DNA of 64,000 bases. Origin: Maylandia zebra (lineage: Eukaryota > Chordata > Actinopteri > Cichliformes > Cichlidae). Each line of letters begins with the position of its first letter. The stretch's first letter is position 1. The stretch covers positions 19,896,878 through 19,960,877 of the forward strand of contig NC_135174.1 of the NCBI RefSeq assembly GCF_041146795.1, given 5' to 3'. Under the pieces are notes generated by a model that saw only the letters and a program-made list of their open reading frames with translations, searched no databases and was not told where the DNA came from. A program made the translations under genes and the position numbers. This document shows, piece after piece, positions 1-64,000 of the stretch.

Positions 1-4011
<4,011 letters not shown>

Positions 4012-4079
4012 AAGCTAAAACCAGCTGCAGAGCAGGCTTAACACTGTACAGAAATTTTGACAGAACCAAGTAATTTCTG

Positions 4080-4118
4080 AAAATAAAATAAAATAAAATA
4101 AAATAAAATAAAATAAAA
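4080..4118 (+). repeat. (AAAAT)n pentanucleotide repeat
   Basis: About seven AAAAT/AAATA units lie in the 3' untranslated region of the nodal-related gene, some 70 bases after the stop codon. They contain overlapping AATAAA hexamers, so a short 3' end could form here as well as at the later signal. Confidence 0.9.
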
Positions 4119-4430
4119 CATTTATACAGAAGGAAGAAAGCACTGCAAGGCTGTGTCGGAGCGTTGCACGAAGACAACATTTTGATGTGTGATGTAGGCT
4201 TTGGTTTGTAAGAATAGTTGCATTTTGAGATGTACCAAAATGTGAACTCAAAAATTGGGTTCACCTATTGTCACAAACGGAAGTTCATTCACTTTAAATT
4301 ATCAATTGTTATAATTGTAAATATTTAATGGTAATGTTGATTAATATTTCAGCACAGTTTTATTGTTGACTACCATTTATGTATATTGTTATAATGGCTA
4401 TTTATATTGTTATATTATTGTAAATATTAA

Positions 4431-4436
4431 AATAAA
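4431..4436 (+). terminator. Candidate polyadenylation signal of the nodal-related gene
   Basis: AATAAA lies about 420 bases after the stop codon, inside a very AT-rich tract. It is the best-placed signal for a normal-length 3' UTR. Position only; no transcript evidence. Confidence 0.5.
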
Positions 4437-7305
4437 ATTACATATATGTACATGTTGCACCCTTAATATGTATTTTGCTATGTTGGTTTAAAATTATGTG
4501 GTGTATTTGGTTTTTAAGATGCTACAGTTTCATGACAAATAGCATGGTGAAGCTTATGTTTAGCAACAGGATTGTGTGTGAACTGTGTTTCACAAAAGCA
4601 CTCACACTCAAAATAGGTAGACTTTTCTAGCTGTTTCAGTCATCTACAGTAAGTGACTGCCAAATTCCTCTTACATTGAAAATATAGCATTGTAAAAGGA
4701 ATATCCAGCCAACACTCTAAAGTTGCAGTTTGTTGTAACAATGCTAAACTAGGTTCTATTCTTCTAAAGCAATAGAGCTCATTGTATTCAAATCCTTTGA
4801 AAAAATACTGACTAACCAGGAACTTGCCAGATTCATGACTATGGCAGAGGTCAGACTGGCAATAGCTGACCAGGACTCAGAGGTAAGACAACATTTAACT
4901 TCGTAATGTCAGTTTCCACTCAGGCAGATGTGGTTAACTATTTAATTATAGTTGAATTAACCAGCAACTATTTAAAAAAATATTTTATACGTGTTCAATA
5001 AATTTTAAAGATGGTTTAAGTTATTTAGTTGTGGTATCTGCGCCTTATTACTCATGGAATTCGTGTATGACGCTATTTCTTTTGTTTTATATTTTAAATT
5101 TTCGTGTTCTGCAATTTCAAAGCGCAGGACTGACGCTCGTGAATATCACTTATGTTAGCTAGCAAGCTAACCGAAGCTCATGTTTTCCTAACCGAAGCTA
5201 AGCATTAACTTGCTTTTGCATTGTTTGATAACTTCTTTGCTTATATGAGGTGATGCTAACGTATCGTACTGACCGAAAAAAATAGCGCAGCAGCAAAGAG
5301 GTGAGCCAGCCAGCCTCTCCTCTGGTTAAAAATACACACTCATTAAACTTGCCTGGTGGGTTGAGAAGCTGAAGCTAAGTTAGCTAACACCGGCAGCTGC
5401 ACGTTTTGGTAACACTAGCAGGCTTTTAGTTGAGGTAAGTGACTTTTGTATAGCTTCAATGACACAGAGCATATCTATATGTCTGTCAACCGGTGAATTT
5501 ATATTAGTCTGGTAGTGTAGGTCTGAAGTAAGTCTAAAGATTTTTATGTTAGCATACATGCTTTATTTACTAGCTTTATGGTTAACCAGAAGTGAAAAGC
5601 GATCTTCGTGAAGGCTCAACCGAAGCAGCGTTTCTGGGGTTTTATGTTACTATTTCCACTTTGAGGACTTAATGGGTTTTAATAATGGGCAAAGGCAAAA
5701 GTTGAATTTCTCTCAAACACTCTGTAATTCAATGTAACAAATGTTTTATGAGTTGTCTTTAATTTACCACAAATTACCAGATAGTTTCAAATTATTATTA
5801 TTATTTTTTATTTAAAGAACGGCACTGTGTCTTTTTCTAGATCTGGAGAAAGCATATGATAGAGTGCCAAGAAAGGAACTGTGGTAGTCTTAAGAGGAAG
5901 TCAGGAGTGATGGAGAAGTATGTTAGGTTGGTGTAGGACATGTATGAGGACAACAAGACAGTGGTGAGGTGTGACAGAAGTGAGAGATGGGTTAAAGGCA
6001 GAGGTGTGATTCATCAGGGATCGGTTCTGAGCCTCATTCTTGTTTACAGTGGTAATGGACAGGCTGACAGGTGATGTCAGGCAGGAGTCTCCTTGGACTT
6101 TGATGTTCGCAGATGACATTTTGGTCTGTAGTGAGAGCAGGGAGCAGTTGGAAGGGATTATTTAGAGGTGGAGATATGCACTAGAGAGAAGAGAAATGAA
6201 AGTCAATAGAAGAAAGACAGATTTCACATGTGAGAGAGAGACGGGTGTAGCAGCGAACCTGTAAAGGTAGTAAACATAGATGACTTTAAATACCTGTGGT
6301 AAACCAAACAAAGCAACAGAACAGGCAGTGGACAAGAGAGCTGAAAAGCAAGGGCAGCTTGATGGTGTGGGTGGAGACCAGTGTTAGGGGGGATGTGTGA
6401 CAGAAGGATAGCCGCAAGAGTGAAAGGAAAGGTTTATAAGATGGTAGGGATACCTGAATGTGGAGCTGCCAGGCAGGAGTAAAAGAGAAAGACCACAGAG
6501 AAGATTTATGAATGTAGTGGAAAAATGGCATGCAGAGAGTTTGTGTGACAGAGAAGGATGCAAGAAGTAGGGTGAGATAGAGGCAGATGATCCACTGTGT
6601 CAACCCATAAAACAGTCAAAAGAAGAAGACAAGTCAACTGTTTAACCTGAGCTGTCTTTCGTTTATATTAATTTCTAATCTGTTTATTCAAAATTGTGAA
6701 TACTGGAGCAAAACAAAAAACTCTTGACATGTCAAATATATTCATCAGTGGAGTACTTGAAAGTACAATATATGAGAAGAGCTAGTTATTTTCTGATCAT
6801 TTTTTTGAGTAGGAATTAGTGCTAAACAAACATAACTAGTTATAAAAACTCAACCAGTTCAGAATGTAGATGTAGATAAGCAAAGAACTAAGACCTTAAT
6901 ATTGTGCCAGTACTAAGTTTATTAAGCTAGAAAAGAATATGAAGAAGAATATGAATCCATCTGACTTTGTGCTGTTAATACACTTGCAGGTCAGGTCTTT
7001 ACATTAAATTCTGTTAGAAATTGCCTTAATGTACTTAAAACCAAAAGTGCACAAAAATTTGGAGTGTGTCCACGTTAAACAACTAAAGTGTGACATTTAT
7101 CAGTGCTAGCAATCTTTAATGAGATTTAGCCTTAGAAGGTTCATTTTTAGCCTGTGGCTAAATTTAAAACAGGCGTCGACTGTGTTGTGCTGACTTCAGT
7201 GGGATGTCAGCATGGGCAGCAGCTTTGACTGATAGTGTAGTTACTATTTTATCATCTTATCATTTATATGTGGAGGTATGTGTAATGTTGTATTATGTCT
7301 CTTAG
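4437..7305 (+). other. Nodal-lrrc20 intergenic region and lrrc20 5' noncoding region
   Basis: The stretch has no coding exon I can support. Possible noncoding first exons of lrrc20 end at good donors after 5300 (AAAGAG then GTGAGC) or 5434 (GTTGAG then GTAAGT); either could join the acceptor at 7304-7305. If 5434 is used, the intron 5435-7305 contains the degenerate LINE described separately. The transcription start cannot be placed more closely by eye. Confidence 0.5.
5818..6625 (+). mobile_element. Degenerate non-LTR retrotransposon (reverse-transcriptase fragment)
   Basis: Translation in shifting frames gives the reverse-transcriptase block DLEKAYDRVP from 5840 and the catalytic FADD motif at 6106-6117, followed by CSESREQ. 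Later parts are broken by stops and deletions. The 3' end finishes near an AGAAGAAGA run at about 6620. The order fits an old RTE/Rex-type LINE in forward orientation. The exact family is uncertain, and it is clearly inactive. Confidence 0.8.
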
Positions 7306-7324
7306 GAAAAGTTAAAGCAGAAAA

Positions 7325-8324
7325 ATGGCTGAGGCTGTTGCAAAAGTGGCCCGGAGGATTAATGCTACTGTAGAGGAGGGAAAAGATAGTGTGGGTAAGA
7401 TACACTTTAACATATTCTTTCCTTTGTCTCTCACTTAATCTTTGTTCAGAGCATATAAATGAATTTGTTGTCAGAGATAGTACCAGCAGGTGGCGACATA
7501 GGCTTAAAGTTGACTGCTACATAACTTGAAATGCCAGAATGTAATAATAAGAATAGTAAGTAATCATGTGTAATTATCAGAGTAATTATAGATTTACACT
7601 GTGTTAATGTTTGATTATTTTATAACTATGTTCTTCTTCTTCTCCGCAGACCTGTCAAAATGCATGCTAGCTTCTTTCCCAGACGGTGTGTTCAAAGTCC
7701 TGAGGACTGTCACAGAAAACATCCGAGTTATCACATTGGCTGACAATGAGATGAAGGTCGTTTCTAGCAAGTTCTTTACAACTTTCACTCAGCTCAGAGG
7801 TAAATGATGTATTTTTTTAAATCTCACATGCTATTCACCTCACAAACGTTGACAGAATGTCTTCGTGCTCTGATGGGAAAAACAGCCAAGTGACCCTTCG
7901 ATTTACTCGTGTCTTGAAATACCTTGCAGAACTGGACCTGCAAGGAAATGTGCTCACCAAACTGCCCGATTCTGTGTCGGAAATGAAGCATCTGACCAGC
8001 ATCAACCTGGCTAATAACAAGTTCTCCATCTTCCCTGATAAGCTTACTGAAATAGCCACACTGGAGCGTATTGATCTTCAGGGAAATAGCCTTACTGGTA
8101 AAAAAGAATTGTTAATGTATCCTCTTTGTGAGAAAGGTACATATTTACACATCTCAGTCTTTTTGTCTTTTAAATTTTCCTCTACAGAAGTACCACTGGA
8201 GAAGTTGTCTGACATGCCATCGCTGAAGTGGCTGAATGTGAAGTCAAACCCTCTGGACTCAAACACAAAGTCAGCTCTGCAGTCTCCTCATAAATTTGAC
8301 ATTTTGTCAACAGCAGAGTCCTAA
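7325..8324 (+). CDS. lrrc20: Leucine-rich repeat-containing protein 20
   Basis: Small intracellular leucine-rich-repeat protein of unknown function, conserved in vertebrates. Coding exons 7325-7394, 7650-7799, 7930-8097 and 8188-8324 give 525 bases, 174 residues; the human protein is about 184. Every intron is GT-AG and the phases join. The start MAEAVAKVARRINATVEEG aligns with the remembered human N terminus, which fixes the first ATG. Several LRR units follow, with LxxLxLxxN-type spacing such as LAELDLQGNVLTKLP and HLTSINLANNKFSIFP. The C-terminal unit LKWLNVKSNPLDSNTK is the usual family ending. No signal peptide or membrane segment is visible. It lies between the nodal-related gene and ppa1 on the same strand, but vertebrate genes are not co-transcribed, so adjacency says little about function. 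The intron between 7394 and 7650 holds a CTCF-like motif. Confidence 0.95.
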
Positions 8325-10750
8325 AATGCACGATAAATGTATTTCACCTCCTGTAGCATGGAGCTGTGTGCCTTTACTTGCTTAAATTGAATTAGTTTTG
8401 TGTTACAGGTAGGACAAAAATACTTCAGGATATCATTATACTGTACAAGCAACAAAAACAGAGTTGTGCGGAGACCTCTTTCTTTGACTTTTCAATGCTG
8501 CTGGGAACCCTGTAGGCTCTGCGTTTGGTATTAAGACTTCTGGAAATTAAATCACTCATTCTTGATACACCATTTGACATTGTTTCAAATTATATATTTA
8601 TTATGGCTTATTTATTCTTTTTGATAGGGGGAAAAAACAAATATACATTGAAAACTAAGCAGTCTCTGTGTATTTGTCCTTTTTTTACATGGTGACTTTG
8701 CTGAGATGGTTATGTTATATACAATACTGAGTTTGTATTAAATGACACAGAAGTACAAAAGTGTTCAGGATTGTTTTTAAATGTTTTAATGTTTCACAAG
8801 TCTCTCTCTCTCTCTCTCTTTTTTTTTTTTACCATTTTGGGTGAGTGTTTTCTTATCCAAATCAAGGATCTAAGTACAGATTGTATTGTATTAGTGAAGC
8901 ACTTGGCTATGCAAATACAACTGACTGGAAGCTAAGATTGCACCTGAAAAATGTTTTGCAAGAAGAAACATTTGGCTAAATATTATACATAAAATCTAAA
9001 GAATTGGACTAGAACATAGATTACAGCTGGAGCAATAATTTAAACAAGCAAGAGAAAAGCAATTGCTAAGATAATAGTCTGTACACACAGAATGTCGTCT
9101 GTAGTTCACCCTCTGAGTGCAGGTACTTCTCACACAGGTAGATACAGTATGAGGAGCTCACAGAATAACATCCTTTCAAGATGCCTGAAGGTATTGTAGC
9201 CACATTCAAAGTTGGATAATTCCAGTTCACTGTAACTGTAATAGAAGCTCCAGAAGACGGAGACAGGTGCTCAGAAGAGCAGCTCAAAGTATTTTACTCC
9301 TCAAGAACACTTTAAATAGCATCCCTGCTGAGTCTGGATTATTTCACCTGATGTTTGAGCGCAGAGTTTCAAGTCTGCGTGTATCATTAGAAAACCAAGA
9401 AGATCTGGTGAACGAATAATCCAAATAAACCTTTTCTAGGGTGAAAATTGGTTTGAATACACATAATTTCTGTTGGGAGAAGTCATCAGATACAGCATCT
9501 ACAAGTCTGCCAAAGGAGAATGTTCTTGGGACATTTAGCCTGGTGGCAAGCTTTCAGTGCCACGTGACTTGTCTGCTTCCCAGAGTGTGACCTCGCACTC
9601 AGCTTCACGCTCCTCTTTAATTCACTGTGTTTTAATTACCTTACCTATAGGCAGAGGAGCATACTTTCTTTAGTGCTATTGTGCAGTTTGACAGGTTATA
9701 TTAAGCAGTTTTTGGCACTGCACATTTTAGTTAGGTTTACAGCAGGATTTTTCATCTAAATAGCTGAAAGTTAATACTTTATATATAATAAAGAACTGTA
9801 CAGTTACATGATTTTAATATAGAAATTGCACGACAAAGATATAAGACTACTCCCACACATGTATATTGTGTTTTTCTTCCTTTTTTCCCATAAGGTGCTT
9901 TAATGCACTTTTACTCTGACACTACTTTTTATTTGGATAACAATATATAAATGAAATGCATGATTTAAGTGACATAAAAAAGTTCAGCCAAAACAAAACA
10001 AGCAAATGAAAAAAAAAATTAAACTTTGGTACAAAAGATTAATATAAAAACTTAAAGGCATTCATGTAGAATAGGACTCGGTGCTCAAATGTATTACATA
10101 AGCATGCAAAAATCAAAACTAATTTAAATATTTTTTCTCAGTGTTTCCGAAAACAAGCTCATAAGTATGTTATCGAACAGTTAAAGTGAAACTTGAGATG
10201 TAAGAAGTCACAACACTGCACACCACCTAATCCTGCTGTGTTAATTGGCTTACAGCTAACACCTGTCAGCTCCATCTGTTTTTCTGTGAAAAGAACTCTC
10301 GGGAGCCACAGCTTGTAACGGGGAACTCGAAAACAAATCACTTCGCACACAGACAAGGCAGAAACTTCACGTCTGTGCTGCAGAATGCATGTGGCAGGCA
10401 CGGAGAAGTGGCAACAGAAAGGATTAGTTGCTGATTACTATTCTGAGCAACTCTGCTTCACACGGGTTACTTTTGTAAGCTACAGATGCCAGTGCTAGGT
10501 GTGATTTGAACACAGCAGCCATACAGGAACAGGCAGAAGCCAGCATGGATCTGTCACCAGGTGTTTACGCCTTTCCCACAGCAGCCCCATTGTCAAATAC
10601 AGGTAGTTGTCTGGGTTCTAACCCCATAGGCTTAAGAAGTGCGCATGTCTGCTCCCCTGTCTTACATGACTGCCTGTCTGCCGGGAGCTTCTTAGTCCTG
10701 CTGAATTAGTGAACAGACCACACTTGGAGGCGTTTAAACCAACAGCAGAC
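8325..10750 (+). other. lrrc20 3' UTR, intergenic DNA and ppa1 5' region
   Basis: ATTAAA-type candidate signals for lrrc20 lie near 8546 and 8740. A CT-rich simple tract with a following T run is at about 8803-8830. The rest is AT-rich with no supported coding exon. The last 200 bases (about 10540-10750) should hold the ppa1 promoter and 5' UTR. I see no TATA box I would trust. Confidence 0.5.
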
Positions 10751-13582
10751 ATGAGCTTTACCATCGAGGAGAAGGGCAGGCCGAACACCCAGGAGTACAG
10801 GGTGTATTTCAGTAAGCACAGCTCTTTGAATGAACTAGTTTGACTGTTTGTGGGAAATAATTCCTTCATGGATTCTGTATAGTGTAATAGCTGCTTGCAT
10901 AACATGTAGCAGTATATTACAGGAGCACTACTGTTAAGTAGATGTAAAGATCCCATATTATTTATTTGAATAGGGAGATGAAACTGTGTAATTCTTTTCA
11001 TAGAAAACTCTGAGGGCAAATACATCTCTCCCTTTCACGATGTACCCATCTATGCAAATGAAGCAGAGGTGAGCATCATGTGTGGCTGTTAGTCTTTTGG
11101 GATATTAGAGAAGAACTTATATCATTGAAAACCTGCTGATTGTGCCGTATTTTGCCTTGTAGGTTAATTTATTCACATTTCTTAAATACATATGTCCTTA
11201 TTTTGACTATTTAGACAAATCACTGAATAGATAACAAAAACTGTGGTAGCTGCTGGGTTTCTCTTGAAACTCCTTAGGCATATGTGCAATGATCTGTATC
11301 CTACCTTAGATAACGATTATGCCAGTCTATAAGTAGCACAATAAGCCACTAGGAGAATTCATCATCAGGTACGACAGTAACAAGGCTATGTCTCTTACCA
11401 TTTTTAGAATATTTTTCATGCCATTGTTGAAGTTCCAAGGTGGACAAATGCAAAGATGGAGGTACATAACATATCTTGCAAAAATATGTATTTGTTGCTT
11501 TCTAAGATCCCTCCCATATTTGTGGTAATGTAGTGACTACAATCTAAGTCATTGCTTCTTTCTATTTGTTTCACAGATTGCCACTAAAGATCCTCTCAAT
11601 CCACTGAAGCAAGACGTGAAGAAGGGCAATCTTCGTTATGTAGCAAATGTGTTTCCCCATAAAGGTTATATCTGGAATTATGGAGCTATACCGCAGGCGA
11701 GTCCCACTCAGATGATATATGTACAGCAGGAAACTAGGCCATGTCTCTGTTCAGTTAACCCCATACACTTCTCCTTAACAGACATGGGAAGACCCCAACC
11801 ACAAGGACAGCGACACAGGATGCTGCGGAGACAATGATCCCATCGATATATGTGACATAGGAAATGAGGTACTGGAACAAGTCTGGCTGAAGAGACTTAC
11901 TGAAATGGTGCTTTTTGCAGCTTTTTCAAAACAGTATCTTTAATCCTCAGGTGTGCTCTCGAGGAGAAGTAATCAAAGTGAAGGTTTTGGGAACTCTGGC
12001 TTTGATCGATGAGGGTGAAACAGACTGGAAGGTCATAGTGATCAATACTGAGGACCCAGAAGCTGGCAGTTTTAACAGTAGGGATAACTTAAAAATTAAA
12101 GTTGTTTATGTTGCTGGAAAATACGCGAAGACTGTGCAAGCTTTTTGGAATTAATTTTTTTTTTTCATTTTCTCCATTTCATGCAGATATTGATGATGTG
12201 AGGCGACTTAAGCCCGGCTACCTGGAGGCAACTGTTGATTGGTTTAAAAGATACAAAGTACCAGATGGGAAACCTGAAAATCAGTTTGCTTTTAACGGAG
12301 AGTTCAAGGACCGGGTACAGCGTTCAGCATTTTAGTCTAGGTCTTGGTTTGACAATCAGACTACACTTCTGATATTATATTTTTAGCTATACTGAATCCG
12401 TCCCAATACATACATGATTACATTTTCAGTTTAGAGACATATAGCTGGGGATCTTTGATTTTGTATTTCTTTTGTATTCTCCAGGACTTTGCCATTGAAA
12501 CAGTGAAGAGCACACATGAGTTTTGGAAGGCACTGATTTCTAAGATGACCAATGCCGGCGAGTTAAACTGGTAAACAAGTTGATTAATTTGAAAAAAAAA
12601 AAATGCTTTGTGCAAATATAAAGCTCAGCAACATTATGTGACAGATACTATTAGAGGCACTTCCTGCCCTAATTTTCTCCAGCCAATGATTGTGCATTGC
12701 ATAGATGATAGAGCAGGAAGACAACAGAATATAATGTACAGTGTTGTGAAACAGCATTTGGCCCCCTTCCTGATTTATTCGTCAAACAAACTTTAATTTG
12801 AGTCAAACCGAGGGAATGCAAAATGCATTAAACAATTTCATTTATTAACAGGAATATGCTACCCAATCTATATAAGAAACAAGGGAGTGGGCAAATACTT
12901 TTTCACCGCACTGTAGCTGCTTTGGTAATGTGTTTCTTGGAGCAAATAAAACACTAAGTAAACACTGTAAATATGTGCACTTTTTGGGGGGTGAGAAAGA
13001 CATGCGTATAGGCAGAAAATTGCTCTATTTAAAAAAGTCTTCCTTTCTTTGATTAGCATGAACACCAGCGTTTCAGATAGTCCGTTCTGCTGCTCTGCTG
13101 GGGATGCCGAGGCAGTAGTTAAATCTGTAAGTCCATTTTATTTTTAAATTCATGTTAGCATTCATACCTTCCTATTTGATTAGTGAAGAAACTAGAAACA
13201 GAGAAATGCTAAAGGCAGTTTCTTTCATTTCACTCCAGCTGCTCTCTATAAGAGTAATGTTTTTGAGATCAAAAAGAAACCAGCATCTAATGGCTTCCTG
13301 TAAAACAGAAAATAGGCCCTGAGAACTTGGCAGCATTTAATTAGTCTATTAATGACATGCACATGTATTCCTCGTGAACTTTAAAGGTGATTAGTTAAGC
13401 AAATAAATATATCACCATTTAATCACGCTTACAGGCATGTGCTTTTGGAGCTGAAGAACCTATTCCAAGTTCAGGTGGGTGTTTATAGATATTTGCAGCA
13501 ACTCTGTTTTGTTGCCTCATGGAACTTAAATCTTATGTTTTACTTTTTTTCAGTTGACAAATGGTTCTACTATGACAAGTGA
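10751..13582 (+). CDS. ppa1: Inorganic pyrophosphatase 1, cytosolic
   Basis: Family I soluble inorganic pyrophosphatase, hydrolysing pyrophosphate to two phosphates with Mg2+ in the cytosol. Eleven coding exons: 10751-10811, 11004-11068, 11408-11461, 11577-11696, 11782-11868, 11951-12077, 12187-12314, 12485-12570, 13057-13126, 13435-13474, 13554-13582. They total 867 bases, 288 residues; the human protein is about 289. Phases agree at every junction. Family blocks seen: [57 protein letters not shown], the metal-binding signature DNDPIDI with its three aspartates, [44 protein letters not shown]. The protein ends VDKWFYYDK. The intron after exon 4 has a GC donor. Intron 8 carries a small transposon-derived repeat. 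The start was chosen because no open upstream extension was evident and the length matches the family. Confidence 0.97.
12739..12913. mobile_element. Tc1/mariner-type MITE in ppa1 intron
   Basis: The two ends form imperfect terminal inverted repeats (CAGTGTTGTGAAACAGCATT at the left; inverted CAGTGCGGTGAAAAAGTATT at the right), each next to a TA dinucleotide (12737-12738 and 12914-12915). The length is 175 bases with no coding capacity. The CAGTG...GTATTTGCCC terminus is the type seen on fish Tc1/mariner elements. It is a non-autonomous deletion derivative. Confidence 0.8.
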
Positions 13583-14800
13583 GAAGGTAAAGCCTGGGTG
13601 GAAACAGGAAATATGTGAAGCCTTCCCATATCCCTCCTTCCTTGATTCCTGTGGATTTGATGTGTCTTGCTTATTTCATATAACATTTACTTGCCTGGTT
13701 GTTCAACCTTCATTGGCTGATGTGGTTATTTTTTAATCCAGATCACATGAAAGCTCTCATTATTTTTTGTCATTTAACTTTAATGCTATATTAAACCATT
13801 TACCTGTGTTTATCAAAAGAATGTGACTCTAAAGTGGATAACAGCATTTGTTAAGACAGACAGAAAGAAACTTCTTTAATATTTGATAAAAGGCATATAA
13901 ACCCATTTCTCTACAGTCTTACATTCAATAATTCATTGGGTTATATGACAATATTGACAATTCTACTACATGATGTATGTACTGTTCCTAAGATGTAATA
14001 GCTGTTTAAGATTATAAATGACTTCCTATTAAAGCCTTTAGCTGTGAGTGAAAAGGTCTCATGCTGTTTTTTTCTGCAGCCTGCAATTAAACAGTCACTT
14101 CAATAAGAACTGAAGGCATTTACAGTGTGGTTAGAAACTATACTTGCAAATAAAGGGTGCTCTAAACGGTCAAGTAATAGAGGCCCTAGCGCATAATGTA
14201 TGTGTAACTTAAATCAGATATGGTGAAACACTAAATATAGTTTATATAATATTATAATATGGTCAAGATATTCAAAGACTACCTCTAGCTGTGTCCTGCT
14301 TTTGCTAGAACAAGTGCATATCTAAACCCGGGAGCTCTTGCACCCCAAATGAGAAGCATACCCCTTAAAAATGAGCAATGCAACAGATATCACCTTATTG
14401 TGAAAGTCTGCAAAACGTTTTTCGTTTTTAAGCCCTGCTTTGGGTTCTTTGAACATACTCCAGGACGAAAGGCTAGAGTTTTATTGAGCTATAAATTATT
14501 CATTGAGACTGGAGCAAAGCAGACTTTACAAGCACAGTATTTATGGGTAGAGTCTTACTTGTAAAGTCTTACTTTATGAGTAAAGGAACAAGCTGCAACA
14601 GCTGCCAAATAAAGGTATAAGAGTATAAATACAATAATTTCTTCTCAATTCAGTATAAGTATAGAACAGAACAAAGTGAAAGTACTGACAAAAACTTCTG
14701 AAATTTTAAGAATAGTAACCTTTTCACAGCGCAGGACACATTAATAGCACATTTTGCAGCATCGGTTGCGTCTGGTCGACGGGAGGGGGCACCAATGCAA
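13583..14800 (+). other. ppa1 3' UTR and ppa1-sar1a intergenic region
   Basis: Candidate polyadenylation signals are an ATTAAA near 14030 and AATAAA at 14149-14154. No coding exon, RNA gene or recognisable mobile element was seen in the rest of this AT-rich stretch. Confidence 0.5.
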
Positions 14801-14908
14801 GTCATGCGATAAACTCTAAAGCACGAGGAAGAAGAGGAGGCCCCTGATTGACTGTTTCCAAGGAGACCAGCGATACTACCGAGAACTGTCAGCTTGTCAG
14901 TGCTGCAG
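14801..14908 (+). promoter_or_regulatory. sar1a: sar1a promoter-proximal region and noncoding exon 1
   Basis: This is a locally GC-richer stretch ending in CTGCAG at 14908, followed by a consensus GTAAGC donor. It would splice to the acceptor at 16290, just ahead of the sar1a start codon. At 14854-14867 the sequence GTTTCCAAGGAGAC resembles an imperfectly palindromic RFX X-box. The transcription start is inferred, not seen. Confidence 0.45.
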
Positions 14909-15539
14909 GTAAGCGAGCTAAACTCAGAGAGTACTGTCGTTTTTATTTAACAAGTCAATGGGAAACAGCCTGTTCTGGTGTTGCTGTCTCTTATGTTGGG
15001 TTTCACTCGCGGTTTTTCGTTTCTTAAACAGTGTCTTGACCCACTTGTGGTCAGATTCTAGAAAGAGCCGGGGCTAACAATGTCAATGCTAACTAGCTGA
15101 CCAGGGTAATCTTTCACAAGACTTGCCGAAGCAGGAAGCTAAATACTGCGGTGTCCTTTAAAACTGCACCACTGTTTCTGCTTTCGTTTCATGGGGAAAC
15201 ATTAAGTCAGATCTAACAATTAGTCTTTGTAAATATTTCATTAGGTACAGATGGGTAGCATCGCTGCTAGTTGCCTTGCTACACCTGTGGGTGAAGGAGA
15301 TAACAGTTTGTTATGTCACAGATATGAAAAAACCCTATCGATGCCTCATGTTATGAGCTGTAGACTCATTTCGACCAGTGCCGAAAAGGGATTAGCTGTT
15401 GAAAGTGACTTGTTAACCTATAATAATGGTTAAACATATCTCTAATGAATGATATCAAGTAATTTTGAACCAGAAAAATTCCTGTCACATGGTAGAAGCT
15501 GCAATCAGCTTTTGGCAAAGTCACTTTATATGATTTTTT

Positions 15540-15620
15540 TTATTTATCCAGGTAAAAATTCTAATTGACATAAAAAAGTATTTTTCAAGGACAATTTGAA
15601 CAAGAGGACAGCATAAATTG
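15540..15620. repeat. Possible interspersed repeat fragment
   Basis: The block TTTATTTATCCAGGTAAAAA with the following 50 bases resembles a common fish repeat, with a TTTATTTAACCAGGTAAA core, as I remember it. It is short and diverged, and lies in the first intron of sar1a. Confidence 0.35.
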
Positions 15621-16305
15621 CTAAAATGCTAACAAAAACAGTTGTATACGGATCTTTTAAGTGGCCAAAAAGGTCTGGATTGGGCACAGTGTAGAACACA
15701 GAATAGGTATAATAACTCAAAGTCATAAAGACACTTGCAAAATTTCTTTATTTGATATATATTTCCTTTGTAAATCCTGTTCACTACCAATATAAGCAAA
15801 GATATTAGACTTGGCAGACAATCACTTTTTGGCATGGCTCTTACAGACATTATTACTTGCCCAATTTTAGGTATGATGACTCAGTTTGACCAGCCAAAAT
15901 GGCATCTGTTAGAAAGATATGTTTCTTTGCAAATCAGAAATCCTGCAATAAATACTACTTTGCTTAAACATTGTATTGGGAGTTACTTACATAAATGTTG
16001 ATGTATGTTTATAAAATTTATTTGATGCCATTATTGATTCTGTGTAGGTCAGAATCCTTATAGACTCCCTTATAACCGCTCCACTAGCATTAGTTGTACA
16101 TCATTTCTCTGCTATGTGGAAACGTTGCTAAAAGAAATCGATAAGCTTGGAGTCTCCAGTCCACTGTAGATAAACAAATCAAACCCACTATGCTCTTAAG
16201 AAAATATGTAAACATTGCATCATAATGCTGGCATCTCTATGCTTTTCATATTTTAATTTGTCTAGTAAACTGCTTTGTTTCTTGTTTTAGGTGCACGCTG
16301 TCAGG

Positions 16306-19300
16306 ATGTCATTTTTATTTGACTGGATCTACAGGGGGTTTAGTAGTATTTTACAGTTCTTAGGTGAGTACTGTGTGCTGCTCTGAAATGATGTACCCCA
16401 TTCTAAGTACTCCCATCCTAAGCTTGGTGCATTTTGTTCAGGCACTGACATGTTACTACAATGATCACAGCATATGCATATATGTCTGTTCCCTAACTTC
16501 TCCTACACCAGTTAATCAATCTGGTTGAAGCTTATATAAACTGCCTATAGTAGCAAGATTTCCAACATATAGATAGCTTTGGAAATCAAATCTTTACAAA
16601 CATGGGCATGCAATTCTTTAAGTGTTCCAGTCTGGGTTAAAAACTCACCACAGCACTATAATCACAAATTCAGGTCGGAAAATGGATCCTACTGTACAGC
16701 TCCATTCTCACGTAAACACAGTGGTAAAATCCTGCTTTTTACATTTGAGGCTGCTGTCAAAAATCAAGCCTCTTCTGTCAACTTTGTGCAACCTTGAAAC
16801 AGTAATACATGCTTTTTTAAACATCACATTTTAATAACTATAATATACTTTTTATTTAAATTAGCCAGGCCTCCAATTGTTCGCCTCCAGCTGGTGCAAA
16901 ATGTAGCCGCTCGATTTTTTTAAGATCCTTTTATTTGTTTTTAAGTCCCTTAATGGTCGTGCTCTTGTCTGAGCTGTTTCACCCACATGTCCCGTCTCAT
17001 TCTCTGAGGTCAGCAGACCAGCAAACTCAGAGGTGATAGAGCTGCAGCGCAGCGTGAAGTGGAATAAAATAAGAATTCTTCTGAATCCTTTCAGGTCTTT
17101 ACAAAAAGAGTGGGAAGCTAGTTTTCCTGGGCCTGGACAATGCCGGTAAAACAACGCTCCTACACATGCTGAAAGATGACAGGCTTGGGCAGCACGTTCC
17201 AACACTGCATCCAAGTAAGGGGATACTCAGAGTGCATATTACCCATGTGCTGTTTTTCCAGGTGTTGGTTTGGATTTTTCTTTATATTAGGCCACAGGTT
17301 GTGATCGCGCTGTCTTCTAAAAATACCATGCTCCTAAAACCATGTGATATTGGCCTTGTTATTGTGCTGCTTATACAGTTATTATATGGTAAATAGATAA
17401 TGGCTGATTTATTTTTAAGATGCAAGTATTTCATTAAAGTGTTGATAGTGTACTGTAGTGTTCCTCAACATATACTTTATTACTTTTATACATTCTCTTA
17501 TAAAGGTGTCACCTGTCATATAGACTGTCTTATGTGTTGTGTAATAGTAAAAAATTGTCTTTATTAGTTAAGCGATTGACACCTTTAAGCCTTATCTTTG
17601 CATAAAGTGACCCCGCCTATTACTTTATAGCTGGCAGTCTTCCCACCCTGCTGTATGTCACCATCATTGGGGCTCCTTTAATTTGTGGCCTCAAAGTTGC
17701 GATTAGTCTAACATCATCTTTTAGCAGTGCAGGTCTCTGCATGTCATTGACATTCCTCTGTCTGTGCATCTCAAATTTTCTCATGTGCGAAAACATCTCA
17801 GGTGTATTTTCTTTCACACAAAGCTTCTGAAGAGCTAACAATCGGTGGCATGACATTTACTACGTTTGATCTCGGAGGACATGTACAAGGTGAGATCTAT
17901 TTCCATTTTTGCTGGCAGTGAGACGCTATTGAATTTTTTGTATCTATTTTGTTTGTGTTATTTATTTAAGTTATTTAGCACAGGATAGCAACAACACTAC
18001 ATTTCTGTGGGCTTAGAGCATCTGATTGATTCTCAAACCTTTAGCATATGTGTTCACATCGCCCCATTCATTTGGTTTTAATGTTTATTAAATACAGAAA
18101 GGAGAGGAAACGGGTTTACTAGATCACAAAATACACTTCTACTATTGTAAGTTGAAAAGTTGAAGATTAGTGACTGCTGCCTATGTTATCTTCAACGGTA
18201 GCACCTCCTGTCATCAGAAACATGTATAACCAAACTGACAGGTTGACAAATCAGTGCACATGGCTGCCACATGATGTCTCTGTAGACCCCCGTCACACTG
18301 ATCTGTTGTTTTTCTTCAATTTGATATTTTTAGCGCATGCATTCACGCTTGAATGCTGAGTGATCTGATTCATTGTACCCATGTCAACAGAAAATCTAAA
18401 GGCAGGATGTATTGTAATTAGAATTTGTACCAGTGCTATTAAAAATAAAGATAGAGAAAACTAACCCTCTATAGTTTCATTTGAAAATCATTATCCAAAT
18501 GATCTAAATCCGTTGGTAAGACAAAACCCATATTTGATTTGTACAGTCAAATTAAAATGCTATTTCCACATCTGTCCATTGCTGTCTAATTAGACTTTAA
18601 AATTAGATAAGTAACACTGTTTATCAGTGCTATTAGTGGCGAGCAGCTTAAACTTGACTTGAGGCGTAATTAGCCATATTAGCTGAAAATAGTTAATCTG
18701 TATTTGTGTGTATTTAGATGTGAGGATGTGTAAACTACCGCTTCTCTACAGGAGAAAGGACATAATTATATTTTCAAAGGTTTATAGTTAGACTGCTGCA
18801 TTTCAGAGACTCATGTTGAGTTGTTGCAATCGCAGCTAATTCACAGCCGTTTTCCCTTCTTTATAGCACGAAGAGTTTGGAAGAACTACCTGCCAGCTGT
18901 GAATGGAGTCGTCTTTCTTGTAGACTGTGCAGATCATGACAGACTCACAGAATCCAAGACTGAACTTGATGTAAGGTTAAACATTGCTGTTACAAACAGT
19001 TTCCACCACACAGGACTGTTTTTGTGTGTTAGCAATGGATTGCTGGTTAGTTTGTCTCTCTTTTATTTTTTCTAGGCTCTCCTTGCAGATGAGACCATAG
19101 TCAATGTACCAGTGTTGGTGTTAGGTAATAAAATTGACCGCCCCGAAGCTATCAGCGAAGGAGGACTTAGAGGAGCTTTTGCTCTTGATGGCCAAGTTAC
19201 CGGGAAGGTAGGCATGTCTTGAGGATTCTTTCTTAATTCACAGAAATATGCAGGAGCACATATGATCGTCATTCTAATTGATCCTTGTTGTAACTGACAG

Positions 19301-19417
19301 GGAAATGTGTTGCTGAAGGAGCTGAATGCTCGACCCCTGGAGATTTTCATGTGCAGCGTGTTGAAAAAACAAGGCTATGGGGAAGGTTTCAGATGGTTAT
19401 CACAGTATATCGACTGA
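16306..19417 (+). CDS. sar1a: Small GTPase SAR1A, COPII coat
   Basis: Sar1 is the GTPase that starts COPII coat assembly at ER exit sites: GTP-bound Sar1 inserts its N-terminal helix in the ER membrane and recruits Sec23/24. Coding exons 16306-16363, 17095-17214, 17824-17889, 18867-18970, 19076-19207 and 19301-19417 total 597 bases, 198 residues, the exact family length. Seen: the hydrophobic N-terminal helix [21 protein letters not shown]-loop GLDNAGKTT, switch threonine in HVPTLHPTSEEL, DLGGH, NKID and the C-terminal [26 protein letters not shown] and WLSQYID are closer to SAR1A, while HVQARRVW recalls SAR1B; synteny with ppa1 favours SAR1A. The segment [14 protein letters not shown] departs from the usual EERLREIFGLYGQT. 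A noncoding first exon lies near 14908. spock2 faces it tail to tail. Confidence 0.96.
16861..17050 (+). mobile_element. L2-like LINE 3' fragment
   Basis: Broken translation gives [11 protein letters not shown], then a block resembling [12 protein letters not shown], which fits the C-terminal part of the ORF2 protein of L2/Rex1-type LINEs of fish. The relic is short, interrupted, and ends only about 45 bases before a sar1a coding exon (17095). Confidence 0.65.
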
Positions 19418-20501
19418 CAAAGAGATGAGCTTAACCAAAAAGGATGTAGAAGTTTGATCCTTAGTGAGTGTCAGCCCATCCAAATTTCAGGTCTTACTAC
19501 TAAGAATATTTTAATTCCTAAATCCACATGAACTGTCCTAAATGTGTTATTAATTTGAGAGACAATTGAGTTGCATGAAATATAAATTAGGTTGCGTTAT
19601 ACCAGATTACAGCCATGCATTATGCAGTAATGCACGGTTCAGTGTTGCATTACTTCTGTGTTTATCTTGGAATTTAGTAGTGAGCGAGTGATGAAACAGA
19701 AGGGCTCAAGGGGATCGTGAGGGGCTAGCTAATTGCGTTAAGACGGTCTAGTTTAGATTTTCAGATTCTTGTAGATAAATAAGAAACTACAGAAGATATT
19801 TTTTAGTTCGTTTTGTCTGTTAGTGCACAGCCTTAGCATTTAAAACATAAAGCCAAAGATGTATGCTAATGACTTGGGATTAACAGGCCCAGATGTTGGG
19901 ACTTCAACAAAAAAACATCTTCAATGCTGAGTGCTGAGCCAAAATAACATAAAAATCTCATTTTTGGTCATCAAGAAAGGTGAAAATTGTTAAATGAAAA
20001 GATGATGGCGTACACTGAGTGAAATTAGACATCATGTTGATAAGTGTGCTGTGATTAATGTGCTGCTTGCTTTCGGCATCTTAATGAAGCTGGCTTGTTG
20101 GTTTTTGTGAAATCAACCTGTACGCGTAGAGATCTGGGTTGAAGGCAGCTAATTTGACAGGAGGACCGACTTATTTATGGGCCGTCCAGTATAGAATTGA
20201 AAGATAAAAAAGCTGTCCTTTGCTTTATTATATTACAAAGACTGTAAGAAAAAAACCATCCCTCATAGAATATAGGTCAGACTAGGAAAGAATATATGTA
20301 TTTTTGAGTCTTTTCATCTTCGTCTTAACTAGCACCCACTAAAAGAGTGTCTCATCTCTCTGCTCAGTATTTCCTCATGGTCTTACTTGAATCAAGCATA
20401 GAAAAAAGTCCAAGTTAAAGCAGCAATATTTGAATAAGAGACTGAAAAAAGGGTTTTATTAATTTATTTATTCATTCATTGTATCTAGAGCCTGAGATAT
20501 A

Positions 20502-22106
20502 CAGTGGGGCAAAAAAGTATTTAGTCAGCCACCGATTGTGCAAGTTCCCCCACCTAAAATGATGACAGAGGTCAGTAATTTGCACCAGAGGTACACTTCA
20601 ACTGTGAGAGACAGAATGTGAAAAAAAAAATCCATGAATCCACATGGTAGGATTTGTAAAGAATTTATTCGTAAATCAGGGTGGAAAATAAGTATTTGGT
20701 CAATAACAAAAATACAACTCAATACTTTGTAACATAACCTTTGTTGGCAATAACAGGGGTCAAACGTTTACTATAGGTCTTTACCAGGTTTGCACACACA
20801 GTAGCTGGTATTTTGGCCCATTCCTCCATGCAGATCTTCTCGAGAGCAGTGATGTTTTGGGGCTGTCGCCGAGCAACACAGACTTTCAACTCCCGCCACA
20901 GATTTTCTATGGGGTTGAGGTCTGGAGACTGGCTAGGCCACTCCAGGACTTTCAAATGCTTCTTACGGAGCCACTCCTTTGTTGCCCGGGCGGTGTGTTT
21001 TGGATCATTGTCATGTTGGAAGACCCAGCCTCGTTTCATCTTCAAAGTTCTCACTGATGGAAGGAGGTTTTGGCTCAAAATCTCACGATACATGGCCCCA
21101 TTCATTCTGTCCTTAACACGGATCAGTCGTCCTGTCCCCTTGGCAGAAAAACAGCCCCATAGCATGATGTTTCCACCCCCATGCTTCACAGTAGGTATGG
21201 TGTTCTTGGGATGCAACTCAGTATTCTTCTTCCTCCAAACACGACGAGTTGAGTTTATACCAAAAAGTTCTACTTTGGTTTCATCTGACCAGATGACATT
21301 CTCCCAATCCTGTGCTGTATCATCCATGTGCTCTCTGGCAAACTTCAGACGGGCCTGGACATGCACTGGCTTCAGCAGCGGAACACGTCTGGCACTGCGG
21401 GATTTGATTCCCTGCCGTTGTAGTGTGTTACTGATGGTGACCTTTGTTACTTTGGTCCCAGCTCTCTGCAGGTCATTCACCAGGTCCCCCCGTGTGGTTC
21501 TGGGATCTTTGCTCACCGTTCTCATCATCATTTTGACCCCACGGGATGAGATCTTGTGTGGAGCCCCAGATCGAGGGAGATTATCAGTGGTCTTGTATGT
21601 CTTCCATTTTCTGATGATTGCTCCCACAGTTGATTTTTTCACACCAAGCTGCTTGCCTATTGTAGATTCACTCTTCCCAGTCTGGTGCAGGTCTACAATA
21701 CTTTTCCTGGTGTCCTTCGAAAGCTGTTTGGTCTTGGCCATGGCGGAGTTTGGAGTCTGACTGTTTGAGGCTGTGGACAGGTGTCTTTTATACAGATGAT
21801 GAGTTCAAACAGGTGCCATTCATACAGGTAACGAGTGGGGGACAGAAAAGCTTCTTACAGAAGACGTTATAGGTCTGTGAGAGCCAGAGATTTTCCTTGT
21901 TTGAGGTGACCAAATACTTATTTTCCACCCTAATTTACGAATAAATTCTTTACAAATCCTACCATGTGGATTCATGGATTTTTTTTTCACATTCTGTCTC
22001 TCACAGTTGAAGTGTACCTCTGGTGCAAATTACTGACCTCTGTCATCATTTTAAGTGGGGGAACTTGCACAATCGGTGGCTGACTAAATACTTTTTTGCC
22101 CCACTG
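20502..22106 (-). mobile_element. Complete Tc1/mariner transposon
   Basis: The element is 1605 bases, flanked by TA on both sides (20500-20501, 22107-22108). Terminal inverted repeats of about 200 bases (20502-20702 and 21907-22106) begin CAGTGGGGCAAAAAAGTATT. They differ by only two substitutions and one base in an A run. A single transposase frame fills most of the interior on the - strand. The structure is that of a full-length, potentially autonomous copy. From memory, this terminus belongs to a Tc1 lineage widespread in teleosts and also reported in lampreys; that needs a database match. Confidence 0.97.
20719..21741 (-). CDS. Tc1-family transposase, intact
   Basis: A DD34E transposase of 340 residues that would cut and paste the surrounding element at TA targets. 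The frame has no internal stop. The N-terminal part (about residues 1-120) carries the paired helix-turn-helix DNA-binding domains ([20 protein letters not shown] and [15 protein letters not shown]) with an AT-hook-like [11 protein letters not shown] linker between. The catalytic triad is Asp in [13 protein letters not shown], Asp in [11 protein letters not shown] and Glu in [15 protein letters not shown], with 34 residues between the second Asp and the Glu. The usual [12 protein letters not shown] block is present. It starts at the ATG within GGCCATGG, the family's normal MAKTK start. The length matches active Tc1 transposases. Activity is inferred from integrity only. Confidence 0.97.
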
Positions 22107-22812
22107 TAAATTAAATTCAATAACTACCCAGGTTCAAGTGTTGCAGGTACTTTATGACTGTCTGAAAAGATACAAGAGTGCACATGCAAACGTTTACATG
22201 CTTAACTACACAAATTAATCTGATCTTATTCAGCATACTTGAAATTTAAGTTTGCTTTTGATTCATTTTTTTGTTTTTTTTTCTTAGTCGATGCATGAAA
22301 ATATTTTATTGATTTTTATTAATTAATTTTTTACAACGCACTGTATACATTTATATCCTCATTACGAGAAACATGAAGTACAAAAACAGGAAGAGAGGCA
22401 TGTGATCTTTGCACCATATTTTCAGCAGCCCTTGTTTACAGTTTAGATATGTGGTTTATTAATATGTGAAGGAATATTTACAACCCAGATTAAAAGATGT
22501 GTATAAAAACAGACTTCATACAGGGAGTCTCGTTTGTTTACTAAAATGTAGCATGCGTGTTAACAAACTGCTTTTCCTTTCAACAGCGTTGTGTACCACT
22601 TACCGAACACATGTAAATTATGTATAATACTGATGTAAATGCTTGTACAGTTACTGCCCTTGAAAAAAACACTATGAAGGACTTATTTGTAACTGTATAG
22701 TACTGGATTTGATATTTTCAGCAGTTATCAGTGAATATAGGTTCATGTTAAATAACATCACCCACACAGAACGATGTGAAAGTTTGATCTACTTAATAAG
22801 CAGTTGACATGT

Positions 22813-22818
22813 AATAAA
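22813..22818 (+). terminator. Candidate polyadenylation signal of sar1a
   Basis: AATAAA within TGTAATAAAACC, followed by a T-rich and TG-containing stretch, on the sar1a strand. It is the first convincing signal after the stop codon. Placement is inferred. Confidence 0.4.
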
Positions 22819-24254
22819 ACCTGCTTTTTATAGACCAAACTGGCCCTGTCTCTTTGATTGATTCTTTTTCCACTGGTTTTCACATGCTAGTATTCCTTTT
22901 TCAGGTGGAATTGCTATAAATATGGATTTTTGGAGCCAGGATTTAACTTTTAATTTAATGCCACTGGGAAACCTGATCTTTCCAGATGGAATACAATTAC
23001 AAAACAGAATTATTAATATAGTTATTACAAGAAGTAATAAACCTCCTTTCCAAACTGTAATGATTAAAAAAACATTATTTTACTAATAAAATAAGAATGG
23101 GGATAGAATCGCAAGACTCCGGACTGCTGCTACAGATGGTTCCTAAATATTCATTTTGTGTGTGTGTCTAAGTTATCAGCCAAAATGAAGCCCCAAGCTG
23201 GTAATCTTGGAGTAATTTTTGATTCAGACCTGTCATTAAATACCCCAAGCAACTCAAGCAGATGCAGTCATGGTTTTTTTTTTTCAGCCGAAGCACATCA
23301 CGGAAATTTTCCTTTCACTCATCGACGTGTAGCAAGGCTTTAATGCTTTTATCTCCAGGCTTAATTATGGTGATGCACCCCGTAATATCAGCAGACTGCA
23401 GCTATTTCAGAGCGCTGCCAGACTTCTAATACTCTCCAAGAGAAGTGATCACATTAACTCAATTCTTTTGGCCATTCACTGGTTGTCACTTTTCTGAGAA
23501 ATTACTTTGAATTTTTTAGTCCTGGCTTTGAAATCGCTGCACGTTTGACGCTTGCATTTAGATTCGTCAGACCCTATTCACAACAAAGTGGTTTGATCCA
23601 AGGATTTTAACTGAGCAGGATTGCTAAGTAACGAAGTTCAGATCCATTCATTCCCAATTGCGTAATCCGTTTGACCTCAAACAGTGCCGTCTTAAACATT
23701 TATCATTCATTTAGCAGCCAGCTGCTGTAATTTGTTCTTCTAGCATGAGGTGGGACCCAAATATGTCTGTAAATATTCCCAGGCTGCATGATGACATTGA
23801 TTTTTGTCAATGCCTTGTTAAACATGATTAAATGTACTGACAGCTTTAGCATGCCTTAGCTGTGACAGCCTTCTGTGTTTCATGCACTATTTTGGGGAAA
23901 GTTGATAAGAACATAGTTCTATTCATGTTTACACAACCAGCTCATGATTTAGTATAAGCAGAAATGGCTGTGTGTGGCAGGCTAAGTTTCAGGTTATTTT
24001 CTCCCAGTATAATGAGGACAGTTAATTTAGCTTTATCTTATACAGTAATTTCCCCACAGGCACCTGAGCACAGTTTTCTTTGCATGTCTTGCAGGATCAT
24101 CTAAAAATACTCACAATCAAATATAGTGAAAGACAGCGTGTGACTCGGTGCCACCGTCACTACGATTCCTAACACATCCGTCTCTAAGTGGTCATTTTAA
24201 TCTGTGATATACTGTGTAAGAATAAAAGTCAACATACGACTTGGCTCCATTGCC
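22819..24254. other. sar1a-spock2 intergenic spacer
   Basis: AT-rich spacer between two convergent genes. It contains the L2-like relic at about 23150-23600 and otherwise nothing I can name. Confidence 0.5.
23150..23600 (+). mobile_element. L2-like LINE relic
   Basis: Frame-shifted translation shows NLGVIFDSDLSLN, a coding-strand segment matching RLNYGDAP-like text, then LQLFQSAARLL-like and a HWLSLF-like block. This is the conserved end of the reverse-transcriptase region of L2/Rex1-type fish LINEs. It is broken by a T run near 23275-23285 and by several frame changes. Inactive. Confidence 0.7.
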
Positions 24255-24260
24255 TTTATT
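24255..24260 (-). terminator. Candidate polyadenylation signal of spock2
   Basis: AATAAA on the - strand (TTTATT on +), about 1.9 kb after the spock2 stop codon. That would give a 3' UTR of ordinary length for this gene. Inferred from position only. Confidence 0.4.
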
Positions 24261-26159
24261 AGTAAAGTGCTCAGCCAAGAATTAAATTCTTATTTACTAA
24301 CATGCAATACTAAAAACAAACAAATGTGTGGCCTATCGATAGCAAGAATGAAGACATGGCAACAATATTTTCATAGAAAAAAAAAAATACAGTGTAAATT
24401 CAAGTATACACACAGAACTTCAAGTAATGCACACTTCCTTTTAGAAACACAAAATACAGTATTTCAAGTTGCAAAGAAAACAAATATCTGTGTCACATTC
24501 TTTGACATGATTTCAGAGTCAGCAGAGGACAGCGACTAGTGGTTTCTACTGTGGGTGACGTTTGGGTCATTAAAGTACATTCTTAAGGTTTTCAATAATC
24601 CATCTGGGAATAAAGGTACTGTATATAGTTCTGTGCATCCACTTAAATAGTAAAACATGTACAATTTAAAAACTGCTTTGACCTTCACAAAAATAGTTTG
24701 AAACCATAGTGACCTGAAATCCTCTAAGCTTCTGTCACAGTTGATTCACTTGATTTATATACATAATCAGTTTGGAAATACATAACTACATTGTGCTGAG
24801 CTGCTTCGAAGGAAAAGTTTGACATTTTGGAAAGCAAACTTAAAAAGCATTAAATAGGCAAGTTGGAGATCAGAATTACTGTGAAATTGTTTAGCCATCC
24901 GAGGCAGAGGAAACAAGCTGTGGGCACAGCTGACATAGTGAACTTATTTACATAACCAATGATAGAATATTAGCGTTTATCACATTCATGACTATCTTCT
25001 GGCAAATGTAAATCCAGTATTTACTCTGCTTTAGTAACTGTGTGATTTTGATCTACCAACTCCTAAGGGAAATATCTGGTCCTTTAGCTGCTAAATGCTC
25101 CACTGTTATCACCAGCTGCTACAGTAAATGTGTATATCTGCTGTTTGGTGCTGATCAGGAGGTAGTGCCTGCTTTTCAGGTGTCTCGGAGACAGGAAATG
25201 GTGTCATGAGAGTGGTGAGAAGGAACCAAAACAGATGTAGAGCTACTGGGAGAAGCAGATCTATAATTCTCTTAATGTGATCACTACTGGTCCATTTGTC
25301 AGATTGTTTCATGTCAGACAGGATCAGCTAGTGTAGCTACTTTTAAAGGTATCCTGACCCAGGCATTAGCATTTTTTAAGGTAAGTAATTATCACATTTT
25401 CATTTGTAGACAAAGTGGGAAAAAGAAAATGATGTGTCAGACTGTTTCTTCCCCTAGCGCTTTTTAAAATAAGGTTCAAACAAACTTGATATAAATGTTA
25501 ACTTTTTTGGTCTTGTGATGTACTGGAGACCCCTTTAGATGGCTGGGATTGAGTCCAGCTCCCTGCTAGGCTATTAGGATGAATGTTAAATGTTTGGCTG
25601 TTTCTTTTTCTATACAGAAAGATCAAAGCAACTGTCTTCCCCTGGTCTTTATTCCTGTGATAATGAGCTTCTCATCTAACCTCTGCAAAAAAAACCATAA
25701 ATAAGCTTATTTCCCAAAATGTCAAACTGTTTGTTTAATGATCTCTAGTCATTCCAGTGGGACAACAACTCTAATACTCAAGCAACAGTTTACACAATAC
25801 AAAATTACTGGTAATCTCTATATGCATAGATGGCGCTTGAACAAGATAGGAATTCTGATGGACTTCAGCTACCAATGGTGCAGTAGTCAGTGGGTCCTGG
25901 TTTTCAGGACAGCAAAACAAACCAAAAAAGCTCTGTTGCTCAAAAAACAGAGAATAGAATGAAGCAATTACACATATCTAAGACAAAAAAAAAAACTGGT
26001 CATCGTTTCATCACTGGACCTGCCAAGCACTACACATCCCACCAGGACAATCCCGTACCTCCCGAGCACGAACCCCATAAATTTTAGCTTTTAGGAGAGA
26101 GCCGTCTCTGTAGATTTTCAGGCCAGCAGCCATGCTCTCCATATAGGGGTCACACAGTT

Positions 26160-29100
26160 CTACCAGATGTATCCTCCATCATCTGCCTCACCTTCCTCCT
26201 CTTCCTCCTCTTCTGCCTCCTCCCCGTTGTCCTCCGCCTCCTTCTCCTCCTCATCTTCCCATCCCACTCCACTTCCAAAATCTCCAGAATATCCCATCAC
26301 TTCATCTGTAAAAAGTGGATCAGATCAACTTAATTTCAGAAAGAAATTAAAAAAACAAGAACCACACAGACACGACAACACAAACAGGACTTATTTCCTG
26401 AAATAAGAACAATATTTTATGTCACTAAAGCTTTGATTTTTACTCTCTTGCATACACGAACACAGACAGCTGGAGACTTGATGGCCGAGTAGTCATTCCT
26501 GTTATATGTCTCTGAAGTCTGCCGCCTGGGGCATATTCACAATTGGTGCATTGTAATGTAAAGTCTCTCTGGGTAAGTCTGCATGATCACAGAAAATTGG
26601 CAAGCATGCAGACACATCAAGGACACTAAAGCTCTCCATCTGATGATGAAACATCACTCAGACCAAAGCAGAACCTAGTGGACTCATGTATATGGAAATT
26701 ATATTCAAGGCCTTACTGTAGGCTTAGTTAAAACCATTTTAGCTATAGTTTTAGAATCTATTAATTGCCACATAAATAACCAGTCATAAATGTTTGGAGT
26801 GCACCTGTCTATCTTATTGGCTTATTGTGTTTTACTTTAAAAGCATAACAAATAATCAGTATAATCTGGAGTAGGGGAAAGATAAAAAAAATCATCTGTA
26901 GACATGCAAAACAAGTTTGAAAGCACATTTGCTTCTGCGTACAACACTGGAGCTACACAGAATCACCATCATAGAGCTCAGTCCTGATGATCTGGCCCAA
27001 ATGCCATATTTTAGTCACTGCTTGGTCTGCCAAATAGAATGAGAGAAAATGTTGCTTCTAGTCCTCAGTTGCAGCAGAAATCACTCCACTCTTTTACTAC
27101 GGCATGATTAAGATGGTAAATAAGACTCTCCATACAATGCATATATATCATATTTTCACTCAATAAAAAGAACTGATGAACACCCCCGCCTGCCAGGATT
27201 CAAATATGCTCCTACCATATTTGTTGTTAATAGATTGAATACCAGTGATACATGACCCTTATAAGATAGTGTAGTGATAAACAATTCGCCTGTCCAAACT
27301 TTTTCATGCGTCAAGCAGAAACTGTTGTATCTTTGGTTCAGTACACATAAATCTGCATTTTCTTTATTTTTCTTATCAAACCTATCCAAGAGATTTGTTC
27401 TAATACTCTGGACAGTGTTCTGGTCCAGCCAATTGACCTGTATTTTTCTGCAGGAAGAGCTGTTTTCCATTAGTGCTGAATTGCCTGTTTTCTTGTCGGT
27501 AGCTGATTTTGTTTGGATTTTGACTTTTGATCAAACAAAACAAGCAGTACTGACTGTATCTTGGATACTATTTTTCTTCCTCTGACACAAATCTAATAAT
27601 TTGGTACAGCTCTTCTGACTCTAAAATCCACAAAGGGATTGAATGAGCGAAGCAATTAATTCCTGCACTGCAGAAAATGTAAAAACTTCTCAAGTTTGCA
27701 AGTGAGAGCTCAGAGCGTGTAGAAACAAATGGAAAACTATAGAAATGTAAGGAGAAAATTACAACCTGTCTAATCTTAAATATGAAAAGTGAAATTTCAA
27801 GTTTACCAATAATAAAAAGAGATAAAATAAAAATGGCTTGAGAAATCTATTTGAATAAAGCTGATTTTCATTAGAAACTGCCTAAAATCATCTTACTTGC
27901 GATAAGTACCTAACTTTAAGGATTTAAACAAAACACGACTTCAAGAGATGGAGATTGAAAGTATTTGTTTGCCATCCTCTTACCACAGTTGGGGTTGCCA
28001 TGGATTCTGGTGCCCATCATCTCTTCACCGTGCTGGTCCGCGCACCAGCACTCCCCTCGGCTCTGGTCGCACTGCACTTTCCTGTAGTAGCCGTCCTCAT
28101 CGCAGCTGGGAATGTACATCCCTGCAAAGACCCACACATACAAACACGCAGCCATTTCTTGAATATTGATACCCTGAGCACACACACAGCTGCCTGATAC
28201 TGATGCTGGAAATGAGTGCAGCAAACGAGAATGCCAGCACGCTTTAGTGAACCTGTGATAAGACCATCAGTTAGGATAGAGAGGCAGCTTTTTGGCAGAG
28301 AATGCCATGGAGACAGTGAAAACTTTCCCTGTTTGTTTTACACAAACACACATATGTTTGGTGGATACGATTTGGTGATGTGGTGTGTTTCCTTCTATTG
28401 CCAGAGTGGCATATAAAAATATAGTGACAGCCTCTGTGACAGAGCTCCACTGTTTCAGCATCCCTCAGGACACTTGTCAAACCCAAAGCAAAGCTCTCTA
28501 ACAAGCTCCAACCCTCCCCACCCCAATTCTGTGAAAAAAAAAACCAATCACAATAAGTAAGACGAGTGGGCTTCAGGGATTGGAGAACCAATCTCTAGGT
28601 CTGGAGCTGAAGAAAGAAAAGCCGCTGTGTTGTACAGTATGTTGAGCACGCAGTATGTAGAGCCTGTGTCGTGGTGTTTCTTGCTGGGCCAGACGGCCTT
28701 GCTCTGTGTCAGCCTTGCTCTCTCCCAAAGCCAAGTGCTGCCCCCTAATCCCCCCCCCCCCCAGCCTGATTAGGGCCTAATCCTAGCCGTGTGCTTGTGA
28801 TCTCTTTAATGAGCCTTCTACAGCTTCTTGCCTGCTGCTTCCAGTGCTTTGTTACATAAGTTCACCAAGAGACTCAAAGCCAATCTGAGGGCACACACCA
28901 GCTTGATGGCTGAGCTGTATGTCTTTGAAAGGATCTGAGTTAAAAGAGCAACAAGATCCTGCTCAACATATGTTCCTATGCAAGCGTAGTGGTTAAAAAC
29001 CTTCAAATATATATTTAACAGCACAGTATTGTAATGAAAAATGTATTTACCCGGCTTCTTTTTGGCTGCCTCCTGCACTTGGATCCGCTCCAGCTCAGCA

Positions 29101-32100
29101 AGGCATGGCGGCTCTGTGAGAATCAAATGAGAAAAGTGATGACAGACAATACCTAAAAGTATTCTGCCTAAACTTTATCTGAATCAATGCTCTTCATAAT
29201 TACACTTTTTGTCCATATCGATTTGCGTAAGAAGTCTTATATTTCATTCCCTTGAGGATGATCGATTGTCAAGAACTTGCCTGAAAGAACATATGGATGT
29301 AGCCCAAGAGTGACAAGAAAGCAAGCTGAACCTCAAGAACAGACAGAAATGGAAACAAAGAAGAAGACACTTTGTATTGACCCCCAATCCGATAAACCTT
29401 TCTCTGTACTTCTTCACAGAGTTGCTCTTGTGTTTGCACAAAACTAGGTGCATTATTAGATCTTCTTTACTCTATTATCAAGTCACACCGCAAGGAGAAA
29501 ATATATAAATGTGCTGTGCTTTTAAAAAACAGCTTAAAGAGTAATATATTGCAGGTTAAACACTTGATCGATGGGTCAATCAGCCTGCAAATGAGTGTAG
29601 TCCCAGAAAAATCCTGTTGCTTAGTAAAGGTCAGATGGGGCACGTGTGGGTAGCTGAAGGTAAGGTTATGTGTGAGATAGCATCTATGAAGATCCTCAAG
29701 CTCCGAAAAATTTTCTGAGCACACCACCTCATTAATGTCAAACTCTTTTAACCCAGTTTGACCTCAAGCTGGCCAGGCAAGAAAATTAATGCATATTTAC
29801 TTATATTAATAAGTGGAATTTTAACAAAAATGTCTCCGTTTTTCCACGTTAATTGAGTCTACTGTGATTACATGTTCATTAAACCTTACTGATCAGAGCG
29901 CAATGGCTCAAAACCAGTACAGACTGTTTGTGACTAAACAGAAATAGTTAAAAAAAAACCTTGTCCAGCTCTATAAATAATATCTATGTGTTATTAATTA
30001 CTACTGTAGTATAAAGAAGATTGTACTTTACAAACCCATATGGAAAAGATATATATAAATCTTATAAAGTTTGTATCTGTCTTGTGTGAAACTTGTATGA
30101 AAAGCATATAAGAGTGAAAACAGATATAAGATCCCTTGAAAAATTACATAAATGAAACTTGTATGTTTTGGATACTTACTAAAACAATATATGAAAGTAA
30201 TGAGAAAGTGGCCACTTTCATGAGTAAATCATATAAGTTTTTACTATTTCTTTTCCATATGGGAAATAAACATAATGATGTATTCAGTAAGGCTTGAAAT
30301 GATTAATTGAGGGTTCATTCCCATGAACCCTGTAGAGAATAAAATCAGATCTTTTTACAACAACACGACTCACCCCCTGCTGGCCAATTAAAGAAAATAC
30401 AGATGTCTATCTTTTAGATACAGTCTGTATTTTATGGTAGTGACCAGCAGTGAGAGATACTGACAGCTAAAGAAGGCTTTTGAGGTTAAACCAAGTGAGG
30501 AATACATTTTCTTTAACAAGGTAGAGAGACAAAACTCATTTGTGGGCAAGCTTTAGGGAGGCATGAAGAATTACCTTCAATTGGTCAAAGACAGAAACAC
30601 CACATGACAAAAACAGTCCCAAATTGGACAGCAGGAGATATGCCAATCATGATGGGGAGTTTTGTTTTCTTAGATCCGTCTACAGTTTAGTGATGAATAA
30701 ACAGATTCAAACACATCTTATAAACTGACAAAGTCTAAAGTGAAGAGGACCTTGTGCTTTAAAGTATGTAGATGAAGTTAAAGAACACCATGTTAAATGT
30801 TATTGTTTTTTAAGTGCAAAAATATTCAAACTCTGGATTAAGAAAAGCTCTTTGCTTTCCCCCACTACAACATGCTAAGTGTGTCTGTTTTTAGCAGAAC
30901 ACTCTGTAGAGTATTTCCCAGAATAATGTTGGCCATGAGTGTGGATGTGAGTGTGAATGACTCTTTTCCTCTGTTGGCACAGTGATAAACTAGAAACCTG
31001 TTCACGGTGTATGCCACCTCTCGCCCAATGTCACAGATTGATGATACATTTATTTTACCACCTTCCAATATGTGGCCACATTTCAATGTGTTAATCCTTA
31101 ATCCTTGACTTAGAATATCATGCTGTTTTTTAACAGATTTTGTGTATCACACTTCATAGCATTCATGAGCAGCCCGTTTCATCACTTCAGTGCATACCCA
31201 GTGTTTCCTTTGATTAACCTAGCTTTTATTTCACCCGTTTAGAGCTTTGACTCAAAATAGACTCCGCTCTCTGTGCTTCTTCAGAGAAAATCAATCCGCT
31301 CACTTTCTCTCCAGAAGCAGAGGCACCACTCTGCTGTAGAGACCTTCCCATCCTTGTAGCTGTCACAGGAGTTGAAGAAGGGTCGGATGCAGACCTCATA
31401 CTTGTCCAGGTTAATAGCCGCCAGCTCAGCGTGGTCAAGATACAGATCGTTGTTGGTGTCCAGCTTCGAGAACATCCAGCCGATGGAGTCCTTGCAGCTG
31501 GCCACCAGGCTCTTGTCCAGTGCTGTTGGTTATTAAAGCATTTTACTTTGATTTCTTTCTGTCTGCACAATTGAGTCGTAAGTTTGGAGGATGCAGAGAA
31601 TAAAGCTGTTTCGTGCGTTTCTAACCTGAAGCGGTGCCAGCTCCAGGCTTGCCAGAGTTGTTCTGCTTCGCATTTCCATGAAGGAGTTGGAACCAGTCTC
31701 TCAGACGGTCACCCAGGTCTGCCAGGTCCTGCCCAGTGCAGCTCTCTGAAGGAGGAAAAAGGAAATTCCTACATTCAAAATCCTGGCAGACACTTAACAG
31801 CAACCTGAGTCACTTTCCCTAAAGGCAAGCACAGACTCAGTACTGCTTTATAATGCCCCTACAGTGAACAGAACTAAAGGGACAGATTTTCCTCACAGTA
31901 GAGTGGTTGTTGAGCTGTACAGCTGGGTTTTCACACTGTGATTTATTTAAGTGCGTGATGTGCTAATCAAAGAAAACATTATTTCGCAATTAACTCTGTG
32001 GCCGCAAATTGCTGCTATCCAACAGAAATCCACTCTCAGTAGCTAAGCACTCACTCAAGACTACAGACGAAAAGCAGGAGTAACATTTCATTCGTTGGAT

Positions 32101-35100
32101 CAATCGGCATTTTCACATGCTCAAGAATCTAGACAATCAATACTGTTTGGCTGCAATCATAGATAGTGTACACTCTAAATAATTAATTAGTACATGATTG
32201 AAAGACCAGTTTAACCACAGGGTTGGGGGGGGGGGGGGGGGATTTCAGCTAACAGTAATCTCTGAAATTGGTGAGTATTGATGCCAAATATTGAGCAAGC
32301 ATCGGGCTGAGCTGTTCTGCGAGGCCTATCCATAAAGAAGAATGCGTGTGTGGCCAACAGTGCATCATAACTTTCCTTTTTTGAATTATTGACTCACGAA
32401 GATTGACAGCGATGATGCTGGCTCCCAAAATTGAAATGCACAAACACGAAGGAGGTGAAGAAAAGACACTTGCCGTGCTTTGTGTCAGCATTCGTTATGG
32501 AAACGGAGGCTGTGGAGCAAGGGCAAAATCCGGAGCACATGACGCTCAGGTCTTTGCCTGTGAGGCAAGCCTGCTGCTCCAGCTTGCACTGTAAGGAGAG
32601 AAACAGACAGACAGAGCGAGAGAGGAGGATGCAGTTAAAATATTTATGGGGGTGACCGCAGGAAAAGAGATTGGTCATTCAGATGAGACACTGCACTTAG
32701 AGAAACACAGCAAAATTGAGTTGTCATTTTTTTGCTGTCTTCTCATGCAAGGTCAAAATTAAAAACTATACATAAATCAATAAAGTTTCCTGGCACTGGC
32801 CAGTATACAGTGATGCGCTCAAAGCGACGTCAGTCATTAATCACTTGGCCACATTGTGCCTTTGCACTCATCCTCCTGCTAACAGTGATGAATTGTGCTG
32901 CCCTGCTTCACCCACGTATATGTCAGTGTAGCAGGAAACAGCGCTTGACTGGCCTCATCTCATTATTTAAAATGATGTCACGTGTTTTTGGTAATAAAGC
33001 AAAAACAAATAAAGCAATTATGTTGAGTGGGTGCTTTTACCTCTGAAGCGTAGTTATGTCCATCAGAGCCACACACAGGTGAGGAGGCTGCCACAGGACA
33101 AGGCTTGCAGCTGCCTTCGTGCACCTCCATCTGCCCTGACTGTTTGCCTCTGAAATCCAACGCAAAAAAATAATATATCAGAGGTATCCGTCCATTTCTG
33201 ACTCTAAGAACACAAGTTGGGAGTAGCCACAGCTCACTAACCGAGTAGTTGGAGCTAAATGTTAGCATGGCACGCTAACATTCTGAGGATCAAATTAAAG
33301 TCTTTCTAGAAATCTCACCATCTTGAAACAAATCTGAGCACTTTTTGGGGCAGATATTATAAAGCATTATCTAAATCTACTTTAATTTCATTGGTCAGGA
33401 CATAAAAATGCACATACACAGAATCAGCAAGCACATCAGATAAAAGAAACATCTTCATGTTTGTCCAAAAGTAAGGCATTAAAAAGTCTTTTCCCTCACT
33501 CTGGAAGTAGTGATCTGGGGCAATTCTCTCGGTTCCAATTCTGGATTGTTTGACTGCCATGTTGCTCTTAGAAAATCTTACAGCTGAAGCTGATGCCATT
33601 ACTTTCACAGCTATTCACTTTTTAGTCAATCATAAACTATCACCGAAGACTAGCAGTTTTGAGGTGAATTCCAGATGTCTGTTTAAAATCCAATATTTCT
33701 ATATAGTAGCCAATACTTTTCTTTCAGACACACAAAATATAAACAGATTTTTTTTTTAAATGTTTTAAGTCTGGTTATTTATTTACTCATTTATCCTCTA
33801 CTGGACTGCTGGGACCAGCTGGTTGTTGTATTTGTGGCTTTATAACAAGAGTGCCCCCTGGTGGGCAAACTCATAACAAGGTTGAAGGGTGTTTCTTCTT
33901 CTGATTTATCGGCTGCTACAAATGCATATAAAAAAGATCAGCAAAGAGGCAGTAGTGGCCAATAAGTTAGTCAGCCTCTACTGTATGATACTTTATCTAT
34001 CATATAATTACAGCTAAACTAAAAGTTAAGTAGCTTTAAACTCAAAGTATGGCTTCTTCATAGTATTTCACTGGAGGTATTTACTTTTTGAACAAAACAT
34101 TTCAAGCAACTACATTTTTATCTGATTTAGGTGCTTGATGAAAATTGGAAAAGGATTGCCAGCAACCGCAGATTCCTCTTCCTCAGGTCTTATTTCTATT
34201 AAGTTTGAATGCATTTAAACTTCCTTGGACAACAGAGTCTTCACAGTGTGTGAAATGTAATGTAGCAGCAACTGCTGCTGAATGCATTAGGTGGGATTTC
34301 TCAAAGTTGTGAGCAACACAAAACAAATTCCATTCCAGAAAGCTCAGGGGCAAACTTCTGAGATCCTTGTTAAAAGAAACAGAAAATTTTCTGTATAGCT
34401 ACATGTTATAAATCTGAAAGAGTGAGTGAATATGTTTTCTAATTTGGATGAATTGGCCCTATAATATTTGCCGGCTTGTACAGGTCAAACACATAGCTAC
34501 AAATCTTCTGTAACAAGCTGTTTTCATTACAACTCTGTCTCATTTAATACATCCTGCAAGCTACAAAACACCACAAGGCGCTTTTGATTATAACTGCTAG
34601 AAAGTCATAATGTGCCTGTTAATATTTGGATGCACCGTTCATGAAATCCCCCTCGGTTGCTTTGCCCTCACACATTGATTGACTTCATGTTTGGCGGGCA
34701 CAAGCACAGGGCCTGCTGTACGACTTCTGCGGCTGCTACTTAATGATGCTAGGACGGTTTAGTGCGGTTGCGTTCCTGCTTATTACCCATTATTCGACAC
34801 AGTCTCTCTCGTCTCTGGAGTGACTCTGTAAATGAAGCACTTTATTGAAAAAGATAAATGCCTGTCGCTGCAGATAGACTTTGCAGATAGTAATAATTCA
34901 CTCCATTAATTCTTTTCAGCCTCCAACTCTGCTCATTTGTTTTTCAGAGAAAGTGGAATGAATGGGTGAGAGAACAGATAAATGCTTCTCGCTGTTTCTC
35001 ACAGACAACTAAAGGGTCTTTGTGCAGAGGGCAACATTTGAAATCAGAATATAAACCCTACTGACACATCACTATATTGGCAAAATTACAAAATTGTCCC

Positions 35101-38100
35101 TAGGACTGCTTTTGATCAAAGTATCTGGTACAAAAAATGATTAAAAGATCTCGTCTTTCAGCTCCATAACGCAATATTACAAATACAAGTGGCTAATGTT
35201 TAACCAACTGCAGCTACGTGCTCTGTCAGTCAGATGTGCATGTAAGATAAGTCACGACTATTATTATATGCAGCATATAGTGCTCTGAAATATGTGACAA
35301 AAGTATCTCGTACTGATTTAGAAAAGGACAACACGGGTCCATTTAAAAGATCAGCTCTTGCCATTTTTTCTTTAACATATCTACTAATATCTCTAATTTC
35401 AGAGCTTCAGCGCAAACCATCTTTCTCCTTTTGCTTCATATTCTGGTATTATCTCCATGGCGACTTTCATAAAGCACATTGAGGACCACATAGTGCTCAC
35501 GTTTATCTGGGCCAGTGAAACTCCCCTTTCTGTTTTTGTAAAAGATATTTAAACGACACATTTAATCCTTGAGATATCTCAATATGCAATTTCAACATAA
35601 TGTCTCAGTTTTTCTTCATGATAAAGAAATGCTGCTGTAGTAACTGAAATAATCTATCAGCACAACTTCAATTGTAAGAAATAAATGTGTGAAATTACTT
35701 TAAAAGTTCTCATAGCTTATTGCCTAAATAAGCCAAATATTCCATTGTAGGCAGTGTACAAGAAAAAGCAATCCCATAAATTTCTATAATCGATAGTGAA
35801 AAACGAACTTTTCCGTCATTTGTTTATCTATTCATTCTATACTGTAGTGAAATTGGCCACGGGGAAGGTCTTTATCAGTAAGAAAAGCTGTAAAAACCTA
35901 TAAAAACACAGTTAAAATTCCAAAACGTATGCCCGCCTTCCTTTTCCAAAGTCATCCAATTGGCCGGAGTCTTACCAGGCCAGTTTTGACTTTCCTGTTC
36001 TAAAGCAGTGCAAAATATAAATGTCATTAAAGCTGTTTGAGACATAAAAATAAAAACACTTTTGCTAAACAACACAGAGGATGTTTATTTCCATTTAAAA
36101 GTTGTAACTCATAGATTGTTTTCTACATGTCAGTGTTGCAGTGGGCAATGAAAACAACTTTTAAAAGTACCTTCAGTGGGCTTGAGAATTCTTTCAAATA
36201 CCAGCAACACGTGAGTCTCAGCTGAAAACTTGTTTTCTTAACCTGCTCTTATTCATCTCTTCTCCCACTCACCAGCTGCCCAGGTTTTAGTCATTTCCAC
36301 CAAGAAAGTGTTGACGTTACAAGTATTAATACATATTCTCACTCAACTTTATACACTTCCTGGACATTCTGTCACTTTCTCTTGTGTGAATCTTCCTCCC
36401 GAAGTCCTGAGCCATTTCTAACTAGAGCTTGCTCAGCAGGAGAGTTTAAGCTCCACTCATGGCACTTCACAGAGCCTCTTAAATTTGTTAGCCAATCAAT
36501 TAGCCAATAATTAAAGCTTTATTTACATAGCCCTTTTTCAAGACAATAAAATTAAGGTGATAGTGATTTACAAATGACCTATGTACACCGAAACCTACAG
36601 AATTTAATCTGAGAACATTGGAAGAAAGTCCAAAATCAGCAGCAACAATGCAGAGTAAGACAGTAAAAGATTGGTAGATGGCCTATTTAACCATGAATTT
36701 TTCAAACATTATATAAAAGCTACTTTTTGTTCATTAACTCTTCACCTGATAATTCTAGTGCTTTTAACTGCTGACATCATCCTGTCCACTTGGAAATCTA
36801 CGACACGTTTGAAAAAAAAAAAAAACAAGCATCGAAGCTCTGCAGCTCCTCCTACCTGTGCTCCAGTTTTTTGCGATTGACACACATGGCCCTCTGGTAG
36901 CCCTGAGCAATGCACACCTTATGGCGACTGCACTTCACATTCTGGCATGGATCCTTGGTGGTGTCCAGGGCTGCAAACACAAAAACACGAAGAGTGAAAA
37001 TCCAATGGTGTCGTTCACACCTAAGGTGTTGCAGTTTCATTCTCTATTTCGGTCACCTACAGCAGACAAATGGAGAGCTACCGGCTGTTTTTGTTACTGT
37101 TGACAAGGAGCATGCCTTCAGTAGATTTATACCAAACACTGCAACCCCACAAAAAGAGAAAGCTGCTTTAATCAAGTTCTGTGTTCTTGCGCCATTTCAA
37201 ATGATCCATTCTCACAAACCTCTCTCTGACACAGGCGTATACAATAAAAATCATGAAATGTGTATTTAAAAATATTCCACCAGTGTGAACAAATTAGTCC
37301 ATTGATTATTTAGTCAGCACTACTGGGCGCCTAGCTGTCATTAGGCAGCCTATCATCAATAGTACAGCCTGCAGTCTCCAACTGCAGGCTGTCTGTGATT
37401 GCGAGAAAACCTGACAGCACTGATTGAGCATCTCTTTCTCTCAGCTTGTCACATCTCACTTCCCCCATGTCAACCTATCACTGTCTCTCCCCCGCTTGCC
37501 TTTTCTCTCTCACACAGAAATACACACTCCATCTTTGTCTTCCACGTTCCCATTCTTTCTATCCTCTTTCCCCTCCGCACGCTGTCCCCCTTAATGTCTC
37601 CTTCTATCTTCAGGGAGTTGAATTGTTCGATGCCAGTCTCCTTCCCTCTAATAGACTGAGATGGAAATAGAACTGTGTCCTCCACCTTTCTCAGCCAATG
37701 GTCAATGCCATCCGAAAGTGGATGTCACACCGTCCCAGTCCATTTAACGCCTTGCCGGAGCGAGCTGGGAAAACTCAAAGGCACAGATAAATTTAAGAGT
37801 GAGTGGCAAGCGGCAGTCGGCAGTCGCTAGGAGAAATTTAAGTTGTGAAATCCTGAGTCAGCTTCGAGCAGCTGCTTTGTAGTCAACACGGTCAACATAC
37901 AAGGTGGCTGCCAGCCAGATTCCTGCAAATCCCACGACTAGGTAATACTTAGATGCTAGGGAAGTATGAGGGAACATTGTACTTTTATAGAATCAGTGGA
38001 TGACAAGACAACTCACAGAGAATCTAGAAATACTGTCTGCCTGTGGTGTTTTTGTACTATAAGACCATGCAGGAGACCAAGCTGCTGACAGTAGTTAATA

Positions 38101-41100
38101 AAAAATAGAGTCTGGCAGCACTTTTGTGCTAGCTTGTCCTCCACAGGCCTTTGTTCCACAATGTACGCTCTGTTACAGAGAAAATGTGTTTGGTCCTATT
38201 GGCTTATTATTATTATTATTATTTTGTTGTTGTTATTTTTCAGGAGATACAGTCATATAAAAGAGTTTTTCACACTGCATAGGGTCCTTTGAAAACCAGG
38301 TACATCTCATGATTCTACGTACAACCACCTTTAGCAGCAATAATTTGAAGTAGTGATGTTCTGTATTTATCAGTCTCTCATATCATTGTTGGGGAGTTTT
38401 AGGCCCACTCTTCTTTACTATATTGTGTCAATTCAATGAGGTTTGCAGGGATCATTTAGGCTCAGCTCTCTTAACGTTCTGCCGCTGTGTTTCAATCAGG
38501 TTGAGATCTGGATTGCAACTCCTTTACTGTTTTCTTTTTGAGTCATTCTGTTAAATTTGCTGCTGTGCGTAGGATCGTTTCCTGCTGCCTAATTTGCACC
38601 GAACTTTAGCTGTTGGACAGACAGCCTCACAGAGGAGTTCATGATCAACTCAGTGACTCCAAACGCCATTAAAATGCCAATCCAGTCACAAGATGTGAGA
38701 GTAAAAGCTATATCTGAAGCTTTTATATTTAGTGGGATGAATGGGATGTGTAAAACCTGCAAGATATAACCCATTTCAGTAGTATGTAAAGAGCATAATG
38801 TCCAAGGTGTCCAGGTTCTGTGGCTGCAAAAGAAGCCCAAATCATCACGCCTCCACCACCATGCTTGATATTTGGTATGAGGTGTTGATTTGCTTGTTTT
38901 TGCGTAACAACTGTGCATTATGGCCAAACGTGTTGGTCTCATGTGTCCAAAGAACATTGTTCCAGACGTTTTATGGACATATGATTTGTTCAGATACAAC
39001 TTTTCACACGTAAGCTCTCCTGGCAACCTTTGAAACAAACCATACATTTTCATGACTGTCTTTCTCTACAGTCATGAACTTTAGTATTTAACAGACTAAC
39101 TTAGGTCTGACTGAGGAATCTGCACAGTCCAGCCCTGGGAGGGATTTTTTCCTTGCTCCTGGGAAGATTGCAGTATTGCTACATGTGAGGCATTTATATT
39201 GGCTTGTGTTTGGTGGGATGAATTTGTTTAAACAATGCAAGATATAAGCCAGATATATATAAAACACAATGTCTAGATTAAAGACCTGGGTCATGCTCCC
39301 CTTTTTTAAATAAAAAACATATTTTTTCTGTGTTTAATTCTAGTTGACAACAAATTAGATGAAGACATTTGATTACTTTTTGGTGTGGCTCTAAGAATTT
39401 CTAAAACAGTAATTTGATGTTTTTTTCTGAGATGTTTTTTCAGTGGCCCAAATGAGCTGAAAGGCATTAGTCACTCCATCCCAGCTGGGCATGATCATGT
39501 TGTGTTGGTGTCATATTGTACCACACACAGTTTAGAAAAAAAAACAACAGAAAAAAAGCACTGGCTGTTACATACATGTGCGACTGAAATGATATGGAGA
39601 CACTTGCAGAATAAACATTTGTAGTCATTAATATGCTTAGGAGTTTGGGGCATATTTTTACAAGTTTAATTTTGAGATTTTCCTAACTGAATGAATGTTT
39701 TGTTATATATTACTTTGCATAAAAACAAATTTACTTGCAGGTGCAGTAGAATCTAAAACACGAGGAGAAAAATCCCCCTGGTTCATCTTCACATGACTCC
39801 AGATTACACACTCTGCCGTTCTGTAAAACTCCCTCGAGCAACAGAAGTCGATAAAACAAAAACTAACCTCAAAGTAGAGCAGGATTCCAGATGCATTATC
39901 ATTTCAAAGGGCAACAACTTGTAAATAGCCAAAGAGAAAAAAAAATGAATACAAGTGGGATAGGGCTGGTATTATTTTTGCTGTTTGTCTTAACTGAATT
40001 ACAAACCAATTTGTCCAAACTGTTCTTCTGCTGAGTGGAAATTCATGACATAGCATTTATATTCAGCAGAGAAGCCCGAAGACAGATAGCAAGACTCTGT
40101 CAGCAGCGAAAGCTCATAAACTTTCCGTCATTCCATATAACACTTTTTGTGACCACTTGACTTTTATTCGCTTCATCTGGTCCAACAGGTAGTCTGCTCT
40201 GTCATTTTATTTAACCCCAGCAGCTGAATAATAGACAGACTCTACTGCTGATAGTACATTTGTCTCCAGCCTCTCTTTTGATTTAGGACATAAAAGCTCA
40301 ACAAAATTCACCCCAATCTGTCACCCCATATATCATTTTGACTATTTCTTGACAATAAAGAAAAAAAAGCGAAGCTATCTAATATCTTCAGTATGACTCA
40401 ATGTGTCACATCAGCTCTCCTTAGCACAAGTCATCATTCAAGTTTTCCCCAGGCTTTGTCTGGTTTGTCTTACATCATCTGTCACTGTGTATTTGCTGAG
40501 TGGTTACTATCAGGAAACTTTCATGGAGGCAGGAAGCAGAATTTGGTTTGTTTTACTGGTGTAATATACCATAAACTGTTCCCACTCAGCATCTGAGTAT
40601 TCACTATGACCTGAAAGCACCTGAAACCACAGCTATGGGCTTTGCAGTGAACTATGCATTGCACCAGCTAAATGTTTGGTAGGAGATACCAAAAAAACAA
40701 CAAAAACCACTAGAAAACACACACAAATTATGTGGCGCAAATAGTAGCCCCTTCAGCATCCCTCAGTTGTAACAATTGGCTATTTGAGTCTGCTCAAACA
40801 TGTCAGCTCAAAGCAGTCTTGCAGTTCTCCTCTGAATGCATTGATTTGCTGCCATGTTACTGGATGATTCGATATTTACGCTAACCAGCAGTTGAACAGG
40901 TGCACACAGAATATCTAAATATCTTTCATTCGACCTGCAGTGCAATTTTTGCCATTTAGATTGTTTTGTTTTAAGTTATTCAGTTCTGGAGATATGTTCC
41001 CTTTCTTTTACAATCTAAATAAGTGGCACATACATTTGGCACCTATGCCTGTTTTTTTTATTTTTTTTTATTTTGAGAAATCATGATCAGGATAATAAAA

Positions 41101-44100
41101 AAAAAACAAAAAAAAACTAAAACACATCAACAACCAGAAAAAAGAACAATAAAAAAGTCACCAGCCATGTTATGACCAGTTTTGTGTAGGATCTACTTTC
41201 TTTTTACTAAACTACACCTGCAAACCATATAACAGAAGGAGACTTAATAAGAGTCTCATGTTTGTGAAAAAGTGACAGGATTTATGTTAGCAAAGAGAGG
41301 AAGGAATTTTCAAGTTAGATAGTTGTAAAATTATAAAAAAGCTTATGAAAGATATAATAATGTATTTTTGGAATCTTTGGGGTAACAGAAGCAAGCTTAT
41401 AAAAAAATAAATATGTTACCATTTAGTGTGATTTCTTAACCGACTGGGTTCCATGTAGACCACAGAGGTTTATCTTTTGTCATATCTCAAAATGTGTGTT
41501 GTTTTTTATAAATTGTCCCCAGCTGGGACATACCCTGGTCATGCCACACATGGGAAGGAGAGCTGTTTCTGCTACACTGCAAGCCCCAAACCAAGCAGCA
41601 ATGACCCTCCTTGGAGTGAGGAAAACTCCACCTGCTGTTGTGATTGTTCACTGCTCAGCTGGAAAATCTTCTTTAAAAAGTGTTACCTTTACTCCAAAAA
41701 CAGACAGGAGGATAGCAACTGTTTGCTCCTCCTGTCACATGGCAGCATGCCCTGCAAATTGTGTGATATAACTGACTGTAATGTGGTTTTAGTCATTTCT
41801 GATCCATGTATAATCGTAGTAAGAGCTTGATTGAGATTAACAGTAAAAAGTTTGGTTCATAGTGGGTTTTGATTCTTTTTCGATTGTGTTCATAATATTT
41901 ATGGACAGAATTACTAAGCATACCCCATAGATTGTGGGTTAAGGGTGCAATATACTCAGATTTTAAACCCTTCCAGCTCCAAAGATCTACAACTCCTCCG
42001 TCTCCTCCCTTCTCTGGAGGAGCAGTTGTTAATTCCAGCAGTTCTTCGACATGGCCCCCACATCTCCTTGTTGTCTTGTCAAATCCTGGGCTGGAGTCCC
42101 AGCTGTCTGTATTGTTGTCTCATTCCCAAGACCAGAAAATTTCCCACAGAACGCCCGCTCCGGAGTCCATTCTCTATAAGATTCCTCTGGTCTACCAAGA
42201 TGGCGTCAGGGACCAGGAGCTGCTGGCCATCAAGTGGGCCTTGGAGGAGTGGCAGCACTGGCTTCTTGGGGCAAAAGAACAACTCCTAATTTGGACCAAC
42301 CATCAGAATTTGATACACATTCAAACAGCCAAGCAACTCAATCCCACACAGGCTCTTTAGGCTCTTTTTTTTTTTTTAAATCCTACAACTTTCATCCTGC
42401 CTATTGTCCTGGTTCCAAAAACGCTAAGGTGGAAGCGCTCTCCAGACAGTTTTCCCACTCCACCATTTGTGCTGCCCTGTCTGCTGAACCAGCACCTTCT
42501 AAAACTCCTGCTGGTCGTTCCCTCCCAAAGTCGTCAGGAGGCTTTGCACACTTCTCCCTGCTCTCGGGGCATCCTGACCCAAATATGACCCTCCAACTCC
42601 TCCGACGTGTCCTCTGGTGGCAGTCAGTGGGTCGGATGTCCGTGAGATTGTTTCTGCTCATGAGGTCTGTGCCCGGACCGAGGCCTCCACCCAACTTTCT
42701 GCAGGGCATCTTCAGCCCCTCCCTATTCCGAGACGTCCCTGGTCCCACATCCAGCTTGATTTTGTTACTGGTATTCTATCTGTTAACGGTCTAAACACCA
42801 TCCTCACCATGTCTTCACGCTACCTCTTCCTCTACCAGTCTCTCCCCCTTTTAAGTTTGTCGTGGCTTTCATCCCCCCCACCAAGAGACAGAGGTCGTCC
42901 ACCCTGTCTTCCATGTTTCGCAGCTCAAGCATCGCATCACCTCCCCGGCTAGAACCGCTGTCTGAGAGATTCAGATGCTGTACCAACCTGTTACAGTGAA
43001 AAGAGTGCTGTGCATAAATGCAAATATGTTTATTTAATGGCTAATCTACGTGTCTACCCTCAGATATGGTCATGAGCTGTGGGCAGTGACTGAAAGAAAG
43101 TTTCCTCTGTAGGGAGTCTGTGCTAAGCCTTAGAAGATAGGATGAGGTCATTTGGAAGAGATTCAGAGTACAGCCGACTAGAGATGGCACGATACCACTT
43201 TTTTATGTCCGATACCGATACCGATATCATAAATTTGGATATCTGCCGATACCGATATGAATCCGATATAGTGTTTTTTAATCAACAAAACTGTTTTTTA
43301 AAATATCTTGCTGCATTTTGCAAGTCTGCAAGTTCATACTCAAGTTTAAAACAACAACTACACTAAAGCTATTCTGTTATACCTGTATACAAAAAAAATA
43401 TTTCATAGTTCAGCAATACTGATCAATCTAATAAACTTAGACCTACACCATTCTCCCTATTCTGGTATTTTAAAGAGTACTTAGCGTAAATATTAAGCAA
43501 CCTAACTAATAGGGTTCCAACTCCCAGCAACAACAAAAATAAATAAATAAAAAATAGGGAACCACCCCTCACGCGCCACCTCATGATGCTTAATCGACGT
43601 AATCAACCTTAATTTGATGCAGTGTGAAAAAAAATGCACAGAAATATTAAATAGATTCAACATCTTTCTTCAACAAAATTGCAGACAGCACAGATGGTAC
43701 CTTCCCAAAGGAAAAAGTACTATAGCTTACTAGGGTATATATATTAGACTTAATAGTCACTATATACAGTAATTGACTTCTATTCGTTTTACATCAAATT
43801 AAAACTTTGGGTGTCAGATAATTATTTATTAAAAGCTCGACATTTTAAATGAGAATAAGAAAGAAAAGTATGTCTTTGTGCCCCCTTTTCCCAGTTAATG
43901 CCCTATCGGCCCCCCTGGCTAAACTTTGCTAGATCCGCCCCTGCACAGTTACCAGGGTCAGCTAAGTAGAAAACGATCCTGGTGTAGAAAGTAATATTAA
44001 ATAAATTCTAACAACAGCTTATCAAGCTTAAACGTGCTGCTGTTGTTCAGCCGCTGGTTTCCTCTTTCTGGTGCAAAGTGGGCCAAAAACAAACAAGAGA

Positions 44101-47100
44101 GACAGACTCGCGACAGAAAAGCCGATCAGCTGATCGTTAAGCAGTTTCATGATTGAAGTAGCAGCAGGAGAGCGAGAGGCAGTCGCTCGTTAAGCTTAAC
44201 GTGGGAATGCTTTACAAACATTCAGAGATGGACTTACACACTTGCTTTACTTCTCTCGGGGATAACTTTGTCGGAGATGAAATGCCAGGTTGCTAGCGAA
44301 GCTCCAAATGCTATCCAGACCACCGACAGGTCGCATGCCACAGCCGCTCTATCACGTGATGCATACTGCTCCGACGTGCTAACGTTCTGAGGTGAGTTAC
44401 GGCGTGTTGCAAGTTTTGTGAGGTGCTTTCGTGATATTTAATGGATCGGATTACATTTTTTATTTTTCTCCGATATCCGATCCAGTAATTTAGGTCAGTA
44501 TCGGACCGATACCGATACATAATATCGGATCGGTCCATCTCTACAGCCGACTACTTCTACACATCAAAAGGAGAGTTTGAATTAGTTTGGGTTCAGCCAT
44601 GTAATGGCGGTACCAAAGCAGATCCATGACACACTGGGGAGAGTGCATCTCTTATTTCAATTGTTTTATATTGGGGTCACTGGAGCCTAACCTAGGTGTC
44701 ATAAGGCGAGAGGTGAGGTACACCCTGGACAAATCACAGGGCCAACATAGAGAGCAAGACAACCATTCATGGTCACATTCATACCAACAGACAATTTAGA
44801 ATCATTACTTAACCTAACCCCTCTGGACTGTGAGAGAAAGCCAGAGTATTCTGAGAGAATCCATGCATAGAAGGGGAGAACATGCAAACTTCACACAGAA
44901 AGACAGATGAGGGATTTGAACATAAAATAAGTTTTGCTTTTATTATAATTTTGCTATTATATTGCTTCTTGCAATAAATTATTCTTGGGGTGCTCAGGCA
45001 CCCAGTTGTTAGCTCATGTATGTTAAATATGTTGGTAGGATGAAGGTTAATTGCACATCCAGCATAAACAGCACAACATTAGCACACCCAGAGTCGTGCA
45101 ATATTTACTTGTCTTTTAGGTCCCTTTTGGTCTCAACCAATTTGTGAGAGAAACAGCTGAATTTTTAGGTCTGGCCACCTAGAGCTCCACTATGTTTACC
45201 AGCTAATTGCCAAATTTGTCCGCCTCCCATTTGGTGGAAAATAATGTAACAAGGGTTTACAAAGAGCCTTTTTCTTGAGAACAGCTGGCTGCTGTGGCAT
45301 CTGGTAAACAACATCAGTAACAGCAAAGCAAAACAGAGTTGCAGGCTACAAAACAACATAAAGATCTGATAGATGCTAAAATGCCCCACATACTGATGGA
45401 ATAGGCGGAAATTTACAATGACAGTGTCACATTTCACAAAATCATTGTTACTATATAACTGCTGACTCTAGCAGTTTTAAAGTAGCTGGTGGATTCATCT
45501 TAAACAAGGTTGCCAGGAAACAAATGAACTTGGTGAACGATTTCCATGACCTAAAACTGTGTCACACACTACTTCGCTGCATTTCCTTACAGAAGCACAG
45601 CCCGGAAGATAATGGTATTGTTTCAGATAATGATGTGCAACCCGCTCATATGTCAAGTCCTTATGAAAACCTTTTGTAGTTCTCCTGTTATTTATTGTCA
45701 TGTCTTTAAAAATGGCACTGACCTGAGCAAAATGCATTTCCCCTTGTGCACAATTTGCATATATCTAGCTGTGTAACTGCCTCGAAGCAGCAGCTAAAAA
45801 AAATCACACACATCTGTCATACGGCGCTCATATACAACTCCCACATGTGAAAAATGAAATTTAAACACTAGATTTAATTTGCAGTGAAGATCAAGTAGCT
45901 TTTCCAGCTCTACTCGTTTTGTTTAGAATATGCTGCATCGAGAATTCAGTTCAGGGCCAGGATGTGATAGAGCCATTATGGGTTTTAAATCCTCCTATAA
46001 TCATGTCAACAAAAGCGACGCAACTGCACTGAGCCCCCGTGCAATCTATCAGAGATTATTATTATTATTATTACACCGCAATCAAAACCATTCCAGCTGC
46101 TTTCTTATCCACGATTAGCGTCGCCGCTGTTGTCTGCGCTCGCATCTGAATTCTTCACCGAGTATGGCGCCTTGCAGTTGGACAGGCTCATCAATCAAAA
46201 GCTGTCATCATCCATTACTTTTACATTTAATAAAGTACCTTAGCGGTTCTGGGGAAAAAATAAAATCTGCAGAGAGTGTGTTACTGGGCTGCCGGACATT
46301 TAAAGCATGAAACCGTAAATCATAAGAGAGACTGTCCCGTTTTGGTGGATTTCCATTTAAGTTCATTTTAGAAGACTCTTTCATGTTCTGAGTTTTAATT
46401 GCCAAGTTAGAGCAATTCGCAGCTACGTTTATTTTCTCACGATTATCACAGAATGCAAACCACAAGTTCACCTCAGTTTTCTTTGACAACACATTATGCT
46501 TGAACAATTTCCTGAGGTTGTACACGTTGACGTGTAATCACAGCCACCTTTTTTTCTCTTTTTTTTCTTAATCTAATTAGTAAAATGCTTCAGTAAAGGG
46601 ACAAAAGTAGTCTAATTGTTCAGCATAAATAAAGGTTGAATATGAGGCTCCTCTGTTAAATCAGAGTCAGCGAGTGGGCAGCTTATTGTTTCAAAACTGC
46701 CCTTGAATAAAGAGCAGTCTGTGGAGCTGAGTTGATGTCTCAATTGGCTCACTTAAAAAGGCACCAGAGGTGTCTAAAGTCTCCGGTTAGGTCCTTTGTT
46801 CTACCCAGGGCTTGCAGGTACACCTTCTTGGAGTTCTTTGCTGTCTTGTTGAATTTGCAATGAAGAGAGCTCTGATCAATTAAGTCTGCAGAATTAGTCC
46901 CAAAGGGAGTTGTGATGCGGATGAAATCAATGGTATTCAAATAGAAGTCGCCCGCACTACAGCAAGCGAGGCGTTTTCTTGAGATTACATTAGTTATTCC
47001 CCTTGTTGTAGGCTAAGAACAGATGACTGGGATAACATCTCCAGCTGCTTCTTCTCACATCTTCTTCCTTAGAGGAAGCGTGGGTGTGGCATTACAACCG

Positions 47101-50100
47101 ACCTCCCACTCTCACCTTGCAGCTAGAACACATTGTTAGGAGCTGCTAATTAGCAAGCGCGTGTATGATTAGTGCACATATACCCTGACCTGTGAAATGA
47201 TTCATACCGCACTTTATTCCCCTGACCTTCTTAAAGGGATTCCTGTATGCTAAGATGAGAGTGACTGCTTTGTTAAAACAAGCACAGGAACCTAATCTGC
47301 TGTGATTTAAACTTAAAGGTCAGGCAGATACAACCTGACATAGCAATGGTTCACTTATGGTTGACAATGAATAACATTTGGACAAAACATCAATGAATCA
47401 TAAACCTTGACATATTAATTTCAAGAAATGACCTGTTTACTGAGCAACACTTTAATATTCTTCAAAAATATGACTTAGAAATATGGCCTATATTACACAT
47501 TTATGTTGTTTATTGCTTAAAAATAATCTCTCTGCCTGAAATTTTTTAGAGAAATCAGATTAATGTAAGTAAAGTTTCAAAACACTCGGATGAATCAGTG
47601 CAGCTTTTCCCCCCCGATTTACATAGTTAATCTCCGTATATAACAAAGAGCTTGTAATTAATTATTAACTTGATCCCATCCAATCATGAACTAATAGCAG
47701 ACAGACTCCATCTTATTGCTTTTTTATTGCTATTTTGACATACCAAAGTCAATTTGAAAAAAGCAAGAGGTTTTAGACTTGGTCCCCTTTAAAGGAACTA
47801 TTTAAAAGGCAGTGAGATCACAAGTTCATTTCACACGGTTGCAATAATTTTGTACGTGCCGTAGTCTCCAACCACTGTTTTCCCTAATGTGCAATTCCCC
47901 AATGATCTTATGAAATATCAAAGATTATAACATCTTTCCGGAGGAAAGGAGTCTTTTATGAGAAAAAAAACAAAACAGCGTTTAACTGAAACATTACACA
48001 ACTGAACTTCATGTTCAAATTGTCTATTCCACCTCCACAGCTGAAGTTCTTTTCTCAGCTAGGAACAGACCCCACGGAGAAAAATGGAGCCTGGTGGGAG
48101 TTCTGAGTTGAGCCCTCAGCAACAAAAGCAATTACAGCAGGCTTTTCAAACTAATGGATCTGACTGAAGGCTCGGTCTCTCCTTTCCTGAATCGCAACTG
48201 TGTTCTCACCCTTCACAATCTCTGACACCTCACACCAGCGCTCACCACGAGCTGGATGACCTCAGACAACTGTCGCAGTTAAAAGAAGAAGTTGGTGCTT
48301 TGATAGCGTGTGCTGCACCATTTCATTGTCTAAAGGAGATGGCTAAAGGCAAAGAGCACTTAGCTTTTCATTATTTCAATATGAAGTATTGAGCTGTGAA
48401 AATTGTCTCTGAATGCTGTACTTTACCATACACATAAGCTGAAATAGACAATAGGCTTTAAATGAAACCACTCATCAATCCTCAGCTCTTCAAAGACAAT
48501 CCTTTCCAATCAGATAAAATCAGTTTTTATGACTTACTTTCATCAGAACCAACATTCTCCTCCATGTTTTTGATGTAGTCATCCTGCAAGGAAAAAACAT
48601 ATTTGCATTAATGGCTTTAATAATTTATTCCAGGCAACATCATAAAGGAGATTTGCTCTTGGATTTTTAGAGGCTTAATTAAAATTCAGAATAATAGAAA
48701 TAATCAGGGAAGATAAGAGAAATGCATAATTATATGGAAACTCGAACGGCACTTTAAATCAAGTACATTCATCTCATTCATGTTAATTGTAATTGAAAAG
48801 AGAGAGTAAAGATGCTAAAAGTAAATAATGGTGCCAACAAAACCTTGGGAGCTCTTTAGCCCTAGGTTTAAAAGTAATATAAATAATAATAACTAGAAAG
48901 AGTTTGCCTAAGGCCCAAAAACACAGTGGTTTCACCTTGAGGTTATTATTTATTACCACTGCTATTTAAATTGTACTTTTTAGCTGATGACGTTCTTTTA
49001 TACTCTATATATTATTGCAAGTCAAAAGCACAACATCCAGTCAAATTCTGCATATTTTTATTATCTGGCTCCACATGTTGCACTGCTGTGGTGTCTATTT
49101 TATATCCATTTTGTTGTTCCTAGGTACAGGTTTGGTAAAAAACTAAACCCTAACAAATTCAGTAACAAGCTTGCTCTTAATTAAAAAAATTAAATCAGCC
49201 TTTTTTCAAGACTCTGAGATAATAATATATTTGTTTATTTCTCTTGAGAGTTTACGCTTCTCTTATTTCATAATAAAATAAAATTTTAGTCTTATATGAG
49301 CCAGCCTGAGATCATCAAGCCAGACTTTCCAGGCTGTTCCCTGTCAGGGATTTGTTCTGGAGGTGACTTTGGCTCTGAAGGTCTCAGATTTAGTGTGAAT
49401 TCCCCTGGAGAGATCAGGCTGACTGTCTCCTTACAAATCTCCAGATCTAATCGTTAAAAAAAAATATATTCTTTTGAAAAAGCCAAAATGTGGGTTTGTA
49501 CAGAAATTTAAGTATTCCCTTCTTCTTATTTTCTTTTTAAACCACAAAATGTTTCAGTGTTTATAAAGAAAATGCACAACTGGAGAAGCAATACCGTGGT
49601 TTTGGAAATAAAACTTGATTAATTTTTCTCACAGAGGATTGTGCGTGACTCATAGTTGGAGTGCTGCTAAGGCTTGGATTAGCATGCAGCTCTCTCTGCT
49701 GAATAATCAGTACAGCACAACTATGACAGAAAATATCTGGTTCTTTGATAAAAACTTAGACTTTAGACCTGCCCGTCACGCTGAACTAAAACTAAAACTT
49801 AAAGCCATAACATGGACCCACAGGATGAAAAGCATTACAACACAGCTTATAAAACTAAAGCAATAAATGTCCTCTCTGTGAGCTAGGAAATTACAAAGTA
49901 TTAAAAATGCGCTCCATTATTAGCAAAATATGTATCATCACAAGTCGCACGTAAGATTTTAACAGGATAAAAAAAAAAACTGTTTCTTTTTCTATCCATC
50001 CATCCATCCATCCTCATCCGCTTTGTCCGGGGCCAGGTCGCGGGGGCAGCAGCCTAAGCAAAGAGGCCCAGACCTCCCTCTCCCCAGCCACCTCCTCCAG

Positions 50101-53100
50101 CTTATCCGGAGGAATACCAAGGCGTTCCCAGGCCAGCCGAGAGATATAATCTCTCCAGCGTGTCCTGGGTCTGCCCCGGGGCCTCCTCCCGGTAGGACAT
50201 GCCTGGAACACCTCACCCAGGAGGCGCCCAGGGGGCATCCTTGTCAGATGCCCGAACCACCTCAGCTGGCTCCTTTCGATGTGGAGCAGCAGCTGCTCTA
50301 CTCTGAGCCCCTCCCGGATGGCCGAACTTCTCACCCTATCTCTAAGGGAGAGGCCAGCCACCCTTCGGAGGAAGCTCATTTCTGCCGCTTGTATCCGCGA
50401 TCTCGTTCTTTCGGTCACTACCCACAGCTCGTGGCCATAGGTGAGGGTAGGAACGTAGATCGACCGGTAAATTGAGAGCTTCGCTTTTACACTCAGCTCC
50501 CTCTTCACCATGACGGACCGGTGCAGCGTCCGCATTACTGCAGCTGCAGCCCCAATCCGTCTGTCGATCTCCGGCTCCCTTCTCCCATCACTCGCGAACA
50601 AGACCCCGAGATACTTGAACTCCTCCACTTGGGGCAGGAACTCATCCCCGACCCGGAGTGGGCACTCCACCCTTTTCCGGCTGAGAACCATGGCCTCAGA
50701 TTTGGAGGTGCTGATCCTCATTCCCGCTGCTTCACACTCGGCTGTGAACCGTTCCAGTGCGAGCTGGAGGCCCTCACCCGATGAAGCCAACAGAACCGCA
50801 TCATCTGCAAAAATCAGAGATGAGATTCTGAGGCCACCAAAGCGAAAGCCCTCCGCCACTTGGCTGCGCCTAGAAATCCTGTCCATAAAAATTATGAACA
50901 GAACCGGAGACAAAGGGCAGCCCTGGCGGAGCCCATCACCCACCGGGAACGAGTCCGACTTATTGCCGGCAATGCGAACCAAGCTCTTACAACGGTTATA
51001 TAGGGATCGAATGGCCCGTAGCAATGGGCCAGACACCCCATATTCCCGCAACACCTCCCACAGGACACCCCGAGGGACACGGTTGAATGCCTTCTCCAAG
51101 TCCACAAAACACATGTAGACTGGTTGGGCAAACTCCCATGCACCCTCAAGTATCCTGGAGAGGATAAAGAGCTGGTCCAGTGTTCCGCGACCAGGACGAA
51201 AACCGCATTGTTCCTCCTGTATCCGAGGTTCGACTAACGGACGAACTCTCCTTTCCAGCACCCTGGCATAGACTTTCCCAGGGAGGCTGAGGAGTGTGAT
51301 CCCCCTGTAGTTGGAACACACCCTCCGGTCCCCTTTCTTAAAGATGGGGACCACCACCCCGGTCTGCCAGTCCACAGGTACTGCCCCTGATCTCCACGCA
51401 ACATTGCAGAGGCGTGTCAACCAGGACAGCCCTACAACGTCCAGAGCCTTCAGGAACTCGGGGCGGACCTCATCAACACCAGGGGCTCTGCCACCAAGGA
51501 GTTGTTTAACTGCCTCAGTGACCTCGCCCCCGGAAATTGGCGGGTCATTCCCCTCATCCCCAGACTCTGCTTCCTCCTCGGAAGATGTGTCAGTGGGATT
51601 AAGGAGGTCCTTTTTCTTTTTCTAAAGCTTTCATATTACTGTCATGAAAAATGTCAACTTTGTGACATTATATCTATAAGAAGTTAATATGTGAACCTCA
51701 AGCCAAATTTGTTTTTCCTTAGCTTTAAGCAAGGTCAGGGAAGAACTGCCAAACTCATCTTCACTGTTGCAGAAGTAGCTTCTAACATAAAGTAAACGGT
51801 GCAAGATAAGCCTCAGCAAGCTGTATCTCATAAAAGGACTTGAACTATCTTAGCTGCTGCACTGGTGCAAAGGGAATATTTGCAAACCAACTCTGTTTTT
51901 TTAGAGTGTGTCCCCGGCGGCACTGCGCTGGAACGATAATAAAAACTCTGCGTCCCCAGGCTGTATCCATGCTGACCCATTTCTCTGTGTGTCAGGACAG
52001 AGAGGATCAACTATTAAGCAGTTACAACTCGGCACAAGGCCCAGAGAGGACCCCGAGGATCAGGTCTGTTCAGTTTAGCTCAGTCTTACTCTGCTCAGGG
52101 GACACGAAGACTGAGCTCTCAAGTCAAGCTGAACAAGTATAGCTGAAGGCTTAAATACAGTGTACAGAGGGAGGAGGTAAAGAGATAGTGTTAGTGTTTA
52201 TACCTGTTTTTCTACTGTTTTTCTTAAAGAATGCATTTCACTCAAGAAAATGAAATTTCATTAAAACTCTTGGTTTTAAAGAAGCCCCTTTAGTTGGATT
52301 TACTGAACAGAGTTATGAAAAGCGGTTGCACACTACAGAGTCACTTCTAAGTATGCCCACCCTTAAGGTGCAGGAAGCCGCTGCAGTTTTCTCCTGAACT
52401 ATAGGTGTCAGCCTTCAGACTGATATAGGAAGAAAAGAAGTCAAAACCAGAAGCACAGACTTGCAAAAGTTTTTCCAAAAAGTTTTCAAACTGTTGCAAC
52501 ACTTCCCACTTTATATCTGCATATCTCTGAGCTTTGTAGTAGAATATCATTAAAATGGCAGCAAAAACCAACACGATGATTCGTGTCTTCAATGCAGCTG
52601 CAGCGGCCGCGGCACAACCTGCCAGGTTAGGAAAATCAAGAGGTGCACGACCAGTTGTTCATTGCCTAACGCCAGGCCACAGCGGTTTGCGGTGAACATA
52701 AAAACATGCTAAGAAACTTAAAAAGCCATTAGGTAAACCTGCCAAAACATAGCATTTTGGTGATAACATGAATAAATCAAATAAATGTAAACTGTTTCTT
52801 AGGATTTATTTAACATGGTTGTATAGAACCACTTGACATAACTTTGATGTAAAATGTTCTATTTATGAACCACAATTCAAATTATTTTAATATTATTTAT
52901 TCAGAGTGTGTTTGACTTTGTCTGTACTCGAATTGGATTTTATATTTTTTAGCCATTTTTTCTAATCGTATTTGTGTCACACTAATGGAGCTGGATTGAA
53001 AGGGGGAAAAAAATCACTACTATTAACAGTGATGTCGTATAAGTGCTAAGCTATCATGCAGGTGAAACCAAGGGTGTAAAAAGTGTCAGAGCAAAGACAA

Positions 53101-53146
53101 ACAATGCGTTGCACAAAAGTACAAAAGAGACACTAACCTCAACTTC
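26160..53146 (-). CDS. spock2: Testican-2 (SPOCK2), 5'-partial
   Basis: Secreted SPARC-family heparan/chondroitin sulfate proteoglycan of extracellular matrix, brain-enriched. Exons in coding order: 53138-53146, 48538-48583, 36856-36970, 33041-33149, 32474-32588, 31626-31745, 31304-31522, 29051-29113, 27984-28121, 26160-26305. They give 359 residues; human is about 424, so about 64 N-terminal residues are missing. Domains in order: a follistatin-like/Kazal region ([20 protein letters not shown] to [20 protein letters not shown] and CKLEQQACL), an extracellular calcium-binding domain starting [20 protein letters not shown] with two EF-hands ([32 protein letters not shown]), a thyroglobulin type-1 domain ([26 protein letters not shown]), then glycosaminoglycan sites SGD and GSG before an acidic tail ending DDGGYIW. 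All junctions keep phase. One intron has a GC donor, and the first exon in the window is a 9-base microexon. Confidence 0.95.
28750..28762. repeat. Poly-C tract
   Basis: Thirteen consecutive C residues on the + strand in a spock2 intron, with a CCCCC-rich neighbourhood. Confidence 0.85.
30035..30263. mobile_element. Palindromic MITE-like element in spock2 intron
   Basis: Perfect 15-base terminal inverted repeats (CCCATATGGAAAAGA at 30035-30049; its reverse complement at 30249-30263) bound 229 AT-rich bases without coding capacity. A perfect 16-base palindrome, GAAAGTGGCCACTTTC, lies inside at 30204-30219. I could not settle the target-site duplication or the superfamily. Confidence 0.65.
32225..32241. 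repeat. Poly-G tract of 17
   Basis: Seventeen consecutive G on + (poly-C in the spock2 transcript), in the intron between exons 31626-31745 and 32474-32588. Confidence 0.95.
33150..36855 (-). other. spock2: spock2 intron of 3.7 kb
   Basis: The intron separates exon 36856-36970 from 33041-33149. I see no gene or clear mobile element in it. A CTCF-like core lies at 33853-33864. Everything else is AT-rich unique-looking sequence. Confidence 0.6.
38249..39120 (-). mobile_element. Degenerate Tc1-like transposon
   Basis: The left end reads CAGTCATATAAAAGAGTTTT after a TA, like a Tc1 terminus. The interior contains antisense Tc1-transposase blocks: CAATCAGGTTGAGATCTGGA, a CATCACGCCTCCACCACCAT block, and a GTCCAAAGAACATTGTTCCA block in the standard order. 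Internal deletions and stops make it a relic. The right boundary is approximate. Confidence 0.75.
41945..42960 (+). mobile_element. Ty3/gypsy-type LTR retrotransposon pol relic
   Basis: Fragments of a gypsy-type polyprotein lie in shifting forward frames. An RNase H-like block ([20 protein letters not shown], then WTNHQNL) spans about 42205-42330. [16 protein letters not shown] block (DALSRQF type) follows at about 42410-42455. A zinc-finger/integrase-like block is at about 42640-42790 ([27 protein letters not shown]). Stops and frameshifts separate the pieces and no LTR was recognised. It is a broken copy with no coding capacity. Confidence 0.85.
43179..44543. mobile_element. Non-autonomous hAT-type transposon
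   Basis: The 1365-base element is bounded by TAGAGATGG...CCATCTCTA inverted ends and flanked by a perfect 8-base direct repeat CAGCCGAC (43171-43178 and 44544-44551), the duplication length typical of hAT elements. Both subterminal regions are packed with CCGATACCGATA-type motifs in opposite orientations, probably transposase-binding arrays. The interior has no transposase frame. A 14-base palindrome CGATCAGCTGATCG lies at 44123-44136. Confidence 0.88.
44671..44910. repeat. Dispersed teleost repeat
   Basis: The longest copy in the window of the family also seen at 3385-3476 and 55535-55633. It contains GGCGAGAGGTGAGGTACACC, then CATTCATGGTCACATTCATA, then GGGGAGAACATGCAAACTTC blocks, a combination common in fish genomes as I remember it. 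The family name is not resolved. Confidence 0.65.
49995..51612 (-). mobile_element. 5'-truncated Rex3 (RTE-clade) LINE
   Basis: The element lies in the same orientation as spock2. It is flanked by a 12-base direct repeat TTTCTTTTTCTA (49983-49994 and 51613-51624), the mark of target-primed insertion. Its 3' end is a GATG-type tail (CCATCCATCC on +), as in Rex3. It contains the two conserved blocks I remember as the standard Rex3 primer sites (around 50906 and 51350). The 5' part, including the endonuclease domain, is missing. Confidence 0.92.
50014..51612 (-). CDS. Rex3 reverse transcriptase, N-terminally truncated
   Basis: One uninterrupted frame runs from the truncated 5' edge of the element to a stop at 50014. 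It starts without an ATG because the element is truncated; the upstream part reads [20 protein letters not shown]. Reverse-transcriptase motifs in order: [59 protein letters not shown], the catalytic FADDAVLL, and KYLGVLF (thumb side). The C-terminal region ends [13 protein letters not shown] and [12 protein letters not shown], the usual Rex3 ending. AFNRVP replaces the commoner AFDRVP, changing the first catalytic Asp-containing motif, so the copy may be inactive apart from its truncation. No internal stop over about 530 codons points to recent insertion. Confidence 0.9.
   Translation of the reverse strand, partial: KDLLNPTDTSSEEEAESGDEGNDPPISGGEVTEAVKQLLGGRAPGVDEVRPEFLKALDVVGLSWLTRLCNVAWRSGAVPVDWQTGVVVPIFKKGDRRVCSNYRGITLLSLPGKVYARVLERRVRPLVEPRIQEEQCGFRPGRGTLDQLFILSRILEGAWEFAQPVYMCFVDLEKAFNRVPRGVLWEVLREYGVSGPLLRAIRSLYNRCKSLVRIAGNKSDSFPVGDGLRQGCPLSPVLFIIFMDRISRRSQVAEGFRFGGLRISSLIFADDAVLLASSGEGLQLALERFTAECEAAGMRISTSKSEAMVLSRKRVECPLRVGDEFLPQVEEFKYLGVLFASDGRREPEIDRRIGAAAAVMRTLHRSVMVKRELSVKAKLSIYRSIYVPTLTYGHELWVVTERTRSRIQAAEMSFLRRVAGLSLRDRVRSSAIREGLRVEQLLLHIERSQLRWFGHLTRMPPGRLLGEVFQACPTGRRPRGRPRTRWRDYISRLAWERLGIPPDKLEEVAGEREVWASLLRLLPPRPGPGQSG
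53138..53146 (-). CDS. spock2: spock2 microexon of 9 bases (Glu-Val-Glu)
   Basis: Read on the - strand, a strong acceptor (pyrimidine tract, GCTGCTGCTTTT, then CCACAG) is followed by GAAGTTGAG and then the donor GTTAGT. The nine bases encode EVE in phase 0 and join the next exon, which starts DDYIK. From memory, human testican-2 reads FRDEVEDDY here whereas testican-1 reads FRDDDY, so the three residues are exactly the expected insert. The upstream exon ending in FRD is not found in the window. Confidence 0.8.
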
Positions 53147-55534
53147 CTGTGGCGATTAAAAGCAGCAGCGAGGGAGACAAAAGAGAGACATTGTTAGAGA
53201 CAAAAAAAAGACACTTTTCAGTTTTCATTACAGGCTTCCATTTAACATAGAAAGAGTTTATAACAGTTATGGCAGCAGTTAAACTGTCAGCCCTTAATGC
53301 ATTCCGATTGCAAATACATGCCTTAGTCTCACTCCTCTCCGGGGACAACATAAGACATTCACAAAGGATTATGAGCGCCTATTAACTGAGGATGATCAGC
53401 TGCCACTTCTATGAGCTGGCAGGCGTCCTGAACACTAAGGGCCCATTCTCTGGATGTTTACAAGCAAGTGCCAAAAGCCAGCTTCCTGTAGCTCAGAAGT
53501 TATGGATAAGCCATGACATATAGTGTCAACCTTGGAAAAATACAGGCAAATTGGTGGAGGAATCTTCAAAGTCAACAGACGGATGTGATTTAGATGGGAG
53601 TTTTTTTTTTTATAGTTGCAGCACACACACGCACAAACACACACACACAGAACATTTACTAAGCGTAGCAGTGACAACACAGACAGATATAGCTTCTGTA
53701 AAGTACAACCTTGACTTAAAAGGGGAGTGACTGCTTTCCTTTCATTCCATTTTACCGTCTTGGCTTCGGTCCAAGGGCATTACACATCAATACCCACCAC
53801 AGCCTTTCCCCGTGTGTTTCATCATTCAGCGCTCTGCTGCGTTTGAAAGAAATATAGCACTGCATGGTTTATTTCAGCAGCTCAACCCTGTAAAATATAC
53901 CTAATTCACACACCCACAGCCATACCTGTCTACTTAACAGAGCTGTGACAGCATCTTAATATATCACCACGGACATTTTACAGGCCTCACAAGGACAAGC
54001 CAAAAAGCCAGCGAAAAGGCTTTAAAAGACTGAGGTAAGAATTCATCACCGGTCCACAGCAGGACTTTAGATTTCACCTCGGAGACAGTTTCTTTACAGT
54101 AAATACTTTCCCAGTGGCAGGAAAATGTCCTGGTGCTACATATACGAGAAGCAATATCGCTCTTTGCTATCCTCCAAATGGGCTGAATTTCTGCAGGGAA
54201 TCATAAGAGGAGAAGAAAAAGAAACTTATAATGTGTCGTGTGAATCGTAAACACCCCCGCTGCTGTATCAAATGACTTTTTTATTCCTTTTTCAGATCTG
54301 CATCTTCGCATGACATTTCGAAGGTTATAACTGAATCGTTTAAGTTTCAAGTTGACACTGCGACATAAACCGAGCAGAAATAACTGCTAAGTGTTTAAAT
54401 TAGGCACGAAATCAGGTTTTGCAAACATGTGGGAAGTGTCCGGGTAGAATATGATTTAAAAAAAAATCTGAAAACAAGTGAACTAAGATTCCAAGACTGT
54501 AAAAGCATCACATGTAACAATTAATTAATTATTTTCAAGTCTGCTGCAATTACCCAGCTCACAGTGCTGCCAGGACCAACGGGAGCCCGACATAATGTCC
54601 TAAAGGCTGGAGTGCTTATCGTCTCTCAGCAGCAGTGTGACAGCAAGGACACCAAGCTGAGGCTGTCTTTAGTCCTTCACCAAGGTTGAGAGCTAATGCT
54701 GTCCCACTGAATCCGAGCCAGGCTGCTGCAGTTCAGAGCGAGCTCAGACGAGAGGGAAGGAGGAGGGGAAAGATCAGGGAGCAAGAGGGTGTGATATTCA
54801 TGGTGGCGATCCCTTGAGTTATGTGATTCATATCACACAAACCACCTCTTCTGCCATTTGTCAACAAGGCTGTAATGCAGCCGGTGTAAAACAGAGCCAG
54901 GAGGCTAATGGAGCTTGACTATCCAGATGCTGCGACTGCTCCCCCTGGACTGCTCGCCGGTATTAGGCTGACAGCATTTGGCCGCAAGCCTGACTGCGTT
55001 CTCCTGAATTAACGTCTACCTCATGTCGCCTGAGCCCGTCTGCTGGGGACATAAATACCACTGCTAACCCTGAACCAGCCAGCCCCAACATCACCAGTGC
55101 AAGACAAGTGCACACTCATGTCCTGAGGAATGACACCAAAATCAGTGTGGCTGCTGCAATGGGTAGCATGCATGCACATCCTTGTCCTGAGCTGTGATGC
55201 CAAACCATAGAGGGAAGCTGAACTTACTTTGGCAGGATATTGGGATATAAAAAGCATAAAAAAACATAAGTTTGGATGTTTGAAAATGTGACGTGCATGC
55301 AACATTTGCAGAATGGCTAGTGTTAGGAGTGTCCGTAGTCACCCTACTTTCAACAAATGTGAAATGATAAACAAATATGTGATTTCATGTGATTAAAATA
55401 GTCATACGGCACCAAGAAAGTGGCATCGGGTCATGTGATGACATTACCAGCCACAAGAATGGCATCTGGAGGCTGTAGGACAATGGCTGCATCGGCGTTC
55501 GTTAAGCTAATGAAGAAAAACAGCTTCAACAAAC

Positions 55535-55633
55535 ATCTATCCAGCTTTTTAACCAGTTATAGGTTGTAGTAGGGCTGGAGCCAGTCCCAGATGTACACCC
55601 CAGACAGGTCGCCTGTCCATCACAGGGCTGCTT
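55535..55633. repeat. Dispersed teleost repeat fragment
   Basis: Contains GGGCTGGAGCCAGTCCCAG followed by a GTACACCCCAGACAGGTCGC block. It is a third, diverged copy of the repeat at 3385-3476 and 44671-44910. Confidence 0.6.
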
Positions 55634-57736
55634 CACCAAACATATTAATCCTAAAATAAAAATGGCACCAAATTTCGAGGAGAAAGAGCTTGCCAGAACA
55701 GAACTGTCAGAGAGTGTGAAAACGAGAGAATCTCTCCCCAAGAAAGCTACAAAGCAAAGCTAACAGACTGCGAATGTCATAGGATTTATTTAGATAAATG
55801 GTTAACTGTACTCCACCTTCATAAAAATAACCTCTTGCACATTGCTAATCCAACACTTTTACTCTGAATTGATCCAGAGTTTTATTGCTGACCTTTAAAG
55901 CTCAAACATGTCTGTGATATCTCAGCTTTTTGGGCTTACAGGAATAGGCAGTCACAGCTAGCAAGCTCTGAGTGGTGTGAATCGTTTTGAGTCTTTGCTT
56001 ATGGGATTAACATGTCTTAAAATGTATACTTCGTGATTTAAGATGGGTATGTTTGGCAAAGTAGATTTCATGGCTCATAGCTGAGGAAGAAAAAAAGGCC
56101 ACTGGATTACCATCAGACACTCAGTGTTGTGTAATTGATATCGTAAAAAGAGATTTAGAGCCATCTGTAAAGTTCACGCAAGTCGAGTGTCTGCGGTCAA
56201 GTGCAATTCAGTGGCAAACCCTACAGCCTTGACACTTTTAACACAGACTACATACTGCGCAGTAATCCAAAAATGACGAGAGTATTTATGTTCAAATAGA
56301 AGATTTATTAAAAAGGAAGGCAGGTTTGTGGGCTCTAAGTGAGAGATCTTAGCATCTATTCTACACCACTGCAAAGATCCATCATGGTGCATGCATATTG
56401 CTTGCTCCATCGCTGCAGCTCATCTGCATGTAATTGACATTGATGGTACAGTCTGGCCAGACTGGAAATCAAGTGGTCCTGCAAAAATCTAAAAATCCCA
56501 TCAATCAGCATGTTTATCGCTAACTATATTTACTTTTGATTTATTTAGATCCAGATGCAACACTTTACACATCAACAGTAAACAAGTCTCAGCGCCGCCT
56601 TCTGCCGAAGTCTGCCGCCGTTCACTCAGAAACAGACACACTGATCAGGAATTTTTAGTTAGGAAGTTCTGCTTTCCAGGTGAAATCCCTCACTCTCAGG
56701 GCAATAACTGCATGCTACATCCTCCACAGTATTCCTTATTGGTATTCTGAAGATGATATTTGCAGTGAAGACATCACTTAAGCAGCAGGATATGAGTTAG
56801 AGGTTAAATGATGACTTGGACATTTTGCATTTCCCCCACTTGTCATTTATCCAGCTTCATGAAGTCATTTACTCTGCCGCCGACTGGATAAACACAGGCT
56901 GATGGATGGACTAGTGATCTGGCTCATGTCTGTAATGAACGAAGAACTACAAGAGGCTCTCCTCAGCTGATTGCTCCACACTGTGCTGGAGCTGTGTCAT
57001 CCCATCAGATCACTCAGTCTTCGCCGCCTAGCTGACTGGCAGGACATTGTCGGCTCGTCATTCCTCCAGCTATCTTTTGCACGGTAATGTGCTTTGCCTG
57101 ATTAATGTAGCCGAATTAGCTATGTCTCCTTACCTACTTTAAATTGCAGCAAAAGGGCACTCAGGCGGAGGCTTTCGTAATTTTACATTCCACCCTCCGT
57201 GTCTCTGTAGTTACCGGGGAGCAGCGGGAGTGTATCTTGCCTTTGCCATGTCATTATGGCGCCTTGAATCAGCACGCTGGGGCCTAAGTGGTGGAGGTAA
57301 TGTCTCGTTCTGTTTGTACCCTGCCGTCTTTTAGAATGACAGAGAAATGAGCGAGACACTAATGGTGAAGACCCACCACAGACTGAAACACTTAGAAATG
57401 CATTAGAGCGTTCAAAAATGACGCTGTTAGCCTTACGGCCCGAACCCATCGACTTTAGAGTGGCAAAACATTCCGTTTTCACTTAAACATGCAGCAGAAA
57501 TCACAAGGCAACAGCTAAGTACATATTTTCACATCCCCTCTGATCCCACATGGCAACTTATGTGGTTTTAAATGCAACAACTCCTCAAATCACTTTCACT
57601 TTGGCAGACCCTTACATGATCTTTGGTTGCATTACAGTTTGTTTAGGGTGATTACATACCGTCTACTCTATGAAAGAAGCATGAGATTTTTCATCACACT
57701 CCAAAGACAAAAATAAGAAATCCACAGAGAAAAATT

Positions 57737-57756
57737 GGGGGGGGGGGGGGGGGGGG
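57737..57756. repeat. Poly-G tract of 20
   Basis: Twenty consecutive G on the + strand in the 5' intron region of spock2. Length is probably variable and prone to sequencing error. Confidence 0.95.
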
Positions 57757-60700
57757 TGTCTTGATTGCGGCAAAATACCAGGGCATTATGGGATTAAGTC
57801 GCAGCCCAGCAACACAGAGCTGGATCAAATTGATCATCTGAGCCGGAGTGCTCGGGGGGCCTGCAGGCGAAGGACGCGTATTGTTTCACAAGGTAAGACG
57901 CCTGCCTGCAATGCAGTACAGTACAGAGCACAATCTGCAGCCATCTCTACACACTGAAGGGCACGTCTCTTTTCCCGAGCCACAAAAAAAAAAAAGGCAA
58001 GTGCCAAGCGTGCATCCATCTGAAACGCTCGCACGGTGCTGCTGAAATGCAGAAGTAATAAGGATGAGTGAGGAGAGGAGATCAGCTCGTGCAGATGAAT
58101 GCAGATAATTTAACCAACCGGCAAAAACATTTTCTAGTTTATTTATAGCAAAAATAAAGGAGACTTATTTCAACCCTGAAACAAAAGTCTGAAAAACATT
58201 AAGAGCTTCTCCCGTCGGCTAATAAGATGAAAATTTCAGGAAGTTGCATCACAGAAATAAACCTTTTCTTCTCAGGAGCCCTCTAGCTGTGGTCTCAAAT
58301 CACTGATGAAGGGACACATCAAACACTGGTCAGGCTCGGTTTTCTGCAGTAGAGGCTCCATGGTTGAATCAAGGCACTGCATGCTCTGAGAGATGCAGTA
58401 ATTGGAGAGGAGGAGGAGAGCACAGATGCAGGAAAATGGATTCTGTTGGGCCCCACTGCTGAGCCAAGCAGAACCCCAGAACAGTCTCTGCATCATCTTA
58501 TCGCTCCTTCCACCCCATTTGCAAAACAAAGAAGCAGAAAGAGAAGAGGCGAGCCTTCAGGTTGAGCTCCACACACATATGCCCCAGGGAGCTTGCAGCT
58601 TATGCAGGGCCGTCTTTCCTGTGCTGAGCTATGCTGCTTCTGCATACAATATTAGCAGAAAAAACCCATAATAAGACGAGCTGAAGCATGCGGCTCCACA
58701 GAGACCAAAATATCTAAAGCCAGTGAGCTATTTTCACTTTGTAGTAGGTAGACTCATCGGTATTGATTGGCAAACACAAAAAGTTATCAGCATACATAAA
58801 CAGATGAATGAGCTTAAATCTTGTTTGGTCCTGGCACCCTAACTTTACCACGGGAGCTTAAATCAATATTGGATGTGGGGGAGGCTAAGAAAATAAATTC
58901 CATGCCAATAAACTCTGAAAACCCGACTTTTTTGTCTGGAGGAATAAAACATGCCTTGCAGCTTTCACTACTTAAAATACAAGCTTTTCATTGATTTGGA
59001 CATTTTCAAGGATTAAGCAACAGTTTTGAGGAGAAAATTCAACACTGCGTCTTTTAGTTTAATCCTCGGAAATTGTATGATATGCATTTCCAGATACAGT
59101 ATCTCTCTTTATGTCCCAGAAGATTTTTTTTAAAGTGTATTATCAGTAGAAGAATTACTATTCCAAAGACTCCATGACTTTCTCTATCATTTACAGTGTT
59201 TTTACAGTAGTTTACTTGAAATACTTTTTTAGTCTTAAGTTAATATATCAAACTGCTTTTTCCTGGCTGTCTAAACATATTCACTCTTGCTTTAGAGGTT
59301 AGGTTAAAGTACAATCCAGGGAGGTAAGTGAGCAATGCTGTTTAGCCTTTAAAAAATATGTGAAAAAATGAAAATTCCATAGGAAAAGTAGCCCATCTAC
59401 AACAATCTCCACAGCTGTGTCTATTCTGTGCATGCATGTGATCATTTTTCATCACTATTAGTACTGGCTGTGGTTTGTTGGCTTGCTGACTACCTTAATC
59501 CAACCTGCAGGACCTGAACAACCATCAGTGACCACAAAGCAGAATAATCTGAATTTAAGCTGGTAACATTAGTGCTGACTCAGAGGTTTTGAGCCAGGTT
59601 AACACGCTCACGAGCATGCCAAAAGTGTATTGACGTGCAGATGAAAATAGACTTCAATAAACAGCTGTTACAAGCTACAGCGCTCAGGTGTTTTAGGAGT
59701 GAAATGATGGAATGCTATCTTGTTTTAGAAGATTTATGTCTTTAAAACAAACCAGTGGGATTGGAGCTGAGTGAAACAGACTGACTAGGAAAGTCAGAAT
59801 GTAAGAAGAGGCAAACAAACATTTTTGCACACAGAAAAAAAAATACCGACATAATTTTCTTTTACTTGGACGGATATGCAGTAGCCAAAAATCTGTGTAA
59901 AGCTTTTTTTTTTATGCTGTACTGAGCAGCTGTGCAATCATTTGAGTGGACTGTAATGCACTGTCAGCATGTGTGTTCTGCAAACCTCTAAGAAAACTGT
60001 GATTACAATATACTTTTTATTACCATCTATCTTTGCCTGTGATTATTACTTTATTTGCCGTCTCCGAATTTTTAACAACTGTGCCTTCCGTTTGAAATAA
60101 TTTGGGTCCGCTGACAAGTATGCTGAAGCTGCAGAACTCTTTTATAACTCTAAGTTTACAAATCAGCAGCATGGTTAAGAGAAGATAATTATGATAAGCA
60201 TTCCTGTTGAAATGCCACGGGGATCTGCAGGGGTAGCTAAGTTAAATATGCTAGCTGGCTGATTACATTTAATTCCCCCCGTCTACCATGGCAATGAGAA
60301 CAAATTGGGTTGTTGGGGCTGCTGATAGTACTAATCTCTGCAATGGCAATGGGATATTACAGTAAAACAGGAAGGCACATTGAGATGTCGCGTTATGGCT
60401 GTAGGAAGGACTACATCACGCTATAAATGAGATTCTGCTGGGTTCTTTCAACTGAGAAAAAAGCTATTAGTGCTTTAGCTCATTTCTCTATCCCTGCTAT
60501 ATGATTTGCTTGATTAAGGTCATTTCATTATGACTTTGTAGTGTATATCTATTACCCCGCCAACTCAATGAATTAACAGTCTCTGTCTTTCTCACACACA
60601 CCAACAAATACATCTTCCAAAAGCCACACATACTAAATACAGCTTGAATATAGAAGGGATCGTAGGCCTTGCAAGCATGTCCTTGACACCTCTCTGTGGC

Positions 60701-62759
60701 TCGGCTCTCTTTGCTCCCCAGTATGGCTCCGGGGCAGTCAACCCCATCTCGTCCAACATGAAAATAAAACATACTCAAGACAGCAAAAGAAGCAGATTCT
60801 CTCCAGGCAAGAGCATGTCCTCTACGTTTTTGTAGCTGCCTGGCCTAATTGTAAAATACTTGCCCTGCTGTTTCAACAGTGAATGATTTGTGGCCTAAAG
60901 CAAAGAATCTATCAATGCCAGGTTGAACCTGAGAACCTTGCATTATTACACCCATTGTTACTGAACATAAGCAATACAGCTGTGTTTGCTTGGAGCATGT
61001 GTTTAGTGCAGCATGGACCTAGGCAATTCATAACAATAATGGGGTGGCCCCAAACACACATCTATAAAAATATATTAACAAAAAAAAACACCGTAGGCAG
61101 ACCTAAATATATTCAGGACAACACTTTTCAGTAGCCCTAATGTATTTTTTTCCTATCTAATGTATGCACTGTTATTTGTGTAGGCTTTTTTTCCCCCAGG
61201 TTTAGTACAATACACAGAAATAACAGGTCCCACTACTGCATTCTTACTGGAGAGTGTTTTCAGCAGGTGAAGCGATCCAAAGTGTTTACATTGTGTACAA
61301 TAAGATTTGTTCAGATAAACAGAGAGGGATCTTATTGTAGTTTACTGGCGGATGAACTTCCCGGAGACAAATGCCAACCTCATCATTTATTTTGTCTGCG
61401 AGGACATGCATTATATTTTATTTGTCCAGCTTTTATACGGCTAGTGTTTAAAGCTATTATACAATTCAAAGTGAGCGGCCACAGTGAGTGTGTTTTTAAA
61501 TAGACAGTAAACTGGTTATCATGTGATCTAAAGTACAGACAGTCTTTGGGATATTGGATCTGTGGTATTTTAATCCTTGTATGTATTATTAACTAGTAAT
61601 AACTAGTAGCCCGGCTATAATTATTGTAGTTTTACATTTTCCCATCTGACACTTGACTCTAGTTGTGGTTGTCAAGATAGGTGGAAGTGAGAAATATAGA
61701 AAAGCATGCAAAAGTATATTACTTCCATTCTCTGGCTATAGGGGAACAGCTATAAAATGAAATATTAAGTAACACCAGATTGTACTTACTGAAAACAAAG
61801 ACATGACAACCACCTGTTAGTACAACTAACTGTAACAAAAACTAATTACTTGCCAGATAATTCAGACAAAAACACTCCAAAAAGGCGTAAACAACCCAAA
61901 TGCATTCAAGAAGTGTGACTCAAACTACCTGACGTGCCATTTGGCAGACAGCTAGATACTATAGCCGCCTGTATCAGTATTCGTCTGTCATTTAAAGCAT
62001 CAACACCATTAATCCAGCCTTAATACAATTTAAATGAGATTCATACAAAACAAAATAGTCAGCAAAAGAGAAGACAAATGTGTTGCTAAGCTGTAAACCT
62101 TTTTAATTTCTGCTTCAAGCTGTGAATTTTAACGTGTGATTCGGAAGCTAGTTTCCAGTGAATATGTGAGGAACTGCATTTTTTCTACTTGAACTCTGGC
62201 TGTATTTTTTCAGTTACTGAGACTCCTGTTTGTTGAAAGTGTAAAATTAATAATACTCATGTCCCTGAAAACATGAGTCAATGGGTTTTAGTGAATTGAG
62301 ATCTTGCAAAAAGCACTGAAGTGTCAATTATCTTTTTCCAAACTAAAGATATAACTGAATAAAAATGATCTCTGGGGAGGATCTCACATTAGATACACAT
62401 TGAACAAAAACACAGCCATTTCCATCAGAAACAAATTACCTGTTAAAATCATGCAGGGTCTAGTTTTGATTTTCTTTTCTTTTTAAATTTGTTTCCCTTT
62501 GTTGCTTAATTTTAAGTTTTCCTTTTTGCTTGTGATCCTGGCTACCAGCATAGCTGCAGGGATGGCAATGTTATGCTCAAGGACTCATAGTTGGTCCACA
62601 GCTCAGATATATGGAGTCAATTTTTGTGAGCAATTACAGATTCCTGATGATTATTAAACAGATTAAACAGTTTGGAGTAATAATTATTGGATAGATTGCC
62701 ATCAAATTTAGGAAAAACTTCATTCTCCCCTTGTGAAAAGCAATAGTGACTTTTCATAA

Positions 62760-62882
62760 TCATTATTATTATTAATATTATTATTATTATTATTAACTCT
62801 ATGATTTTTCCCAGACTTTCACATTTTGCTATAGACTCGAGAAAAGCAGTGGTATCAGACTTTTTCTTCTTCTTCTTCTTTT
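62760..62882. repeat. TTA-rich and CTT-rich simple repeats
   Basis: A run of TTA/ATT units at about 62760-62795 and a short CTT run at about 62863-62882, separated by unique sequence. Confidence 0.85.
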
Positions 62883-64000
62883 GGCTAAAAATTGATCATT
62901 GGTTGAATTTTGGGTGTGCCGCCCTGCCTGCCATGAGAGAAGACAGACACACAAGCAGAGTGGCAGCATTCGTCGCTCTGTGAGCAGCAGGCATAGAGGA
63001 GCTTCACCAGTACAGAGACAACTCTCAGGCAGATGCCACTATAAATAATGCATGAACAATAGAGCCAGCAGAAGAACCTTGGAACAACTAATTATTCAGC
63101 CCGACATTTCAGCAACTCACAGCGAAGTTAATAGCTAAAAAAGATGGAATTCAGGCCATGATCGCTGCTGATGTGAGTTAACACTGACGTTGTAGGAACA
63201 GCCAAGCTCCATTATGAGACGCATTAATCTACACCTAACACAACAAGTTGCTTTCTCTTGCTCATACTAAAACAAAACTAAAATGCATGTTTGGACTGTT
63301 CAGAAGATCTTTATGAAAACGCAAATGTCTTTCTCTTGCTACCCAGTGATAAGTGCTCCTCCATAAGAGCAACTACAAAAAAAGCACTCTTTCCACTCAA
63401 TTAAGAATCACCAACGGTGGTGCTCCTCCTACTATGAGTCGAATCTGAGTAGCCCCAAACACTCGCAGCAAACCTCGGCACCGGTAAAAGACATGCATGG
63501 TAATCACAAGAGGACAAAAAGGCATCTCATTCCACCACTTCTGCCATTTTGATCTCATTAGTGTGCAACGAGAAAAAAAACACAGATAGCTGATGTGATA
63601 GGCTGATCAGATTCACAGCAGAGGAAATACGGATAACTATTAGCTCGTTTAACGTTTATGGTTTGTCTCATCTTAATTTTCAACCCTCGCTCTGTCGTTC
63701 ACTTTTAACTGGAAATAGGCCTCATTATCATATTTCCAGCAATTGCATACTGTTTTCTTCCTCTAATTTTTCATATCCGTAATTACATTGGCTGTTAGCG
63801 CAGGAGCATAAATCCTGTGGGAGGCTAATAAATGGCTGAGGTTGATGACAGGAGCAGAAAAAACCCACAGCTGGCAGTGTGTCTTTGAGCTAAGTAAAGG
63901 AGCTCAGTGTCATGATGAAACAGCATCATGTTTGCCGTTCATACGCAGAAAAAACAGGGTGAGCCCTGGACTTGCATTTATCAGAACCCTCACTTTGGAG

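What the first reader, a model, noticed from the sequence alone, without database searches (positions are those of the whole stretch)
53138..53146. Nine-base neural-type microexon in spock2
Read on the - strand, only GAAGTTGAG lies between a strong acceptor and a GTTAGT donor. It restores exactly the EVE insert that separates testican-2 (FRDEVEDDY) from testican-1 (FRDDDY), as I remember the human proteins. The acceptor is preceded by CTGCTGCTTTT, i.e. UGC repeats of the kind bound by the neural microexon factor SRRM4, after a long pyrimidine tract. The exon is in phase, so inclusion or skipping would add or remove three acidic residues just before the follistatin-like domain. Standard gene finders usually miss exons this short.
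Basis: partly seen in the sequence, partly recalled or inferred. Interest (0 to 1): 0.75.

Follow-up and report, generated by a model that had tools for sequence, protein, structure and literature searches.

The report
Conserved nine-base microexon in testican-2 gene
In a fish gene for the brain matrix protein testican-2, what looks like a real exon of only nine DNA letters adds three amino acids; a sister gene has a probable counterpart already known to be switched on in neurons, so this is a solid but mostly expected member of a known class.

Summary
On the minus strand GAAGTTGAG lies at 53146-53138 between AG and GTTAGT. The host gene is spock2. The upstream exon is outside the window; in the whole genome it ends ...NRFRD|gtgagt in phase 0.

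The duplicate gene spock2b has the same exon in the same intron (GAGGTAGAG: EVE, two silent changes) and spock3 has one too (GAAGTTGAG, weaker sites). Both spock2 copies carry an SRRM3/4-type acceptor: long AG-free zone, CUAAY, CU-rich tract, UGC.

Corrections: EVE adds two acidic residues, not three, and lies 23 residues before the next cysteine; the splice sites are average. Use in transcripts and neural SRRM3/4 control are inferred; no RNA reads were available. Such control is published for a set of zebrafish microexons that includes spock3 (PMC12626424). Known class, conserved member: modest interest.

The parts
53138..53146 (-). 9-nt microexon GAAGTTGAG (EVE), phase 0-0
   Evidence: same exon in spock2b and spock3
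53147..53148 (-). acceptor AG of the microexon
   Evidence: score 8.51 bits
53132..53137 (-). donor GTTAGT
   Evidence: score 7.60 bits
53162..53167 (-). UGCUGC, candidate SRRM3/4 element (UGC at -21 and -18)
   Evidence: motif role from PMC5247714 (passages) and PMC8797185 (passages)
53149..53213 (-). 65-nt AG exclusion zone with CU-rich tract (7 overlapping UCUC/CUCU in the last 100 nt); possible PTBP1 sites
   Evidence: PTBP1 role inferred from PMC8797185 (passages)
53193..53197 (-). CTAAC, candidate branch point (A at 53194, -48)
48538..48583 (-). next spock2 exon (46 nt), [15 protein letters not shown] + 1 nt, begins in phase 0
36856..36970 (-). spock2 exon (T)LDTTKDPC...KKLEH(R)
26160..33149 (-). 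remaining spock2 coding exons (follistatin-like/Kazal, EC, thyroglobulin type-1, acidic tail, stop)

Best explanation
This is a real, conserved 9-nt microexon of spock2 that inserts Glu-Val-Glu between FRD and DDY in the N-terminal region of testican-2 (this is what the confidence below refers to). Shown here at the DNA level: the anatomy, the phases of both neighbours, the same exon in two paralogues, and the acceptor architecture. Inferred, at about 0.6: SRRM3/4 acts through the UGC between the pyrimidine tract and the AG and promotes inclusion in neurons (perhaps also endocrine cells), while PTBP1 on the CU-rich tract favours skipping elsewhere, so the gene makes an FRDEVEDDY form and an FRDDDY (testican-1-like) form. 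Inferred, weaker: the insert tunes a contact of the N-terminal region rather than the folded core.
For: Upstream exon ends NRFRD|GT in phase 0 in spock2a and spock2b; the next exon starts with DDY after an AG. EVE exon in spock2b with two silent differences and no amino-acid change, while 300 nt of intron on either side shows no clear similarity by eye (alignment, not tested statistically). EVE exon in spock3. Two of only 13 AG|EVE|GTNAGT sites in 962 Mb lie in the two spock2 introns. With thresholds placed to fit spock2a, 1 of 8628 AGs in the window passes all four features; the spock2b exon, fetched later, is one of 3 of 23,508 AGs that pass in 180 kb of other sequence. Zebrafish spock3 is one of 21 microexons chosen for neural inclusion, srrm3/4 regulation and conservation in human (PMC12626424, section 6; values per gene are in a figure that is not held). 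Human SPOCK3 has 9-bp microexons worth three amino acids, absent from the product sequenced in pancreatic stellate cells (PMC5122892, section 9).
Against: No RNA evidence. The spock2 splice sites are average rather than weak, so inclusion may not need SRRM3/4. The main text of PMC12626424 holds 'spock' once, as spock3; its supplements were not readable. Searches for SPOCK2 with microexon, micro-exon or SRRM4 gave 0, 0 and 3 papers, the three irrelevant by their listing. UGC within 30 nt is not special by itself: 5 of 9 other acceptors of this gene have one. The spock3 exon fails two of the four features (AG-free zone 42 nt, no CTAAY inside it) and leads its candidates only narrowly (8.59 against 8.47). 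AG|EVE|GT strings are not enriched genome-wide over reversed controls.
Confidence: 0.85

Rival explanations
1. The exon is real but nearly constitutive in spock2 (included wherever the gene is expressed); only the spock3 copy is a neural switch.
For: Splice-site scores (acceptor/donor): spock2a 8.5/7.6, spock2b 9.8/8.2, spock3 3.8/4.8 bits. As I recall, the canonical human testican-2 sequence contains EVE.
Against: The full eMIC-type layout in both spock2 copies would be superfluous for a constitutive exon.
Confidence: 0.35
2. Chance: a 9-nt string that happens to look like an exon.
For: 90 of 1000 simulated intron pieces held some 9-nt candidate with equal splice score; AG|EVE|GT with CTAAY upstream is not rare genome-wide (34 sites, reversed control 104).
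Against: It is EVE, in phase, in the right intron, in two ohnologues and spock3, best candidate in each stretch read (1 of 83, 1 of 18, 1 of 37, the last narrowly).
Confidence: 0.02
3. EVE is encoded at the end of the upstream exon and the 9-mer is unused.
For: Could not be excluded from the window alone, where a motif search found no upstream exon.
Against: The upstream exon ends ...TGGAATCGCTTCAGAGAC|gtgagtg in the genome, with no EVE; it ends likewise in spock2b.
Confidence: 0.01

Closest known systems
SPOCK3 / testican-3 microexons (human exons 8 and 9, 9 bp each; zebrafish spock3)
   Same: 9 nt in human, three amino acids; in this fish the spock3 copy reads EVE and precedes an exon that begins EPGTWTPSKPFDQ. 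Zebrafish spock3 is in a set chosen for neural, srrm3/4-dependent inclusion (PMC12626424).
   Different: Human SPOCK3 has two identical copies (PMC5122892); spock2a has one in its whole intron. The spock2 sites are much stronger and the cis layout more complete. That the published spock3 exons are this EVE exon is inferred from length, the three-residue difference and the spock3 site seen here; the papers as read do not print the peptide.
SRRM3/4 (eMIC)-dependent neural microexons in general
   Same: Length, phase, UGC near the acceptor, long AG exclusion zone, CU tract, CUAAY (PMC8797185 passages; PMC5247714 passages).
   Different: Dependence on SRRM3/4 not tested for spock2.

Membership tests
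testican-2 (SPOCK2) gene | follistatin/Kazal - EC - thyroglobulin - acidic tail, closest to testican-2 | tested here: met
   Pfam Kazal_2, SPARC_Ca_bdg, Thyroglobulin_1; 74% identity over 330 aligned positions to recalled human testican-2 against 48% over 354 to recalled testican-1; testican-3 was not compared this way
microexon (3-27 nt exon) | AG and GT around an in-phase exon of 3-27 nt between two coding exons | tested here: met
microexon (3-27 nt exon) | conserved in paralogues | tested here: met
   spock2b, spock3. Not seen in spock1: no AG|EVE|G[T/C] in the 50 kb of C2 read and no AG|EVE|GTNAGT in that gene in the genome scan; 32.5 kb of it were not read and its DDY exon was not located
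microexon (3-27 nt exon) | used in transcripts | not testable with these tools
   no RNA reads
SRRM3/4-dependent neural microexon | UGC between pyrimidine tract and AG, long AG-free zone, CUAAY, CU-rich tract | tested here: met
   spock2a (thresholds placed to fit it) and spock2b
SRRM3/4-dependent neural microexon | neural inclusion that falls in srrm3/4 mutants | not testable with these tools
   needs RNA-seq; in what I read, published for a set that includes zebrafish spock3, not for spock2

The most novel reading that the evidence does not exclude
The EVE microexon was present in the ancestor of spock2 and spock3, before their duplication, and the paralogues tuned it by splice-site strength: weak sites in spock3 make a strict neural switch, stronger sites in spock2 make a dosage dial or near-constitutive insert, and spock1 lost it, so the N-terminal regions of the testicans differ by the same three residues that one gene toggles by splicing. 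If those residues set the opposed effects of testican-1/-3 and testican-2 on MT-MMP activity, splicing would switch a testican between the two behaviours.
Probability: 0.2. Interest if true: 0.5.

Novelty: new member of a known kind. Interest (0 to 1): 0.35.

Why it matters
It is a clear case of a nine-base exon that ordinary gene finders would probably miss and that genome sequence with the paralogues can make very likely. It extends a published microexon of spock3 to both spock2 copies of a fish and makes the function of a three-residue insert in testicans testable across paralogues.

Tried and rejected
Upstream exon inside the window: none found by motif. A missing small exon between the KKLEHR exon and the Kazal exon was considered and rejected: the Kazal exon starts further upstream, at 33149. 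My first boundaries for the Kazal exon and for the donor of the exon after it were wrong and were replaced. Splice-site score alone as proof: rejected, 90 of 1000 simulations match it. In the 3-27 nt range the site ranks 3 of 1437; the top one (27 nt at 50804) lies in a reverse-transcriptase ORF. A genome pattern with CTAAY and a gap of at most 42 was badly set: it misses spock2a (gap 44) and is not specific (34 against 104 for the reversed control). A short protein query for the spock1 DDY exon found nothing, and the tool warns that this shows nothing. The spock3 upstream exon query did not complete, so phase on that side of the spock3 microexon is not shown. Hartmann 2013 and Volfovsky 2003 are not held. 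No text match for the human SPOCK2 junction in PMC11799530. Sequence search of solved structures listed 32 matches, none named testican. Rfam and tRNA scans of the window were empty. Structure prediction was not run: the N-terminal region is reported disordered (PMC7763218, passages incl. abstract text). Not done: other vertebrate genomes (the collections on offer do not hold them, by their descriptions), RNA reads.

Full report
What is there. On the minus strand the nine bases GAAGTTGAG occupy 53146-53138, preceded by AG (53148-53147) and followed by GTTAGT (53137-53132). The window is part of a 962-Mb genome in 63 contigs and lies at C8:19896878-19960877, so the microexon is at C8:19950023-19950015. 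From the gene content and the duplicate spock2 I take the organism to be a teleost; no tool names it.

The host gene. Probes recalled from human testican-1 and -2 found eight exons on the minus strand, and the DDY exon weakly. With splice boundaries set by phase the exons read EVE 53146-53138, DDY 48583-48538, 36970-36856, 33149-33041, 32588-32474, 31745-31626, 31522-31304, 29113-29051, 28121-27984 and 26305-26160 (stop), one open frame of 359 residues, 74% identical over 330 aligned positions to recalled testican-2 and 48% over 354 to recalled testican-1. Pfam finds Kazal_2, SPARC_Ca_bdg and Thyroglobulin_1. The gene is spock2 (here spock2a).

The missing neighbour. A motif search found no FRD-type exon in the window. 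In the 100 kb upstream one exon reads GNFMEDEQWLSTISQYSRKIKHWNRFRD and ends in phase 0 at the donor gtgagtg, window-extended coordinate 71943, C8:19968820. The intron is 23,359 nt and the microexon lies in it. Inclusion gives FRD-EVE-DDY; skipping gives FRD-DDY. EVE is therefore not part of the upstream exon.

Chance. AG|GARGTNGARGT occurs once in the window on both strands against a shuffle mean of 0.03, with 3 of 100 shuffles holding at least one; with one mismatch, 2 against 1.01. By splice score alone the site is first of 51 nine-base candidates in the part of the intron inside the window, first of 83 in the whole intron, first of 491 in the window on both strands, and third of 1437 if any length of 3-27 nt is allowed. 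Score alone is not decisive: 90 of 1000 simulated intron pieces held some nine-base candidate as good. AG|EVE|GT appeared in 2 of 1000 and with equal score in 0 of 1000. In the genome AG|EVE|GTNAGT has 13 matches, fewer than the reversed control (22), so the string as such is not enriched; two of the 13 are the spock2a and spock2b sites. At that density (my arithmetic) about 0.00016 would be expected in one strand of the spock2a intron and 0.00012 in that of spock2b.

Conservation. Protein search found at least three other loci with several testican exons: C13 (spock2b), C2 (spock1-like) and C6 (spock3-like); the paralogue names rest on my reading of their exon peptides. In spock2b the FRD exon ends GAT|gtaagt at C13:17046046, the DDY exon starts at 17028925 (DDYVRTWDENQGSND), and between them lies GAGGTAGAG at 17029453-17029445, EVE again, with two silent differences and no amino-acid change. 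A MAFFT alignment of 300 nt on either side shows no clear similarity by eye beyond the exon and its acceptor; I did not test this statistically. In spock3 GAAGTTGAG lies at C6:24337093-24337101, best of 37 in 8,003 nt but narrowly (8.59 against 8.47) and with weak sites (3.8 and 4.8 bits); the next exon at 24337204 begins EPGTWTPSKPFDQ, which I align with DDYFRTWSPGKPFDQ of recalled human testican-3. The spock3 upstream exon was not found because the search did not complete.

Cis architecture. PMC8797185 (passages) lists for fly eMIC targets long AG exclusion zones, UGC near the acceptor, long CU-rich tracts and strong CUAAY, and says that all but the downstream branch point and weak donors also hold for mammalian targets. 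The spock2a site has an AG-free zone of 65 nt, CTAAC with its A at -48, UGC at -21 and -18, and 7 UCUC/CUCU in 100 nt. With thresholds placed to fit this site (60 nt, CTAAY at -20 to -90, UGC within 30, at least 4 UCUC/CUCU), it is the only one of 8628 AGs in the window that passes, and none of the other nine spock2 acceptors does, although five of nine have a UGC within 30 nt. The thresholds were fixed before spock2b was fetched; in 180 kb of other sequence 3 of 23,508 AGs pass, one being the spock2b microexon. The spock3 site passes two of four. PMC5247714 (passages) shows SRRM4 acting through a UGC between pyrimidine tract and exon in protrudin.

What is known. PMC5122892 (section 9) reports that human SPOCK3 exons 8 and 9 are identical 9-bp microexons, that isoforms differ by three amino acids, and that a product sequenced from pancreatic stellate cells lacks them; it credits Hartmann 2013 (not held) for murine SPOCKs. 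[quoted passage not shown] the spock3 deletion line was set aside because cryptic sequence was included. Searches that paired SPOCK2 with microexon, micro-exon and SRRM4 returned 0, 0 and 3 papers, the three judged irrelevant from their listing; testican-2 with exon returned 16 (15 listed), of which I looked into PMC11799530 only on the strength of that search (passages). The library is partial and supplements could not be read, so the spock2 exon may well be in published tables or in genome annotation.

How it probably works. Likely (inferred): SRRM3/4 at UGCUGC helps U2AF use an acceptor that lies far from its branch point, PTBP1 on the CU tract opposes it, and inclusion rises in neurons. 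The site strengths (8.5/7.6 in spock2a, 9.8/8.2 in spock2b, 3.8/4.8 in spock3) suggest that spock2 depends on SRRM3/4 less than spock3. At the protein level the insert adds two acidic residues and a valine, 23 residues before the next cysteine, which I take as the start of the follistatin-like region. PMC7763218 (passages including abstract text) models that domain as residues 99-182 of human testican-2 (EVE would be 64-66 in my recalled sequence) and finds the N-terminal region disordered and not needed for promoting cell migration, which argues against a role in that activity; it also cites the opposed effects of testican-1/-3 and testican-2 on MT-MMPs. That the N-terminal region is responsible for those effects is my suggestion.

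Verdict. Very probably a real, conserved microexon, in a gene family where what is probably the same microexon is already known in one member. My estimate that it is an exon is about 0.95, that it is regulated in a neural SRRM3/4-dependent way about 0.6.

Noticed in passing
32472-32473 (minus), donor after exon 32588-32474: The intron after the second Kazal exon seems to be GC-AG (CACG|GCAAGTG): of the two donors tried, only this one keeps the frame to the next exon.
   Followed up: partly
50017-51621 (minus): A 535-codon stop-free reverse-transcriptase stretch (RVT_1, E 2.3e-37), a non-LTR retrotransposon by my reading, lies in the same intron and in the sense of spock2, downstream of the microexon. 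The best-scoring 27-nt false exon (50804) lies in it.
   Followed up: no
20722-21804 (minus): A 361-codon stop-free Tc1/mariner-type transposase stretch (HTH_SB, HTH_Tnp_Tc3_2, DDE_3) between spock2 and its neighbour.
   Followed up: no
1648-2499, 7821-8321, 11529-12151, 17085-19072 (plus): Neighbouring genes on the plus strand: TGF-beta family with propeptide (nodal-like by my reading), leucine-rich repeat protein, inorganic pyrophosphatase, Arf/Sar-type GTPase.
   Followed up: partly
2589-2725: A perfect 34-copy ATCT tetranucleotide array.
   Followed up: no
L044, C6:24337093-24337101: The spock3 microexon has much weaker splice sites than both spock2 copies, and the exon after it seems to lack the DDY start.
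   Followed up: partly
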